Assembly (NCBI GenBank): GCA_020354025.1
Contig: CP070638.1
Location: 2,187,097-2,251,096, forward strand
DNA from: Fidelibacterota bacterium
GTDB taxonomy: Bacteria; Fidelibacterota; Marinisomatia; SCGC-AAA003-L08; TS1B11
Direction: 5' to 3'
Length of the DNA stretch: 64,000 nucleotides
Each line of letters starts with the position of its first letter. Position 1 is the stretch's first letter. Both the position numbers and the translations under genes were made by a program. Of this stretch, positions 1 to 64,000 are shown piece after piece. The notes under the pieces were generated by a model that was not told where the DNA came from, made no database searches, and saw only the letters and a program-made list of their open reading frames with translations.

Positions 1-132
1 CATTTCACGATGTTGAGCCGTTATACAAATCCTGCTGTCGATGTCGGAGTGGATTGAAAGCCTTTTAATCACCGGCGCCATTTTTATGGCTTCCGGACGG
101 GTGCCAATTATGGTGAGCACTCTATGTTTCAT
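1..132 (-). CDS. wecB: UDP-N-acetylglucosamine 2-epimerase (non-hydrolysing), N-terminal fragment cut by window edge
   Basis: The minus strand from 132 down to 1 reads 44 codons without a stop, starting at ATG 132-130. The translation contains GTRPEAIKMAPVIK near residue 10 and ends TAQHREM, the two hallmark N-terminal segments of WecB/MnaA epimerases (GTRPEAIK, then the GQHREML region). The family interconverts UDP-GlcNAc and UDP-ManNAc in the cytoplasm for surface polysaccharide precursors. The rest of the gene lies outside the window, so catalytic residues further on cannot be checked. There is no convincing ribosome binding site before the ATG. Confidence 0.88.
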   Translation of the reverse strand, partial: MKHRVLTIIGTRPEAIKMAPVIKRLSIHSDIDSRICITAQHREM

Positions 133-573
133 GACATGCAAATTACATTAAAAGCTTTCCTGAAAGTGCACGCCGTAACGCAACATGCGCTGCTAGGATT
201 AATAACTAAGCGAGACATTTTTTGTTTCCAAGGTATTACTAATACCTCATCTGAAGCGTCTATCCTTGATCATTACATGCTTGCTGACGTTCAAATACGC
301 CAAGTCCCTCAAGATGCTTTTGTCCCGTAGGATGCGGGGCTGCTACTGAAGTAGGAGCCCACCGGTTGGATCGAGGAGATAACGTAAGGAATCTCCTGAA
401 TATCAAGCGTAGATATTCGGTATTCTTCTGAATAATTAGGATAATCCCTTTAAATTTTCCCCAGTCAATACCCGATAGAACTTACTTAGTGCCAACCGGC
501 AGGTGTTCAGGGACCCTTTTCAAATAACTCCATATTCGCCATCTGTAGCTGGCCTAAAGATTCTGAAACGGTC
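133..573. other. intergenic region with a strong hairpin
   Basis: Upstream of the epimerase fragment and downstream of the lyase gene, both on the minus strand. I see no convincing gene. Bases 337-346 and 351-360 form a 10-bp stem with one mismatch and a TGAA loop. It may end transcription of the lyase gene, but neither strand has a T-run after it, so a classical rho-independent terminator is not supported. Confidence 0.4.
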
Positions 574-2550
574 TCAGTCGGTCTCCCTGGTAAAAAAGTA
601 ATCCTGATGCATTGGCGGTTGTGGGGCTTTTACGATCATGACTGCATCAGATGGCCGTGCGACCTGCGCTGATTTTAAAACGTCGACTTCCCAGGTCTTG
701 CCCCCGTGTTTGATCTTTAGGGTCCCGTCTTTATAACTCACATCCGGGGCTTGCGCAACCGAATTCTTGAGTGCACAGAGCACGACCAAGAAACGGGTTT
801 TGGCAACGGAATCCACCGCCAGGTTCAACGTCACGATTTTTCCGTCCAGTTCCGAAGCATCTGATTCCCGCTCTTTAATACTACCATGGTAGTCACCTGG
901 TAGGATGGGATGCACCCAGAGCCTTGCTTCGTTCCGTACAATCTCATATTGGTTTTCTCCCACCTGGGTGATGGCTTCCCGTGCGTTGAGAAGCCACTCG
1001 AACAGGCTCTCGGTCTTCCCCTCCAGGTCGTCGGTTATCACCACGATATCGGGTTTTAGGAAAAGCAGGTGCCTTCGAAAAGTCTTCAACTTCGCCTCAT
1101 CCACGTAGATATTACCGGCGTCCCCCAGTATGTAGTCATAGCTGCGGTTGCTCTCCACTCGCAGGATCGCCGGCGCAGGCTCCCGTGCTTCAAACTCCAT
1201 ATAATCCATCCATTCGCCACCGGCTCCGGCCTGACCATGACCATTCACCAGGAGTGTATTGTGATTGGCGGTCAGCTTGTGATGGGTATACCCGGGATCT
1301 ACAGCCAGCCACTCCCCATGTGCAAATAGGCAGAAGCTGTTAATATCAGGATGCCCGTGGCCCGGGCCGAATCCCCCCTCTTCAACCCGGAGTGGATCTG
1401 CTTGATTACGGTGACCGGGGGCCGGGCCACAACGGAAACCGATGGCTGTAGCATCTTCCTGCCAACTGGTTCGCAGGGATACGAAATCATTATCCGAAAA
1501 GTGCTTCAGCGTAGGCAGGTTTTCCGGGCTCTCCGGTGTGATCTCAGGATCGTAAACGATAAAATCCATCCAGTTGTATTGGTGGGGTTCTGATAGCAGG
1601 AGCTGGTTACCGTAGTATTGATAATGGCCGTTTTCATAGACCGATGCCAGCAGAAATAAAATGAAGGGTGGCTTGTATCTGTCACTTCTACAATCGCTCA
1701 AGGTCATGACTTCTTTCGGCGCACCGGGTAGTGAGAAATAGATTGGGAAGTACCCCGTTTTGCGCAGCCAGTCATATTCGAGATAGTAGTTTTTATATCC
1801 GGTGGTTTTGGCGGCTTCCAGGAACTTGAGAAAATGGCTTAGACCGTATAGCCAGTATTGTACTCCTTCGCCCCATGAACCGTCCTGTGGGGCGTGTTCG
1901 ATAATGTCCTTAGCCCAGTTATCCGCTTTGGTCAGGAAAGCCTCCGCCTCATCAACCTCACCGGAAAACGTCAGGCCGACCATCCCCAGCGCTGCCGTTT
2001 CAATCAGGAAGTGGTTACTCAGGTCCCGCCAATCGTGTGGTTGATCTATGATCATGAGCGCCTCTGAATGCAGCCGCTCTCTGATTCGGGTGCGTAATTC
2101 TTCATCGAGCGCATCGTAGAGCCAATCATAGAGTAGCGCGCAGCCTAATACCCAGGAGGAACGTCCTAAGTTGGAACTTCCCTTCCATTCGGGCACTGAC
2201 AACAGGGCGGACAGCCATGCTCGGGCTGATTCTAAATAGTCCGCCTCTCCGGTCATCAGATATGCCAATCCCAAAACTGGCATCGTATCTCCAATGTACC
2301 TATACCGGTTATGTGCATCGGCCATTTCGGGGATGGGCCCCCGGCTGAATTCCTCAGCACCCTGCACGGCTAATTTCCAGAGATGTTCATGAGTTGTTGT
2401 CGTGGAGATCTTTAGTGCGGCTAGCCGCTCGGGGGTAAGAATGAGTTTTGGATGCTCCGCAACGGTCTTAGCAGATATTTGAGTAACTAGTAAAGTACCC
2501 AATAAGGCCAAGGGCATATATTTTTCCGTGAGACTTTTCCTTTCAATCAT
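574..2550 (-). CDS. heparinase II/III family polysaccharide lyase, secreted
   Basis: A 658-residue protein with an N-terminal signal-like stretch (hydrophobic core about residues 12-27). An alpha/alpha toroid region follows (about 35-330), then a beta-rich heparinase II/III-like domain with GHGHPDINSFCLFAHGEWLA, DPGYTHHK and the NHNTLLVNG motif at about residues 395-440. The family cleaves uronic-acid-containing polysaccharides by beta-elimination in the periplasm or outside the cell; substrate cannot be read from sequence. The chosen ATG follows an AAGGA-type site about 9 bases upstream. It lies downstream of the symporter and GH130 genes on the same strand but 435 bp away, so it may have its own promoter. 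Confidence 0.85.
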   Translation of the reverse strand: MIERKSLTEKYMPLALLGTLLVTQISAKTVAEHPKLILTPERLAALKISTTTTHEHLWKLAVQGAEEFSRGPIPEMADAHNRYRYIGDTMPVLGLAYLMTGEADYLESARAWLSALLSVPEWKGSSNLGRSSWVLGCALLYDWLYDALDEELRTRIRERLHSEALMIIDQPHDWRDLSNHFLIETAALGMVGLTFSGEVDEAEAFLTKADNWAKDIIEHAPQDGSWGEGVQYWLYGLSHFLKFLEAAKTTGYKNYYLEYDWLRKTGYFPIYFSLPGAPKEVMTLSDCRSDRYKPPFILFLLASVYENGHYQYYGNQLLLSEPHQYNWMDFIVYDPEITPESPENLPTLKHFSDNDFVSLRTSWQEDATAIGFRCGPAPGHRNQADPLRVEEGGFGPGHGHPDINSFCLFAHGEWLAVDPGYTHHKLTANHNTLLVNGHGQAGAGGEWMDYMEFEAREPAPAILRVESNRSYDYILGDAGNIYVDEAKLKTFRRHLLFLKPDIVVITDDLEGKTESLFEWLLNAREAITQVGENQYEIVRNEARLWVHPILPGDYHGSIKERESDASELDGKIVTLNLAVDSVAKTRFLVVLCALKNSVAQAPDVSYKDGTLKIKHGGKTWEVDVLKSAQVARPSDAVMIVKAPQPPMHQDYFFTRETD

Positions 2551-2985
2551 GTTACGGTTCCTTATCTTTTTATATATCGCTCAGATATTTTCGGCACGAC
2601 CTGAAGATGAACGAGGTTTTCCACCCAGCGGCATTTTTTAATCACATTACTTTTAGCATAGCTGAAAACATATTAAGCCTTTATAATAATTTAGGAGATA
2701 CCTCCTGAAGTTCCAAACAGCTTTATTTATTCCATGCGACATCGCATTCTTTTACTAAATCTCTTAGGGCGAAGCTGAATACCACAGATGCATCGAATGA
2801 CCTAAGTATACTAGCGAGTGCGGGATCCAAATCATTAAACATTCGGAGGCCGGAGTAAAAGTATGAACTACCGTTCGGAACGATTCGGACTCTCCAATAT
2901 ATTATTCATCAGCGACGTAGCTATAAGCGTAAGATGGCAAAGCTGTCGAGATGAAGTAAAAGGCGCATATTTCACCGAATAATGG
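2551..2985. other. intergenic region, with a coding-like minus-strand remnant
   Basis: The region lies between the symporter and lyase genes. On the minus strand 2905-2723 is open for 60 codons without an in-frame start near its beginning (first Met at residue 22). It includes RVRIVPNGSSYFYSGLRMF and ends DVAWNK. The composition looks protein-like and loosely recalls the C-terminal part of SRPBCC/polyketide-cyclase-fold proteins, but this is weak. A short AGGAG-ATAC-CTCCT hairpin lies near 2693-2706. Confidence 0.25.
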
Positions 2986-4782
2986 CTATTCTTTCTCAAG
3001 CTTGTTGTACCAGTTACGCTTGAGGAATACCGAGGTCAACGCCAGAAGCACCACCGCGATCCACAGGGACGAGTACTCCCGGATAACCAGATAGATCGGG
3101 ATAACGAACATAAGCAGCTGCCAGACGATACCTACCGCCACGTTGACTGCATCCCGTTTGAATGACGTATTTCTTTCGAAATCCTGGTCATCTTGTTGAA
3201 CCTTGGCCAGAATGGGCCCCCAGAAGCCCCAAGGACGTACCTGGCGGTAAAAGCTCTTGAGCGTCTCTTCGCTGTCCGGCGGAGTGAGCAAGCTTACTAG
3301 GATAGAGGCCAGGACACTCAGTAGAAGTATAAAGGGAAAACTGGTTAACGCCGACATGTCGGGCAAGATAACGGGGAAAGCCAAGGCCGCGACGATGCCC
3401 GCAATCATCCCGCCGAAATAGCCGTGGCCATTGAGCCGCCACCAGTGCCACTTTAACAAGTTCGGCGCAATATAGCCGCCGTACAGACCCGCCACGATCC
3501 ACTGCAGTACCGAGTTGATGGATTCGGTCATGAAACCGAACGAGATCCCCACCACCACGATGAGTATTGAAGCGAAATAGCTCATGACCACATAGCGCTT
3601 TTCCGATGCCCTCGGATTGATGTAGCGCTTGTAGATATCATTCACCATGTACGAAGCGCCGGCATTGACCGTGCCGTCGAACGTGCTCATGAACGCTGCC
3701 AGAAGACCGGCCAGCACCAGTCCCACCAGCCCCACCGGCAGGAAATTGTTGATGACGTAGGGCAGGATCTGCTCGAAATCGAGCGCACTCCCCATCGCAT
3801 CGAGTGCGGAGCCTTTGAAATAGACCAGTGCCAGCACGCCGGTCCCGGCTATCAACAGGTAGCGTGGAATGAACAGTACCGTAGTCGCGCACCAGCTCAT
3901 CAGCGCGGATTCTCTCGGACTCCTGGTCGACAGTATTTTCTGCATATCGTAGTTGGGGGTGGGGCCGGCCATACTCGCGAGGACGCCCTTGAAAAGCACC
4001 ATCATGAAGAAGATGCCAAACAGTGAATAGCCGTCGGTAGCGATCTTGGTGTTGACCGAATCGATCAGGCCAGTCCAATCCAGGTCGAGTTTCCACCCGA
4101 AAAAGAGATTATGCCACCCATCCGGCACCACAGCGGAGATGGCTTCCGCGCTTGTCCGCGATATCGCGATGATTGCAATCGCGACGGAAGATACCGTCAT
4201 AAGGAGAAATTGAATGATGTCAGTCAGGACGACGCTGTATATCCCGCCCAGGATAATATAGGCGGTTGTGATACTCATGAATATGACCGCATAGGTGTCC
4301 GGGGTAAAATCCCAGGGAAAAAATATGGCCGCAAATTTGCCGATCCCCTGAAAGGCATACGCTAGGAATCCGATGGCGCTGGCCAGCGCGAAGAAGACAA
4401 CACTGATATGTGAAAGTTCAGCGCCAGTGCCGTACCCGAACCGGGTGATCATCCACTCAGCCCCGGTCATAACGTTAGACCGCCGCAGCCAGACGGAAAG
4501 ATAAACCATGAGTACGATCTGGTTAAAGGTCGGCCAGAGCCACGGTATCCAGGCACTCTTGAGCCCATAGATAAACAGCAGCGTCACCATCCACATCGTA
4601 CCAGTGATGTCGAACATGCCGGAGGCATTGGCCACGCCTAGATAATACCAGGGTATCCTGTTGCCACCGAGAAAATACGATTTGATGTTCTTGCCCGCGC
4701 GCTTGGATATCATCAAGCCCGCCGTGACTATTGCCATCATATACATCAAGATGATGATTATATCGATAGTATGCATATGCAT
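2986..4782 (-). CDS. sodium:solute symporter family (SSS) transporter
   Basis: A 598-residue, very hydrophobic protein with about 13-14 membrane segments, typical length for the solute:sodium symporter family. Family-like features include GNRIPWYYLGVANASGMFDI near residues 40-60 and GLVLAGLLAAFMSTFDGTVN near 350-370, the SSS signature region ahead of a conserved transmembrane helix. It should import a sugar or sugar derivative with Na+ across the inner membrane. It follows GH130 by 53 bp on the same strand, so I infer uptake of manno-oligosaccharides or a related product. An in-frame ATG at 4776 has better spacing to the AGGGA site than the ATG at 4782 and may be the real start. Confidence 0.88.
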   Translation of the reverse strand: MHMHTIDIIIILMYMMAIVTAGLMISKRAGKNIKSYFLGGNRIPWYYLGVANASGMFDITGTMWMVTLLFIYGLKSAWIPWLWPTFNQIVLMVYLSVWLRRSNVMTGAEWMITRFGYGTGAELSHISVVFFALASAIGFLAYAFQGIGKFAAIFFPWDFTPDTYAVIFMSITTAYIILGGIYSVVLTDIIQFLLMTVSSVAIAIIAISRTSAEAISAVVPDGWHNLFFGWKLDLDWTGLIDSVNTKIATDGYSLFGIFFMMVLFKGVLASMAGPTPNYDMQKILSTRSPRESALMSWCATTVLFIPRYLLIAGTGVLALVYFKGSALDAMGSALDFEQILPYVINNFLPVGLVGLVLAGLLAAFMSTFDGTVNAGASYMVNDIYKRYINPRASEKRYVVMSYFASILIVVVGISFGFMTESINSVLQWIVAGLYGGYIAPNLLKWHWWRLNGHGYFGGMIAGIVAALAFPVILPDMSALTSFPFILLLSVLASILVSLLTPPDSEETLKSFYRQVRPWGFWGPILAKVQQDDQDFERNTSFKRDAVNVAVGIVWQLLMFVIPIYLVIREYSSLWIAVVLLALTSVFLKRNWYNKLEKE

Positions 4783-4835
4783 TCTTCCCTGGCCGTTAGT
4801 GGGGCATCCCGGATATGATGGCTGTGGGTTCGCTG

Positions 4836-5843
4836 TTAAAAGACCTGCGAGTTCGCTTTCATGAACTGTAGGAGTTCGTCAACCTGGGTATAGGCCAGGC
4901 AGGTGCAGGTATCGGCCGCTCCATAATAGATCGCGACCCGTCCTGAGGCTGCATCGCACAAGGCTGCGCAGGGAAAAACGACGTTAGGCACGTGACCTCT
5001 CACCTCATAGTCGGTTTCCGGGGTCAGGATGTGCTGGTCGGTCCGGTATAAGACCTCCCACGGCCGGTCGATATCCAGCAGCGCCGCGCCCACGCTGTAG
5101 ATGAAGCCGTTGCACGTGTCAATAACGCCATGATAGATCATCAGCCAACCCTCATTCGTCTCAATGGGAATGGGACCAGCACCGATCTTGGTGCGCTGCC
5201 ACCACTGGCCATATCTTTCGCCGCCGCTTCGCATCAACAGCCGATGTTTACCCCAATAGCACATATCCGGGCTCTGACTCAGAAAGATGTCGCCAAAAGG
5301 GGTATGGCCGTCATCGCTGGGACGGCTGAGCATCAGGTAATTGCCGTTCACTTTCCGTGGGAAAAGCACACCATTGCGGTTGTAGGGCAGGAAGGCGTTT
5401 TCCAGTTGGTGAAATACTTTGAAGTCCCTAGTCCGGGCGACACTGATGGTAGGGCCGTTATAGCCGCCGCACCAGGTAATGTAATAGGTATCTTCGATCT
5501 TGCAAACCCGCGGATCGTAGGCATACCACACTTTGCCGGCTTCGGGATCATCACTGATCAGGTCTATCTTCTCCCGTTCGATCTTCCACCGGAGGCCGTC
5601 GGTACTCCTCCCCAGGTGCAGAAAGGGAAAACGGGTCTGGGATTCCGTACGGAAAACGCCGATAAAACCACCTTCAAAGGGTACAACAGCGCTGTTATAG
5701 ATACCATGAATTCCCGGCAGGGGATTACGTTTTATGATGGGATTCTCGCTGTGCCTCCAAACCACAGTGGTGCACCCGGCGGGCTTGTCTTCCCAGGGCA
5801 TGCCTGACAGGTCTGGACCGATAATCGTATTCTCGTTCGCCAT
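4836..5843 (-). CDS. glycoside hydrolase family 130 phosphorylase (beta-mannoside)
   Basis: A 335-residue five-bladed-propeller-type enzyme without signal peptide, so cytoplasmic. GH130 marks are NPIIKRNPLPGIHGIYNSA near the N-terminus, WYAYDPRV (its Asp matches the family's single catalytic acid), KIGAGPIPIETNEGWLMIYHG, and YYGAADT near the C-terminus. Characterised members phosphorolyse beta-1,4-mannosyl-glucose, mannobiose or mannosyl-GlcNAc to mannose-1-phosphate; the subfamily cannot be fixed here. The start has a GGAG site at good spacing. It probably leads an operon with the symporter and is divergent from the GH26 mannanase, so beta-mannan breakdown is the simplest reading. Confidence 0.9.
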   Translation of the reverse strand: MANENTIIGPDLSGMPWEDKPAGCTTVVWRHSENPIIKRNPLPGIHGIYNSAVVPFEGGFIGVFRTESQTRFPFLHLGRSTDGLRWKIEREKIDLISDDPEAGKVWYAYDPRVCKIEDTYYITWCGGYNGPTISVARTRDFKVFHQLENAFLPYNRNGVLFPRKVNGNYLMLSRPSDDGHTPFGDIFLSQSPDMCYWGKHRLLMRSGGERYGQWWQRTKIGAGPIPIETNEGWLMIYHGVIDTCNGFIYSVGAALLDIDRPWEVLYRTDQHILTPETDYEVRGHVPNVVFPCAALCDAASGRVAIYYGAADTCTCLAYTQVDELLQFMKANSQVF

Positions 5844-6025
5844 GCTGTTTCTCCAAGTTAAAAAGCCGAAAAGACCATCTATTAAATATAATAATCCCTC
5901 GCCTGAAAACTATGCCATTTGTCGCCGGCGGATTCCGCTGAGCTGTGCCCCGATAGAGATTGAAAAACCTTGGGCCATTAAGTGCAAGACAATTACATTG
6001 TTCAGCAAGCAAAAGGGGGCCAACC
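5844..6025. promoter_or_regulatory. divergent control region between GH130 and GH26 genes
   Basis: The 182-bp space between divergent genes must carry both promoters. A perfect TATAAT lies at 5887-5892 on the plus strand, but no good -35 sits 16-18 bases before it. No clear operator repeat was seen. Shared control of the two mannan genes is inference from layout. Confidence 0.3.
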
Positions 6026-7078
6026 ATGAAATTCAAGCAAATCATCTTTTTTCTATTTCCGCTATTAGTATTCTCAGGTGCTTCACCTCTCTTTGGAGCT
6101 AAGAAGCCGGTAACGCCAAATCCTTCGCCAGAAGCGGTGGAACTACTTGAATATATCTACAGCATTTCCGGTAAGCACACTATTACCGGCCAGCACTGTG
6201 CACCCCTTGTCGGATCGACTCGCCTTTCCGTAGTACATAGAATGACGAAATTTTATCCCGCATTGTATGGACAGGATTTCGGATTCAGTTTCCCAGGTTA
6301 TTGGGATGGCATCAACTACCGCCAGCGGATTGTGGACGAAGCCATCCGGCGGCACAATGAAGGCTTTGTAATCACTCTCATGTGGCATGCGGTACGTCCA
6401 ACTGAGCAGGAGCCAGTGACCTTCCGAGAGTCTATACAGGGTGACCTTTCCGACAAGGAATGGCAGGATCTGATCACCCCGGGAACCGAGATCAATGAGC
6501 GCTGGAAATCCCAGGTGGATGTGGTCGCCTGGTTCCTCCAGCAGCTCCGGGATGCCGACGTTCCCGTGTTGTGGCGTCCGTACCATGAAATGAACGGCGG
6601 CTGGTTCTGGTGGGGCAAGAAAGGCGGCGACTCAGGCTATAAGAAGCTCTGGCGCATGCTCTATGACCGGCTGGTGAATTTTCATAGACTGAACAACCTG
6701 ATCTGGGTATTCAATACCAATGAAGTGAAAGAGGGTGTTGATCTCCATGAGACCTACTATCCGGGACATGATGTGGTTGATATTCTTGCCACGGATGTAT
6801 ACACGGAGGGATTTAATCAAATGAACTACGATCAGCTCCTTGCTTTGGCCGGTAAAAAACCGATAGCCTTAGGTGAGGTGGGCAGAATCCCGACACTGGA
6901 AATTCTCAAAAGCCAGCCTCGATGGACCTGGTTTATGAGTTGGGGTGATCCCGGCAATATGTGGGGTGACTTTAAAGCTGTCCTGGAAACATTTGGCAGT
7001 AAGGAAGCACTAACCCTGGAAGAATTACCCTGGGTTGAATTGGAACAGGTCAAGATGCACTATCCGATTCTGAAGTAG
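6026..7078 (+). CDS. glycoside hydrolase family 26 beta-mannanase, secreted
   Basis: The reading frame is open from 5960, but I place the start at ATG 6026. It has a purine-rich AAAGGGGG site just before it and begins a good signal peptide (MKFKQIIFFLFPLLVFSG, cut near SPLFG). The mature part is a GH26 (beta/alpha)8 barrel. WRPYHEMNGGWFWWG holds the acid/base Glu (about residue 188) and LGEVGRIP the nucleophile Glu (about 284), as in clan GH-A mannanases. The enzyme should cut beta-1,4-mannan outside the cytoplasm. With the GH130 phosphorylase and the symporter across the divergent promoter it forms a mannan route. Some GH26 members are xylanases or lichenases. Confidence 0.9.
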   Translation: MKFKQIIFFLFPLLVFSGASPLFGAKKPVTPNPSPEAVELLEYIYSISGKHTITGQHCAPLVGSTRLSVVHRMTKFYPALYGQDFGFSFPGYWDGINYRQRIVDEAIRRHNEGFVITLMWHAVRPTEQEPVTFRESIQGDLSDKEWQDLITPGTEINERWKSQVDVVAWFLQQLRDADVPVLWRPYHEMNGGWFWWGKKGGDSGYKKLWRMLYDRLVNFHRLNNLIWVFNTNEVKEGVDLHETYYPGHDVVDILATDVYTEGFNQMNYDQLLALAGKKPIALGEVGRIPTLEILKSQPRWTWFMSWGDPGNMWGDFKAVLETFGSKEALTLEELPWVELEQVKMHYPILK

Positions 7079-7203
7079 ACTCCCCAGGGCTTGGTGGCGG
7101 CGATCAACACCAAGTAGAGCTATCAGCTCAACTTGCTCTATGCACCTACAATGGTGCCCCTGATGCAAGTGGATGGGATGAGTTCACCACAAAACAGAGA
7201 TAA

Positions 7204-7222
7204 TATCGTGAGTTTCACGATA
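7204..7222. repeat. perfect 8-bp inverted repeat, 3-base spacer
   Basis: TATCGTGA-GTT-TCACGATA. The symmetric shape and AT-rich surroundings suit a dimeric repressor operator, but it is about 380 bp upstream of the ROK operon, far for a simple operator. It has no T-run and is not a good terminator. Confidence 0.35.
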
Positions 7223-7296
7223 AAAACGTCGGCGATCCGGTGAGTTGTGGGAATTTTGTAGTGAGTTGTTCTCGGTTTAGTTCCAGGCCGTTAGTC

Positions 7297-7392
7297 CTAT
7301 TGGTAAATAATATTCAACTCCTTTTCTGAATACTCCCGAGCGACTTCCCACCTAATCTCGCGGATTACTGCTTGCGATTTCTTCACTGCCAT
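7297..7392 (-). CDS. possible 31-residue micro-ORF (doubtful)
   Basis: ATG at 7392-7390 follows a GGAG about 8 bases upstream. It encodes a charged, helix-prone peptide containing SQAVIREIRWEVAREYSEKE. The string resembles short antitoxin-like or helical small proteins, but no family is recognised and there is no toxin partner. It could equally be the remnant of a longer gene. Confidence 0.2.
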   Translation of the reverse strand: MAVKKSQAVIREIRWEVAREYSEKELNIIYQ

Positions 7393-7605
7393 TCTAAAGA
7401 CTCCATTACCCTCCGGTTCTACTGAGTAGAAGTGTCACTGAGCATCTGACTAAAAATGGTCTACAATTCTCGGAACCGCTACCGGCGACAGGGTGCTTCA
7501 TAGACGACTTAATCCTCAGACCATGGCAAAATTAGCCAAGTTGGACCCTAATCCTCTATGTACCTTTGGTCCTTACTTATCCCGAGATAACCAGAGGTAA
7601 ATGCA

Positions 7606-8583
7606 ATGGCAGTGATTGCAGTGGACCTTGGTGGAACGAAGATTGCCACCGCCCTCCTAGATGAAGAGGGGAATATTCATCACAAGGATGTAGCCTTGAT
7701 TGAAAGCCGCCGGGAATCTGACGTAGGTATACTGATCATTGAACAGATTCAAGCCCAACTGACTACAGGAGTAAAAAGTAAGATACCGGTCAAAGGAATA
7801 GGTGTTTCAGTGCCGGGCATTTTTTATGTACAGAGTGGCCGCGTCTGGGCACCAAATATCCCCGGATGGGACAATTATCCTCTCCTTGACGAACTCGCTT
7901 CCGCCTTCGAATCTACTGGGTTGCGCATCACTCTCGACAGCGACCGGGCATGCTATATCCTGGGGGAAACCTGGTTGGGGGCGGCCAAAGGTTGTCGTAA
8001 TGCGATCTTCATTGCAGTAGGAACCGGCATTGGTGCCGGGATTATGGTTGAGGGCCAGATTCTGCGAGGCCACAGGGACATCTCGGGCGCTATCGGTTGG
8101 CTTGCCCTCGATCGGCCTTTTCAAGAGAGGTACATCAGCTGTGGGTGCTTTGAATATTATGCTTCGGGTGAAGGAATCGCCAGAATGGCTCGCCGCCTTC
8201 TCTCAGACAATACCTTCGTATCCAGCTCTTTACAAAAGTTGGTTCCTGAGTCAATTACGGCTCACAATGTGTTTGAAACCTACGCCGAGAGTGATCCACT
8301 CGCAATTCAGGTGTTGAATGAATGCGTAGAATTATGGGGCATGGCTGCAGCAAATTTGGTGAGTCTGTTCAACCCCGAGAAGATCATCTTCGGCGGAGGG
8401 ATTTTCGGGCCTGCGGCTCAATTCCTTGACCGAATCAGGGAAGAAGCCCGCCTGTGGGCTCAACCCATCAGCATTGAGCAGGTCTCTTTCGAGGTCTCGA
8501 CCCTGGGCATTGACGCTGGCCTATTGGGAGCAGGCAGCCTGGTAATGAGAAGCCTGAAGAATCCATCGGGAAGTTCCCCGTAA
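7606..8583 (+). CDS. ROK family protein with degenerate sugar/zinc site
   Basis: A 325-residue cytoplasmic protein of the ROK (sugar kinase/repressor) family without the helix-turn-helix seen in ROK repressors. The phosphate-binding DLGGTKIATALLDEEG is at residues 6-21, and the catalytic-type Asp lies in DSDRACYILGE. The usual GEIGH stretch, whose Glu and His contact sugar and zinc, reads GAIGW (Ala162, Trp165). The CxCGxxGCxE zinc motif is shortened to CGCFE (residues 179-183). It may phosphorylate an atypical sugar or act as a sensor. First gene of an operon with MFS and SIS genes; AGAGGT precedes the ATG. Confidence 0.82.
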   Translation: MAVIAVDLGGTKIATALLDEEGNIHHKDVALIESRRESDVGILIIEQIQAQLTTGVKSKIPVKGIGVSVPGIFYVQSGRVWAPNIPGWDNYPLLDELASAFESTGLRITLDSDRACYILGETWLGAAKGCRNAIFIAVGTGIGAGIMVEGQILRGHRDISGAIGWLALDRPFQERYISCGCFEYYASGEGIARMARRLLSDNTFVSSSLQKLVPESITAHNVFETYAESDPLAIQVLNECVELWGMAAANLVSLFNPEKIIFGGGIFGPAAQFLDRIREEARLWAQPISIEQVSFEVSTLGIDAGLLGAGSLVMRSLKNPSGSSP

Positions 8584-8584
8584 A

Positions 8585-9748
8585 ATGTACAAACATAGTC
8601 TTGTCTTCAGTTCAGCCTGCCTTGGTCTACTGGTCTTTGGTATTGTGATGACTGTCATGGGAGCAATTTTACCCTCTGTTCTAGACAAGTTCGAGGTCAG
8701 CAAGGCAAGTGCAGGCTCTCTATTTGTGCTAATGAGTTTCGGGATCATGATTGGCTCGCTAGTGTTCGGTCCAATCGTCGACCGTTTTGGGTACCAGTAT
8801 CTACTTATCGCCGGTGCTGGGCTCATATTGCTCGGATTGGAAGGCATTGCATTCTCTCCATATTTCCACCTACTGCGGCTGTCAGCATTCTTCGTGGGTT
8901 TTGGTGGGGGTATCATCAATGGCGGAGGTAATGCCCTGGTAGCCGATATCAGTGAAGAAGGCCGCAGTGCTGGGCTCAGTCTCCTAGGCGTATTCTACGG
9001 TATCGGTGCTATAAGTGTCCCCCTTATCCTGGGCTCCCTTTTGGAGCTGCGGAGCTACGAAACCATTTTAGCCGTGGTGGGTCTAGCCGTTGGTCTCCCT
9101 TTACTCTACTTTGTGATAATCCGATTCCCGATCCCTAAGCAGGACCGAGGTTTCCCTATTCGGGAAGGCGTTGGACTATTGAAAAAAGGGCCCCTGCTTC
9201 TATTCGGTTTCATTCTATTCTTCCAGAGTGGTATGGAAATAACCGTGGGTGGCTGGTCAGCAGCCTTTTTCAACGAAGAACTTGCCATAGGAACTGGCCA
9301 GTCTGTGCTTTATCTTTCTTTCTATTGGATAGGCATGATTGTCGCTCGGTTGATCTTGGGGATAATACTCAAGCAAATTTCACCCGCTCTGGTCCTTCGA
9401 ATCTCACTCGCTATTGCATTCACAGGCTCGCTGCTGATGCTCTTCTCAACCGGAGTAGGTTTGGCTCTGATAGGCCTTTTACTGATTGGTGCCGGATTTG
9501 CCGCCAGTTACCCCGTTATTCTTGGATACATCGGAGACCAGTATCCAACTTTATCGGGAACCGCATTTAGTATCGCGCTGGTTATCGCCCTTGCGGGTGG
9601 TATGATCTTACCTTACTTAGCGGGTATCATCGGGAATGTTACCAATCTAAGGGTATCTTTCACCATAGTTCCGGTTGCCACCATCAGCATTGCAATTCTA
9701 CTATCAATTGTCCTGGCACGAATCTCAATCACGCCTGATAGCGCGTAA
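8585..9748 (+). CDS. major facilitator superfamily transporter (sugar type)
   Basis: A 387-residue protein with about 12 membrane helices. The MFS loop motif GPIVDRFGYQYLL lies between helices 2 and 3, and the two halves are joined by a short cytoplasmic linker (FPIPKQDRGFPIREG). Its ATG begins one base after the ROK stop codon, so the two are translationally coupled. The position between a ROK protein and a SIS-domain protein suggests uptake of a monosaccharide or amino sugar; the substrate cannot be read. Confidence 0.85.
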   Translation: MYKHSLVFSSACLGLLVFGIVMTVMGAILPSVLDKFEVSKASAGSLFVLMSFGIMIGSLVFGPIVDRFGYQYLLIAGAGLILLGLEGIAFSPYFHLLRLSAFFVGFGGGIINGGGNALVADISEEGRSAGLSLLGVFYGIGAISVPLILGSLLELRSYETILAVVGLAVGLPLLYFVIIRFPIPKQDRGFPIREGVGLLKKGPLLLFGFILFFQSGMEITVGGWSAAFFNEELAIGTGQSVLYLSFYWIGMIVARLILGIILKQISPALVLRISLAIAFTGSLLMLFSTGVGLALIGLLLIGAGFAASYPVILGYIGDQYPTLSGTAFSIALVIALAGGMILPYLAGIIGNVTNLRVSFTIVPVATISIAILLSIVLARISITPDSA

Positions 9749-9770
9749 TCCCCTAAACCATGAAGGAGCA

Positions 9771-10535
9771 ATGATGTTCGCAAGAGATTGGCTCACTAAT
9801 GCCAGAGCGGCCATGGATCGCATTGAAGCTTCCCAGTTGGAGAATATCCGCCAGGCGGCGGAGGTAATGGCCGGATCCATTCGGGCAAAGCGTTGGGTTC
9901 ACACCTTTGGCTGTGGACACGCTACTCTGCCTGTGGAGGAAATGTACCCGCGCATTGGTGGTTTCGTCGGATTCCATCCTATGATCGAACTGCCCCTGTC
10001 ATTCTTCACCCATATCTTTGGCGAAATGGGTATCCACCAGTTTGTCTTCCTGGAGCGGATCGAAGGTTACGGTCAGCAAATCATGAAGAGTTACAGCTTT
10101 GACCCCCGGGACACTATGTGGATTTTCTCCCACTCAGGTATCAATAACCTCAATATCGATATTGCTCTTGAGGCCAAGCGCTCTGGAATGAAATTGGTGG
10201 TAACAGGATCAGCAGAAACGTTTAAAGAGAAAGCCACTCGTCACTCTTCCGGGAAACAAATCTTCGAAATCGCCGATATCGTCGTCGATACCTGCGTACC
10301 GGCGGAAGATGCCACCATTCCGCTTAAAAATCACGTCGACAAGGTGGGACCCATCTCAACGATTGCGTTTACCGCGGTGGTCTGGATGATTATCACCACT
10401 GTAGCCGAACTTCTAGTAGATCAAGGCGAACGCCTTTATATCCACCCCTCACACAATATACCTGGAGATACTACTGCCCGAGACCGTCTTGAAGAGGCGC
10501 TACAAGAATACAAACGAAGGATCGCTGGCGTTTAA
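9771..10535 (+). CDS. SIS-domain sugar-phosphate protein (UPF0309-like)
   Basis: The frame is open from 9675, but that part overlaps the transporter gene. ATG 9771 has GGAG three bases before it and is the likely start, giving about 254 residues. The protein shows FGCGHATLPVEEMYPRIGG, the HPMIE segment and FSHSGIN, matching UPF0309-type sugar isomerase (SIS) domain proteins, which bind phosphosugars. It is cytoplasmic. With the ROK protein and the transporter it forms a compact route for one sugar, possibly an amino sugar. The actual reaction (isomerase, etherase-like or regulatory) is not established for this family. Confidence 0.8.
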   Translation: MMFARDWLTNARAAMDRIEASQLENIRQAAEVMAGSIRAKRWVHTFGCGHATLPVEEMYPRIGGFVGFHPMIELPLSFFTHIFGEMGIHQFVFLERIEGYGQQIMKSYSFDPRDTMWIFSHSGINNLNIDIALEAKRSGMKLVVTGSAETFKEKATRHSSGKQIFEIADIVVDTCVPAEDATIPLKNHVDKVGPISTIAFTAVVWMIITTVAELLVDQGERLYIHPSHNIPGDTTARDRLEEALQEYKRRIAGV

Positions 10536-10700
10536 GGGGAAGAAGGATCATGCTTGATTTGGTATCATCCCATATCACGAGGTACTGGGAATAAATGCCA
10601 GAGGTTTCTCGGGAAAACCTATGAATACTAGAGTGTTTCTAATAGTTCTAGACGAATAGCTCACATTGCATAGACACCGTATCGGATTAGGGTAATATGG

Positions 10701-11615
10701 CTACCCCTTGCAGGCGTCGATTATTTCCTTCAAAACCCTGTCGCTATCCTCGATAGAAACTTGGCATGCCGCTGCTCTCTCGTGACCTCCACCTCGATAT
10801 TCCCTGCACAATTTTCCAGCATCGACTAGCGAAGTGCTGTTAACTATAGAATGAGCAACGTTAATCGTATAGAATTTCTTCTCTTTTCCATCGCTAATCC
10901 GAACCGAGATATTCCCATCCATAAGCCCAGGCAAAGCATAGATTAAGAATCGGTTGCCCACCGGAATAGATTTCCCGCGAACATCGCTGACAATTACATT
11001 TCCATCCAGATATGAATTTTCGGAATAAAACTCTTTGGCCTTTGCTTCCATTTCACGGTATTTGTTGATACGCTCTTCAGTATCAGGCATACATAAGATC
11101 TGATCTATGGTATGCGTGGTGAGCAACTCAGGTATTTTTATAGACCACTGAAAATTGCTGATCGAATAATCGTGACTCAGACCCAGTCCAGTTCGCGGAT
11201 CAAGTAATAATGCAAGCAGAGTAATCCCCCTTGGCTCTGCTAACTGATGCACAGTAATAAAACCGCCGTCTACGAGGTCCGCCTCTGCCACGAGCTGTTC
11301 ATATTTGGCAGGAGAGGTCAACTCTTTTTCGAAGTATTCGTACACCAACCTTGCTGCACTGGGCGCGATACGTGCTGTCCCGGCAAATATGGCTGAAAAG
11401 TCTATCTTGCCAATTTCGCTGGAATGATGATCAAACCACATATGGCAGTTAGGATTGTAAGGCAGGTTGCATATAATATCCTGATCTGTTATTTCGACCT
11501 TATCGTCCTGCACATCCTGGGGGTGGTATTGTACTAGCTCATCACATTTGCCTAATTCAATTAATATTGCCGCGCAAACACTACCGTCGAAGTCTCCTCT
11601 ATAGACTACCCGCAT
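10701..11615 (-). CDS. DHH/DHHA1 family phosphoesterase
   Basis: A 304-residue cytoplasmic protein. YRGDFDGSVCAAIL at the N-terminus gives the first metal-binding Asp pair, MWFDHHSSE gives the DHH motif (about residues 60-68), and GGGHERAAACQV near the C-terminus is the DHHA1 glycine-rich substrate loop. Relatives include exopolyphosphatases, nanoRNases and cyclic-dinucleotide phosphodiesterases; this one resembles the short exopolyphosphatase-like group. The ATG has GAGG eight bases upstream and lies 16 bp after a small minus-strand reading frame, suggesting a two-gene unit. Confidence 0.8.
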   Translation of the reverse strand: MRVVYRGDFDGSVCAAILIELGKCDELVQYHPQDVQDDKVEITDQDIICNLPYNPNCHMWFDHHSSEIGKIDFSAIFAGTARIAPSAARLVYEYFEKELTSPAKYEQLVAEADLVDGGFITVHQLAEPRGITLLALLLDPRTGLGLSHDYSISNFQWSIKIPELLTTHTIDQILCMPDTEERINKYREMEAKAKEFYSENSYLDGNVIVSDVRGKSIPVGNRFLIYALPGLMDGNISVRISDGKEKKFYTINVAHSIVNSTSLVDAGKLCREYRGGGHERAAACQVSIEDSDRVLKEIIDACKG

Positions 11616-11631
11616 TCTCTAAACCTCATGT

Positions 11632-11994
11632 TTAAATGATTGTTTCAATATTACTAGCGAAAGCTTTGGCTCGTAGTGTATCCCCGGTATCGTTCAGATA
11701 GATCAGCTGAGAGTCGGTGCTCCCACCGAGATACGAATCCGTGCAGTCTTCGACAATGAATCCTCCATCGGCCTCTAGGTTGATCGTATCTAATATGCCC
11801 TTCCCGGTGACTCCTGGGATCTCGGTCCGAGGAGTATCGAACAGGGCTACCGGATGTTGAGAAAAAAGGCGAATAAAAAGGAAATCGGAGAGGCATGTAA
11901 TGTACTGAAGTAGCACATCCCCTTCGTAATGGAATAGACCTTTCACTGTATAAATCTGCCCCGGCGAGATGTAATTGCTGATCATCATCAGCAC
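11632..11994 (-). CDS. hypothetical protein, 120 residues
   Basis: Not recognised. The frame starts at GTG 11994 or ATG 11988/11985, with no clear ribosome binding site. The C-terminal half (NLEADGGFIVEDCTDSYLGG and following) has a balanced soluble-protein composition, while the overlapping alternative frame is arginine-rich and looks like a shadow. It ends 16 bp before the DHH gene, so the two may be co-transcribed. No signal peptide or membrane segment is clear. Confidence 0.4.
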   Translation of the reverse strand: MLMMISNYISPGQIYTVKGLFHYEGDVLLQYITCLSDFLFIRLFSQHPVALFDTPRTEIPGVTGKGILDTINLEADGGFIVEDCTDSYLGGSTDSQLIYLNDTGDTLRAKAFASNIETII

Positions 11995-12240
11995 TTAAAG
12001 TGTAATCAATAGAGGGGCATAATTGCAAGGGATTTTAAGGAAACAATGACAATCGTGTTATCTTGAATGTGATGAGGCAAAATTATCATAAGATTGGGGG
12101 GAGGCTAAACCCGAATATGGAAAATGGCTATCGCTATCTACTTCGATAACACCCTCACATTTTGCATTAAAAGCATCTTGATAAACTCGGTGTACCCTGC
12201 CGGCACCTGCCTGATGGTATAGAGACTATAGGAGAGAACC

Positions 12241-12257
12241 TAGCCAGCTGCTGGCTA
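12241..12257. repeat. inverted repeat over the cupin stop codon
   Basis: TAGCCAG-CTG-CTGGCTA, a perfect 7-bp stem with a 3-base loop overlapping the end of the cupin gene. It may act as a 3' mRNA-stabilising hairpin. No T-run follows on the minus strand, so it is not a classical terminator. Confidence 0.4.
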
Positions 12258-12620
12258 TATCCAAACGTTATCTTCTGCCGCCAACTCGCCTCCCGGTTCC
12301 CCAGTGTTTATCGTTCCGGCAGGTTCAACGAGGAGGATCTTACACTCATCCTCAGCGAATGGTTTATGCGCTCTTCCTTTTGTGACGACAAACATTTCTC
12401 CCTTCCCCAGGTCGACTCTACCATCGCGGAAATCAATGCTCATCCCTCCCTCGAGAACGATAAATGCTTCGTCTGTATCAGCATGACTATGCCAGATGAA
12501 ATCCCCTCGGAATTTCACCAGTTTGAAATGATAGTCGTTCATCTGCGCTATGATCTTGGGCGACCAATACTCAGAAAACTTGCCGAGTTTCTCCTTAAAG
12601 TTGATCACTGAACACTCCAT
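12255..12620 (-). CDS. small cupin-domain protein
   Basis: A 121-residue single-domain cupin. Motif 1 is [16 protein letters not shown] (two His and the Glu that usually bind a divalent metal) and motif 2 is [14 protein letters not shown] with the third His. Such proteins range from sugar isomerases to dioxygenases and ligand sensors, so function is open. The ATG has a strong GGGAGGG site a few bases upstream. It stands alone between the DHH unit and the signalling operon, on the same strand as both. Confidence 0.85.
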
Positions 12621-12923
12621 ATACCCTCCCCGGCTTCCTGTAGCTAGCCTGTATTATGCGATATAATTGTAGCATATTAAGCTTCACTCCCGTTGAGTCT
12701 TAGGCTGCTCTGCTGCATAATATACATCATCAGAATGATGTGAGCTCATCAGACTAAAATCTAAGAGAGTCACTTTGCTTTTCAAAGGTCATACTGACGC
12801 CTCATGTGAATCGTCTCTTGATAACCAATACTCCTTGATCATTCATTGATGGTCATTCCCGACTACGGCAGTACGGGCAGGTGATATTGATACCGGAGAG
12901 GCCTAGTCAACCGGCGATACAGA
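12621..12923 (-). promoter_or_regulatory. upstream region of the cupin gene
   Basis: 303 bp without a gene. On the minus strand an extended -10-like TGCTACAAT lies at 12674-12666, about 46 bases before the cupin start; a matching -35 is weak. Nothing else was seen. Confidence 0.3.
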
Positions 12924-13529
12924 CTATCCGAACCTTTTCTCTAAATCGTTCCGTTTGAGACTTTCGTCTAGATCCAAAGCGATGAGATAGTGGTTCTCTG
13001 CGGTCTTCTTGTCCTCATCAGACGGGATGAGACAGGCTAATTCGATGTGAGCGCGGGCATGAGTGAAATCCATCTCTACTGCCTCCTCGAACAAATCTCG
13101 CGCTTCCCTTTCTCGCCCCTTTTCTAGTTCGATACGCCCTAGCTGATAATAAGTGTCGGCATGGGTCGGGTCCGATTCCACAGCATGGGTGAACTGCTCC
13201 TCAGCCTCATTGTTCTGACCACCGCTCATTAAAATCAATCCCAGCTCGTAGCTGGCTAGCGCAGAGAGAGTTCTTTCTTCTTTCGATCTGAGTAGGTAGC
13301 GTTTTGCCCGGTCATATTGATGACTCTCACCGTATTCAACCGCCCGTGATGCAAATGCCTCGGCACCCCTCATAGCGACCTCCACGGCATGTCGCAGGTG
13401 TATGATGGCCTCTTGCACCAGACCTTGCTCCTTCAGATAGAGCGCAAGATGGTACCTGGGTGCTGCGTTGTCAGGATCAAGCTCGATGGCTCTTTCAAGA
13501 TGATATCGGGCGAGATCCGACGGAATCAA
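12924..13529 (-). CDS. TPR-repeat protein (last gene of signalling operon)
   Basis: 201 residues, almost entirely tetratricopeptide repeats (about five; for example LERAIELDPDNAAPRYHLAL and EQFTHAVESDPTHADTYYQL). There is no signal peptide, so it is probably a cytoplasmic protein-protein scaffold. The start codon is TTG at 13529, supported by GAGGT seven bases before it, and it lies 19 bp after the preceding TPR gene. It probably works with that TPR protein and the cyclase upstream, which also ends in a TPR-like tail. Confidence 0.8.
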   Translation of the reverse strand: MIPSDLARYHLERAIELDPDNAAPRYHLALYLKEQGLVQEAIIHLRHAVEVAMRGAEAFASRAVEYGESHQYDRAKRYLLRSKEERTLSALASYELGLILMSGGQNNEAEEQFTHAVESDPTHADTYYQLGRIELEKGREREARDLFEEAVEMDFTHARAHIELACLIPSDEDKKTAENHYLIALDLDESLKRNDLEKRFG

Positions 13530-13548
13530 TGGTGTGACCTCATAGATC

Positions 13549-14421
13549 CTATGATTTGGGGGCTTCTTCGGTCCGTTTCGGCTGTTCCGGTATTAGCTTA
13601 CCAAGTTCGATCAATAAAAGCGCAAGATGATAGTGTGCCTTCGCATAGTCAGGACTAATTTCGATTGCCTTGAGCAAATGTTCTTTGGCGGAGGCGTACT
13701 CTTTCTCCTTGACTAGAATTTTCCCCATGTTGAAGTGGGCTTTATAATGATCCTGATTGATCTCGATAGTTTTTCTAAAGTGCTCCAGGGCTAATTCATA
13801 TTCTGGTTCGTTAATCATAGTACCGTCTTCATTGGTCCGCCTGCCACCGGCCAGTAATTTCCCCAGATAGTAATGCGCTTCAGCGAAGTCTTGGTCAAAA
13901 TCCACTGCCATCTGATAGTTCTGTTTCGCTGAGTTGTAATCATCGGGATCAGTAAGTAATCGGGCTAGGTGGTAATAGGCTTTTGTATAATTCTGATCAA
14001 TATCTGTAGTTTTCTGTAGTAGATTTTTTGCTTCGATATATTCTTCCTGCTCCTCAAGAAACAACGCAAAATGATAGTGGGCATCAGCATCGTGTGGCCC
14101 CAGTTCGATGGTACGCTGGTAATAGGTACGGGCATTCTCATAGTCCTTCTTCTCATGCAAGAGGAGAGCCAGCTGGTAATGCCCCCCTATGTGATTTTCG
14201 TCAAGCTCCACAACCTTTCGGAAGTGCTTCTGGGCTTTCTTGAGCTCACCCTGCTCCTTCAGAAGAAGCGCCAGTTGAAAATGAGCCTCGGTGTAGTCGG
14301 GATTCAGCTCGATGGATTTTTCCAGATGTGTCCTAGCGTCGCTTATGATGACCTCCTTTACCTGGTTACTTGTCCGTAAAAATCCAAACGCCGTCCCACT
14401 CCCCTTCGGGCGGGTTGGCAA
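13549..14421 (-). CDS. TPR-repeat protein; start codon uncertain
   Basis: About 265-290 residues of consecutive TPR motifs (for example LEKSIELNPDYTEAHFQLAL, FRKTIEINQDHYKAHFNMGK), ending in a charged tail rich in Pro and Glu. It is cytoplasmic by lack of a signal. The only ATG is at 14421, inside the end of the cyclase gene (overlap 56 bp), and gives a non-TPR leader. A perfect AAGGAGGT lies just after the cyclase stop, and the in-frame codons after it are ATC (14349) and ATA (14346), so a non-AUG start is possible. The repeats are close in spacing and sequence to those of the next gene, suggesting a split or duplicated TPR array. Confidence 0.82.
   Translation of the reverse strand: MPTRPKGSGTAFGFLRTSNQVKEVIISDARTHLEKSIELNPDYTEAHFQLALLLKEQGELKKAQKHFRKVVELDENHIGGHYQLALLLHEKKDYENARTYYQRTIELGPHDADAHYHFALFLEEQEEYIEAKNLLQKTTDIDQNYTKAYYHLARLLTDPDDYNSAKQNYQMAVDFDQDFAEAHYYLGKLLAGGRRTNEDGTMINEPEYELALEHFRKTIEINQDHYKAHFNMGKILVKEKEYASAKEHLLKAIEISPDYAKAHYHLALLLIELGKLIPEQPKRTEEAPKS
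14351..14358 (-). promoter_or_regulatory. Shine-Dalgarno site that questions the TPR start
   Basis: AAGGAGGT on the minus strand, just after the cyclase stop (14368-14366). An ATG would be expected 5-9 bases further on but none exists; the in-frame codons are ATC and ATA. Confidence 0.55.
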
Positions 14422-16636
14422 TTAAATGTTCACAACGCTCGATATACATCTGCGAGCATTTATCATCGGGATTCCCTGTTAATGCCTCCTTGAATAGTTT
14501 AATCGCATCATCCCACCGGCCTCCATTATAGTACTCAATGCCATTGTTAAAGTGCCCCAGCACCTCGATCATATTCGGGAAGGTTGATTTGTCATGATAA
14601 TCGACAACCTCATATACCCCTACCGGTTCGGTCTTCCCCTTGACGATCACCCTATCCACCTGACGGGTCCGATAGGTTGCTTTCAGTCTACCGAAGCTAT
14701 ATTCACTGAGTAGGATATGGGCACCATATTTCTTGCAGGCGCTTTCCAGACGGGCTGCAAGGTTGACTCCGTCTCCGATTACCGTGTAGTCCATCCGTTT
14801 TGGTGATCCGATATTCCCGGAAACGATCTCATCCGTATTCACCCCAAGGCCATGGTCGATGGCCATCATCCCCCGTTGTTTCCGGAGCTTGTTGAATTCA
14901 TACAACTCAGTCATCATCTTTATGGCTGCCCGTACTGCTCGGTCTGGATCATCATCATGTGCAACTGGCGTTCCAAAAATGGCCATCATGGCATCGCCGA
15001 TGAATTTATCCAACATCCCTCCTTCACCCTGGATGATGTCCACCATAATGGTGAAATATTCATTGAGAAGGGTGACTGTCCCTTGTGGCCCCAGTTCTTC
15101 CGTGAGAGTGGTGAAACTCCTGATATCTGAGAAAAGGACTGTACCCAAACTCTGCTTTCCACCCAGAACATCATCCCCGCTCTCTAGCAGTTGATCTGCA
15201 AGGTCTGCATCCATATACCTGGACATGGTGGATTTCATCCGTTTCTCACTGCTGATGTCCTCGATCATCAGCATTGTGCCCAGTGCTTCGTCATCTGCAT
15301 CCAGAAGTGGTAGTATCGTAACGTTGGCAGAAATGGTTTCACCTCCGAACACCAATTCAGCGTCCATCATCACCTCGACCTCTTCAACATCTTCCAGCTT
15401 ATTCAAGATCCATTCATTATCTCCTGAAAAGAAAGCCCTCACATTCTGCTTTAACACATCCTCTTCAGACTCAATCCGCATGATCCGCATACCCGCAGGA
15501 TTGCAGGTTATGATAAGATCATCTTCATTAATGGTGATCACCCCATTGGTCATACTATGGAGCATGCTCTCAGTATAATTCATGAGCTTTTGGACGTTCT
15601 TGAAAAGGGTGGCATTTTCGATACCAATCGAGATTTGAGAGGTGAAGGCGTTCAGCCTAGCCTCATCCTCATTAGTAAACGGCCCACCGCGTTTGTTTAA
15701 TACCTGGCTGACACCAATCGTCTTGCCCACCTTGTTGGTAACGGGTATACACAGCATAGAACGAGTGAAAAAACCGGTTTGTTTATCAAAAGAGGGATTA
15801 AAGCGAAGGTCTGCGTAAGCGTGCGGAATGTTCAATACTTCCCCCGTCTTGAAAACATGCCCCGCTATCCCCAGATGATTGGGGAAGCGAATCTCATTCT
15901 TGCCTAGACCCTCACCTACAATGGTGTAAAGTTCATTGGTTTTCTCATCGTTGATAAACAATGATGAGCGTTCCGCATCGAGCATCTGCGTCACGGTGGA
16001 TATGATTTTCTGAAGAAGCGGTTCAAGCTCCAATTCGGAGGATATCTGGGAAACCACCTCAAGAAAGTCCAGTTCCTGTTTACGAAACTCTTGTACTTCT
16101 TCCAGGACAAGGTGATTCTGTATGGCGATCGCCGCCTGCTGGGTAATCATCATGAGCAGTTCCAAGTCCTGTTCAGTGAACTGCCCGGATAGCTTATTCA
16201 GCAACTGGGAGACACCAATCTTCTCGCCCAATGCATTATAGAAAGGAGCGCATAAGATGTTTTTCGTCCTGAATCCAGTCCTCATATCAACATTTTTATA
16301 GAAACGTTCATCTTTGTAAGCATCATGCACAATCGCTCCCTCTTCCTGGGTGAAGACCCATCCGGCGATCCCCTTGTTGTTCATGATTCTTATCTCCCGC
16401 ATAAAACTGCCTAGTGCGACACGGGAATACAGTTCACCCGTCTTGTTATCATTGAGAAAAATGGTCCCTCGCTCGGCTCCTATTGTATTCGCAATGATGG
16501 TGACTAGCGTTTCCAACGCGGTATCCAGGGACTCCGTTACCGCCATATCGTTATTCACTTTGAGTAATAGCTGAGAAACCTTGGCGCTTATTTTTCCCGC
16601 CTGTAGGCTTGCTCTGGAGTCAAGTGCGGTCGTCAT
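14366..16636 (-). CDS. GAF-GAF-PAS class III adenylate/guanylate cyclase
   Basis: 756 residues, no membrane segment. Two GAF domains (about 40-175 and 205-350, both with a CxP segment: ILCAPFYN and MLCIPVTN), a PAS domain (about 360-470) and a class III cyclase domain (about 490-690). Metal-binding Asp residues are in FSDIRSFT and FIGDAMMAIFG; DKFIGD and MDYTVIGDGVNLAARLE supply the Lys/Asp purine pair typical of adenylate cyclases and the Asn/Arg transition-state residues. A TPR-like tail follows (YYNGGRWDDAIKLFKEAL). It should make cAMP in response to a ligand or redox cue. It overlaps the upstream coiled-coil gene by 17 bp, so translation is coupled. Confidence 0.92.
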   Translation of the reverse strand: MTTALDSRASLQAGKISAKVSQLLLKVNNDMAVTESLDTALETLVTIIANTIGAERGTIFLNDNKTGELYSRVALGSFMREIRIMNNKGIAGWVFTQEEGAIVHDAYKDERFYKNVDMRTGFRTKNILCAPFYNALGEKIGVSQLLNKLSGQFTEQDLELLMMITQQAAIAIQNHLVLEEVQEFRKQELDFLEVVSQISSELELEPLLQKIISTVTQMLDAERSSLFINDEKTNELYTIVGEGLGKNEIRFPNHLGIAGHVFKTGEVLNIPHAYADLRFNPSFDKQTGFFTRSMLCIPVTNKVGKTIGVSQVLNKRGGPFTNEDEARLNAFTSQISIGIENATLFKNVQKLMNYTESMLHSMTNGVITINEDDLIITCNPAGMRIMRIESEEDVLKQNVRAFFSGDNEWILNKLEDVEEVEVMMDAELVFGGETISANVTILPLLDADDEALGTMLMIEDISSEKRMKSTMSRYMDADLADQLLESGDDVLGGKQSLGTVLFSDIRSFTTLTEELGPQGTVTLLNEYFTIMVDIIQGEGGMLDKFIGDAMMAIFGTPVAHDDDPDRAVRAAIKMMTELYEFNKLRKQRGMMAIDHGLGVNTDEIVSGNIGSPKRMDYTVIGDGVNLAARLESACKKYGAHILLSEYSFGRLKATYRTRQVDRVIVKGKTEPVGVYEVVDYHDKSTFPNMIEVLGHFNNGIEYYNGGRWDDAIKLFKEALTGNPDDKCSQMYIERCEHLIANPPEGEWDGVWIFTDK

Positions 16637-17378
16637 GATATTCCTCTATCTTTGCCCTTAACGCGGTGATTGTGTCATGCAAGTACTCGTGCTTAGCTTC
16701 TTTGGTCGCCTGTAGCTTCTGCAGGTCCTCTTCATGTTTTACCCTCTCAGCCTCCAGCTTGTCTCGCATCGACTGTATGGTCACCCTCAACTGTTGATTG
16801 TCATCGTTTACCCTGGCCACAGCTTCCTGGATCTGTTTCTCGAGGATCGCGTCTGATTGCTCCAAGTTCTTCCTTAAGGAAGAAACGACTGATTTCAGCT
16901 GTTCATTTTCATCGTTCGTTTCCCTCACAGCCCTTTGGATGCGCTGCTCCACTTCGACCTGGCCTCGCTCCAACTCTTCTCGCAATACTTGAACGGTAGA
17001 TTTCAATTGTCGATTCTCTTCATTTGCCCCGGCAATAGCTCTACCTACCTGCTCCTCGATAGTTGCCTTGCTCCTCTCAAGTTCCTCTCTAAGCGAACTC
17101 ACCGTAGATCTCAACTGCTTATTTTCACGATTCGCCTCAGAGACTGTCCTCTGTATCTCACCGGCATGTCCAGTATTTGCCCGCTCCAGTGCGTCGCGTA
17201 AGGAGATCACCGTCGCCTGCAGTTGCTTTTTTTCATTATTAACGGCTGCTATGACTTGTTGATTACTCATCTCTTCATTTACTTTGGACTGCTCCAACTC
17301 ATGTCGAAGCGTGGAGATAACCTGTTTTAAGTATTTATTCTCCGATAGTAAAATATCATGTTGGGTCGCGACGGTCAT
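16620..17378 (-). CDS. coiled-coil protein built from 36-residue repeats
   Basis: 252 residues predicted to be one long helix. Residues about 10-248 are six full copies and one partial copy of a 36-residue unit, each starting near N-x-E-N-x-Q-L and continuing S-T-V-x-x-L-R-E-E-L-E. Thirty-six is not a multiple of seven but equals two heptads plus two hendecads, which suits a regular supercoil with changing twist. There is no signal or membrane segment. It lies between an unknown protein and the cyclase whose start it overlaps, so a scaffold or spacer for the cyclase complex is a reasonable guess. Function is not known. Confidence 0.85.
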   Translation of the reverse strand: MTVATQHDILLSENKYLKQVISTLRHELEQSKVNEEMSNQQVIAAVNNEKKQLQATVISLRDALERANTGHAGEIQRTVSEANRENKQLRSTVSSLREELERSKATIEEQVGRAIAGANEENRQLKSTVQVLREELERGQVEVEQRIQRAVRETNDENEQLKSVVSSLRKNLEQSDAILEKQIQEAVARVNDDNQQLRVTIQSMRDKLEAERVKHEEDLQKLQATKEAKHEYLHDTITALRAKIEEYHDDRT

Positions 17379-17393
17379 TAATTTATCTCTGAA

Positions 17394-18050
17394 TTAAAGA
17401 TTATCTCTCCGCCACCGTACGTACCATTCGTCTATACTTGCTTTGTATGTATCCTGATGCGTAGATATATCTTGATCTGAATCAGAATCATCGGATGTCG
17501 GCTCGGGAATCCCATCATCACTATCCAAGTCTATGTGCTCAGAGAAAAGCTTTTTAAGGATATATTTCCTTAGCCTTGCTCTCCCCATATCTTTAACAAC
17601 CTTAATTAGTGCCTCGTCACTCTTCAGTTCTTGCCAGCTCAAGTCACTATTTTCCAATAGCTCCAGATCACCACACTCTCCTTTTTCAATCATGTGATTA
17701 ATCCGATCGAGAACGGATGGGATGCTGCCAATCTGTACCTCTCTCTGCTTACCACGCCACCAACACCGCCCTTTGATATATGACGCCACTCCAACCCTCT
17801 TATGCAATAGGGACACTTTAAATTCCTTCGTGCCTAAGGCTACCTCAACGTCGGATTTAAGGATTTTCAACTCTTTCTCTAGTGTGTTGGCTCTAATCTG
17901 GTGCTTTTCGGCAAGGCGAAGATTATGTTTTAACTTCTTTTCAATTCTGTATTTGGCATTCGTCATCGTCCTGGCAAGCTGCTCAACACGCCCTGATGAT
18001 TCACCTTCATCCTCTGTTGCCACGAGATTCCTATCGATTATAGTCGCCAT
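17394..18050 (-). CDS. hypothetical protein, first gene of cyclase operon
   Basis: 218 residues, not recognised. The N-terminal third (about 15-75) is a basic coiled coil (RIEKKLKHNLRLAEKHQIRA). The middle has a compact segment, SYIKGRCWWRGKQREVQIGS, then VLDRINHMIEKG; the C-terminal part has an acidic linker (DSDDGIPEPTSDDSDSDQD) and ends in an aromatic/basic tail (WYVRWRRDNL). There is no signal peptide. It lies 15 bp before the coiled-coil gene and leads the operon, so it may be the adaptor or partner of the repeat protein. Confidence 0.7.
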   Translation of the reverse strand: MATIIDRNLVATEDEGESSGRVEQLARTMTNAKYRIEKKLKHNLRLAEKHQIRANTLEKELKILKSDVEVALGTKEFKVSLLHKRVGVASYIKGRCWWRGKQREVQIGSIPSVLDRINHMIEKGECGDLELLENSDLSWQELKSDEALIKVVKDMGRARLRKYILKKLFSEHIDLDSDDGIPEPTSDDSDSDQDISTHQDTYKASIDEWYVRWRRDNL

Positions 18051-18594
18051 AACTGCCCGTTAAGATAATTCCCCAACTGAAATAACCATCATACATATTT
18101 GCATTTATAATGGGATAATGTATTGAGAGTCGAGTACAAATGCAACTATTATTTACGCAACATAATCACAACGTCTACTTCTTATTATCCCATCATCATG
18201 ATTCTCCTGTATTATGGGCTTTTTTTCGGCTATGATTCCGCCTAATCATGTCCTATTCTACAGCAGTATCATGGATATGGATTCAGCTACCGAGAACATT
18301 GCGCACTAAATGCAGCTTGATAATTCGCATAACTCATCAAATATATCCCACTATTATATTTAGTATCAGTAAGTGCTATATCTTCAAGCCACTGTATTTC
18401 GTGAGTATAGTATCATTTTGTCCTTGTGAGCTGAAGATAAAGTAATCGCCAGCTCCATTGTCAGTAAATCGATGAGACTTTTTCGTCGCTTCAGTTCTCC
18501 AGATGACTCCGCACTCCCCTATCTATCATTACTTGTATATAGCATTGCCTTTTTTTCTATAAATTACCTTCACCGAATGATTGAAAGGCAGGTA
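18051..18594. promoter_or_regulatory. divergent control region, signalling operon / envelope cluster
   Basis: 544 bp, AT-rich, between divergent genes. On the minus strand TCGACT (18133-18128), an 18-base spacer and TATAAA (18109-18104) form a plausible sigma-70 promoter about 47 bases from the start of the 17394-18050 gene. No equally good promoter was found for the plus strand. The open frame 18472-18594 reads into the lipoprotein gene but is probably leader DNA. Confidence 0.35.
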
Positions 18595-21500
18595 ATGAGA
18601 AGAATAATATTTTTAATATGGGGTCTTCTCGTCCTTATGGGAGGGTGTGAAAAAAAGGTAGAGGTTGATCCCCAGGCCGCCAGGCAGATGATCACCCATA
18701 GAAATCTTGGACTGGCGTATCTGGAGGAGAATAAATTAAAAGAGGCGGCGGCGGAATTTCAAATATTGGTCGGTATTGCACCGCAGGAACCCCTTGGATA
18801 TGCTAACCTTGGCTTATCCTATTTTGTAATGGGGGAGTACGAACAGGCTGAAAAATGGCTACAGGAAGCGTTGAATCTGGAGCCGGATCATCCTGATATT
18901 GTTCTCTTGCTGGCTAAGGTGTATGAAGTAACCTATCGAGAAGACCAAGCCATCCATATCCTGGAAAACGCACTTGAAAAAAATCCTGACCATATGCGGA
19001 CTCTCTATCAGCTGGCACAATACTATTTCAACAAGCAAGATCCAAAAATCCGGAAGAAGGCGGAAGACTGTTTAACTCAGGTGGTGAATATCCTGCCCGC
19101 CAATGTGGCGGCTCGCCTCCAACTGGTAGAGTTATTAGTACAACATGGAAAGCCAGAACAGGGGCTGCAGCACATGGAAACTATCCGCCAGACTCTACCG
19201 GAATTACCGGACGGCTCGCTGGAAACATTCCAGAGAAGTCTGGAACTCATGCGTGGTGCAGATATGGAACAGGCTTTCACCCCCATCCGAATTTTTCACA
19301 ACCTATTGAAGCCGACATCCTTTTACCAGGCAGCAATCACCGAATTGAAGGGGATGAGTGGTCCGATCACCGGTCGGCCCATCCATCGCTTCAGCCATGA
19401 TATGTCGCTGAAGATCCGGGAACGAGCCGGTATACCGGACGCTCTCAACTTCACCGAAGTGACGATCGCCAGCGGATTGGAGATCATTCCCACAGACGAT
19501 GTAGCAGACTGGAGCTATGATTATCCGCAGATTATACTGGCAATTGGCGATTATGAAAGTGACGGGGACCAGGACTTTTTTATCTCCCAGTGGCGGCCGG
19601 GAGAACAGACCAGCCGGCAATATCTGTTTGTCAACGATAATGGCACCTTCTCAGACATCGCGGATCACGCCGGCATCTCACATACCGGCAGAGATCTCTT
19701 TGCTCTCTTTGCCGATTATGACAATGACGGCTACCTCGATTTGCTCGTAACCAATACTCGAGCCAACAGATTATACCATAATACCGGAGAAGGCACCTTT
19801 CGAGATGTCACCGCTGATGCTGGAATTCAGACCACCTCAAAAGGCCGAGCTGCGGTATTCGCCGACATGGATCTTGAGGGTGATCTGGATCTTTTTATCG
19901 CCAACAGTTATCAGAACCAGCTATATCGAAATAATTCGGATGGAAAATTCACAGAAATCGCGGAAGAAGTAGGTATCAGCGATGAGGATGCTATAAGTAG
20001 AGATGCCGGATTCGGGGATTTTGACGATGACGGGGATATTGACCTTATCGTTGTGAATCAAGACGCCAGTAATCGATACTACGATAATTTACGGCAGAGC
20101 TATTTCCGGGATATAACCAAAAACACCGGATTGGCAACGGATGGCGGATCCGGCGCAGTGGCGGTGGGTGATTATAATAATGATGGGTATTTGGATTTAT
20201 TTGTAACTGACCTGACCGGCGGTCAGCACTCATTATTCCGCAACCTGGGTGATGGCACTTTTGAACGGGATGCCCGTTCAGACAATGCTTTTGAAAGTAT
20301 AAAAGAAATTACCGGCCTTGATGCCGCTTTCTTTGATGCTGATAATGATGGTTTTCTGGACCTTTTAGTGGCCGGCACATCAGCGAATGCAACCCAGGAA
20401 TCTGCGGGTTTGTGGCTATTTTACAACAATGGCGAGGATATCTATCTGGATGCATCTTCGTTACTTCCTGGACTTATGGAAGCCGGTAGTCAGGTGGGAG
20501 TCGTTGATTACGATAATGATGGAGATCTGGATATCTTCCTGGTTGGTTTCTACAATGTCCACCTGCTACGTAATGACGGAGGTAATGTAAATAACTATCT
20601 AGTAGTGCGGCTGGCAGGGCTCCGCACTGGCAGCAGCAAGAATAACTATTTCGGAATCGGCGCCAAACTGGAAGTAAAAGCCGGTACTCTGTATCAGATG
20701 AGGGTAATGAGCGACCCAATTGCCCACTTCGGACTAGGGAATCGGGAAGGCGCTGATGTGGTTCGGGTGGTCTGGAGCAATGGCGTACCTCAGAATCGGT
20801 TCAATCCTGAAAGAAATCAAACGATCGTGGAAAATCAAGTCCTGAAGGGATCCTGTCCCTGGCTGTTTACCTGGAATGGAGGGGAGTACGAATTTGTAAC
20901 CGATGTACTGTGGGCCAGTGCCCTGGGCATGCCCCTAGGAATTATAGGAGAGGAAATTACCTATGCCTTTGCCAATTCGACCGATGAATATTTTAAAATT
21001 CCAGGAGAAAAACTTCAGCCGAAAAACAGAAAGTATTCCCTGCAGTTCACCAATGAGTTATGGGAGACTCCCTATGTGGATCACATGAAACTACTGGTTG
21101 TTGATCATCCGGATAGCGTGAATATTCTAATTGATGAAAAATTTACTTCCCCTCCCTTCCCACCGCTTCATATCTATGCGGTTAGCGATAAGCAGTTGCC
21201 GGTCTCAGCCCTGGATTGTCGAGGAAATGATGTTCTGAAGGAAATTAGTCATCAGGACGGAAAATACGTCTCTAATCTAATTCCCACCCGATATCAGGGA
21301 ATAATGGAATCTCACGATCTCACTCTTGATCTGGGTAATCTGTCCCAGACCGACAGCGTTTTCCTATTCTTGCATTGCTGGGTGTTCCCCACCGATGCCA
21401 GCATCAACCTTAACCTTGCCCAGTCCGGTGCAATCAATTCGGTTCCTCCCTTCGTCCAAGTTATCGATGAACAGGGGAATTGGAAAACAGTGATAGAGAA

Positions 21501-22161
21501 TATGGGTTCTCCCAAAGGGAAAAATAAGACTTTGGTAGTGGACCTGAGTGATAAATTTCTCACTGAGGACTATCGCATTCGGATACGTACTAACATGCAG
21601 ATCTACTGGGACTATATTTTTTATACTACAAGAGGAATTCACAACCTGTTCCGAAAAGTCATTCTAGAGCCGGTGGCGGCGGATCTCCATTACCGGGGAT
21701 TCTCGGAGGTAACCCGGGAAACTCCATACAGTCCTCACATTCCAGATTACCAGACCGTTACCACTGCGCCGAAATGGAGAGACTTGACCGGGTTGTATAC
21801 TAGATATGGCAATGTGTCCAGCTTGCTCTTAGAGCCGGATAGCAAATACGTGATTATGAATGCTGGAGATGAACTCACCATCGAATTCGACGCTACCCGA
21901 GTCCCTGGACTTCCATCTAGCTGGAGTAGAGACTATATATTTTACAATGATGGTTGGCTCAAGGACGGTGATCTCAATACCGCCCACGGGCAAACGGTGG
22001 AGCCATTACCATTCCACAGCATGACTGCCTATCCGTACGGCCCGGAAGAATCTTATCCCAAAGATGAAGAGCATCAGCAATTTCTGAAAAAATACCTCAC
22101 TAGAAAAGTAACGACAGAGAGCTTCCGTAAGCTGATTCGGAACCAGTCACCGGATTACTAG
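18595..22161 (+). CDS. TPR / FG-GAP / ASPIC-UnbV lipoprotein (CRTAC1-type)
   Basis: The start is placed at ATG 18595, where a lipoprotein signal begins (RRIIFLIWGLLVLMGGCEKK); the frame is open from 18472. About 1188 residues: lipid-anchored N-terminus, TPR repeats (about 20-200), then a propeller of FG-GAP/VCBS repeats with calcium loops such as DYDNDGYLDLL and DFDDDGDIDLI (about 310-680). An ASPIC/UnbV domain follows (NYLVVRLAGLRTGSSKNNYF, FGLGNREGADVVRVVWSNG), then an unrecognised 400-residue beta-rich tail. It is probably on the envelope surface, binding glycan or protein through Ca2+ loops. First gene of the plus-strand cluster; the next starts 63 bp on. Confidence 0.85.
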   Translation: MRRIIFLIWGLLVLMGGCEKKVEVDPQAARQMITHRNLGLAYLEENKLKEAAAEFQILVGIAPQEPLGYANLGLSYFVMGEYEQAEKWLQEALNLEPDHPDIVLLLAKVYEVTYREDQAIHILENALEKNPDHMRTLYQLAQYYFNKQDPKIRKKAEDCLTQVVNILPANVAARLQLVELLVQHGKPEQGLQHMETIRQTLPELPDGSLETFQRSLELMRGADMEQAFTPIRIFHNLLKPTSFYQAAITELKGMSGPITGRPIHRFSHDMSLKIRERAGIPDALNFTEVTIASGLEIIPTDDVADWSYDYPQIILAIGDYESDGDQDFFISQWRPGEQTSRQYLFVNDNGTFSDIADHAGISHTGRDLFALFADYDNDGYLDLLVTNTRANRLYHNTGEGTFRDVTADAGIQTTSKGRAAVFADMDLEGDLDLFIANSYQNQLYRNNSDGKFTEIAEEVGISDEDAISRDAGFGDFDDDGDIDLIVVNQDASNRYYDNLRQSYFRDITKNTGLATDGGSGAVAVGDYNNDGYLDLFVTDLTGGQHSLFRNLGDGTFERDARSDNAFESIKEITGLDAAFFDADNDGFLDLLVAGTSANATQESAGLWLFYNNGEDIYLDASSLLPGLMEAGSQVGVVDYDNDGDLDIFLVGFYNVHLLRNDGGNVNNYLVVRLAGLRTGSSKNNYFGIGAKLEVKAGTLYQMRVMSDPIAHFGLGNREGADVVRVVWSNGVPQNRFNPERNQTIVENQVLKGSCPWLFTWNGGEYEFVTDVLWASALGMPLGIIGEEITYAFANSTDEYFKIPGEKLQPKNRKYSLQFTNELWETPYVDHMKLLVVDHPDSVNILIDEKFTSPPFPPLHIYAVSDKQLPVSALDCRGNDVLKEISHQDGKYVSNLIPTRYQGIMESHDLTLDLGNLSQTDSVFLFLHCWVFPTDASINLNLAQSGAINSVPPFVQVIDEQGNWKTVIENMGSPKGKNKTLVVDLSDKFLTEDYRIRIRTNMQIYWDYIFYTTRGIHNLFRKVILEPVAADLHYRGFSEVTRETPYSPHIPDYQTVTTAPKWRDLTGLYTRYGNVSSLLLEPDSKYVIMNAGDELTIEFDATRVPGLPSSWSRDYIFYNDGWLKDGDLNTAHGQTVEPLPFHSMTAYPYGPEESYPKDEEHQQFLKKYLTRKVTTESFRKLIRNQSPDY

Positions 22162-22224
22162 ACAATACCAATAAGGCCTAAACTTTACGTTTAATATTCG
22201 CTCTTAAAGGTGGATTTCAGATAA

Positions 22225-23871
22225 ATGCGTTTTATGGGCTTCATGTTTCTTTTCCTCGTTTCAGGCACAGCTTCGGCCCAGAAGCCGTTTATCACTTTTA
22301 CAGATATTACTAACGAAGCAGGGATTGATTTTCGATACACTTTTGGGGATTACACTTACGAAAATATTCTGGAAAGCAGCGGTTCTGGAGTGACAGTCTT
22401 CGACTACGATGGAGATGGATATCTTGACCTCTACATGCTAAACGGCACATACCTTGAGGGTATCAGTGATATAGAGGGGGCAGTGTTCAAAGATACGCCG
22501 AATCGACTTTATCGTAATAATGGAAATGGAACATTTTCGGATGTGTCTGAAGCTGCAGGTGTCGATGACCGCCACTGGAGCATGGCTGCCGGCGCGATGG
22601 ACTATGACGGCGATAGTGACGTGGATATTTATCTTTTAAACTATGGGCCTAATGTATTCTACCTGAATAATGGAAACGGGACCTTTGCAGATATCACCGA
22701 TTCATTGGGATTACGTGGACCACAAACGCTGAACGGTTTTACTAAGTGGAGCGTAGGAGTTGCCTTTGGTGATTATAATTACGACGGTAGAGTGGATTTT
22801 ATGGTAGGAAACTTTTTAGCCTTTGATCCCGTTTATGTATCTCCAACAACACCGGACATAATGCCCCATCCTTCGGAATATCATGGTCAGGCCTCGATGC
22901 TCTACTACCAGGAAGCCAATGGTTGTTTTACCAACGTTACAAAAGAGTTGGGATTATACTATCCAGAGTCAAAATGCATGGGATTGACCCTGTTTGATTA
23001 CGATGATGATGGCGATCTGGACCTTTTCCAAGGGAACGATCATCAGATGAATTTTCTGTTTCGCAACGATGGCAAAGGGAATTTCCAGGAGGTGGGCATA
23101 GCAAGTGGGGTTGCGGTAAATGATCAGGGAATCCCTACCGGGTCTATGCACGGTTCAATCGGTGATGTTGATGGAGATGGTCTGATTGATTTACTGGTAG
23201 TCGACCTCCGGTATGGAGCTCTTTATCGTAATTGCGGGAATGGTATTTTTAAAGATATAACCGAGCGGAGCGGGGTCCGTGACGCATTTTCCGGAAAAGG
23301 CGCCTGGGCAGCTGCTCTTTTCGATTTCGACAACGATGGGGACTTGGATATATTCTCTGCGAACGGGATGGCAGAAGAGCTGATCTTGCAGTTTCCCCTT
23401 CTGCTTACCAATAATGGTAAAGGTCGTTTTCATAATGTAGGTCCAGACCTATGCCATTATTTTAAAGAGAAACGTTCTGGTCGTGGAGCAGCAATATGGG
23501 ACTTTGACAACGACGGGGACTTGGATATCATTGTTTCGCATATCGATTTAAAGGCCACTGCGACGCTATTAAGAAACGATGGCGGTAACCACAACCATTG
23601 GCTGGGATTGACTCTTGTGGGCAGCGGTGGACCGGCTTCCGCTATTGGAGCCAAGGTAACCGTGCAGGCAGGTGAGCACAGACAGGTGCTGGTCAACCAG
23701 TGGGCTACCAGTTATCTTTCCTATAACGATCCCCGCATGCACATCGGTCTTGGGAAGCAAAGTAAAGTGGACCGACTGGAGATTTACTGGCCAGACGGTC
23801 AAACAGAAGATTTTCAAAACCTTGATACAGACCGATACCTCACAGTAATACAGGGCGTGGGTATCCAATAG
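22225..23871 (+). CDS. CRTAC1 family protein (FG-GAP repeats + ASPIC/UnbV)
   Basis: 548 residues with a signal peptide (MRFMGFMFLFLVSGTASAQ), so exported. Seven or so FG-GAP/VCBS repeats, each with a D-x-D-x-D-G-x-x-D calcium loop (DYDGDGYLDLYMLNG, DFDNDGDLDIFSANG). The ASPIC/UnbV domain is near the C-terminus (GGNHNHWLGLTLVGSGG through HIGLGKQSKVDRLEIYWPDG). The family is common in marine FCB and planctomycete-like bacteria and is poorly characterised. It shares architecture with the 28013-29656 protein, including an extra GTYLEGIS / GAYIEGIS segment, so these two are paralogues. Confidence 0.9.
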   Translation: MRFMGFMFLFLVSGTASAQKPFITFTDITNEAGIDFRYTFGDYTYENILESSGSGVTVFDYDGDGYLDLYMLNGTYLEGISDIEGAVFKDTPNRLYRNNGNGTFSDVSEAAGVDDRHWSMAAGAMDYDGDSDVDIYLLNYGPNVFYLNNGNGTFADITDSLGLRGPQTLNGFTKWSVGVAFGDYNYDGRVDFMVGNFLAFDPVYVSPTTPDIMPHPSEYHGQASMLYYQEANGCFTNVTKELGLYYPESKCMGLTLFDYDDDGDLDLFQGNDHQMNFLFRNDGKGNFQEVGIASGVAVNDQGIPTGSMHGSIGDVDGDGLIDLLVVDLRYGALYRNCGNGIFKDITERSGVRDAFSGKGAWAAALFDFDNDGDLDIFSANGMAEELILQFPLLLTNNGKGRFHNVGPDLCHYFKEKRSGRGAAIWDFDNDGDLDIIVSHIDLKATATLLRNDGGNHNHWLGLTLVGSGGPASAIGAKVTVQAGEHRQVLVNQWATSYLSYNDPRMHIGLGKQSKVDRLEIYWPDGQTEDFQNLDTDRYLTVIQGVGIQ

Positions 23872-24218
23872 TAACCACCACCTTCGCTTATTAAATACAT
23901 CATGAAACTAACATTATAGTGTACTATATCCACCTTTTGTGTTAAATTGAAATTAAGCTATAGTATGGTTAATATTATTTGTTTTCACACTGGTAAACAG
24001 ACAAACTCTATAAAGGTAAGACTGAATTCTAGATAAAAAGAATCAGTTAGTCTGGTATGAAATGAAATTATCAGGTAAATTTTGCGATTATCTAAATAAT
24101 CATGAGTTAGAGGCTATGGATTCAACTTTTAAGTGCGACTTAAATATATTAAAAATCGCAAGCTGTTACTTATCAATAACTAATAGCATAAAAATGAAGT
24201 TTTAGGAGGCTAGAAGAT
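23872..24218 (+). promoter_or_regulatory. AT-rich intergenic region with candidate promoter
   Basis: 347 bp, markedly more AT-rich than the genes around it. TTGAAA (23947-23952), a 17-base spacer and TAATAT (23970-23975) form a fair sigma-70 promoter, about 240 bp upstream of the Rid-fold gene. If used, it leaves a long leader, but I see no riboswitch-like structure. A strong AGGAGG at about 24205-24210 is the ribosome binding site of the next gene. Confidence 0.4.
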
Positions 24219-24818
24219 ATGATTCAAGATACAGGTGTAAAAGAACAGCTGATTGATGCAACACTGCTTTCGGAAGGTGAACGTGATGAACTAATACGAT
24301 TGGGGATCTTATCAGAAGAAGGTCTGATACAATCCGCACCGATACATCCCACAGAAAGGTCTATAATCCAGAAACAGGCCGTGCAAGCTCCCGAGGTATT
24401 AAATGATGCCTTCGACTACTCTCCGATACCTTCTTCATTTTCAAGGGGTCTGGCTTTTGAACTCAATGGCTACAAAATCTTGCTTATTTCCGGCACAGCA
24501 AGTGTGGATGAAAACGGTAAATCAATCCATGTTGGAGATTTTCGGGCTCAATGTTGGAGAACATACCGCAATATCACCGCGCTTCTAGAGTCAGAAGGGA
24601 TGACTTGGCAAGATGTGGTACGAACGACCTGCTACTTAAGAGATATCGAACGGGATTATAAAGATTTTAACGAAATACGTACAGCTTTCCTTAATTGGCA
24701 GCATCTCGATCCTTTGCCCGCTAGCACAGGCATACAAGCTCGTCTGTGCCGAGAGAATTTATTGGTTGAAATCGATGCCGTTGCCATTTGTCCATCAAGT
24801 TCGACGAAAGGCCGATAA
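24219..24818 (+). CDS. Rid-fold (YjgF/chorismatase-like) protein with N-terminal extension
   Basis: 199 residues, cytoplasmic. About 65 N-terminal residues are not recognised; the rest is a YjgF/Rid-type domain (LISGTASVDENGKSIHVGDF near 90-108, then RTYRNITALLESEGMTWQDV, and LLVEIDAVAI at the end). The catalytic Arg of RidA imine deaminases (PAR motif) is Ser here (PASTG, Ser169), so classical RidA activity is unlikely. The SGTASV...HVGD stretch recalls the Rid-like half of chorismatases, which cut chorismate. It lies 25 bp before a DAHP synthase gene, so a chorismate-linked role is plausible. AGGAGG precedes the ATG. Confidence 0.75.
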   Translation: MIQDTGVKEQLIDATLLSEGERDELIRLGILSEEGLIQSAPIHPTERSIIQKQAVQAPEVLNDAFDYSPIPSSFSRGLAFELNGYKILLISGTASVDENGKSIHVGDFRAQCWRTYRNITALLESEGMTWQDVVRTTCYLRDIERDYKDFNEIRTAFLNWQHLDPLPASTGIQARLCRENLLVEIDAVAICPSSSTKGR

Positions 24819-24843
24819 TCACCAATATTAGCAGGATCGGAAA

Positions 24844-25740
24844 GTGAGTGGAAATAAACTGAAAGAATCCGATCAAAGCCATAACCACCTGAGCCCAAAT
24901 TCTCTCCCCTTTAAATTAGCTAGTCGAGGGATTAAGCCCGATAGCACAGTCTTAAATATTCAAGATATCCAAATCGGTGGTTCGGGAGTGGTTGTTATGG
25001 CCGGACCATGTGCAGTGGAGAGTCTGGAACAGCTGCTGACGATCGCCAAATCAGTACAAACCAGTGGAGCCAGTATCCTGCGGGGAGGAGCTTTCAAACC
25101 ACGCAAATCCCCCTACAGTTTTCAAGGACTGGAAGAGGAAGGCTTGAAATTACTCGCTCGTGTCCGTAAAGAGACCGGCATATGTATCATCACCGAAGTC
25201 ATGGATACTCGCCTGATTGAGCTGGTATGTGATCATGCGGACATCCTGCAAATTGGTTCCCGTAACATGCATAACTTTGCTCTTCTTAAAGAAGTAGGCT
25301 TAAGCAAAAAACCAGTATTATTAAAGCGCGGCATGTCCGCAACCATCGAAGAATTTCTGTTGGCTGCCGAGTATATTCTCAAACAAGGCAACCACCAGGT
25401 GATCCTATGTGAACGAGGAATCCGTACATTTGAAACTTCTACGCGGAATACGCTGGATTTGAGTGCTGTTCCAATGATAAAAAATCTCAGTCACCTTCCT
25501 GTCGTTGTGGATCCCAGCCATGGGACAGGACATTGGTGGATGGTTCCATCGCTGGCTAAAGCTGCGATCGCTGTCGGCGCGGACGGTCTGTTAGTTGAAG
25601 TGCACTCTAATCCACAGGAAGCGCTGAGTGATGGGGCTCAATCTCTTCGCCCTGATAAGTTTGATATGATGATGAAGGACTTAATAAAAGTAGCCCAGGC
25701 CGTCGGCAGGGAAATCACCCTTCAAGATCCGGTCATGTAG
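24844..25740 (+). CDS. aroF: 3-deoxy-7-phosphoheptulonate (DAHP) synthase, type I-beta
   Basis: 298 residues, starting at GTG 24844. After a 40-residue leader it is the KDO8P/DAHP-synthase (beta/alpha)8 barrel: [75 protein letters not shown]. The Cys in AGPCAVES and the His in DPSHGTG match metal ligands of this enzyme. It condenses phosphoenolpyruvate and erythrose-4-phosphate at the entrance to chorismate synthesis. The leader is not an obvious ferredoxin-like or chorismate-mutase regulatory domain, so feedback type is unclear. No other aro gene is near; its partner is the Rid-fold gene. The symbol follows common usage for this subclass. Confidence 0.88.
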
Positions 25741-25966
25741 TAATCTAAGCGTTGTTTCAAGGTCGCGATAATAATAAATCCATATGAACAGATGAAACTG
25801 GTCACATACTATTTACTGGAGATTTGTTTTTCAACGTGACGGCGGATTGAAGTCTTCAGGCGGTCTCACCTCAGGCAATAGGATCATCCTTGACTGTCGA
25901 CCCAACGATGACACCCTGGTTGCTATGAGAAGACTATATTGTTGTGATAAATAAGTTCATAGAAAA

Positions 25967-27982
25967 GTGAACGAAAAATATATGCATTCAGTGAGAGGTA
26001 CGCGTTCCAGTATCAATACCTGGCAAGCGCGAGTGATACCAGTTTTTACTTGCGCTTCTCTTACTCTTTTCTCAATGGTGTTTATCATATCTTGTGCCCG
26101 ATCGCTACCCACCCTACCGGACCTGATCTTTGTGCAAATCCCCATCCAGGCAAAATCAGATCTTCCGGCCGAAAAACACATGTACACCCCTATCGATAGG
26201 TATGTGAATGGTACCCGGATCGTTGTTTTCCGAACATCTGCCACCGAACCGGTGAACCTCACCCCGGAATTTACCGCAGCCTGTGATCCTGATGTCTCCT
26301 TTGACGGAGAAACTATCATATTCGCCGGAAAAAAGTATCCTGATGATTCCTGGCAAATCTGGAGAATGAACACCGATGGATCTAACAAGCTACAAATTAC
26401 CCGGGGTGAAGATGACCGTATAGCGCCTATACATGCTGGAAATCGCTTCTATCTGAACGATCCCCAGCCCACACCCCAAATTATTTATGTCAGCTCAATG
26501 CATGACTGGAAAAACGAACACGGAGTAGGACCGGCTCTCTCCTTATTTGGTACTGATCCAGAAGGTAAATCCGTGCACCGTTTAACATTTAATCTCCTCA
26601 GCGATTTTTCACCCGATGTCTTGCCCAATGGCCGTATCGTCTTCACCAGTCAGCAGCACTCCGGAGATCCATACCAGCCGACCTACATATCTGCTTTAAT
26701 GGGTATTAACAACGACGGCACAGATTTGATGCTGTTCCACAGTAGTCATGAAATGCCTTTGTACAAGGACATGATCCACGTTTCTGATTTTGACGAGCGG
26801 GTTTACTTTATTGAAACTGATCGATCCACCTGGCTAGGCGGTGGTAATATTGCTTACGTTTCCCGGCGTCGACCGCTGCATACCTATCATAGACTAAGTC
26901 ATGATAAGGGACTCTTTCACAGCCCCTGTCCTCTTCCGGACGGTGGCCTGGTGGCTTCGTATCGCTCCAACTCTACGAATGTGGAGTTCGGTATTTACCG
27001 GATCAATCCCAAAAGTGGAAAACGACAAGGGAAAATATTTGAAGAAGAAGAATGGCATTCCATTGATGTTCAGGTTCTAGCACCGCACCCGAAGGTAAAA
27101 GGTCGCTCCAACTGGCTGATACCAGGCTCAACAACCGGGGTATTCTATTGCTTGAACAGCTACAGTTCAAACCTGCCTGAAGGTGAAAATATCATTCCCG
27201 GAAGCATTAAATATCTCCGGGTCATCGAGGGAGTACCACTCAAGCGGGAGTCTACCATATCTGAATATCAACAGGATCTGGCTGACACCCTGAACCTCAG
27301 GACATATTCCGGCACTGCTTTTGGCCCCCGGCGTATTCTCGGAGTGGCTCCGGTAGAAAAAGACGGATCGTTCCATATACGGGTTCCGGCAGAAACACCT
27401 CTGACCTTTCAGCTTCTGGATGATAACTATCTAGCCCTTCGTTCTCAGGAAATCTGGACCTGGGTAATAGGCAATGAAAACCGGGGATTCATCGGATTTC
27501 CAGAGAATTGGGAAATGGCACCCCCTAACAAGATGGTGGATGCGGTTATTAAACCTGCCTTTGAACTCACCCTGCCACCGGAGCAGCGTCGTATCGTCGA
27601 TTTTCATTCTCAGATTGCGCCCATTATCGAATCCAAGTGTGCTACTTGTCACGTTTCTGGGCAAACTCTGAGTCTCGAGGAGGCTAAAAATGTGAGGCCC
27701 GGTGCGGCATTCAGCCAGGCGTATATGACCCTTTTAGATCCGATTCAAGGGCGGGAGAATGAAAGGTATATCGTACCTGGGAATGCGAAGCAGAGCCCGT
27801 TGATCTGGCATCTGTTCGGTGAACAGATAGTTTCTGATAAAACGCCCTACACCATTGAGATCACGTCAATGCCTCCACGTAATGCATTAAAACCTAAGGA
27901 ACGCATCTTGTTCATAGAATGGATCGATTTGGGTGCTCAATGGGATTCCCGAGCCGCCATCGATCGGGGGCTCAATAAATAA
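25967..27982 (+). CDS. hydrazine-synthase-alpha-like propeller cytochrome lipoprotein
   Basis: About 666-671 residues (GTG 25967 or ATG 25982). A lipobox-like end (FSMVFIISC) predicts a lipid anchor. A PD40/TolB-type propeller follows (IWRMNTDGSNKLQITRGEDD, FSPDVLPNGRIVF), then a middle domain resembling the hydrazine synthase alpha family (GPRRILGVAPVEKDGSFHIR, VPAETPLTFQLLDD). A single haem-c motif, CATCH, is at about residue 558. In relatives a first CxGCH motif follows the ALRSQEIWTW region; here it reads FIGFP (508-512), so that haem is lost. This does not imply anammox: the family is widespread with unknown roles. First of seven genes spaced 1-42 bp apart. Confidence 0.78.
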   Translation: MNEKYMHSVRGTRSSINTWQARVIPVFTCASLTLFSMVFIISCARSLPTLPDLIFVQIPIQAKSDLPAEKHMYTPIDRYVNGTRIVVFRTSATEPVNLTPEFTAACDPDVSFDGETIIFAGKKYPDDSWQIWRMNTDGSNKLQITRGEDDRIAPIHAGNRFYLNDPQPTPQIIYVSSMHDWKNEHGVGPALSLFGTDPEGKSVHRLTFNLLSDFSPDVLPNGRIVFTSQQHSGDPYQPTYISALMGINNDGTDLMLFHSSHEMPLYKDMIHVSDFDERVYFIETDRSTWLGGGNIAYVSRRRPLHTYHRLSHDKGLFHSPCPLPDGGLVASYRSNSTNVEFGIYRINPKSGKRQGKIFEEEEWHSIDVQVLAPHPKVKGRSNWLIPGSTTGVFYCLNSYSSNLPEGENIIPGSIKYLRVIEGVPLKRESTISEYQQDLADTLNLRTYSGTAFGPRRILGVAPVEKDGSFHIRVPAETPLTFQLLDDNYLALRSQEIWTWVIGNENRGFIGFPENWEMAPPNKMVDAVIKPAFELTLPPEQRRIVDFHSQIAPIIESKCATCHVSGQTLSLEEAKNVRPGAAFSQAYMTLLDPIQGRENERYIVPGNAKQSPLIWHLFGEQIVSDKTPYTIEITSMPPRNALKPKERILFIEWIDLGAQWDSRAAIDRGLNK

Positions 27983-28012
27983 TGCTTAATTTAAAGAAGT
28001 TTAGGAATTCAA

Positions 28013-29656
28013 ATGTCCCATAAATGCCTATACAGCGTCATTTTATCTACTGGATTCCCAGGCTTCATTCTACTTGCATCGCTGCTTCATGCACAGCAAG
28101 ACCGCCCCAAACTGGTTGATACTACTCAAAAAGCCGGGATTGCATTTGTCCATAATTTTGGCGATGACGAAATGAGCAACCTGGTCGAATCCAATGCCGC
28201 CGGTTGTGCCTTTTTTGACTATGACGGGGACGGTGATCTGGACATCTATCTGGTCAATGGTGCTTATATTGAAGGCATCAGTCACGTCCGCGGTCGCAGA
28301 AACAGAGGCAGGCTTTCCAATGCTCTATATCGGAATAATGGCAATAGCACATTCACCGACGTGACAGCAGAAGCAGGCGTCGGCCACAAAGGCATGGGTA
28401 TGGCTGTAGTAACCGCCGACTACGACAATGATGGCGATCAGGATCTCTTTGTCAGCAATTATGGGCCTAACGTTTTTTACCGGAATAACGGCGATGGGAC
28501 GTTCACCGATATAACTATAGAGGCCGGTCTGGAAAATAACCTGTATGGAATCGGGAGTACGTTTCTAGACTACGATCAAGATGGCTTTCTGGACCTCTAC
28601 GTGGGGAACTACATCGAATATGATCCTGACTATCAATATTTCTATGCCGCAAATAGATTTCCCGGTCCACTGGCTTATCATGGACAACCCGACCTTCTTT
28701 ACCACAACAACGGCGACGGCACCTTCACCGACGTAACCCGCCAGGCGGGAGTCTACCAACCGGAAGGTAGAGCAATGGGAGTCACTTCCTGTGATCTTGA
28801 CAACGACGGCGACTGGGATATATTCGTGTCTAATGATGCTATGGAGAACTACCTTTATCGAAACAATGGTGATGGGACCTTCACCGATATTGCCCTGCAG
28901 ACAGCCACCGGTTTTGGCCAAAGCGGAGAAGCAACCTCGGCCATGAGCGGGGAATTTGGAGACATTGATCTGGATGGTTTCGTGGACATTATTGTACCTG
29001 ATTTGGCATATAGCTGTCTATACAAGAACACCGGTGCTGGCTATTTCGAAGAAATGAGCGCCCGTATGGGATTGGCTGCAGCTTGCGGGCAATACACTAG
29101 CTGGTCAGGTAACTTTTTCGACTTTGACCACGATGGTTTCGGGGATCTGTTTATCTCCAATGGGCATCCACACCGATTAATAGGGCAGGAAGATCTGTTG
29201 CTGATAAATAATTCCGGGAACGGATTTATTAACGTATCACACGAGTTGGGCGCAGACTTTCAGGATAAATTTGTCGGTCGTGGATCTGCGACCGGAGATT
29301 TCGATGATGATGGCGATATGGATTTACTGGTATTGAACCTGAATGATCGTCTTCGTCTTCTCCGAAATGATGGCGGGAACAAGAAAAACTGGATTATGAT
29401 CCACCTGATTGGTACCCAAAGCAATCGTAATGCCATCGGCAGTCGGATTCGCTTGACAACTGGGGAAAAAGTACAGACCCGCTGGCGAGTGAGCAGTTCA
29501 GGCTATCTCTCGCAGAGTGATTATCGGATCCATTTTGGACTTGGCGATTATACCCAGGTGGATCAGATCGAGGTTCTTTGGCCCTCCGGAAATGTCCAGA
29601 CGCTAAAGGATGTTGAAGCAAATCAGGTGATCACGGTCAAGGAACCAGCACGCTAA
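28013..29656 (+). CDS. CRTAC1 family protein (FG-GAP repeats + ASPIC/UnbV)
   Basis: 547 residues with a signal peptide (cut near SLLHAQ). FG-GAP/VCBS repeats carry clear calcium loops (DYDGDGDLDIYLVNG, DYDNDGDQDLFVSNYG, DFDDDGDMDLLVLN), several followed by the YRNNGDGTFTD stretch. It ends with an ASPIC/UnbV domain (NWIMIHLIGTQSNRNAIGSR, HFGLGDYTQVDQIEVLWPSG). Exported, probably surface-exposed or periplasmic. It lies 30 bp after the HZS-alpha-like gene and 11 bp before the multihaem cytochrome, so it probably belongs to the same complex. Paralogue of the 22225-23871 protein. Confidence 0.9.
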   Translation: MSHKCLYSVILSTGFPGFILLASLLHAQQDRPKLVDTTQKAGIAFVHNFGDDEMSNLVESNAAGCAFFDYDGDGDLDIYLVNGAYIEGISHVRGRRNRGRLSNALYRNNGNSTFTDVTAEAGVGHKGMGMAVVTADYDNDGDQDLFVSNYGPNVFYRNNGDGTFTDITIEAGLENNLYGIGSTFLDYDQDGFLDLYVGNYIEYDPDYQYFYAANRFPGPLAYHGQPDLLYHNNGDGTFTDVTRQAGVYQPEGRAMGVTSCDLDNDGDWDIFVSNDAMENYLYRNNGDGTFTDIALQTATGFGQSGEATSAMSGEFGDIDLDGFVDIIVPDLAYSCLYKNTGAGYFEEMSARMGLAAACGQYTSWSGNFFDFDHDGFGDLFISNGHPHRLIGQEDLLLINNSGNGFINVSHELGADFQDKFVGRGSATGDFDDDGDMDLLVLNLNDRLRLLRNDGGNKKNWIMIHLIGTQSNRNAIGSRIRLTTGEKVQTRWRVSSSGYLSQSDYRIHFGLGDYTQVDQIEVLWPSGNVQTLKDVEANQVITVKEPAR

Positions 29657-29667
29657 GAGAAATATCA

Positions 29668-32517
29668 ATGAAAAGGCAAGCAAAAACCCTACTTCTGACT
29701 GCCATTTTCACGGTGGCAGGAGGATGGATGCTATTCGGCCAGCAAGCCAAAGATCGCGTCTACGTGGGCGAGCGGGTCTGCCGTCAGTGTCACCATCTGT
29801 CCGGAAACCGTAATCAGTTCAATCCATGGCGGCTCTCTAAACACGCCTTAGCGTATGCAACGTTGTCAAAACCGGAAGCCAAAGAAATCGCGGAGCTATC
29901 CGGTATCGATGTTGACCCTCATGAAAGCCCAATATGTCTCGGGTGCCACACCACCGCTTATAATGTGGAAGCCTGGGAACGGGATGACTCCTTTCATGCT
30001 GAGGATGGAGTACAGTGTGAACTTTGCCACGGCCCTGGCAGCGAATATACTGATGCTGATATCATGCGGGACCCTGAGAAGGCAAGGCAGGCTGGCCTGC
30101 TCAAGCCCGAAGAGCGTGACTGCATGGTGTGCCATAAAGAAAAAGGCTCCCACATCGCGGTCCTGGATGTTAGAAAATTTGATTATAAGGAAGCACTTAA
30201 GGAAATCACTCATCCTGGACTCGACGGGCCACTGTATCCTGTGACTCAACCACCAGCAGGACCTCTCACTGGTCCCGAATATGTTGGTGTCCTGGCCTGT
30301 GACGAATGTCATGGCGAGGCATCGGCGGGTCGAATATACGGCAAATGGCGCACTTCCAAACACGCCCAGGCATATGCCATCCTCAGTACCGAGCGAGCAC
30401 GAGAGATTCGCAGCGAGATGGGGATATCCGGCAATCCACAAAAATCCGATAGATGCTTGGAATGCCATACCACGATAGCCGGAGAGTCTGCTGGTCGCTT
30501 CACTGAAAGTTTCGATCCGGCCCAAGGTGTGCAGTGCGAAAGCTGCCACGTCCCTAAAAGCGAAAGTGGGGCCGAAGCGGCTGTACCTGATTCAGTAACC
30601 ACTGCAGAAGCTGGCATACACGATGTAGAAAAAGAAATCTGTATCAGGTGTCATATAAAAGGCATTCACGGCCATACCTTCGATTTCGAGACTATGTGGC
30701 CTATGATCGATCATACTAAGTGGGGAGAAGAATATACCAGGTTAGAATACAAAACACCTTTCAACCTGGCGGTTACAAAGAATGGCAGGCGGTTATTTGT
30801 CGCCTGTGAAGCCTCAGGCAGCTTGATCGTGGTCAATCCGAAAACCGAAGAAATTATAACAGAGGTGGAGATCGGCACCCAGCCGCACTTCGTATACCTC
30901 TCCCCCGACGAGACCCGTGCCTATGTCAGCAACCGCGGATCGGATGACGTATCGATCATCGATACCGAAACATATCAGGTCCTTTCTACAATTACCGTCG
31001 GTGATGAACCGCACGAGATGGCGACTAACGAAGAGGGAACCATTTTATACGTGGCCAATGCAGGTACTTACGACGTATCTGTGGTAGATCTGGTAAAAGG
31101 TGCGGAAATTAAGCGACTGGCAGCTTCCAGAGGTCCTTGGGGTGTTGCCCGGTCACCCGATGGCCAGTTCATTTATGTGAGTAACAATCTACCCAGGTTT
31201 GGTGAATTCCGCACACCAGCTATGTCTGAAGTGACCGTTATCGAAACCGAGCGTTCAATAATCAAGCATCGTTATACGGTACCGGCGGCCAATTTACTTC
31301 AGGGCATTGATATCGCGCCAAACGGCGAGTTCGCTCTCGTAACCTTGATCCGTACGAAGAACCTGGTGCCAATGACCCGGAATCTTCAAGGCTGGATCAT
31401 AACCAATGGCATCGGCATCCTATGGAAGGACGGACGGATCGATCAGTTACTACTTGATGAATTGAGCGACTTCTTTGCGGACCCCACAGATATCGTCTTC
31501 TCAAAAAATGGCCGGTATGCCTTTGTCAGTGGCGGCGGTGTTCAGGAAATTGCGATGATCGATATTAAGAAGATGAAACAGATTCTTGAGAATGCCCCTG
31601 AAATCCAACGCGAGGAAGTACTGCCCAATCATTTAGGCATAAGCATGGAGTATATTCTGACCCGGATCCCGGTGGGACAAAGCCCGCGAGGAATGGCTGT
31701 TTCTCCGGATAATAGATACCTGTACGTCGCAGATGCATTAGATGATGCCATTTCAGTTATTGATATTAAAAAGCGGAAACGGATCAAGGTCATCGACCTG
31801 GGTGGCCCCAAAGAAATAACCCAGGCCCGCTACGGTGAACGAATTTTTCACAGTGCACAGTATACGTTTGAAAGGCAATTCTCCTGCCATTCTTGCCATC
31901 CGGATGGCCACATTGACGGACTAGTTTACGACATCGAACCGGATGGTCTAGGTATCAATCCGGTCGATAATCGGACTCTCCGAGGTATCAATGATACGGC
32001 TCCTTTCAAATGGAAAGGAACCAACCCTACTTTGAAACGGCAGTGCGGTCCAAGACTAGCCGCGTTTTTCACGCGAATTGATCCCTTTATTCCCGAACAA
32101 TCAGCCGCATTAGATCGCTACATAATCACGATTACACGGCCTCCGAATCGCTACCGGACCGGGAATGAACTCACCCCCGCTCAACGACGGGGCAAACGTA
32201 TCTTCGAGCGAATGTACGACAATTCCGGCAACCTCATACCCCTGACTAACCGATGCAACCACTGTCATGCACCGCCCTATTACACCAATCGAGAAGTCTT
32301 CGATGTAGGGACAAATTCGTGGCTGGATACCCATAGCGGATTCGACGTTCCTCATCTTAACAATATCTACGCTTCGCCGCCTTATCTTCACGATGGACGG
32401 GCACAGTCCCTGGATGAAATATGGACGGTCTACAATCCAGACGACACTCATGGCCTCACGAACGATTTAACCAAAGATCAGCTTAATGATCTTATCGAAT
32501 ATTTAAAAACATTATAG
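29668..32517 (+). CDS. ten-haem fusion cytochrome: two tetrahaem modules, YVTN propeller, MauG-like end
   Basis: 949 residues with a signal peptide (cut near LFGQQ). Ten CxxCH motifs: four at about residues 38-156 (CRQCH, CLGCH, CELCH, CMVCH), four at 211-329 (CDECH, CLECH, CESCH, CIRCH) and two near 737 and 861 (CHSCH, CNHCH). The first two sets are an internal duplication of a cytochrome c554-like module, each starting YVG and containing SKHA.AYA. Residues about 365-700 form a YVTN/lactonase-like propeller; the last 220 resemble a dihaem peroxidase/MauG domain. It is a periplasmic or surface electron-transfer protein. Its stop is one base before the next ATG. Confidence 0.9.
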   Translation: MKRQAKTLLLTAIFTVAGGWMLFGQQAKDRVYVGERVCRQCHHLSGNRNQFNPWRLSKHALAYATLSKPEAKEIAELSGIDVDPHESPICLGCHTTAYNVEAWERDDSFHAEDGVQCELCHGPGSEYTDADIMRDPEKARQAGLLKPEERDCMVCHKEKGSHIAVLDVRKFDYKEALKEITHPGLDGPLYPVTQPPAGPLTGPEYVGVLACDECHGEASAGRIYGKWRTSKHAQAYAILSTERAREIRSEMGISGNPQKSDRCLECHTTIAGESAGRFTESFDPAQGVQCESCHVPKSESGAEAAVPDSVTTAEAGIHDVEKEICIRCHIKGIHGHTFDFETMWPMIDHTKWGEEYTRLEYKTPFNLAVTKNGRRLFVACEASGSLIVVNPKTEEIITEVEIGTQPHFVYLSPDETRAYVSNRGSDDVSIIDTETYQVLSTITVGDEPHEMATNEEGTILYVANAGTYDVSVVDLVKGAEIKRLAASRGPWGVARSPDGQFIYVSNNLPRFGEFRTPAMSEVTVIETERSIIKHRYTVPAANLLQGIDIAPNGEFALVTLIRTKNLVPMTRNLQGWIITNGIGILWKDGRIDQLLLDELSDFFADPTDIVFSKNGRYAFVSGGGVQEIAMIDIKKMKQILENAPEIQREEVLPNHLGISMEYILTRIPVGQSPRGMAVSPDNRYLYVADALDDAISVIDIKKRKRIKVIDLGGPKEITQARYGERIFHSAQYTFERQFSCHSCHPDGHIDGLVYDIEPDGLGINPVDNRTLRGINDTAPFKWKGTNPTLKRQCGPRLAAFFTRIDPFIPEQSAALDRYIITITRPPNRYRTGNELTPAQRRGKRIFERMYDNSGNLIPLTNRCNHCHAPPYYTNREVFDVGTNSWLDTHSGFDVPHLNNIYASPPYLHDGRAQSLDEIWTVYNPDDTHGLTNDLTKDQLNDLIEYLKTL

Positions 32518-32518
32518 C

Positions 32519-33697
32519 ATGCACCGTATTTTTCTTATCCTTGCAGTAGCTACATCCCTGGCACCAAAAGGCTTGTGTCAGTCAGGTCCCACTATCACCC
32601 TGGCCGGTGAACCCTACGTCTACAAAGAATGGGAGTCATTTACAGAAGAATCCACTCACGGCGGGCTGATTAACGATCACATCTTCTTCCTGGAAGCAGA
32701 TGGAGATAGTCTCTGGATCGGCACCGAAGGCGGATTGGTGCTATACGAGAATGGCAAGTGGAAAAGCTGGACTGAAGAAGATGGCCTCCCTTGGAAGGTG
32801 GTAATGGGCTTGGCAAAAGATCCGAGAACTGGAGAGCTCTGGTTGGCGTTATTCGGGGAAGGGATTGCCCGTTTCAGCGGAGGCCACTTTGAACACTTCA
32901 CCCAGATGAACAGCGGCCTGTTAAACGATGTGGTGTACGGCGTGGATATCCAGGGGGATAACGTGTGGGTGGCCACCACTGCGGGCATTAGTCGGTATAA
33001 TCAGGTAACCGGTGAATGGGCCGTATTCAATGAGAAACATGCGCCAATGGAAGAAGTGTGGACCTACAACGTTGATGCTGCAGAAGACAGAGTCTATTTT
33101 GCGGTCTGGGGAGGTGGTATCCTGGAATGGGATGTAAAGACCCAGGTCTGGACCGATTATGTCGATCCTGACGGCGAGATGGAGATCGATCTCTATCGGG
33201 ACGATGGATTGGTGCATGTGATCACCACATCGGCCTCTTACATTGACAACGTGTTGTGGGCCGGTACATATTTCGGATTAAGCCGCTACGATAGACGCAA
33301 CTGGCGTGGATATATGGATATCGACAGCGGCCTCCCGAGCAATTTTATTAATCTTGCTGTTGGACGCAATGGTACCTCCTGCTATAGTTGCACTGATAAA
33401 GGACTGGGAGTGCTGGTCGATTTCGAAACCGATACCTGGGTTACTTATAAGCAGGATACTGAAGACGCTGAAACCTGGACCGCCCATGTAATGGTAGGGA
33501 ACCAGGAAATAAAGACCATGTCTACCAATCTGGATTTGCCGAATCATTTTACCATCTGTGTGGAATTCATGGGAGATGATGTATGGATCGGCACCGGTCA
33601 TGGACTGGCCAGGGGAATCGGCAATGGATATTATGATGGACTACGTGGCAAAGGTTCTTCTGCTGGTAGTTTTAAAGGTCCAACTAACCCTAAGTAG
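32519..33697 (+). CDS. secreted two-component-regulator-type propeller protein
   Basis: 392 residues with a signal peptide (HRIFLILAVATSLAPKGLCQ). The body is beta-propeller repeats of the Reg_prop kind, with blade motifs DSLWIGTEGGLVLYENGKW, NVWVATTAGISRYN, NVLWAGTYFGLSRYD and DVWIGTGHGLARG. Such propellers usually form the periplasmic sensor of hybrid histidine kinases, but here no membrane helix or kinase follows, so it is a free binding or sensor protein. It is directly coupled to the ten-haem cytochrome (1-bp gap). Two Cys lie close together (TSCYSCTDKG), which is not a haem motif. Confidence 0.82.
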   Translation: MHRIFLILAVATSLAPKGLCQSGPTITLAGEPYVYKEWESFTEESTHGGLINDHIFFLEADGDSLWIGTEGGLVLYENGKWKSWTEEDGLPWKVVMGLAKDPRTGELWLALFGEGIARFSGGHFEHFTQMNSGLLNDVVYGVDIQGDNVWVATTAGISRYNQVTGEWAVFNEKHAPMEEVWTYNVDAAEDRVYFAVWGGGILEWDVKTQVWTDYVDPDGEMEIDLYRDDGLVHVITTSASYIDNVLWAGTYFGLSRYDRRNWRGYMDIDSGLPSNFINLAVGRNGTSCYSCTDKGLGVLVDFETDTWVTYKQDTEDAETWTAHVMVGNQEIKTMSTNLDLPNHFTICVEFMGDDVWIGTGHGLARGIGNGYYDGLRGKGSSAGSFKGPTNPK

Positions 33698-33739
33698 ATT
33701 TTCCACTTACTGAGCACATTCAGGGAAAAAAATAGAACG

Positions 33740-35146
33740 ATGAGACGATCAAGTATTCTTCTGGTAGTAACTGTCATCGGATTCGCCCTTCCTTTTACTA
33801 CGGATATATCTGCCCAAACCACTGCATTCGCTTCAAAGGCGGAATCTGATACAGTAAAGTACGGGAAAACGCCCTGGGAGTATGAACCTTATAACCGCTT
33901 TGAAAAACCGTACAACCGATTCTTTTTGGACACTTTGGAATATCCCGGATACGGCCGTCATATTCCCGAACCGGAATACGTCGATAGTGTCAAAATAGGT
34001 TTTATCGGCCCTATTATCGGTCCCATCCCCGGATTGCCTGGAAGCCTGAAAACTCTAGAATTAAAAGTGAACCAACGTGTGATCAGATGGGACGGATACC
34101 CGGTGTCCCATTTAGCTCCCATTGGAACCAAGATGCTGCAAGGAACGCAACTTGCCGTGGAACAGGCTAATGCGAGGGGCGGCTATCGAGGTAAGATTCC
34201 CTACAGCCTGATCGTGAGGAACGATAACGGCAACTGGCGGTCTTCCGGAAGGGAGACTATTATGCTGGCGTATAAAGACAGCGTCTGGGCTATCCTTGGA
34301 ACTGTGGACGGCGCCAACAGCCATATTGCCATCCGTGCGGCACTTAAAGCTGAAATCCCGGTTATGAACACCGCTGACACCGATCCTACATTTGTTGAAA
34401 CCCGCATTCCCTGGGTGTTCCGCTGTATTACTGATGACCGCCAGATGTGTTACCTGCTGGCGGATTTCGCCTTTAAGAAATTAGGGCTCAAACGCATCGC
34501 CGCGTTGCGTGCCGTCAACCGCTATGGTCGCATGAGCATCGATGAGTTTCGGGATGCGGCCACCCGACTTGGACACCCGTTCATGGCTGAACTCCAATAT
34601 GAAGAGGGCGATACCGATTTCAGCCGCCAGCTGAGAAGGATTCAGTCGCTGAATGCGGATGGCGTGATCACCTATGGCAATGCCAAAGAGTCCGCATTGG
34701 TCCTCAAACAAATGCGTAGTATGGGGATGAATCAATGGTTCTTCGGCAGCGACCGCATGGTCACTAAGGAATTCCTTGATATCGTCGGGAAGAATCATGG
34801 GAATGTAGCAGCCGGGTATCCCTATGACCCTACCCGAAAAGATCCGGAATATCTGCAATTTATCAAGGACTTTCGGAATCGGTTTGGTGAAGAGCCGGAG
34901 ACCTATGCCGCGCATGCCTATGACGGCATGAATATGATTATTGAGGCCATCGAAAAGGCGGGCTTAAATCGAGCACTCATCCGAGATCAACTGGCAGCGA
35001 TGTCCAATTATGAAGGTGTAACCGGGAGGATAGAACTAGATGCAGTCTTCAGTGATAGAAGCCCCGCTTTTTTGGCAATTTTAAAAGACAGCAAACTGGA
35101 ATTCTATACCCAGGATGAAATTTTTTCGGATAAAATTGAATTTTAA
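33740..35146 (+). CDS. Leu/Ile/Val-type ABC substrate-binding protein (orphan)
   Basis: 468 residues: signal peptide (cut near TDISAQ), then an unusual aromatic/proline-rich linker (about 40-90, including YNRFEKPYNRFF). A type I periplasmic binding fold of the amino-acid (LivJ) family follows: KIGFIGPIIGPIPG, GTQLAVEQANARGGYRG, YDGMNMIIEAIEKAG. No permease or ATPase gene is near, so it probably does not serve a normal importer. It lies 42 bp after the propeller gene and 18 bp before a second binding protein of the same family. Confidence 0.85.
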   Translation: MRRSSILLVVTVIGFALPFTTDISAQTTAFASKAESDTVKYGKTPWEYEPYNRFEKPYNRFFLDTLEYPGYGRHIPEPEYVDSVKIGFIGPIIGPIPGLPGSLKTLELKVNQRVIRWDGYPVSHLAPIGTKMLQGTQLAVEQANARGGYRGKIPYSLIVRNDNGNWRSSGRETIMLAYKDSVWAILGTVDGANSHIAIRAALKAEIPVMNTADTDPTFVETRIPWVFRCITDDRQMCYLLADFAFKKLGLKRIAALRAVNRYGRMSIDEFRDAATRLGHPFMAELQYEEGDTDFSRQLRRIQSLNADGVITYGNAKESALVLKQMRSMGMNQWFFGSDRMVTKEFLDIVGKNHGNVAAGYPYDPTRKDPEYLQFIKDFRNRFGEEPETYAAHAYDGMNMIIEAIEKAGLNRALIRDQLAAMSNYEGVTGRIELDAVFSDRSPAFLAILKDSKLEFYTQDEIFSDKIEF

Positions 35147-35164
35147 ACCTGCACACCCTCAAAT

Positions 35165-36376
35165 ATGAAATCCTCCCGCTTGCTCTGGATTCTATGGTCC
35201 ATTTTCTTCTGTACCACTCAGCTACAAAGTCAAATAGAAGCCTCTCCTGAAACCGGCCAACCTGATAAGCCCCCAGGTGTTTTAGATACGCCAGTTGATT
35301 TTTCTGGACGGAGAGGGACCATCATATATCCTAGACAACTCGACGCAATTCGTATCGGCTTTTTCGCGCCGGATGAACCGGATGGCCTGGTTGGTGATCC
35401 CATGCTCAAAGCCGCCTCGTTGGCGGCAGCAGAAGCCAATGCCGCCGGAGGACTCCAGGGGATTCCCTACAGGTTGGTTAAGCGCTGGGCATATGATCCC
35501 TGGGGATCGGGTTCCAAAGAAATGATCCGGCTGATCTATCAAGACAGTGTATGGGCAGTGATCGGATCTCTAGATGGTGGTGCTACCCACATCGCGGAGC
35601 AGATTGTAACCAAGGCGTGGGTACCCCTCCTCTCACCTGTCTCAGCTGATCCATCGCTTACATATATCCGCATTCCATGGATGTTCCGACTGCCACCCAA
35701 TGATCAAGAACAAGCAGAGATCATTGTACTAAAATGCATTCAGGCATTATCTCTGGATAAAGTTGGTCTTATTACCTCCACCGACCATGACGGCCGCATC
35801 TTTGCCCTGGAAATACTCACCAAAATGAAGGCTGAACAAATCCCGCCGTTCTTTCATTTTCAACTATCACTGCCCATTGTCGACTTTAATGATATCGTCC
35901 AACGAGCGGCATCATTCTATCCTGAGGGAATCATAACGCGCCTGCCACCGGCTGAAACTCTTGATTTACTGGACCATTTTCAGAGTAATAAACTTCATCT
36001 CCCCGTATTAATTCCATGGATTCCCGGTTTGCGGGCTGAAGACTTGACAAAACGATACGAGGGCGACATCTACTATGTGCAACCGTTTTCAGAAACGGGA
36101 AGTTTGGCCTACGCCGAATTCGCCCGAACTTATCGGGAGCGGTATGGTACGAGCCCTACTCCGAGTGCCGCTTATACCTATGATGCCGTTAATTTGCTGA
36201 TCCAGTCACTACGAGAAAGCGGCTTAAGCCGGACTGGGCTGCGAGATGCTATCGCCGGCATCGGCGAATTTCAAGGTGTAACGGGGAAGATTTCTTGGGA
36301 TAACGGCGGCGGCAATCAGGCAGAACCCATTCTTCGAACTCTATCTGGAGAAGAATCATCAGTTACTAACCGTTGA
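35165..36376 (+). CDS. second Leu/Ile/Val-type substrate-binding protein
   Basis: 403 residues with a signal peptide (cut near LQSQIEA). It has the same fold and order as its upstream neighbour: IRIGFFAPDEPDGLVGD, AAAEANAAGGLQGIPYRLV, QDSVWAVIGSLDGGATHIAE (the neighbour has KDSVWAILGTVDGANSHIAI), AYTYDAVNLLIQSLRESG. The two are tandem paralogues but quite diverged, so they may bind different ligands or pair as a heterodimer. Last gene of the tight plus-strand run; the next gene is 66 bp on and unrelated. Confidence 0.85.
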   Translation: MKSSRLLWILWSIFFCTTQLQSQIEASPETGQPDKPPGVLDTPVDFSGRRGTIIYPRQLDAIRIGFFAPDEPDGLVGDPMLKAASLAAAEANAAGGLQGIPYRLVKRWAYDPWGSGSKEMIRLIYQDSVWAVIGSLDGGATHIAEQIVTKAWVPLLSPVSADPSLTYIRIPWMFRLPPNDQEQAEIIVLKCIQALSLDKVGLITSTDHDGRIFALEILTKMKAEQIPPFFHFQLSLPIVDFNDIVQRAASFYPEGIITRLPPAETLDLLDHFQSNKLHLPVLIPWIPGLRAEDLTKRYEGDIYYVQPFSETGSLAYAEFARTYRERYGTSPTPSAAYTYDAVNLLIQSLRESGLSRTGLRDAIAGIGEFQGVTGKISWDNGGGNQAEPILRTLSGEESSVTNR

Positions 36377-36442
36377 AACGCCACCTGGCTGTCATGTGAG
36401 GGATCCCTCATCAGTAATCACTCATAATAGAAGGAATCAATA

Positions 36443-37849
36443 ATGAAGGAACCAAAACAAACCAGCCGCCGCGATTTCATCCGTATTGCGGCAACCACCG
36501 CCCTGGCAGCCACAGCCGCCCCGGCCATCTGGACACCAAGAAAAATCCACGCGATGGAAATCCCTGCCCGTCCGGCCAAGCGTGTTGCCCCCAACGATCG
36601 CATAGGTCTCGCAACGATAGGCATGGGCATAATCGGATTTATCGATACACAGACCGCCCTGCAGGTCCCCGGTGTGGAGTTCGTCGCAGCCTCTGACTGC
36701 TATGACGCCCGTCTGGTTCGTACGAAAGAAGTGTTCGGCGATCATGTCTTCACTGCCCGAGCCTATGAAGAGATTCTTGCTCGCACCGATGTTGACGCCG
36801 TCATCGTCAGCACACCTGACCACTGGCACGCCAGGATTGGCATTGACGCCATGGAAGCCGGTAAGGATGTCTATGGTGAAAAGCCTATGGTTCAACAGGT
36901 GAAAGATGGACCTGAGATGATCAAGGTCCAGAAACAAACCCGGCGGATCTTCCAAGTGGGTAGTCAGAGGGCCAGTTCCATTATATATGACAAGGTACGG
37001 GAGCTATACCAGGCTGGCCTTATTGGAGTGCTTAACATGGTGGAGGCTAGCTACAACCGGAATTCGGCTCTGGGCGCCTGGCAGTATTCCATACCACCAA
37101 GTGTGTCCGAAAAAAACATTGATTGGAAACGGTTCCTCGGGCCTGCCAGGAAGCGCTCTTTTGATCCGGTCCGTTTTTTCCGTTGGCGCAACTACTGGGA
37201 CTATGGCACCGGCATCCCCGGCGACCTGTATGTCCACCTTTTTACCGGTATCCACCATGTACTGGATTCCAAGGGTCCTAACCGTATCATGTCAACCGGC
37301 GGCCTGCGTTTATGGAAGGACGGCCGTGATGTGCCCGATATTATGCTGGGGCTGTACGACTATCCCGAAACCAAGGAACATCCCCCATTCACCCTGGCGC
37401 TCCAGACTAACTTCGCCGACGGTGGTGGAGGTGGCTCCAGATCCCGATTGATCGGGGACGAGGGAGTGATAGCCATTGACTGGGATGGGATAACCATTTC
37501 TAGGATTAAATCTCCACCGCCGTCGGAAGATGAACTGGTGAAGGGGTACAACTCGGTTCGCACTTTTTCCGAATCGGTCCAACAGGAGTTTGTTGAGGAG
37601 TATCGGGCCCGTCACCTGGCGCCCGACCGGCCTAGACTCAGTGAGACACAGCAGTACAAGGCACCAGATGGTTACGACTCGCGTTATGATCACTTCACCA
37701 ACTTCTTCACATCGGTCCGCACACGCAAGCAGATCATCGAAGATACAACCTTCGGCCTCCGAGCGGCGGCGCCGGCCGTGCTGACTAATACCAGTTACCT
37801 GGAAAACCGAGTCGTGAAGTGGGATCCCGTAGCCCTCAAAGTGAAGTGA
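36443..37849 (+). CDS. TAT-exported Gfo/Idh/MocA oxidoreductase
   Basis: 468 residues. The N-terminus has a twin-arginine signal (SRRDFIRIAATTALAATAA). The Rossmann segment GLATIGMGIIGFID (about 53-66), the DVDAVIVSTPDHWHA region and the YGEKPMV motif with its catalytic Lys follow. TAT export with bound cofactor fits this group, in which periplasmic Gfo/Idh enzymes work on sugars without releasing NAD(P). An AAGGA site lies before the ATG. Convergent with a second Gfo/Idh gene across a shared terminator. Sugar substrate unknown. Confidence 0.9.
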   Translation: MKEPKQTSRRDFIRIAATTALAATAAPAIWTPRKIHAMEIPARPAKRVAPNDRIGLATIGMGIIGFIDTQTALQVPGVEFVAASDCYDARLVRTKEVFGDHVFTARAYEEILARTDVDAVIVSTPDHWHARIGIDAMEAGKDVYGEKPMVQQVKDGPEMIKVQKQTRRIFQVGSQRASSIIYDKVRELYQAGLIGVLNMVEASYNRNSALGAWQYSIPPSVSEKNIDWKRFLGPARKRSFDPVRFFRWRNYWDYGTGIPGDLYVHLFTGIHHVLDSKGPNRIMSTGGLRLWKDGRDVPDIMLGLYDYPETKEHPPFTLALQTNFADGGGGGSRSRLIGDEGVIAIDWDGITISRIKSPPPSEDELVKGYNSVRTFSESVQQEFVEEYRARHLAPDRPRLSETQQYKAPDGYDSRYDHFTNFFTSVRTRKQIIEDTTFGLRAAAPAVLTNTSYLENRVVKWDPVALKVK

Positions 37850-37970
37850 TGGGGAGTCACTGCGGGGTTCCATAGCGGCCGTGGCAGTCTCAATCCTTGC
37901 GGTCCTCACAAGGTAGTTTCGCAAGGGACAACCGTGACAATCTCTATAGCCGGGTTAGCCTGCCTGTGAC

Positions 37971-38014
37971 AAAAATGGGAAGCTCGGTGATTTCATACCC
38001 GGCTCCCCATTTTT
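37971..38014. terminator. bidirectional rho-independent terminator
   Basis: AAAAATGGG...GC pairs with GCTCCCCATTTTT: an A-tract, about 12 strong pairs with one internal mismatch, a roughly 10-base loop and a T-tract, symmetric for both strands. It sits between the convergent Gfo/Idh genes and should stop both transcripts. Confidence 0.85.
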
Positions 38015-38034
38015 ATCGTTGGGTAGGCCCCTGG

Positions 38035-39489
38035 TTATTTCTCGAGCAGCCAGCCCTTTCGGTATTTCCGCTTGACGTACTTGTTCACGTTGGAGTAGTT
38101 AGTCACCTCCAGCTTCTCCGCGTCCCACTCTAGCGGTTTTTCGGCACGGACAGCCCGTAATGCCAGGTTGCCGAGCAGCGTGATTTCAGTCAACGGACCA
38201 GACACGTCGAAGTTGGAGCAGGCTGGATCTCCACCCTGACAGGCGTTGATGAAGTCCTGGTAGATTCCCGGGACACGCTTCAGGGTTTTTGGAGGAGTCT
38301 GGTAAGCTTTCATGGCGGATTCCGGAATCAGGCGGGGATTTTCACCATATGTGTTGCACAGGATGGTCCCTTTATCTCCCATGATAATCACACCACTGCC
38401 ATCCCCCATGCGGCGGCCTTGCTCCAGGACCTCAGGCCGCTTAGGCTTAAGTCCACCGTCATACCAGGTCAGGTTGATGGACGGTTTACTGCCCTGGGCC
38501 GGGAACTCATAGTGAATGATCGAGCCGACGGGCGCCGTTTCATCATTCACCGGGGTAGCGCTGGCCTCAATCCGTACTGGCTGTGGTAGATCCAGAACGT
38601 AGTGTGGAGTATCCAGCAAATGGCAACCCATGTCACCGAGCGCACCAGAGCCGAAGTCCCAGACACCACGCCAGTTGAAGGGTACGTATATCTCGTGATA
38701 GGGACGGTATGGCGCCGGGCCTAGCCAGCGGTCCCAATCCAGGCCTCGGGGAACCCGCATCTTCTCTTCTGGGCGACCAACGCCCTGAGGCCAGTAGCCA
38801 TAGGGCCGATTGGTCCATACATGTACTTCATGTACATCACCGATAGCGCCATCTTGGATCCATTCCTTCATCAGCCGGTTGCCTTCACCGGCATGACCCT
38901 GGTTACCCATCTGAGATGCCACACCTGCCTCACGGGCGGCTTCGGCAAGCGCTCTGGCTTCAAAGACATCATGGGTCAATGGCTTCTGGCAATATACATG
39001 CTTCCCCCGCTTTATGCCAGCCATGGCGGCCAGAGCATGAAGGCTGTCTGTCGTAGCTACAGAAATGGCATCGATATCAGACTCTTTATCGAGCATTTCG
39101 TAAAAGTCGACGTAGGCGTAGCAGCCCTTATACTGTCCCGAACGTTTCTGTTGAGCGTAGTGCCTGTCGACAAGCTTCTGGGTGGGCTCCCAGCCTTTAA
39201 CGCCTCCAAAATAGAATTTGCTATAATCGCATTCCTTGTAAACGTCACAGACCCCAACCACCTGAACCTCCGGCATTGGCATGAAATTGCCCAGGTCTAC
39301 GTTGCCTTGGCCACCTACGCCAATCATCGCCAGGTTGGTCTTCTCACTAGGAGGTATATATCCAGGACCACCTAGCACGTGACGGGGGACAATGGTGAAA
39401 GCCGCGGCGGCAGCGGCGGTCGTACCTATGAACTCACGTCGCGACATCGACCTGGATTCAGTTCTTCCAGTCTTTTTCTCTTCTAGCAT
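38035..39489 (-). CDS. TAT-exported Gfo/Idh/MocA oxidoreductase
   Basis: 484 residues. Twin-arginine signal SRREFIGTTAAAAAAFTIVP, then TNLAMIGVGGQGNVDLGNFM (nucleotide-binding loop), VQVVGVCDVY, and VYCQKPLTHDV, with the catalytic Lys in a QKP variant common in this exported subgroup. A Trp/Pro-rich segment with WLGPAPYRPYHEIYV follows, then GALGDMGCHLLDTPHY. It is a different subgroup from its convergent neighbour, so this is not a recent duplication. No operon partner downstream. Confidence 0.9.
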   Translation of the reverse strand: MLEEKKTGRTESRSMSRREFIGTTAAAAAAFTIVPRHVLGGPGYIPPSEKTNLAMIGVGGQGNVDLGNFMPMPEVQVVGVCDVYKECDYSKFYFGGVKGWEPTQKLVDRHYAQQKRSGQYKGCYAYVDFYEMLDKESDIDAISVATTDSLHALAAMAGIKRGKHVYCQKPLTHDVFEARALAEAAREAGVASQMGNQGHAGEGNRLMKEWIQDGAIGDVHEVHVWTNRPYGYWPQGVGRPEEKMRVPRGLDWDRWLGPAPYRPYHEIYVPFNWRGVWDFGSGALGDMGCHLLDTPHYVLDLPQPVRIEASATPVNDETAPVGSIIHYEFPAQGSKPSINLTWYDGGLKPKRPEVLEQGRRMGDGSGVIIMGDKGTILCNTYGENPRLIPESAMKAYQTPPKTLKRVPGIYQDFINACQGGDPACSNFDVSGPLTEITLLGNLALRAVRAEKPLEWDAEKLEVTNYSNVNKYVKRKYRKGWLLEK

Positions 39490-39893
39490 TTGTCTACTCC
39501 TTTTGATTCCACATGGGAGATTTGTGATTAATTATATCCTTGCCTCCAAGTGGTTATGTGGCCACCCGGCTTCATAGGACAATCTGTCTGACTTTATGCC
39601 AAGTAGGCTACGGAGCAATCAACTCCTGTGGCTCACAGGTCATATAATTGAAACGTCTCACAAAAAGCATGATAAGACCATACGAGAGCACGAGTCCGGG
39701 GGACTCTGAATGGACAATGAATCGTCCAAATCTAACGAACTTCCCCCTCGGATGGCAAACGCTAACTGGATATCAGGAAATAATCTGATGAGTTGACGAC
39801 TTCCTTCTGGGCTATCTGAAGAAATGGTGTAAATTCCTTCATTGGTTTTCCAATGGTGCCCGCGATTCAATCCAACTATGGGGGTCTCGTCAT
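39490..39893. other. intergenic region with a possible hydrolase remnant
   Basis: 404 bp between divergent genes. Only the coding-like minus-strand stretch listed separately (39658-39924) stands out. I see no clear promoter pair or hairpin. Confidence 0.35.
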
Positions 39894-39924
39894 ATGTATG
39901 GACGACTTCTAACGCGTTTATCAA
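39658..39924 (-). pseudogene. possible C-terminal remnant of a serine beta-lactamase-like hydrolase
   Basis: An 88-codon open stretch overlaps the start of the deacetylase gene on the other strand. Part of it (EGIYTISSDSPEGSRQLI, then FPDIQLAFAI) resembles the end of class C beta-lactamase-like domains, where a HxGGTPGxR stretch is followed by PDxxLAxVxLTN. The match is by eye and the key His-Gly-Gly is absent (SSDSPEG), so this may be a decayed fragment or chance. Confidence 0.25.
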
Positions 39925-40760
39925 GTCTTTTCATAATATCTCTTATTACTATCTTGTCCTGTACTAATTCATCAAATGTTCCTGGATCAAAATCCAGCCC
40001 CGAAGCCACTGGAACAGATAGCACCCAAGAGTCACCCTTCAAGTGGCCTGATGGGAAGAAAGCCGCCATCAGCCTCACCTTTGACGACGCGCGACTAAGT
40101 CAACCTGACCGTGGATTTGCCGTCTTTGATGCCTACGGAATGAAGGCGACCTTCTTTGTGAACCAAAGCGGCATAGAGGCCCGCCTCGAACGCTGGAAAG
40201 AGGCCATCATCAATGGTCATGAAATCGCCAACCATACGCTTAACCACCCTTGCACCGGCAATTATCCCTTCGCCCGTCGTAAAGCCCTTGAAGACTGTAC
40301 TCTTGACGAAATGGCCTACGAGCTCGATGAGGGTACTCGGGTTATCGAACAACTTCTTGGCGTCACTCCGAAAACCTTCGCTTACCCGTGTGGACAGAAA
40401 TTCGTTGGGCGCGGAAAGAAGGTAAAGAGTTACGTTCCTCTGGTGGCCGAACGTTTTCTGGTGGGACGGGGATGGTTGGATGAGGGACCGAACGACCCTA
40501 CCTTCTGTGACCTCTCTCAAACCATGGGAATGGAGCTGGATGGTCTGACATTTGAAGAAGTTAAGCCCATCATCGACCAGGCTATCGCCAACGGGCATTG
40601 GCTCATTTTTTGCGGTCACGAAATCGGAGACCCAGGAAAATCCCAGACCACCCTGGTATCGACCGTCGATGCCATCTGCCGGTACGCGCAGGACCCTGCC
40701 CATGAGCTGTGGCTCGACACGGTAGCCAACATCGGGGAGCACATCCGTTCCCACAACTGA
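39894..40760 (+). CDS. polysaccharide deacetylase (NodB/CE4) lipoprotein
   Basis: 288 residues. A lipobox (SLITILSCTNSS) makes it a lipoprotein. The NodB domain starts at KKAAISLTFDDARLS: Asp64 and Asp65 match the catalytic and metal Asp, and the NHTLNHPC segment (His114, His118) gives the two metal His. AYPCGQKFVG is motif 3. It should remove N- or O-acetyl groups from a polysaccharide in the periplasm or at the surface. It stands alone between the Gfo/Idh pair and a convergent TPR gene; a link with the glycan block at 0.6-7 kb is possible but distant. Confidence 0.88.
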   Translation: MYGRLLTRLSSLFIISLITILSCTNSSNVPGSKSSPEATGTDSTQESPFKWPDGKKAAISLTFDDARLSQPDRGFAVFDAYGMKATFFVNQSGIEARLERWKEAIINGHEIANHTLNHPCTGNYPFARRKALEDCTLDEMAYELDEGTRVIEQLLGVTPKTFAYPCGQKFVGRGKKVKSYVPLVAERFLVGRGWLDEGPNDPTFCDLSQTMGMELDGLTFEEVKPIIDQAIANGHWLIFCGHEIGDPGKSQTTLVSTVDAICRYAQDPAHELWLDTVANIGEHIRSHN

Positions 40761-41005
40761 TTGGTTCGCTTAAAATTAAGCCGGGTATCAGGAGTCTACA
40801 GGGTCTGCAATATGAAAAAGTCCCACGCACGATCAGCTATGGGGTTCTTTGATCAGCCTATGTAAAAGGCATCGTTAGTTCATACTAGGATCCTGGATAC
40901 GAACCGCTATATGTTTCTAACTACCTTCGAGTACTAACTTGTAGATAATATTGCCCGTCAAGACAGGATTTCTCCCACCGGCCTGGGGCGGATAACCAGA
41001 GCAGC

Positions 41006-42253
41006 TTATGGCTGTTTGCCAATCTTCTTCAAGTAGGTTAGAGCTCTCTGATTATCGGGATTAATGCGAAGTACGGTCTGCCAGGCCGCTTCGGCCTGCT
41101 CAACATCCCCGGATAGGGCATAGACTACGCCCAGATTCAACCATACATCAACGGAAAACGGATCACTCATCAGGATAGTACGATAATACTTAATGGCTAA
41201 AGTAGTATCACCACGAATCATGTGCAGGCTGGCCAGATTGTTCATGATCTCTGGATTTTGAGGATCGATGTGCAGGCCAGTCATGTAGGCGTGCAAGGCA
41301 TCGTTATACCGTCCTACCCGACGCAATGCTACGCCAAGTGCCGCGTGGTTGGCGTAACTCCGGGGAGTTACCAATACCGAGGTTTCCAGGTGGGTAATCT
41401 TGGCATCCTGGGCCCGCAGATACTCTGCTCTGTCCATGTATTCCTGGGCTTTCTCCTCCCGACCCAGGCGCATATAAGCCTGACCCAGGTTGTAATAGGT
41501 GGCGTGATGCCAGGATCTCGCCTCAGCGACGGGTTCCAGGTATTGAAGGGCTTCTTCAGCCCGACCCATTTTCACCAGGATGGCACCCACCTGATACCGA
41601 TAGTCCAGGTTATTCGGCGCAAGGCTGAGGGCGCGATGGGCTCTTTCAAACGCCGCCTCCGGATTCCCTTCCTTTTCTTCGAGGAGAGCCATATTGAAGT
41701 AGGCTGGTGCGTAGGCGCTATCAATGGCGATAGCTTGCTCGAAGGCATACATGGCGCTGTCGTTATTCCCCAGCTGGCTATAGGTACGTCCCATTCCCGT
41801 CCAGGGGATGGCAACCTGACTACGTTCGAGTTCCTTTTCGTAATAGGTGATAGCCTTGTTATAATCCTGTTTACGATATTCATTATTCCCCAGATTATTC
41901 CAGACACCCCGGTAATCGGGACGCAAATCCAAAGCCTTCCGGTAGGAAATTTCAGCAGCATCCCAGCGTATCAGCTCTGAATAAATCCGTCCCCTGAGGA
42001 AATGGAGATCAGCGTTGTTCGGCTTATACTTCTCCGCACTGTCTACCAGGGCCAGGGCCCGATCAAACTCCAGTCCCTTCAGGGCATTTGTCCCCTCGAT
42101 AAGAAACCTTCTGACAACCGGATCAAACTCATCCTGTGACGATACCTGTCTTTCACCGCAATCCCACGTGATCAGAAGGATGACGAGTGCAATAAGAGCG
42201 AAAAAGGCAGAAACCAGTCTGCCAGGGATAGAACTCGGTTTAATCAGTATCAT
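41006..42253 (-). CDS. TPR lipoprotein (third of three paralogues)
   Basis: 415 residues. Lipobox-like end of the signal (VILLITWDC), then at least ten TPR repeats (for example LVDSAEKYKPNNADLHFLRG, FEQAIAIDSAYAPAYFNMAL). It shares the opening pattern xxRFLIxGxxAL...FxxALxLVDSAEKYxPxxADLHxxRG with the genes at 44263 and 45832, so the three are paralogues. Lipid-anchored, probably periplasmic or surface. It follows the CRTAC1 gene at 42352 by 98 bp, forming a CRTAC1-TPR pair. Confidence 0.85.
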   Translation of the reverse strand: MILIKPSSIPGRLVSAFFALIALVILLITWDCGERQVSSQDEFDPVVRRFLIEGTNALKGLEFDRALALVDSAEKYKPNNADLHFLRGRIYSELIRWDAAEISYRKALDLRPDYRGVWNNLGNNEYRKQDYNKAITYYEKELERSQVAIPWTGMGRTYSQLGNNDSAMYAFEQAIAIDSAYAPAYFNMALLEEKEGNPEAAFERAHRALSLAPNNLDYRYQVGAILVKMGRAEEALQYLEPVAEARSWHHATYYNLGQAYMRLGREEKAQEYMDRAEYLRAQDAKITHLETSVLVTPRSYANHAALGVALRRVGRYNDALHAYMTGLHIDPQNPEIMNNLASLHMIRGDTTLAIKYYRTILMSDPFSVDVWLNLGVVYALSGDVEQAEAAWQTVLRINPDNQRALTYLKKIGKQP

Positions 42254-42351
42254 AACAGTCTTTCTTCAGTCGATCTTTCCAGGCACTACAAGAGTGGCGA
42301 CAATCTAGCCATTGCGATACTCGGAGACCAAGCGCGGGGTGTGTCATGGGA

Positions 42352-44151
42352 TCATCTTTCTGCTACAGCAATACGATCTGCCATGGGGATTTCACTCAGA
42401 GTATCCAAACCTTCTACGAGCAAGATTTCCCGATCACCTGCTACCCTACCGAATCGTGATATTTCGCCGCTGGACCAGTGCACCCATAGGGAATCCACAT
42501 GGGTAGCATCGCCAAGGCCGAAAATGGCAGTCCGCTCATTACTGGCCAGGTAACTGGACCCGCTGCGAACCCTGCGGTACATACGCTTCCCATTCAATGA
42601 TGCAATCACCTGGGACCCGATGCCGTTCCGATTGCTCTTGGTACCCTTCAGGCTTACACGGAGGAAATGCCCCCCCGGAAGATCATTCCGGTATAAGTGG
42701 GCTGGTCCTGCGTTTTCCGCCACCAGCAGATCGATATCTCCATCCCGGTCGTAATCGGCGTAGGCTGCACCACGGGCTACGACAGGTCGCACCAGATCAT
42801 TACCGGTCTGGGCGGCGACATCCTGGAAAATGCCGTCCCCCCGGTTCATATACATCATGGCCGCCTGAGCGTGTGTGATGCGATCCTGGGTTACCTCAAT
42901 ATCAGGCTGCACATGACCGTTGGCTGCAAAAAGGTCCAGGTCTCCATCCAGGTCTACGTCGATTAGAAATATAGAAAAGGTGAGCACCATCAGGCTCGAC
43001 AGGCCGATTTTACTGGCGGCGGACCGATCGATGAATATGCCATTGCCTATATGCCGAAATATGCCGATCATCTCCTTGGCGAAGTTGGCCACAAATACGG
43101 TCTCTTCGCCAGTATCGTCAACAACGCCCACGTCAATGCCCATGCCGGCCCGGGCGCGACCGTTCTCATCGTAGGCGATACCGCTTATGGCGCCTATCTC
43201 TTTGAAGGTGCCATCTCCATTATTCCGGTAGAGTAGATCAGGCTGCGTGTCGTTTGCTACCAGGAGATCAGGCCAGTTATCACGGTTAAAATCGGATTCC
43301 GCCACACCAAGGCTTTTCCCCGGCGCCGGTATAAATCCGGCTTCTTCAGACATATCGGTGAAAGTTCCATTGGTATTGTTGTGGTAGTACCGGCCGGGAA
43401 TGCCCTTATATACCTCCGGCGTGCAATAGCCCTTGTTCGTCCCATCGGTGGTACACCACAAGTCATTCTCCGGCGACCACTCTATATAGGCTCCTACATA
43501 AAGATCCAGCCAGCCGTCCCGGTCCGCATCGAAAAATATAGCCGAACTACTCCAGAAGGAAGCATAGCCCACGCCAGTTTCTTCACTAACATCTGTAAAG
43601 ACACCACCATCGTTCCGGAAGAGCAAATCCTCCCAGAGAGTTGAGAAATAGAGATCTTCATCGCCATCATTGTCATAATCACCGGCAGCCATTCCCAGAC
43701 CATAGGTGACCACGTCCGCCAGTCCCGTTTCTCTAGTGACCTGAGTGAATGTTCCATCCCGATTGTTACGGTAGAGCCAAAGAGCCTGAATCGGTTCCCT
43801 GCCACTTTCCGGAAATTCCCCACCCGCAATCAATAAGACATCCTGCCAGCCATCGCCGTTATAATCGATGAACCCGCAACCAGAACCCATGGATTCCGGG
43901 ATCCACTTCTCACCAAATGCGCCTATCTCATGGCGGAACTCGCCCAGTCCGGCCTCAGTGGTTACTTCTTTAAATCGCAATGACAACGAAGGAGGAGCCT
44001 CGGGCTTTTCCTCTCGTTTGGCGGATTGCTCTCCGGTGCACCCCAGCCATGCTATCATCGTGATAATCAGTACCACCGTCTGAACAGCGAAGCTGTAGTT
44101 TTTAGATTGTAGAAGCATTTTCGGACAGAAGGATAAATACCTCCGTAACAT
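42352..44151 (-). CDS. CRTAC1 family protein (FG-GAP + ASPIC/UnbV)
   Basis: 599 residues with an N-terminal signal that may be a lipoprotein type (IITMIAWLGCTGEQ). FG-GAP repeats with calcium loops (DYNGDGWQDVLLIAGG, DYDNDGDEDLYFSTLW, DADRDGWLDLYVGAYI) and a C-terminal ASPIC/UnbV domain (GTKSNRNGIGSQVIA, FGLGDATHVDSLWVHWSSG). Closest in the window to the 47217-48950 protein: both have GSGCxFIDYNxDGWQDVL and the GIPxRYYxNN segment. It sits inside the TPR/CRTAC1 series on the minus strand. Confidence 0.88.
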   Translation of the reverse strand: MLRRYLSFCPKMLLQSKNYSFAVQTVVLIITMIAWLGCTGEQSAKREEKPEAPPSLSLRFKEVTTEAGLGEFRHEIGAFGEKWIPESMGSGCGFIDYNGDGWQDVLLIAGGEFPESGREPIQALWLYRNNRDGTFTQVTRETGLADVVTYGLGMAAGDYDNDGDEDLYFSTLWEDLLFRNDGGVFTDVSEETGVGYASFWSSSAIFFDADRDGWLDLYVGAYIEWSPENDLWCTTDGTNKGYCTPEVYKGIPGRYYHNNTNGTFTDMSEEAGFIPAPGKSLGVAESDFNRDNWPDLLVANDTQPDLLYRNNGDGTFKEIGAISGIAYDENGRARAGMGIDVGVVDDTGEETVFVANFAKEMIGIFRHIGNGIFIDRSAASKIGLSSLMVLTFSIFLIDVDLDGDLDLFAANGHVQPDIEVTQDRITHAQAAMMYMNRGDGIFQDVAAQTGNDLVRPVVARGAAYADYDRDGDIDLLVAENAGPAHLYRNDLPGGHFLRVSLKGTKSNRNGIGSQVIASLNGKRMYRRVRSGSSYLASNERTAIFGLGDATHVDSLWVHWSSGEISRFGRVAGDREILLVEGLDTLSEIPMADRIAVAER

Positions 44152-44262
44152 TTAGATTTCGTTGCTTTTCAGAAGCTAACTGCTTGAGTTTCGTTCCGCA
44201 AGATGAGATCTCGCTCCCTCTGAATTCAGGGTCGCACCTACGTTTCGGTTTCCAGCCATACA

Positions 44263-45498
44263 TCAAGGGCTTACTTCAGGCAACGTAGCTAGATATTCTT
44301 CAGCCATCTCATTTGTCGGGTCGTACTTGAGGGTGTTCAGCCAGGCGTTTCGGGCCGCCTCATATTGCCCGGATTCCGCATACGCTATGCCAAGGTTAAA
44401 CCAGGCATCTGCGTAACCCGGATCCAAATCCAGGATCGTCAAATAATGTGACATCGCCGAAACCGTATCACCGGCCATAATGCATAAATTAGCCAAGTTA
44501 TTCCTAACATCCATGTCGATCGGATCGAGTGAGATGGCGACATTGTAGGCGTTGACGGCGTCCGCGTTGCGTCCGAGCTCATGAAGCGTGTTCCCAAGAT
44601 TGATCCACAAGCCGATCTGGTCAGGGTTGGCCTCCGCCATGTTCTGCCAGTATACAACTTTATCAAGGATAATCTTCAGCGAATCGGCTATTTTAAAATA
44701 ATAATTAGCTTCATCCGGCCGACCCAGTCGTATTAAAGCCTGAGCCAGATCATGATGCCCTTGGTAATGCCACGGCATACCCTCGACAGCCGTCTCCAGG
44801 TAAGGGAGGGCCTTCTCAGGCTTTTCGTCCTCCAGATAAATTGAGGCCAGATAATACTGATAGTTGAGGTTGTTCGGTTCAATATTCAATCCCTTGCGGG
44901 CAAACTTCAAAGCCTTCGCCTGATTTCCTTCTTTTTTGTAAAGCTCGCTGAGACGCATATAGGCGCTGGTTAAGTTCTTGTCGGCCTTGATAGCCTTTTT
45001 AAAAGCCCACTGGGCGCTGTCAGCTTCTTCCAGTTCCATGTAAATCCATCCCATTTGCAGATAGGATTGGGGAGACTTGTGTCTTTCTAGCTCCTTTTTA
45101 AAACAACTCAGAGCTTTTGACGGATTGTTGGTGCGTAGTGCCAGGCCACCCAGATTGTACCACGCCCCTTCATAATTCGGCTCTATACTCAGGACCCTCT
45201 GATAGGAGATTTCAGCCATTCGATAGCGCCGTAATGCTGAATAAGCCAATCCGCGGAGGAAATACGCATCAGGGAGGTCGGGCTCGATCATATCTATGCT
45301 ATCAGTCAGCATCAATGCGACATAATGTACCCCTTGATGGTAGGCCATTTCCGCCCGTATCAGATACCTGATTGCCAGGGAGTCAATAGTTCCCGATCCA
45401 GCTTGTCCCCCTACTGCATCGGAACGGACGTCATCAGATTGACACCCAATCCAGAAAGCCACCAGTAAAACAGGAAATAATAAATAGGAATTTTTCAT
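44263..45498 (-). CDS. TPR lipoprotein (second of three paralogues)
   Basis: 411 residues. Lipobox LVAFWIGCQSDD, then about eleven TPR repeats through most of the chain (for example YQRVLSIEPNYEGAWYNLGG, KALSCFKKELERHKSP). Anchored by lipid, probably facing the periplasm. It lies 111 bp before the CRTAC1 gene at 44151. Its start is supported by a GGTGAAGG-type purine stretch. Paralogue of the other two TPR lipoproteins here. Confidence 0.85.
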   Translation of the reverse strand: MKNSYLLFPVLLVAFWIGCQSDDVRSDAVGGQAGSGTIDSLAIRYLIRAEMAYHQGVHYVALMLTDSIDMIEPDLPDAYFLRGLAYSALRRYRMAEISYQRVLSIEPNYEGAWYNLGGLALRTNNPSKALSCFKKELERHKSPQSYLQMGWIYMELEEADSAQWAFKKAIKADKNLTSAYMRLSELYKKEGNQAKALKFARKGLNIEPNNLNYQYYLASIYLEDEKPEKALPYLETAVEGMPWHYQGHHDLAQALIRLGRPDEANYYFKIADSLKIILDKVVYWQNMAEANPDQIGLWINLGNTLHELGRNADAVNAYNVAISLDPIDMDVRNNLANLCIMAGDTVSAMSHYLTILDLDPGYADAWFNLGIAYAESGQYEAARNAWLNTLKYDPTNEMAEEYLATLPEVSP

Positions 45499-45831
45499 TT
45501 AGTTCACACCTTCACCAATTTCTCAATAGATTGACGGGGGTATCGGATCCTCTTGATTATGATACTTCTCAGATAATATGCCACTCACTGTGGATACTCC
45601 ATACAACCTGATCAGAAGGGTTTTAACCGAATGGGCTTGCCCTCAGACGGTGCTAGTACCCATGCCGGGTGTCTCAAAGGCCTAGGTATACGGCTTTCTC
45701 CCACTTTAAATACCAATTTACGATTTGACTACAAGCGTTTGATAGAATAATGCATTGAGAGATGTTTCACACCGGCCGGTATCTGCATTGGTTATCAGAT
45801 CGCATCTGCCAGGATAGATATTCGTCGGAGA
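45499..45831. other. intergenic region
   Basis: 333 bp between two TPR lipoprotein genes on the same strand. I see no gene. A 10-bp palindrome ACCGGCCGGT is at 45771-45780. A separate promoter for the downstream TPR-CRTAC1-TPR set is possible but not visible. Confidence 0.4.
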
Positions 45832-47127
45832 TTAAGGCTGCGTTATCCCTCGTTCCAGATATTGTTTCGCTATCACATTATCCGGATCGAGAGTGATAGC
45901 TTTGCGCCAAGCCCACCGGGCTTCGACCATTTCACTTCGAAGGGCATGGGCTACGCCAAGATCGATCCATACGTCTGTAATTTGTGGTTCAAGCTCCAGT
46001 ATCACCTCATATCGACGGATGGCTCCCTGTATGTCACCAGTTTTCAAAAACAGATTGGCCGTGCGATGCTGCGCCCAAAGGTTCACAGGATTGAGAAACA
46101 GGGTGTTCCGATAGGCTTGCAGCGCTTCTTCATGACGCCCTACGGCGTAGCAAGCGTCCCCCAGAGTTTGCCATACTGACGCGTTATCGGGATAGGATTC
46201 GGCTGTTCCCTGCAGGAGCTTTATTTGGACATCCAGTGTCCGTATGCTGTCTGTACAGTCCAGGTAACGTTGTCCTTCGCTATCATTTCCCAAAATGATT
46301 AAAGCCCGCCCCAGATTATAATATGCCCCGGGATTGTAGGGCCGTGCTTCAACTTCCCTTCGCAGATGTTCTACCGCAGCTTCCACGTCGCCTATTCGGA
46401 ACAGCATCAATCCCAACAGGTAGCCATAATCCAGGTTTTTCGGATTTAAGGCAAAAGCTTTGCGGATATAGGTCAAGGCTTTTTCAAAGTCGCCTTCATT
46501 CTTGTAGAGCTGGGCAAGATCACCCCAGGCCTCTCCGAAACTACTATCAAGTCCGATCGATTCATGAAAAACCATTTCGGCGCTGTCGGTTAAGCCCAGC
46601 TCCACATACGTCCGGCCCAGCTGCAGGTCAGTCGTACAGTACCGATCGGTTTCCGGTTCCCTCCCCAGGGCCTTGTCCTCGGCCTCGGCAACAGCCAGCT
46701 CCCGGTTATACATTTCCAGGGCTTTGCGATGAGCTTTCTGCTGGAAGGCAACATTACCCAGCTTAAACCATACCGACCGGTAATACGGGTCTAATGCGGC
46801 GGCTTTCTCATAGGCGCTCCAAGCCTGCCCGACCTGACCCACCTGGAAAAGAATGTCGCCTCTTTTAATATGAACATCCGCAAGGTCAGGCGCGTATTTC
46901 TCAGCGCTGTCGATAAAGACCAAAGCCCAGAGGTAGTTCCCCTGAGAAAGGGCATCCTGGCTCTGCATGAGGAAAGCCACACTTTTCGGATTCGCTGTCT
47001 GGCGCGCTCGTGCGGTAATACTGAACGAATCCAGCTCCGGGCTCGATTGACAGCTCCATATGACGAAAGTGGCGAAAATAAATGAGGCTATTGCTTTTCC
47101 GGACCTGAGCAGAAACACTGTCTTCAT
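45832..47127 (-). CDS. TPR lipoprotein (first of three paralogues)
   Basis: 431 residues. Lipobox-like FATFVIWSCQSSPE, then about eleven TPR repeats (for example YEKAAALDPYYRSVWFKLGN, HESIGLDSSFGEAWGDLAQL). It opens with the same pattern as the genes at 41006 and 44263 (DALSQGNYLWALVFIDSAEK). It follows the CRTAC1 gene at 47217 by 89 bp, so the order CRTAC1-TPR is repeated along this strand. Confidence 0.85.
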   Translation of the reverse strand: MKTVFLLRSGKAIASFIFATFVIWSCQSSPELDSFSITARARQTANPKSVAFLMQSQDALSQGNYLWALVFIDSAEKYAPDLADVHIKRGDILFQVGQVGQAWSAYEKAAALDPYYRSVWFKLGNVAFQQKAHRKALEMYNRELAVAEAEDKALGREPETDRYCTTDLQLGRTYVELGLTDSAEMVFHESIGLDSSFGEAWGDLAQLYKNEGDFEKALTYIRKAFALNPKNLDYGYLLGLMLFRIGDVEAAVEHLRREVEARPYNPGAYYNLGRALIILGNDSEGQRYLDCTDSIRTLDVQIKLLQGTAESYPDNASVWQTLGDACYAVGRHEEALQAYRNTLFLNPVNLWAQHRTANLFLKTGDIQGAIRRYEVILELEPQITDVWIDLGVAHALRSEMVEARWAWRKAITLDPDNVIAKQYLERGITQP

Positions 47128-47216
47128 CCTGACGCTGTTCTGTCTCTCACGAGAATGGATTTTTTGGTCTGCAACCGGCGTTCAATAGTTGGTGGGTGTC
47201 GATTTTGCCTCGATGA

Positions 47217-48950
47217 TTATTGAGATGCACTCCCTTCAACCAGTCGCACGGTCTGATTCCCTTCCACCATGGAATAATGATCAATTTGCCCGTTGGGCCA
47301 ATAAACCAGGAGGGAGTCGACGGTATTCGCCCGTCCCAATCCAAATGTCACCGTTTTTTCCGAGTCGGAGAGGTAACTACCGCCGGAAGTGATGGTTCGC
47401 TCGAGGTGTGTTGCGTCCACTTTGGCCACTATGCGCGCCCCGATCCCTTGCCGATTACTTTCCCGCCCCTCCAGGTTCACCCGCAAGAAATTACCGCCGC
47501 GGCTGTCATTACGCCACAGATGCAACGATCCACCGTTCTCTAATATCAGGATATCCACATCTCCATCCCGATCAATGTCCGCGTAAGCCAGGCCCCGGGC
47601 CACCATGGGCTTGCCGTAAACACCACCTATGTCGTCGCCTACTTCAGCAAATATTCCCCTGCCATCATTAAGAAATAGCTGCGGTTTCTGGTGATACGTA
47701 ATTCCATCCATAAGAGCCGTCCTTATGGTGTCGATATGACCATTGGCCGCGATCAGGTCCAGGTCACCGTCCTGCTCTATATCGATGAGAGCCAGGCCAA
47801 AAGTCATTGGGTCTTTGCTGGCCGGCCCGATTCCAGACACCATCTTCCTATCGGTAAACCACCCGGTCTGGGTATTTTGGAAAACGCTCATCATTTCACC
47901 AGAAATATTTCCGAAGAAAATAGCCACATTCGCGCTGTTATCTATCATCCCCCCCGCAATGCTGCGGCTGGAAGTAGCTTCCCCGCCGCTGTCATAGGCT
48001 AATCCGGCAAGCCTTCCAAGCTCTGAAAAAGTCCCGTCCTTGTTAGAAGTATACAGGAAATTCCTCTCTTCATCATTTGCCACAATAATATCCAGCCAAC
48101 CATCCCGATTTACATCACGCCCCACAGCCCCCAAGGACCTCCCAGATTCCAGACCGAGACCAGCCTGCTCGGTCTGCTCGTTGAAAGTGCCATCCCCATT
48201 GTTACGATAGTAGCGGTTAGGAATCCCATCCAGAAGATATGACATGCTATAAACTTTGTTCTCACCGTCAAGAGAGTTCCATGGTTCAATCTCAATGGAC
48301 CAGTTAACATAATTACAGATATACAGATCCAGCCAACCGTTCCGATCCCCATCGACAAATACCGCCCCGGTACTCCATTCCTCGATAGTTCCAAAACCTG
48401 CCTGATATCCGATCTCTTTAAATACACCACCATCATTCCTGAAAAGCATGTTCCGCCTTAATGTCGTAAAGACGAAATCCTCGTCGCCATCATTGTCATA
48501 ATCGGCTACGGCGAGGCCAAAACCGCATGCTGTAACGTAGTTCAATCCTGCCTCATCCGTCCGTAAGGTGAAGGTTCCATCACCATTATTTCCGAAAAGC
48601 CATAGTCCAGGCATGTATTTCTCTACCGGTTCTTCTATAAATCCGCCTCCCACAGCCAGCACATCCTGCCATCCGTCATTATTATAATCTATAAAGGCAC
48701 ATCCGGAGCCAAAAGGCTCCGGAAAGTACATGTCTCCTTCGAAAGCGTTTTCATGGGCGAATACACCTATCCCGGCTTCGTGGGTTATGTCGGTAAAAGC
48801 AATTTTCTTGATATCCTCCTTGCTGACCATGGCTCGGTCTGCTTTCTCGGGATCGCCACACTGAAGGCCAGCAATAAAAAGAAAAGAGAATATACATATT
48901 TGAATGTATACTTTTCTTCTGTGAGTGCTCTCTTTAAGATGGCTAATCAT
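47217..48950 (-). CDS. CRTAC1 family protein (FG-GAP + ASPIC/UnbV), first gene of TPR/CRTAC1 series
   Basis: 577 residues. Signal with lipobox-like FSFLFIAGLQCGDPEK. FG-GAP repeats (DYNNDGWQDVLAVGGG, DYDNDGDEDFVFTTL, DRDGDVDILILEN) and an ASPIC/UnbV domain (ESNRQGIGARIVAKVD, FGLGRANTVDSLLVYWPNG). Exported and probably lipid-anchored. It heads a minus-strand series CRTAC1, TPR, TPR, CRTAC1, TPR that lies downstream of the PorV/TonB operon on the same strand; the gap of 326 bp suggests its own promoter. Confidence 0.88.
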   Translation of the reverse strand: MISHLKESTHRRKVYIQICIFSFLFIAGLQCGDPEKADRAMVSKEDIKKIAFTDITHEAGIGVFAHENAFEGDMYFPEPFGSGCAFIDYNNDGWQDVLAVGGGFIEEPVEKYMPGLWLFGNNGDGTFTLRTDEAGLNYVTACGFGLAVADYDNDGDEDFVFTTLRRNMLFRNDGGVFKEIGYQAGFGTIEEWSTGAVFVDGDRNGWLDLYICNYVNWSIEIEPWNSLDGENKVYSMSYLLDGIPNRYYRNNGDGTFNEQTEQAGLGLESGRSLGAVGRDVNRDGWLDIIVANDEERNFLYTSNKDGTFSELGRLAGLAYDSGGEATSSRSIAGGMIDNSANVAIFFGNISGEMMSVFQNTQTGWFTDRKMVSGIGPASKDPMTFGLALIDIEQDGDLDLIAANGHIDTIRTALMDGITYHQKPQLFLNDGRGIFAEVGDDIGGVYGKPMVARGLAYADIDRDGDVDILILENGGSLHLWRNDSRGGNFLRVNLEGRESNRQGIGARIVAKVDATHLERTITSGGSYLSDSEKTVTFGLGRANTVDSLLVYWPNGQIDHYSMVEGNQTVRLVEGSASQ

Positions 48951-49276
48951 TCTCCTAACTGACGTTTATATAATGAATTAACGATTGGCTCTAAGCGATT
49001 TGCTATCACTATATCACGACCTTTATCACAGCCCTGTACCACGCATGTATCGCCTGTCTTTTCAGCATACTGTCTGCTTCTGTGGCTATGGACAGCAGTT
49101 ATATGCAGGATGTCTTGCCAGGTTCCGACTGCTGATTCGATTTGCGAAGGTCCGTGGTTACTCCATATATAAAAACTGCGAATCCTTCTGGTATATATAC
49201 CAGCTATAGGACCCGCAGATTTTACGAAATACTTAGCTAAGACTAGTAGGCTTCTATCAAGTAAACTGTCCTTTTC
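48951..49276. other. intergenic region upstream of the CRTAC1/TPR series
   Basis: 326 bp between the PorV-like gene and the CRTAC1 gene. It holds the palindrome at 49188-49203 listed separately. A 74-codon plus-strand frame (TTG start at 48985) does not look like a protein. No clear terminator for the PorV operon. Confidence 0.4.
49188..49203. repeat. perfect 16-bp palindrome
   Basis: CTGGTATATATACCAG, symmetric with no spacer. About 240 bp upstream of the CRTAC1 gene and 75 bp after the PorV-like gene. It could be a dimeric-regulator operator or a transcript hairpin. Confidence 0.4.
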
Positions 49277-50335
49277 TTAGAACGCCACCTTGACCGTTGT
49301 TCGGTATACCTGATCGAATATGCCGAAATCGGTATAAGCAAAATCGACGCCAAAACCGAACATCTTAATACCCGCACCAAAGGAAATACCCTGTTCGTCG
49401 CTGGGGGTTACATAGCCCGCACGGAGTGAGAATGTATTCATCAAGGTGTACTCGGCGCCGACCTTGACTTGTTCGTAATAGTCCCGCGGACGCTCTGTAT
49501 CAACAGCCAGCATCAGGGAATGCATGTTCTTATCCATTCCCGTGAAGTCCATCAGATCCAAGGCAATGCCGATCCTGAAGATCAGCGGGATCTCCTGTGT
49601 CTCTTCGGCTTCTTCATAAACGACATCCTTGGAGAAGTTTCGCGCGGTCATGGCAAAGGTCAGACTCTTGAACCCGGTGCGGTAGATCACACCGAAATCA
49701 AAGGCAAAAGCGCTCTGTTTTATTTCTAATTCCTCATAATCAGCCCTGGCACCAGCCGCGCTCTCATCCACACCCTCCTTAAGCGACACCCGGGCATACC
49801 CAAGGTCCTCTGAAGCATACTTGGCATTACCACCTACCACGAAACGGTCGGTTAATGCCCTTGCGTAGCCAATGCCGAAAACATTGGCCGAGGGGGTGAA
49901 CACTTCGGTTTCTACAAAGCCCGCATCATTGTCGAAGCGAATGGTGCCCTGCAGATCGCCGTAGTCGACCAGCATAGCCGTAACACCAAAGACACCAAAC
50001 AGTCCTCCGGCAGGTCTGAACATCACAGCGGCGCTGTTATAGTTGATATCTGCAATCCACTGGGCCATGCCGGCCGCAGCACTGATAGTGCCCTCAAATC
50101 GAGCCATGGCGGCGGGATTGTAAAACATGGCTATGGCGGATGCCTCTTCCTGGCCCGTCATGGCGTCTCCAAGCGCCGCCGCACGGGCGTCAACAGAAAA
50201 GGATAAGAACTTCATACTGGTTTGAGCTCGTTTAGTGTACTCGCCGTCACCGTTCTCATCCTGCCCGTAGCCGGTAGATACAGCAAGCCCGGTCATCAGA
50301 ACGAGTAAAGTCGCTACTTTTGTGAACTTTTTCAT
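49277..50335 (-). CDS. PorV/PorQ-family outer-membrane barrel protein
   Basis: 352 residues with a signal peptide (cut near STGYGQ). It begins the mature part with KFLSFSVDARAAALGDAMTG and MFYNPAAMARFEG, the usual opening of PorV/UPF0164-like barrels (also seen in FadL-like proteins), and continues with alternating beta strands ending in Phe (TTVKVAF), as expected for an outer-membrane beta barrel. In Bacteroidetes PorV helps release type IX cargo; in wider FCB phyla its relatives are many and mostly unassigned. Last gene of the TonB-receptor operon. Confidence 0.85.
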   Translation of the reverse strand: MKKFTKVATLLVLMTGLAVSTGYGQDENGDGEYTKRAQTSMKFLSFSVDARAAALGDAMTGQEEASAIAMFYNPAAMARFEGTISAAAGMAQWIADINYNSAAVMFRPAGGLFGVFGVTAMLVDYGDLQGTIRFDNDAGFVETEVFTPSANVFGIGYARALTDRFVVGGNAKYASEDLGYARVSLKEGVDESAAGARADYEELEIKQSAFAFDFGVIYRTGFKSLTFAMTARNFSKDVVYEEAEETQEIPLIFRIGIALDLMDFTGMDKNMHSLMLAVDTERPRDYYEQVKVGAEYTLMNTFSLRAGYVTPSDEQGISFGAGIKMFGFGVDFAYTDFGIFDQVYRTTVKVAF

Positions 50336-50449
50336 TGGATTTCCCTCAGTTTATATCTTTACTCTCTCTCTAAGGAGTCGAACATTCCCCTAGCTGCCGC
50401 AAACAAGCTCGATTTCTTGGGGAATGCTCATCTGTTTCAGACTTATGCC

Positions 50450-52675
50450 TCAACGGACAATTACGAATTTTTTCATGATCTTCTTGTTGGTCTCGTTATC
50501 CGTGATCACGGCGATGTAGAGACCACTGGACACTAACTGCCGCGAAGTCGTTGTGTGATTCCAATATTCGTCACCGGTACCGTCAGTATGCTCGATGGTA
50601 TCAATCAACTCACCCAATTGGGTGTAGATCTTGATGGTGCATTTGCCCGGGATATCCAGGAAGGCGAGCTTGTCCTGCACGTCGGGCCAACGAATATCCA
50701 TATCGGCACCGATATGGAACGGGTTCGGTACGATCACAATGTCTTCCAGGTCTCCCGACAGCCGCCCTGGCATGACCGGGAAGTAGGTCTGGGTGTAATA
50801 CCGGTTGCTCTTCAGGGGCACACCAGTCGGCGTATTACCGGTCGCATCAGTATTGTTCGGGCCTATTGCCGTGATGTAATAGAAGTGCTCCAGACCCATG
50901 ATCGGTCCATTGTCGTCAGCGACCGCATCATGGTAGTCCCGGGCACTGCCCGCCAGTGAGGCGACCAATTCATAGTGGGTCGAATTGTGGAAGATCGGTT
51001 GCGTGCGCCAGATCTCCCAGGCTACGGGATCCGATGCTCCCGCGTAGGTCGTCCACACCAGGTCAATGGCTTCACCCGACGAGGTTACGTCGAACGTTGC
51101 CGGCGGTAGTGGGGCCCTTGGAATGTCCATGCCGGACTCCCAGTTGGCTTTGGCCCGCTCAAACATCTGGAATATGGAATCCTTGGCCGACAGCACCCAC
51201 TCGCTCTTGGTCATTGACACGCCGCTGCCTTCCGGCCACTCGATTTCAAGCTCATCTCTTTCCGCCGCGGACGCGTACTTGTAGGCGTAGCCGATATCCA
51301 CCTTGGCTTCGTCGCTCAGACCCGCAACGCCCTCAGCGATGACGAGGCGGACATCGTCATCAGGATCCATGGTGTAAGGACCGAAGCCCTCTGTGAACTG
51401 CCAGCCGCCCCAGTCATGGATACCCAGGATGTTGCTGGGGTCGTTCCGCGGTAGGGTGAAATACTGCCCCGGCGGCTGCCCCGCATCGCTCGGCTCGACA
51501 TGGTCGGCATGATGGGGATAATACCTGCCGGTGGTTATATGTTCATTGTACTGGCGGAGCATGAGACTCTTATCGTACTCGCCCTCCACCAGGTCCACGT
51601 GGTCACTGTTGAACATGCCCATGGTGGACGGCTGCCGGCCCGCCAGATCTTCAGCATCGGCGCCGCCAGTCTGCCAGGTACCGGCCGGTGTCGGATCCAC
51701 AGCGTTGGTCGGGTCGTCGGCGGTATTATCGGCATGGAGGTAGAGACGACCAACCATGTGAGCCGCAGCCAGACGCCCCAGGGTGTCCCCTGGTATCGAA
51801 AGTTCGGCAATCCAACCTTCCGCGTGCTCGCGCCACATGGGCCGGCCGAGAGAATTGAACTCCGTCTGACCGGGTACGAATCCGGCCCAGGAATACTGGG
51901 CTGTGAAGTCCACACCATAGTCCTCGTGACCGTCACCCACAGCGTCATTCATCGTAAACTGACCCCATGCGCAGCCACCATCGGTGATCCAGGCCGCGCA
52001 GGGCTGCAAACCGTAGCGTTGACACCAGAAAAAGTAGACGTTGTTCAGGACCTGATCCGGCAGCTCCACATCCAGATCCTCATCGACGTCACCGATATTC
52101 TTGAAGGTATACTCGATGATGTGGTAGTTGTCATGGAACTGCTGGTCAAAGGCGTAGATGTTGATTTCCGACTGAATACCAACCCGGTTGGTGTTCCGGT
52201 TGTAGATCTGCCGGTCAGCCTTCATCGCTGGATCGATCTCGTCAATCACCGTCCAGCGGCGGAATGAGACAGCTTCGTTGACCCGCACCACTGGCGGCTC
52301 AAACCGGCTGATCTGTTTGAACTCCCGTTTGAAGAACTGGGCGGCGCCAATGGTACGGGGCCCCACGTGGGCGATCTTTACTGGATAGAGCTCGCCTGTC
52401 TCATCGGTGAAGTTGGTAGCCGTTATCCACAAGGCCTCCGCCCGCTTGTTGCCTGCGTTCTTCTCGATAGCCGGAAAGGATAGCTGGCTGTTACCATCAG
52501 CCTCCTCTTCCCGAAGAGCACCGGCCTCCGAGTAGGGGGTGGTCAGACGGCCTATATCCATCCATTTGTAGCGGTACTGAGCAGAGAGCTGGTCGGCGCC
52601 AGCCAGCATCAGCACGATTCCGAGCAGTGCGAACAGCCGTCCTGCGTCTAGCCACTTTTGGTTGCGTGTCTTCAT
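50450..52675 (-). CDS. large secreted protein with FlgD/type IX-like C-terminal domain
   Basis: 741 residues with a signal peptide (LLGIVLMLAGADQLSAQ). The middle has no domain I can name; it is rich in Trp, Tyr and Asp (DRQIYNRNTNRVGIQSEINI, EYTFKNIGDVDEDLDVELP). There is a fibronectin-type stretch near 525-620 (PATFDVTSSGEAIDLVWTTY). The last 90 residues (NPFHIGADMDIRWPD, then TIKIYTQLGELIDTIEH and GLYIAVITDNETNKKIMKKF) match the FlgD Ig-like / type A sorting fold. Between a TonB receptor and a PorV-like barrel, it is probably their surface partner or cargo. Confidence 0.7.
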   Translation of the reverse strand: MKTRNQKWLDAGRLFALLGIVLMLAGADQLSAQYRYKWMDIGRLTTPYSEAGALREEEADGNSQLSFPAIEKNAGNKRAEALWITATNFTDETGELYPVKIAHVGPRTIGAAQFFKREFKQISRFEPPVVRVNEAVSFRRWTVIDEIDPAMKADRQIYNRNTNRVGIQSEINIYAFDQQFHDNYHIIEYTFKNIGDVDEDLDVELPDQVLNNVYFFWCQRYGLQPCAAWITDGGCAWGQFTMNDAVGDGHEDYGVDFTAQYSWAGFVPGQTEFNSLGRPMWREHAEGWIAELSIPGDTLGRLAAAHMVGRLYLHADNTADDPTNAVDPTPAGTWQTGGADAEDLAGRQPSTMGMFNSDHVDLVEGEYDKSLMLRQYNEHITTGRYYPHHADHVEPSDAGQPPGQYFTLPRNDPSNILGIHDWGGWQFTEGFGPYTMDPDDDVRLVIAEGVAGLSDEAKVDIGYAYKYASAAERDELEIEWPEGSGVSMTKSEWVLSAKDSIFQMFERAKANWESGMDIPRAPLPPATFDVTSSGEAIDLVWTTYAGASDPVAWEIWRTQPIFHNSTHYELVASLAGSARDYHDAVADDNGPIMGLEHFYYITAIGPNNTDATGNTPTGVPLKSNRYYTQTYFPVMPGRLSGDLEDIVIVPNPFHIGADMDIRWPDVQDKLAFLDIPGKCTIKIYTQLGELIDTIEHTDGTGDEYWNHTTTSRQLVSSGLYIAVITDNETNKKIMKKFVIVR

Positions 52676-52735
52676 GCTATTCCCTTCAATCTTCTATTGG
52701 TTGCAAGATTGTGATTTTTCTAACTGGCATTGACC

Positions 52736-55700
52736 TTAGAACCAGACCCTCAATCCGAACATGATGCTCCGCGGATTCAAGTAAGTGCGGTATGTCTCGT
52801 TCGGCATGTCAATATAGGCTTTGTCCTCCAGCACTTCGTCCACAAAGCTCCCATCGGCTGCTCCCCAGGCGTGGGTAGTTTTATTGAACTCATAGTACTT
52901 GTCTTCGTCCTCTGCCCAGCCCAGGACACGGCGATCGGACTCAAGAAATTCATATGTACCCGCTTCTGCATCGAGTACAAAATCCGGAAGCGATTCAAAG
53001 TCCTTCGCCGACTCAATGGGCACAAAAGCGACGCCGTCCTTGCGTTTTTCACCGGGTTGGTCTTCACCGTAGGGATGCAGGTAGGGCTGGTCGAACTCCT
53101 CCCACGTTTCCTTTGGCAGGTGGAGTGACATCATGTAATAATCCCAATCGCTGGGACTATCACCCGCGAAGGGGGGGTAACCACCAGGGTACAAGTACAT
53201 GTGCTTGAGGTTGAGGACGTTGTTGATATCCATGAAGAACTGGGCCCGGCCAATACCGGTCTCGAAGTTCTTGCTCAGCCGGATATCGAGGTTGTAATAG
53301 CTCTTTATCCGGACGTTGTCGGCCAGACCAGAAATCGCAGCGCCGCCGGGGCCGTTCCAGGTGAAGGCCATACCGGCACGCCAGCTTCCGAGCAGGTCCA
53401 GACGCCAATCGCCCAGCGGATAGAGACCCGCTAAAGAGGGGCCAAAGTCGGGGGGCGCGAAGAAATCGATATTGAAATGACCGAAAGGATTGGTCACCGG
53501 TTTATCCTGATAGTGATCCTCGGTAGTCCGCTGGTAACTAGCCATATCAATGGGACTCTCATGTTGCTCCAAGAAGCCGAAGTTCCCGTTCTTCTCGATC
53601 ATGTAGGTGTAGTTCACAAATCCGCGCATATACTTGCCCACGGTCTTGTTCAACGTTAACTCTAAACCACGGACATCCCCGTAGTGAAGCGATTCCCATC
53701 TTAAATACCACACCTCGTCGTCTACACTCCAGTGCTCGACGTCATTAGGTTGGTTCGACCGGTCATGATAGTAGCCCGAGACCCGGAGCAGGTACTGATC
53801 CAGTAGACTATGCTCATAACCAAGTTCGTAGGACACCGTCTTCAGCAGCGGGATCTCGGGATTCCCAATCTCCATAACGGCTCCCTGCCAGCGGGTCTGG
53901 ATCTGGAACAGCTGCCGCTGCTCGGGGATATCGCGGAAGTGACCGTAGTTGAAGTACAGCTTGCTCTCCGCCGTAATCGGGTAGGAGACTCCGATACGCG
54001 GGCTCACGGCTACCTGTGCGTCGAGCTTCTTTATCCCCGGTTCATCTCCAAACAGGGCTGCCTGTGTCTCATCTTCGAAAAGATCCTCTCTATTCCTGTA
54101 ATTCGCATTAATAAGGCGCTGATCGAACATTGTATGGTTCCACCAGTCCTCTCCGGGACTGAAGTAATCAAGGCGCAGACCCAGGTTGGCGATCATGCCC
54201 TTGAACTCCAGCTTCTCCTGCACGTAAAAGGCAGCTTGCATGGTATTGCGCTCCCAGCGTGCCTTGGAGCGCTCCAGGTGTACGATCACCGAGTCGTCTG
54301 AGCTGTAGTTCATGTCGAAGTTGTAAAGGTTCAACTCCATCCCGGCCTTCAGCTGGCTCCAGCTGTTGGTCTGGTTGGTGAGATCAAACTTGACAGTGGT
54401 AATAGCGATATTCGATGTATCCCGTGCCCGGGCCCAATGCCCACCCAGACGAAGACCACTACCGGGACTGGAGCTGCCGGCGGAAGTCCAACCGTAAGGG
54501 GCCTCATCCAGCTGGTACTTACCGCTGAAATCAGCCTCAGCCGCACTGACGCGATTACCCGAGCTGTCTACATTGATAGTATACTCTTTCTTAACCCTCT
54601 CGGGAGTAAGGAGAACTCCATCCTCATCGTATTTTAACTCCGCCCGATGGTAAAACGGATGAGTACGGTACTTGGATTTCATTTGGGTCGCCGACAGCCT
54701 GTAGAAAGTACTGGGGCTCAGAGCATGGGTGAACGTCGCGCCCAGCTGCTGGCGGGTTAAATCACTAATACAACGAGTTCCCCATCCGAACATGTAGTCT
54801 TGATTAGCCCAGAGCACATTTTGATTCCAGCCGGCTCCCCAGGGATAGGAGAACACACCGCCCCATATCGGATCGGTATACTCAACGATTCGGTAAGCCT
54901 CGTAGGCCTGACCTGAGTTGGTGCCCTGCAGCGCGCTTATCTGGAGCTTCATATTGGTGCCAATATCGGCCAAAAGCTTCCCCTGAATGGTCTCCTGAAT
55001 ATTGGAAGTCCGCTCCATGGGGAATATATAGGGGTCCTGGGTTTTGCGGTAAGAAAACAGGAACCGCAGATTTCCCAGACTGGAACTCAGGCCGGGGATC
55101 ACCGGCCCCCCAAGAGTGAGATCGACATCGTATTCCGGATCCTCGGTTGTGAAGTCTTTACGATGGTGATATTCAAATACTTCCTGGTATTCTTCTGCCG
55201 TCAGGTTGTTGTAAAATGTGGCCGGATTTGTGACATCGTCATCATCTTTGGCACTACTGGCCACATTATCCCACCCTTGGAAAACAGGATACTGCCATTG
55301 GGTATACTTGTCCCATACCCCCTCTGCTTCCGTGCCGACAAAGGCTACATCCGGATCTAGGAAGGGACGTATGTAGTAGGCGTCGGGATTGTCTAATCCG
55401 GGGCCGTCACCGAAATAGAGTTCATGGGCCGGACTGTAGCGCACCAGAACATCCGCCGAGTAACGAGAGGCCGAGGGATCCTTGGTGATCACGTTGATCA
55501 CGCCGGAACGGACATTTCCATACTCGGCATTGAAACCACCAGTCTGGATCTGGATCTCGCTCATGGCGGTAAAACTGACTGCGGAGAAAGGCTCGTTGCT
55601 GCGGCCGTCTCGCATGGTGGCGCCGTCTACCACGAAGGCCATCTGATCGGTACCGCCACCGCGAATGCGCATACCCGGCTCAATACCGGCCTGCAGGTTG

Positions 55701-56167
55701 ATGAACTCGCTCACACCCGCCACGGGGACATCCTCAATCTCTATAGCACTGACGTTGGCGACATTGGCGGAAACGTCAGGCTGTACCACTGGACGCACAG
55801 CGACGACTCTTACCTCTTCCCCGGCAATAGCCTCGACGCTCATGCCAAAATCGGCGGTCGTAGTAAGGTTCAACAGTACCCTTACTTCTGACTGGACAAC
55901 AGCAGCATACCCGATAACCTGTGCCCGGACACTGTACGTGCCGGGAGGTACGGCGATGATAAAGTAATCGCCATTGGCATCGGTAGCTGCACCCAAGGCG
56001 GTTCCTTCAACGAGAACATTCGCCCCGGGAAGCGGGTCACCTGTAGCACTATCCACAACCCGACCGGCAATTTTGCCGGTGGTTTGCGCCCATAGAGTAC
56101 CCATCACGGCAACAGTCATGATGATAGAACGCAACGCTAGACTCAGTATGGAAGTTCTTGTTCGCAT
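52736..56167 (-). CDS. TonB-dependent receptor with carboxypeptidase-like N-terminal domain
   Basis: 1143 residues. Signal peptide (cut near MGTLWAQ), a CarboxypepD_reg domain (about 30-115: GKIAGRVVDSATGDPLPGAN, GTYSVRAQVIGY), a plug domain (about 130-240: FINLQAGIEPGMRIRGGGTD, EIQIQTGGFNAEYGNVRSG) and a long barrel ending in an aromatic residue (FGLRVWF). It should move a large ligand through the outer membrane using TonB energy. There is no SusD gene, so it is not a SusC/D pair. First of the three-gene operon; the next gene starts 60 bp on. Confidence 0.92.
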   Translation of the reverse strand: MRTRTSILSLALRSIIMTVAVMGTLWAQTTGKIAGRVVDSATGDPLPGANVLVEGTALGAATDANGDYFIIAVPPGTYSVRAQVIGYAAVVQSEVRVLLNLTTTADFGMSVEAIAGEEVRVVAVRPVVQPDVSANVANVSAIEIEDVPVAGVSEFINLQAGIEPGMRIRGGGTDQMAFVVDGATMRDGRSNEPFSAVSFTAMSEIQIQTGGFNAEYGNVRSGVINVITKDPSASRYSADVLVRYSPAHELYFGDGPGLDNPDAYYIRPFLDPDVAFVGTEAEGVWDKYTQWQYPVFQGWDNVASSAKDDDDVTNPATFYNNLTAEEYQEVFEYHHRKDFTTEDPEYDVDLTLGGPVIPGLSSSLGNLRFLFSYRKTQDPYIFPMERTSNIQETIQGKLLADIGTNMKLQISALQGTNSGQAYEAYRIVEYTDPIWGGVFSYPWGAGWNQNVLWANQDYMFGWGTRCISDLTRQQLGATFTHALSPSTFYRLSATQMKSKYRTHPFYHRAELKYDEDGVLLTPERVKKEYTINVDSSGNRVSAAEADFSGKYQLDEAPYGWTSAGSSSPGSGLRLGGHWARARDTSNIAITTVKFDLTNQTNSWSQLKAGMELNLYNFDMNYSSDDSVIVHLERSKARWERNTMQAAFYVQEKLEFKGMIANLGLRLDYFSPGEDWWNHTMFDQRLINANYRNREDLFEDETQAALFGDEPGIKKLDAQVAVSPRIGVSYPITAESKLYFNYGHFRDIPEQRQLFQIQTRWQGAVMEIGNPEIPLLKTVSYELGYEHSLLDQYLLRVSGYYHDRSNQPNDVEHWSVDDEVWYLRWESLHYGDVRGLELTLNKTVGKYMRGFVNYTYMIEKNGNFGFLEQHESPIDMASYQRTTEDHYQDKPVTNPFGHFNIDFFAPPDFGPSLAGLYPLGDWRLDLLGSWRAGMAFTWNGPGGAAISGLADNVRIKSYYNLDIRLSKNFETGIGRAQFFMDINNVLNLKHMYLYPGGYPPFAGDSPSDWDYYMMSLHLPKETWEEFDQPYLHPYGEDQPGEKRKDGVAFVPIESAKDFESLPDFVLDAEAGTYEFLESDRRVLGWAEDEDKYYEFNKTTHAWGAADGSFVDEVLEDKAYIDMPNETYRTYLNPRSIMFGLRVWF

Positions 56168-57318
56168 CTGATCCTACTTCCTTTCCGTGCTGTGTTTAAA
56201 CTTGCCTATGGTTCGATTCTGACACTGTTGGGTCGGGGTTGATTTTTCCCCTAGTCCTTATATCTCTTTAGTGAAACATAATTTTGCCCAATTATACGAA
56301 AGATACCTGTTAAAAGCAAGGGTAAAGATGAGACAGGAATCCCCTCAAAATGAGCAGGCGACGTTCATAGATATTTGCCCCGCAAGACATTTGGCCGGTT
56401 TTGGCATTCATTATATATACCTGGGCTTCTCTAAAAATAGCCTGAACGCAGGATTATAATCTAAATTTATTACCAAATTTAATATTAAATATATATTATA
56501 CCGGCATGGGAACAATCCCACTTAAAGTTTGGCTTACTCAACCTAATGAAGTTTGGCTATTTGTATAAGTGTCAAGACTTATATATAAGTCCAAGGCCAC
56601 ATTGCAGGCACCAGGTTCGGAGAACCAGGACCAGATGTTTATCTGGATTCATCCTGCCGATCAAGCACAGAATAGGACTATCGCTTCGGATGAAAATGCA
56701 AAGATGCCCTAGTGTATATGATCTTAGGAGCAACGCTGTTAACTTGATCCCAGCGCCAGGCAAACTGGGTAATGTAGGTACCCGTTGCCGATTTCCACTT
56801 AGTGGGCAGCTCGTAGATATTGTGGCATATAATAACCGGAAACAAGGCAGGATTATTATATATAATATGGATTCAACCATGAGCACTATCGCTGCAAGCG
56901 AGGCGGTTGAGATTACGGGAGTTCCCGGTCTGTTGACGAAATATCCCCGGCCTTAGACCTGCTCTAATCCCTTTTATCCAGGTAAGCCAGCACGATTTTG
57001 ATTGTCAGAGTCGACCATTCTGATATTTAAGGAATGAGTATATATGATAGCTACTACATTAATGGTATGTAGCTACAAGACCGGGAGGTTGATCCGCTAA
57101 CTGATGGCAGTCTTACACTGATTCTTAAGTTTTCTATGGGAGGAATCATGACGGAGGAGAAATGTCCTCCGGCGTCCACATCAGCCGTCTGTTTTTCCCA
57201 CTAACGGCTGGGAAGGTAAAAACTAAGCCTTGGAAAGGCAGGGTGCGGCTCTTAGTTTTTATATGTGCAAGTATCCAAAAGGATCTGAAGACATACAAAT
57301 CCAAATCAATTATTTCAG
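56168..57318. other. 1.15-kb gene-poor region with phytase relic
   Basis: Between the divergent TonB receptor and rhamnosidase genes. It holds the decayed phytase listed separately. 56271-56459 is open for 62 codons, but its translation is not protein-like. 56960-57318 shows nothing further. The area near 56460-56510 is very AT-rich and may hold promoters of the TonB operon. Confidence 0.5.
56611..56956 (+). pseudogene. frameshifted N-terminal remnant of a 3-phytase gene
   Basis: Frame 56629-56709 reads DQMFIWIHPADQAQNRTIAS then DENAKMP and hits a stop at 56710. One base over, 56714-56875 reads VYDL, NLIPAPGKLGNVGTRCRF, PLSGQLVDIVAYNNRKQG and IIIYNMDST. Together these follow, in order, the opening of beta-propeller 3-phytases: DDPAIWIHP..., then G-VYDL-...IP-GR-NNVD-R--FPL-G--VDIVA--NR. 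The frameshift lies at about 56707-56714. The Asp pair expected before AIWIHP has become DQ. Only the first third remains, and 56956 ends in a stop, so it is a dead fragment. The match is by eye. Confidence 0.72.
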
Positions 57319-60300
57319 ATGAAGAAAGCCGCCATGAGAATTAGCGGGAGAATATACCTTGGCTGTATCATAGGCATTATTGGACTGGTAATCTGCATCA
57401 GTTACGGGGAGGTTCAGACGGGTCAGGTTGCTACGAAACCAACAATCCCTTGCCCTACTAACTTGAAGGTCGAGTATGCGGAAAGACCCCTCGGGATCGA
57501 TGAGTTGAATCCCCGGTTCGCTTGGCTGCCACTACTGGATAACCAAGGCATCCAGCAGGCTTGCCAAATCTGGGTTGCGACATCGCTGATAGGGCTCCTG
57601 AACGGGGAAAACATCGTCTGGGATAGCGGCAAGATAACATCGTCTGACAGCAGGGAAATCGAGTACGCTGGTCCCGCGCTTGAATCGCGCACTCGTTATT
57701 TCTGGAAGGTCCGTGTCTGGGATAGCCAAGGGCGCGTATCTGATTGGAGTAGCCCTTCCTGGTGGGAGATGGGTCTTCTAGATCCAGATGACTGGCAAGC
57801 TGAGTGGATCGGCGGTCGTCAGGACCTTGACCACGATTGGTCTGACCTGAGGATCACTTTCGATTTCACACTCAACGGAACTGCACTGAACTTCCTGTTC
57901 CGTGCCAGACCCATCGGTAAGACCTACGGCGAGACTTACAACTGGGAGATCACGAGCATCGGAGGCCGACCGACGCTGCGTGAGCAGGTTCGCCACTACC
58001 CCGGCGGTAGCAGCTCCCGCACGACCCTAACGACGCTGAAGGAAGTGACCATTCCCAACATCACTGTCGACGACCTTGTCGGGAAGCGGCACCAGATTGT
58101 CATCGACGCCAACGGCTCTAAGATCATGACCTGGATCGACGGTATTCTGATCGACACGGTAATCGACGATAGCCAGAAGTCCGGTACGATCGGTGTCAAG
58201 GCGCAGCAGGCAGAGGCTGCCCTCATCCACCAGGTCTCGGTCGATATCGCTGGTAACACCGTCTTCCTCACTGACTTCGCGAATAATACGAATCCGTTCA
58301 CGGCGGGGCACCCGACGATTGACGGACTCCAGGTCTCCGGGATTGCCGATGGCAAGGACGCCGTGCTCCCGATCTCAATCCCCGCTCCGCTGCTGCGGAA
58401 AGTCTTCGACATCAACGGCAAGGTTGAGAGCGCCCGGCTCTACGTCACAGCAGGCGGCTGGCCTAAGATCACCCTGAACGGCCAGAAGGTCGGAGATACG
58501 GCGCTGGAGAATGGATTCACTGCCTACGACAAGCGTGTCCTCTACAGCACGTACGATGTCACAGAACTTGTTCAGGAAGGCAGCAACGTTATCGGCATAG
58601 AGCTTGGCCGCGGTTGGTACGGTGTCACCGTCCCCAACGAGTGGTACTGGCACATGGCTTCATGGCACGGTAATCCTAGCCTGCGGGCCCAGCTGGAGAT
58701 CACGTTCACCAACGGCGAGCGGCAAATCGTGACAACAGACGGTATCTGGCGGACAATGGACGGACCAACCACGGACGACTCTATCTACGGCGGCGAGCAC
58801 TACGATGCCAGGTTGGAGCCCACAGGTTGGCGGAATATCGACTACAACGACGACTCCTGGGTGCCTGCCACTGTAGTTGCCGGACCAGCGGGCAAACTGG
58901 TCGCTGCGGAGCTCGAGCCTATCAAGGTCATCGACACAATCAGCCCTGTAGCCATAACGGAGCCGAGACATGGCACCTATGTCTTCGACTTCGGCCGGAT
59001 CTTCGCTGGGTGGGTGCAGCTTAACGTGTCCGGTCCGGCCGGTCAGACAGTCTCGATGATTCACGCGGAAAAGCTGAGTACCGAGGGTACCGTGCAGGTT
59101 GCTAGCAGGCTGATTGATGCCCAGCTACAGACTGACTATTACACCCTCGCTGGCGGCGGTTCCGAACAGTGGGAGCCCAGCTTTTGCTATAAGGGATTCA
59201 GGTACGTGCAGGTGGAGGGCTTCCCGGGCACTCCAACCCGTGCTGCGCTGGTCGGGAAGATCGCCCACTCATCGGTGGAGTTGGTCGGGACTTTTACCTG
59301 TTCCAACGACCTGCTTAACAAGATCCAGCAAGCCGCCCGCAATACCATCCTGAACAACCTTCACGGCTTCCAGACCGACACTCCTACCTACGAGAAGAAC
59401 GGTTGGACCGGCGACGCCCAGGCATCATCGCTCGCAGCTGCAATCAACTTCGATATGGCGAGGGTCTGGACGAAGTGGATGGCCGACTTCCAGGATGCCC
59501 AGTCCGCGAAAGGTGAGATTCCCGAGATCGTGCCCACGACGTCCTACTACGGTTACGAGAACACTCCAGGTTGGAATATGACCTGGGGCCCGGTACCGTC
59601 TTGGGACGCCGCGACCTTCATCCTACCGTGGGATATGTACCGCAACTACGGCGATACGAGAATCCTCACCGAAATGTACGATACACAGAAAAAGCTCGTC
59701 GAATACACCGGGGCGTATATCAACGCGGCTACCAACTACACCTATAAAAATCCGAACAACCTTTTCCTCGGGGAATACTCCGGGAGAGGACCCGTCGGCC
59801 CAGTCGACGCAACGGCCGTGGCCTATCACTATTTAATGGTTGAAATGCTGGCGAAGATTGCAGACATCCTGGGTAAGACTACAGACGCGGCCACCTACCT
59901 AGTACTCGCTGATAACATTCGTGATGCGTACAACGCCAGGTACTGGGACGCGACGCAGGAATACTACCGAACCGTCGGTGCGAACGGTACAGTTCAACCG
60001 TATGCCCAGACACAAAACGTCTTACCCCTAGCGTTCGGTCTGGTCCCCGAGGGTCACGAAACAGCCGTTGTCAACCGCCTCAACGCAGATATCGTGGCGC
60101 GGGACTACCACCTCACCGCAGGTATCTACGGCATTAGGTACCTCATGACAATCCTTAGCGATTATGGCTACACGAACACCGCATTCCGGGTTGCCGCTCA
60201 AACGACAGAACCGAGCTGGGGTTGGTGGATTGCTAACGGTCTGTCAACGATGCTCGAGGGCTGGAGCTTGAACTCGCGGTCCTACGACCATCACTACTTC

Positions 60301-60654
60301 GGCTCAATCAGCTCGTGGTTCTATCAGAGCCTCGCGGGTATCCGCCCCGGCGAGGCAGGCTACAAGACCCTGATCATTAAGCCGTGTGTACCGGCCGGGC
60401 TCGAGCAAGTATGCGGTTCGATCAACACCGTCCGCGGTTATGTAGAGTCCAGCTGGAAGCAGGCAAGCAACGGCAAGTTCGAGCTGCACGTTACTGTCCC
60501 AAGCAACACACCTACCGAAGTGTGGATTCCTTCGGCTGATGGAGACGTCTCCGTGGAACCTGCGGGTCCGGAGTTCAACAGGTCCGAGGATGGCCGCGCT
60601 GTTTACTCGGCAGGCTCCGGAACCTACGTCTTCCGCTCGAAGCTCCTGCAGTGA
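57319..60654 (+). CDS. alpha-L-rhamnosidase, GH78, with an inserted LamG-like domain
   Basis: 1111 residues. Signal-anchor-like start (YLGCIIGIIGLVICISYG), then the GH78 N-terminal region (LKVEYAERPLGIDELNPRFA). An extra LamG/DUF1080-like sandwich is inserted at about 180-330 (HQIVIDANGSKIMTWIDGIL). The rhamnosidase beta domains follow (RLYVTAGGWPKITLNGQKVG), then the (alpha/alpha)6 catalytic domain with TYEKNGWTGDAQ (Glu692, likely general acid), STMLEGWSLNS (Glu980, likely base) and HHYFGSISSWFYQSLAGI. It releases rhamnose. The body uses far more C/G third positions than its neighbours. ATG 57319 or 57334; no strong ribosome binding site. Confidence 0.9.
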   Translation: MKKAAMRISGRIYLGCIIGIIGLVICISYGEVQTGQVATKPTIPCPTNLKVEYAERPLGIDELNPRFAWLPLLDNQGIQQACQIWVATSLIGLLNGENIVWDSGKITSSDSREIEYAGPALESRTRYFWKVRVWDSQGRVSDWSSPSWWEMGLLDPDDWQAEWIGGRQDLDHDWSDLRITFDFTLNGTALNFLFRARPIGKTYGETYNWEITSIGGRPTLREQVRHYPGGSSSRTTLTTLKEVTIPNITVDDLVGKRHQIVIDANGSKIMTWIDGILIDTVIDDSQKSGTIGVKAQQAEAALIHQVSVDIAGNTVFLTDFANNTNPFTAGHPTIDGLQVSGIADGKDAVLPISIPAPLLRKVFDINGKVESARLYVTAGGWPKITLNGQKVGDTALENGFTAYDKRVLYSTYDVTELVQEGSNVIGIELGRGWYGVTVPNEWYWHMASWHGNPSLRAQLEITFTNGERQIVTTDGIWRTMDGPTTDDSIYGGEHYDARLEPTGWRNIDYNDDSWVPATVVAGPAGKLVAAELEPIKVIDTISPVAITEPRHGTYVFDFGRIFAGWVQLNVSGPAGQTVSMIHAEKLSTEGTVQVASRLIDAQLQTDYYTLAGGGSEQWEPSFCYKGFRYVQVEGFPGTPTRAALVGKIAHSSVELVGTFTCSNDLLNKIQQAARNTILNNLHGFQTDTPTYEKNGWTGDAQASSLAAAINFDMARVWTKWMADFQDAQSAKGEIPEIVPTTSYYGYENTPGWNMTWGPVPSWDAATFILPWDMYRNYGDTRILTEMYDTQKKLVEYTGAYINAATNYTYKNPNNLFLGEYSGRGPVGPVDATAVAYHYLMVEMLAKIADILGKTTDAATYLVLADNIRDAYNARYWDATQEYYRTVGANGTVQPYAQTQNVLPLAFGLVPEGHETAVVNRLNADIVARDYHLTAGIYGIRYLMTILSDYGYTNTAFRVAAQTTEPSWGWWIANGLSTMLEGWSLNSRSYDHHYFGSISSWFYQSLAGIRPGEAGYKTLIIKPCVPAGLEQVCGSINTVRGYVESSWKQASNGKFELHVTVPSNTPTEVWIPSADGDVSVEPAGPEFNRSEDGRAVYSAGSGTYVFRSKLLQ

Positions 60655-60766
60655 GTGAATTCAGACACCGTACCACGCGGTGCAATCCCCTTGACAGGGC
60701 AAACCCACAGCCCTTAAGCTCATAGTGAATATCAGGGTATCCCTGATGCTCCGCAGCTGACACCCT

Positions 60767-60850
60767 GCCCGGGTGGCGGAATTGGTAGACGCGCTAGGTT
60801 CAGGGTCTAGTGTCCTTTGGGACGTGCTGGTTCGACTCCAGTCTCGGGCA
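60767..60850 (+). tRNA. tRNA-Leu (anticodon CAG)
   Basis: 84 bases forming a full cloverleaf: acceptor GCCCGGG with CTCGGGC (one G-T), class II long variable arm (GTCC-TTT-GGGAC), T arm GCTGG-TTCGACT-CCAGT and anticodon loop TTCAGGG with CAG at 60801-60803. CCA is not encoded. A perfect inverted repeat (7-bp arms, TAT spacer) lies 20 bases upstream at 60731-60747. A TTGACA is at 60691-60696 but its -10 is weak. Confidence 0.95.
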
Positions 60851-60854
60851 CTTG

Positions 60855-60885
60855 AAAGCCTCCTTTGCAGGGGGCTTTTCTTTTT
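60855..60885 (+). terminator. rho-independent terminator after tRNA-Leu
   Basis: AAGCCTCC pairs with GGGGGCTT (one T-G pair) around a 6-base loop, followed by TTCTTTTT. It starts within a few bases of the tRNA end. Confidence 0.85.
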
Positions 60886-61069
60886 CCACACCCTGGAATG
60901 GTTCGTGCAACTTTCTACTCCCCCATTAAGTCTAAGTAGAGAAGGTGGCCGCCTAGTGGATTCTCTATCCCCGTCAGTCTTACTTTACCTATGGATCACC
61001 ACTTATAGGAGTGTAGCTATTCCAAACAATAGCCATCATATCAGATACAATCGAAAAGTGTAACCGGGC

Positions 61070-63493
61070 ATGTTCAAGAATTACGCCACTATTGCCGTGC
61101 GCAATTTTCTCAAGCACTGGTTCTTCTCGCTTATCAACGTGCTGGGGCTATCCGTCGGGCTGGCCTGCTCCATCCTGCTGCTGTTGTACGTCTTCGATGA
61201 GCTCAGCTACGACCGCTTCTACACCACCGCTGACCGCGTTGTTCGGATCAGCTTTGATGCCAAGATCGGAGAACAGGAAATCCTGGGAACCGTGACCCCC
61301 GCCCCCTTGGCCGCTACCCTCAGGGCGGAATTCCCGGAGGTCGAAACCGCCGTTCGCATATGGAGTTTCGGAATCCCTGTCATGCGCTACGGGGACAAGG
61401 TGTTCAGCGAGGGGAAATGGGTCTTCGCCGATTCCACCTTCTTCCAGGTGTTCCCCGTGCGGCTTATCATGGGCAATCCCACCCGGGCTCTCGCCCAGCC
61501 CAGATCCCTGGTTATTACCGCCTCTACAGCCCAGCGCTATTTCGGGCAGGCAAATCCCATGGGAAAAATGTTGACAAAGAATAATAGCGAAGAACTGGCC
61601 GTTACCGGAGTCATTGAGGACTTCCCCGGGAATTCCCATTTCCATTTCGATATGCTCCAGTCCATGCTGGATTATTCCAGAGCCGAATACTCCGATTGGG
61701 TGAGCCACCAGTACACCACTTATGTCCTCCTTAAGGAGGGTCCCAATTTCGCCGCCCTCGAGACCAAGCTCGAGGATCTGGTACACCGATACGTGGGCCC
61801 CCAGGTGGAGGCCACCTTGGGAATCACACTCGACCAGGTCTTCGAGTCCGGCGGCCGCTGGAAATACCCGGTTCAGCCGCTGACATCCATCCACCTCAGC
61901 TCCAATCTCCTAGGCGATTTCGAGCCTGGCGGGGATATCACTTTCGTGAGTATCCTGATGGTAGTGGCTGCATTTATCGTGATCCTGGCCACCATCAATT
62001 TCATGAACCTGGCTACCGCCCGGTCGGCCACTCGCGCTAAGGAAGTCGGGGTACGCAAGACCCTGGGCGCCCAGCAGTCTCAGCTGGTCACACAGTTCCT
62101 CTCCGAATCGGTCCTGCTCGGGCTGATCTCGCTCATCATTGCCCTGATACTTATCCAGCTGGTCCTACCTGTGTACAACAATTTTACCGGGAAAATCCTT
62201 TCCGTGCCCTACCTGGATCACTGGTGGGTAATTCCCGCCCTGCTGGCGTTTACCGTATTCACCGGCCTCTTCGCCGGTTCATACCCAGCACTTTTCATGG
62301 CTGCCTTTAGCCCAGTCTCCGTAATGAAAGGTGGCCACTCCGTCCGACCCGGAAAAAAATACCTAAGGAACGGTCTGGTGGTATTCCAGTTCACCATCTC
62401 CATGATATTGCTGGTGGGAGCGCTGGTTATCCGGGGGCAGCTGCATTATATCCGGAGTATGCCTAAAGGTTTCAACCAGGAACACCTACTGGTCGTTGAC
62501 AAATTTAGCGATCTTGGTACCCAGGCTCACATCATGAAGGAGAATCTTCTCGGTCGCGCCGATATCACCTCTGCTTCAGGTGCCCTGCAAGTACCAGGCC
62601 TCGAATTCAACGGCGGCATCAACGCCTATCAGGTTGCGGGTGATGTGGAAAAGCACATTCTCTGGTCCACGTTTACCGACGCTGATTTCGCCGAGACCTA
62701 TGAGCTGGACCTAGTGACCGGCCGCTATTTCTCCGATGAGATGGCCACCGATACCCTCGCCGTGGTCCTCAATGAATCCGCTGTCAATGCCCTAGGATTG
62801 ACGGACCCGCTGAATTCTATCATCCATCCGCCTGATGATTCGGATGGTGAGGGGGAACGATTCCACGTCATCGGGATCGTGCGTGATTTCCATTTCGAAT
62901 CCTTCCACCAACCCATCCACCCCCTCGTCTTCCGGCTGAACCGCGTCAACGACATCGGGAATCATCTTGCCCTGCGAGTAAATACCGACGACCTCCCCGC
63001 TACCCTAGCCGCGGTGGAAGCCCAGTGGGATCAGTTCTCTAACGGTCAGGTGTTTGAATACTTCTTCTACGATGACGTGTTCGATATCAGCTACATTACC
63101 GAGCAGCAGTCCAGCAGGCTCATTACCTCCTTCGCCATCCTGGCCATATTCATAGCCTGCCTGGGCCTCTTTGGCCTCGGAGCCTTCATGGCTCAGCAGC
63201 GCACAAAGGAGATCGGCATCCGGAAAGTGCTCGGGGCCACCAAGACAAGCGTCGTCGCTCTCCTGTCTCGCGAGGTCGTGAAACTGGTCGTGCTGGCTGC
63301 GCTGTTGTGCGTACCGGTGGCGTATTATCTCATGCAGAACTGGCTTCAGAATTTCGCCTACCGTATCAGCCTGTCACCGATCCCCTTTCTCGAAGCGGGC
63401 TTCATAACTTTGATCATCGCCTTGGTGACTGTGAGCTACCATGCAGTTAAGGCGGCCTTGGCCAATACGGTGGATTCCTTACGCTATGAATGA
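61070..63493 (+). CDS. FtsX/MacB-like ABC transporter permease, 807 residues
   Basis: A typical two-unit permease of the FCB group: first membrane helix about 20-42 (NVLGLSVGLACSILLLLYVF), a periplasmic MacB-type core domain, FtsX helices about 290-430 with the ATRAKEVGVRKTLGAQQSQL coupling segment, a second core domain and a C-terminal set of helices with QQRTKEIGIRKVLGATKTSV. Such proteins work with an ATPase in export or mechanotransduction, but no ATPase gene is in the window. It follows the tRNA-Leu terminator by about 185 bp and ends the coding part of the window. Weak ribosome binding site. Confidence 0.9.
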   Translation: MFKNYATIAVRNFLKHWFFSLINVLGLSVGLACSILLLLYVFDELSYDRFYTTADRVVRISFDAKIGEQEILGTVTPAPLAATLRAEFPEVETAVRIWSFGIPVMRYGDKVFSEGKWVFADSTFFQVFPVRLIMGNPTRALAQPRSLVITASTAQRYFGQANPMGKMLTKNNSEELAVTGVIEDFPGNSHFHFDMLQSMLDYSRAEYSDWVSHQYTTYVLLKEGPNFAALETKLEDLVHRYVGPQVEATLGITLDQVFESGGRWKYPVQPLTSIHLSSNLLGDFEPGGDITFVSILMVVAAFIVILATINFMNLATARSATRAKEVGVRKTLGAQQSQLVTQFLSESVLLGLISLIIALILIQLVLPVYNNFTGKILSVPYLDHWWVIPALLAFTVFTGLFAGSYPALFMAAFSPVSVMKGGHSVRPGKKYLRNGLVVFQFTISMILLVGALVIRGQLHYIRSMPKGFNQEHLLVVDKFSDLGTQAHIMKENLLGRADITSASGALQVPGLEFNGGINAYQVAGDVEKHILWSTFTDADFAETYELDLVTGRYFSDEMATDTLAVVLNESAVNALGLTDPLNSIIHPPDDSDGEGERFHVIGIVRDFHFESFHQPIHPLVFRLNRVNDIGNHLALRVNTDDLPATLAAVEAQWDQFSNGQVFEYFFYDDVFDISYITEQQSSRLITSFAILAIFIACLGLFGLGAFMAQQRTKEIGIRKVLGATKTSVVALLSREVVKLVVLAALLCVPVAYYLMQNWLQNFAYRISLSPIPFLEAGFITLIIALVTVSYHAVKAALANTVDSLRYE

Positions 63494-63701
63494 ACCATAG
63501 CATCATCGACCTGAGACAGGACTTGCCCTCCTGTTCCCGATCTGGCCCACGTCAGAGCTAATATCTGAAAGTTCACATAACATCAGTGCACGAAACGGAA
63601 TCTGTACGGGGAATAGTGCCTGTAACATCATCTATGCTTTTAGCCTTTGAACTACAGGTCGCAGAGGGAACAACGTAAGGATGTATAAACCGGGGTCTTT
63701 G

Positions 63702-63736
63702 AGTCTCGGGCACTTGTAAGCCCCCTTCTCAGGGGG
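63702..63736 (+). repeat. second partial copy of the tRNA-Leu 3' end and hairpin
   Basis: Bases 63702-63716 repeat 60840-60854 exactly (15 bases: end of T stem, acceptor strand, discriminator and four more). They are followed by a hairpin CCCCCT-TCTC-AGGGGG (63721-63736) at the place of the tRNA terminator. The rest of a tRNA is not visible upstream, so this is a fragment, about 2.86 kb from the intact gene. Confidence 0.7.
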
Positions 63737-63948
63737 TATTTCTGTGTCCGGGACTAATCCCTGATTCAGCAGTACTCCCACATTCTGCGGGACAAATACT
63801 TCTTCATGGACTTAGAGTACTCGGGAGTTGCCAGCCAAGGGAATGGAAATATACGAAGGAGTATTTCCACTCGTCATCTATTCAGGATCCCTCCGCCTCC
63901 CTGTCTACCTTCATAGCAGTATCGCTACGCTTTTAATCCAAAATGTTT

Positions 63949-63963
63949 ATTTGTAATACAAAT
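63949..63963. repeat. 15-bp palindrome
   Basis: ATTTGTA-A-TACAAAT, perfect 7-bp arms with one central base. Its form suits a dimeric regulator, but the gene it would control is outside the window. Confidence 0.35.
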
Positions 63964-64000
63964 GAGCAAGGGGCTCATTCTTGTTGCGTCTGATCCGGTC

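Follow-up and report, generated by a model that had tools for sequence, protein, structure and literature searches.

A hydrazine synthase-related six-gene module with a lost haem αI site in a Fidelibacterota genome

In a Fidelibacterota genome (assembly GCA_020354025.1, contig CP070638.1), a run of genes for exported haem proteins, propellers and periplasmic binding proteins raises the question of whether they form one system and, if so, which known enzyme it resembles. The module lies in a 64,000-nucleotide stretch of DNA (the window) and consists of six intact genes, all on the plus strand (25967-36376), with intergenic distances of 30, 11, 1, 42 and 18 nt, exactly the values reported in an earlier, sequence-only reading. 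That reading had counted seven exported genes. Five gaps correspond to six genes, while export holds: judged by eye, the proteins carry Sec signal peptide-like N-termini, and the first a lipobox-like IISC. A seventh gene in the same strand, at 36443, encodes a Tat-like Gfo/Idh/MocA protein beyond the module; it was rejected as a member, as it is not conserved with the module in the compared loci.

The six genes encode, in order, a homologue of the alpha subunit of hydrazine synthase (HZS), a CRTAC1-type propeller, a fusion of eight haems with HZS-beta and HZS-gamma, a Reg_prop propeller, and two binding proteins, PBP1 and PBP2. Pfam matches (HZS_alpha, CRTAC1/ASPIC-UnbV, Reg_prop and two Peripla_BP_6) bear out the identities first given to five of them. 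The sixth, the fusion (29668..32517, 949 aa), had been recognized as a ten-haem protein, and ten CxxCH motifs were indeed counted, but its HZS-beta and HZS-gamma parts had been overlooked. Eight of the motifs fall in an octahaem part made of two c554-type tetrahaem domains (29752..30663; Cytochrome_C554, 1.4e-32, in two stretches). It is followed by an HZS-beta-like seven-bladed propeller (30739..31767; 5c2v_B, 1.7e-37; model TM 0.89 by target length), whose stretch TKNLVPMTR..QGW, which aligns with the tunnel loop of HZS-beta, hardly varies.

The HZS-gamma-like di-haem domain (31780..32514; 5c2v_C, 2e-29 with the family profile) shows a mean identity of 79% across the family, although the structural model has low confidence in this part. 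Its third cysteine, a Trp and the distal His of haem gammaII are invariant among 25 diverse sequences. By alignment, Cys793 corresponds to Cys165 of 5c2v_C, the third cysteine of haem gammaI, and the features of the bis-His haem gammaII are kept (CxxCH at 863-867, and His928 aligned to His332). The invariant Trp782 stands in place of gammaHis144, an assignment taken from PMC12758564, and the residue aligned to gammaAsp168 is not Asp.

The alpha homologue (25967..27982, 671 aa) comprises a propeller, a middle domain and a C-terminal haem domain (NCBIfam, 2.8e-66; 5c2v_A, 1.1e-47; model TM 0.73 to 5c2v_A). The haem alphaII motif, CATCH, is intact (27638..27652), whereas codon comparison showed that the alphaI site has been destroyed, FIGFP replacing CIGCH (27488..27502), so that RGCIGCHE of the relatives reads RGFIGFPE. 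The window protein has, then, one haem motif instead of two, which had escaped the sequence-only reading. This loss is peculiar to the window copy among the 82 loci covering the site, the CxxCH being intact in all the others. Even in these relatives the site differs from that of anammox bacteria, since the sequence is CIGCHEDxEL, without Tyr, rather than CSGCHxGSY; the proximal Tyr591 is missing across the whole clade, including the window. Judged from its codons (dN 0.17 versus dS about 1.1), the alpha gene is otherwise under selection despite the loss.

The three remaining kinds of protein are equally constant. The CRTAC1-type FG-GAP/ASPIC-UnbV propeller (28013..29656, 547 aa) stands between alpha and the fusion in 45 of the 49 loci with room for it, and the Reg_prop protein (32519..33697, 392 aa; profile to 4a2l, 3.3e-42) is present in 47 of 49. 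The latter had been taken for a sensor, a role that finds no support, as the protein is a propeller alone, with neither kinase nor Y_Y_Y domains after it. PBP1 (33740..35146; HAAT type; Pfam 4.2e-46; profile to 4gnr, 3.4e-40) and PBP2 (35165..36376; Pfam 9.1e-28; profile to 4gnr, 5.4e-36) occur in 47 and 41 of the 49 loci. Neither LivH/LivM permeases nor ATPases are encoded in the cluster, and no adjacent LivH/LivM-type pair was detected in the genome, where the two PF02653 matches over the cut-off lie about 480 kb apart. The capture of a substrate by these orphan binding proteins, as proposed earlier, is plausible. Their best PDB scores are to amino-acid binding proteins, which is not decisive for the class of ligand.

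The genes ahead of the module had been suspected of belonging with it, and they do accompany it in its nearest relatives. All four lie on the plus strand. A TPR protein with FG-GAP/ASPIC-UnbV repeats (18472..22161, 1229 aa), a probable accessory in this clade, has homologues beside the module at L020 and L024 and a fragment at L095, and a CRTAC1-type propeller (22225..23871, 548 aa), also accessory, has them at L018, L021, L024 and L095. Next come a cytoplasmic RidA/chorismatase-superfamily protein (24219..24818, 199 aa), assigned from Pfam, NCBIfam, PDB alignments, motif and conserved position, and an extra DAHP synthase (24844..25740; NF006421/TIGR01361), the enzyme of the first shikimate step, which is 54% identical to the second copy in the genome (G000:C1:13370). 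An additional DAHP synthase is also present at some other loci. In RidA, the catalytic position holds Arg. The 24219 protein has Ser at this position, which weakens its reading as a RidA deaminase, and holds a chorismatase-like CRxxLLxE motif. It and its relatives score 32-68 bits against TIGR04444 (FkbO/Hyg5 chorismatase; cut-off 325), so that it appears related to these enzymes and its function is putative. Of the loci of clade I, the class defined below, 22 of 29 from outside the planctomycetes carry the gene, compared with 1 of 19 planctomycete ones; because of this near-absence, a ligand made from chorismate may not apply throughout.

That the module is a single co-inherited periplasmic redox unit, as initially proposed, is strongly supported by comparison across genomes. 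At least six bacterial phyla, distant genomes included, share the order from alpha to PBP2, which was found at 79 loci; the genes frequently overlap, median gaps ranging from -43 to +17 nt, and the divergence of the module genes is correlated (r 0.69-0.94). Differing neighbours in close relatives, which would have spoken against one system, were not seen: the same-genus and same-family genomes examined lack the entire module. Its G+C content (0.455-0.494) is below the 0.50-0.54 of the window downstream of it, and horizontal acquisition by this genome is the best reading. Clustering around the six genes revealed no further conserved genes beyond the CRTAC1/TPR-CRTAC1 copies and the RidA-like gene. 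A cluster of minus-strand ORFs from 25 loci was discarded as the antisense shadow of the core genes opposite, the planctomycete upstream genes (GH38, GH127, DUF2961) are unrelated to the module, and NrfA is not an obligatory partner, since about 13 of the 34 carriers gave a full-length match.

The sequence-only reading had matched the module to no known pathway; it belongs, however, to a class of hydrazine-synthase homologue clusters already described in the literature. According to Hagglund et al. (2025, PMC12758564), clade I clusters have alpha upstream, CRTAC1 between, beta and gamma fused and extended by eight c554-type haems, an equivalent of Cys165, Trp at gammaHis144, and two substrate-binding proteins downstream. 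The window shows this order and the two c554 domains, and in the tree it falls within a 73-row clade of ten-haem beta-gamma proteins (SH-aLRT 100), separate from anammox. In contrast to the clade as published in December 2025, it lacks haem alphaI and its host (Marinimicrobia/Fidelibacterota) is outside the taxa named there. We thus read the module, from its sequence features, as related to clade I in a variant form and not as one of its typical members, because the alphaI site is lost while all other clade features are present. New with respect to the text of that paper are Reg_prop as an almost invariant member, the chorismatase-superfamily gene and the extra DAHP synthase.

Suarez et al. 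(2023, PMC10732223) had also described fused BC-like genes in lineages other than the known anammox bacteria, namely Phycisphaerae UBA1845 and KSB1, and proposed a broader enzyme family. There, hzsA directly precedes the fused BC, whereas the module has CRTAC1 between them and ten haems on the fusion. Clade II/III-type clusters (planctomycete L106-L116 and L141-L143; L095) share CRTAC1, Reg_prop, RidA-like and binding proteins, and sometimes DAHP synthase, but they have one extra haem on beta-gamma, an alpha without the alphaII domain, and CRTAC1 ahead of alpha.

Could the module nonetheless be a genuine hydrazine synthase in an anammox-like organism? All three subunits have relatives here with strong scores, and anammox HzsABC (PDB 5c2v) shares with the module the three subunit folds, the third cysteine of gammaI, His332 of gammaII and the alphaII motif. 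Nevertheless, this reading is extremely improbable. The NCBIfam equivalog scores are far below their cut-offs (alpha 224 versus 800; beta-gamma 208 versus 1250), the gene order is reversed, and there are extra core genes, eight extra haems and no Tyr591-ligated alphaI. With the host probed family by family, a search for the HAO/HDH-type octahaem family (PF13447 at E <= 1e-30) gave matches in all 5 anammox genomes and in a single one of 34 carriers, but none in the host. Since Tyr591, gammaHis144 and gammaAsp168 are unconserved and 33 of 34 carriers lack HAO/HDH, hydrazine production appears very unlikely on these sequence grounds. It is also unlikely that gamma works with H2O2, as in bacterial di-haem peroxidases and MauG, detoxifying peroxide or modifying a partner protein from the operon. 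The domain does fall in the bCCP/MauG superfamily, with its two-haem fold and its tryptophan (the invariant Trp782), yet by alignment with 1iqc the catalytic Glu of bCCP is replaced by Phe/Thr, the HZS-type third haem cysteine is present, and gamma is fused to a propeller and an octahaem. Moreover, no haem-copper oxidase was found in the host, which suggests an anaerobe.

A role in extracellular electron transfer or electron shuttling would account for the ten haems, the several exported propellers, the orphan binding proteins and the linked DAHP synthase and chorismatase-like genes. The binding proteins would then hold an aromatic shuttle derived from chorismate, with which the octahaem would exchange electrons, and the HZS-like parts would act as a scaffold for structure and haems. 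We regard it as doubtful: conservation as extreme as that of the gamma active site speaks for catalysis, the conserved neighbours include no outer-membrane porin, and the chorismatase link is not universal. As for the window copy itself, the loss of alphaI could reflect decay, and a functionless horizontal acquisition would agree with this loss, with the lower G+C and with the absence of the module from close relatives. However, all reading frames are intact, the ten CxxCH of the fusion and alphaII are kept, dN/dS is about 0.06-0.2 for every module gene, and alpha shows a small excess in relative rate (dN 0.416 versus 0.396 to L027), which makes such a wholly decaying copy quite improbable.

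We favour, with somewhat better than even confidence, the reading that the products of the six genes form a single redox enzyme complex of the cell envelope, which follows the HZS architecture but has a different chemistry, the window copy running without haem alphaI. Electrons from periplasmic c-type carriers would enter the fusion at its eight c554-type haems, move on to gammaII, the bis-His haem, and from there reach haem gammaI by way of Trp782; as in HZS, a third cysteine (Cys793) probably holds this haem. Reduction of a small substrate would take place at gammaI (oxidation seems less likely); in most relatives, by analogy with HZS, an intermediate would then move past the beta-propeller loop to haem alphaI. 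The binding proteins may deliver or bind an organic ligand, and the CRTAC1 and Reg_prop propellers may have structural or docking roles. At the loci that have them, the chorismatase-like and DAHP synthase genes suggest a ligand or cofactor made from chorismate. In the window copy, either the gamma half-reaction alone would suffice or alpha may now be a scaffold. Complex formation, electron path, ligand and direction are all inferred here.

A bolder and rather speculative proposal is that of a widespread, horizontally moving envelope system in which the two-site HZS architecture would serve a chemistry other than that of anammox, acting on a small molecule that derives from chorismate or bears nitrogen and is supplied by dedicated orphan binding proteins, the present genome holding a natural single-site version that separates the two half-reactions.

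Hydrazine synthase was long believed to be without relatives, and this operon is the most complete non-anammox counterpart found in this analysis; it may hold chemistry ancestral to that of HZS. The near-invariant Reg_prop and binding proteins, the link to chorismatase and DAHP synthase genes, and a natural member lacking alphaI offer starting points in the search for the substrate. A further consequence is that matches to hzsA- or hzsBC-like genes in metagenomes are no evidence of anammox.

The run between 25967 and 36376, in which the sequence-only reading had counted seven genes, holds six, all on the + strand (25967-27982, 28013-29656, 29668-32517, 32519-33697, 33740-35146 and 35165-36376), and measurement confirmed the intergenic gaps that it gave (30, 11, 1, 42 and 18 nt). 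The first gene encodes a homologue of the alpha subunit of hydrazine synthase (HZS), the anammox enzyme (NCBIfam hydrazine_alpha, 2.8e-66; PDB 5c2v_A, 1.1e-47; predicted model against 5c2v_A, TM 0.73 by query length), present by Pfam in one copy in this genome. The second gene encodes a CRTAC1-type FG-GAP/ASPIC-UnbV propeller. The third, described earlier as a ten-haem fusion, does carry ten haem motifs, but its HZS content had been overlooked: two c554-type tetrahaem domains are followed by an HZS-beta part (5c2v_B, 1.7e-37; propeller model TM 0.89 by target length) and an HZS-gamma part (5c2v_C, 8.8e-21 with a single sequence and 2e-29 with a family profile; poor quality in the predicted structure model). 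With the alpha gene, relatives of all three HZS subunits are thus found in the module. The remaining products are a solitary Reg_prop propeller with no kinase and two Peripla_BP_6 binding proteins (PBP1 and PBP2), whose nearest matches are amino-acid binding proteins; signal peptides were judged by eye. No adjacent LivH/LivM-like pair was detected in the genome, whose two PF02653 matches over the cut-off lie ~480 kb apart. The next gene, at 36443, encoding a Gfo/Idh/MocA protein with a twin-arginine-like N-terminal start, lies beyond 36376; it does not co-occur with the module in other loci and was rejected as a member. Elsewhere in the genome (G000:C1:1976441-1976998, locus L002), a distinct c554-like cytochrome shares 38% identity with the first of the fusion's two tetrahaem repeats.

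One scan of the genome collection recovered 79 loci, and the conserved order in distant genomes that the earlier reading had proposed to look for is indeed observed, across several phyla. In the loci whose flanks are long enough to judge, alpha (48/49) and CRTAC1 (45/49) stand upstream, and Reg_prop (47/49), PBP1 (47/49) and PBP2 (41/49) downstream. The median gaps are -4, -4, 17, 6 and -43 nt; ORF starts called too far upstream influence the last value. The pairwise divergences of the six proteins are correlated (r 0.69-0.94; none of 300 label permutations equalled any observed r), and across 25 diverse sequences the gamma part has a mean column identity of 79%. Fusions from Opitutaceae (L078, L096) and Acidobacteria (L072, L097) hold six CxxCH motifs, not ten, as if one tetrahaem repeat had been lost or miscalled, with which the reported six-haem O. 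terrae protein is consistent.

Carriers, mostly metagenome-assembled genomes (MAGs), are titled Planctomycetota, Acidobacteriota, Verrucomicrobiota, Omnitrophota, Calditrichota, Gemmatimonadota and Marinimicrobia/Fidelibacterota, although some MAG titles may be wrong. The fusion or a shorter form occurs in only three of 171 genomes of the window's class, belonging to three different families, and in none of the 10 genomes of the same genus or family searched; the full ten-haem form occurs in three of 392 planctomycete genomes, the seed genome being among the 392. In the beta-gamma tree, the window falls within a fully supported ten-haem clade of 73 rows, where its neighbours are MAGs labelled Deferribacteres, Calditrichota and Gemmatimonadota; the anammox sequences stand apart on a long branch of their own. 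Horizontal spread of the module is the simplest reading. By the tree, the module on one contig titled Arcobacter sp. (L091, DYJN01000003.1) is Acidobacteriota-like; the binning or labelling of that record is probably at fault.

As in the window, alpha is preceded in its closest relatives (L021, L022 and L018, the last from genome G096) by a RidA-like gene of the RidA/chorismatase superfamily (24219-24818 in the window) and then a DAHP synthase gene (DAHPS, 24844-25740 in the window). DAHPS is linked to the module in at least three separate groups, and a second DAHPS, 54% identical, is encoded elsewhere in the window genome. Where upstream room allows, a chorismatase-superfamily gene accompanies 22 of 29 non-planctomycete clade-I loci (the published ten-haem class) versus 1 of 19 planctomycete ones, and it is present again in planctomycete clade-III-like loci. 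The RidA-like products of Omnitrophota and several Acidobacteria are longer (375-447 aa) and match FkbO/Hyg5 chorismatases along most of their length (TIGR04444, E 1e-14 to 8e-19, with scores far short of the curated cut-off; PDB 5ag3, 3.2e-10). The shorter forms retain the CRxxLLxE motif found in Hyg5. Where aligned RidA proteins carry Arg, the window protein carries Ser. A reasonable conjecture is that the ligand, or a cofactor, derives from chorismate. CRTAC1 and TPR-CRTAC1 copies repeatedly adjoin the module (L018, L020, L021, L024, L095). The window also holds, on the - strand, a second exported-propeller cluster (41006-47127), in which a CRTAC1-type FG-GAP/ASPIC-UnbV protein (42352-44151) is flanked by large TPR proteins (41006, 45832), and, shortly upstream of the module, a signalling enzyme of GAF-GAF-PAS-adenylate/guanylate cyclase architecture (14366-16636). 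Three planctomycete clade-III-like contigs (L141, L142, L143) encode CRTAC1, a short alpha and a three-haem beta-gamma; around this smaller enzyme stands the same accessory set, with Reg_prop, RidA-like and binding proteins and sometimes DAHPS.

In HZS, NO is reduced at gammaI and the product is joined to ammonia at alphaI (PMC12607021). The family keeps the third gamma cysteine, Cys165 (window Cys793), the gammaII distal ligand His332 (window His928) and the stretch that aligns with the HZS-beta tunnel loop. Tyr591 is absent and Asp168 is not kept; HZS gamma numbering was placed on 5c2v_C by residue-type matching (offset 39) and agrees with Cys102/Cys105/His106/Cys165 of PMC12758564. In place of gammaHis144 stands the CCP/MauG tryptophan (window Trp782), and Phe or Thr is found at the position that aligns with the catalytic Glu of bCCP. 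The HAO/HDH-type family occurs in five of five anammox genomes versus one of 34 carriers; neither it nor a haem-copper oxidase was found in the window genome, where NrfA is present. Given the missing HZS residues and bCCP Glu and these genomic contexts, hydrazine synthesis is a poor fit, and so is peroxidase chemistry of the ordinary kind. We infer instead an electron-fed enzyme, in which electrons would pass from the octahaem part through gammaII and Trp782 to gammaI, a second step would take place at alphaI in most members, and the binding proteins may supply the ligand.

The window departs from its family at alphaI. CxxCH is kept by all other recovered alpha homologues that span this site, those of anammox and other clades included (82 loci, a few being overlapping stretches of a single genome); the region reads RGFIGFPENWE in the window versus RGCIGCHEDPE in L018. 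Since several nucleotide differences are spread over five codons with the frame kept, the loss does not look like an indel-type assembly error, as judged from the assembled sequence. Nor does the alpha gene appear to be decaying, with dN 0.17 against dS of about 1.1 relative to L018 and a distance to the outgroup L027 barely larger than that of L018 (0.416 vs 0.396). Haem alphaII (CATCH) and all ten fusion haem motifs are intact. The alphaII motif (27638-27652) is CxxCH in the window, as in planctomycete members, versus CxxxxCH (CAIAGCH) in the nearest relatives.

Following the earlier proposal by Suarez et al. of a wider HZS-like enzyme family (PMC10732223), Hagglund et al. described clade I in a handful of named species, with alpha, CRTAC1, a beta-gamma with eight extra haems and two binding proteins, with Cys165 kept and HZS residues missing, and judged it to be something other than HZS (PMC12758564); the words "regulator" and "RidA" are absent from the main text of that paper. 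The present analysis adds the near-invariant presence of Reg_prop among the core genes, the link to chorismatase-like and DAHPS genes, the accessory set common to the module and clade-III-like planctomycete loci, many more carriers with a sporadic horizontal distribution and correlated divergence, the absence of HAO/HDH from 33 of 34 carriers, and an alphaI-less variant, in which the gamma site alone would be able to act.
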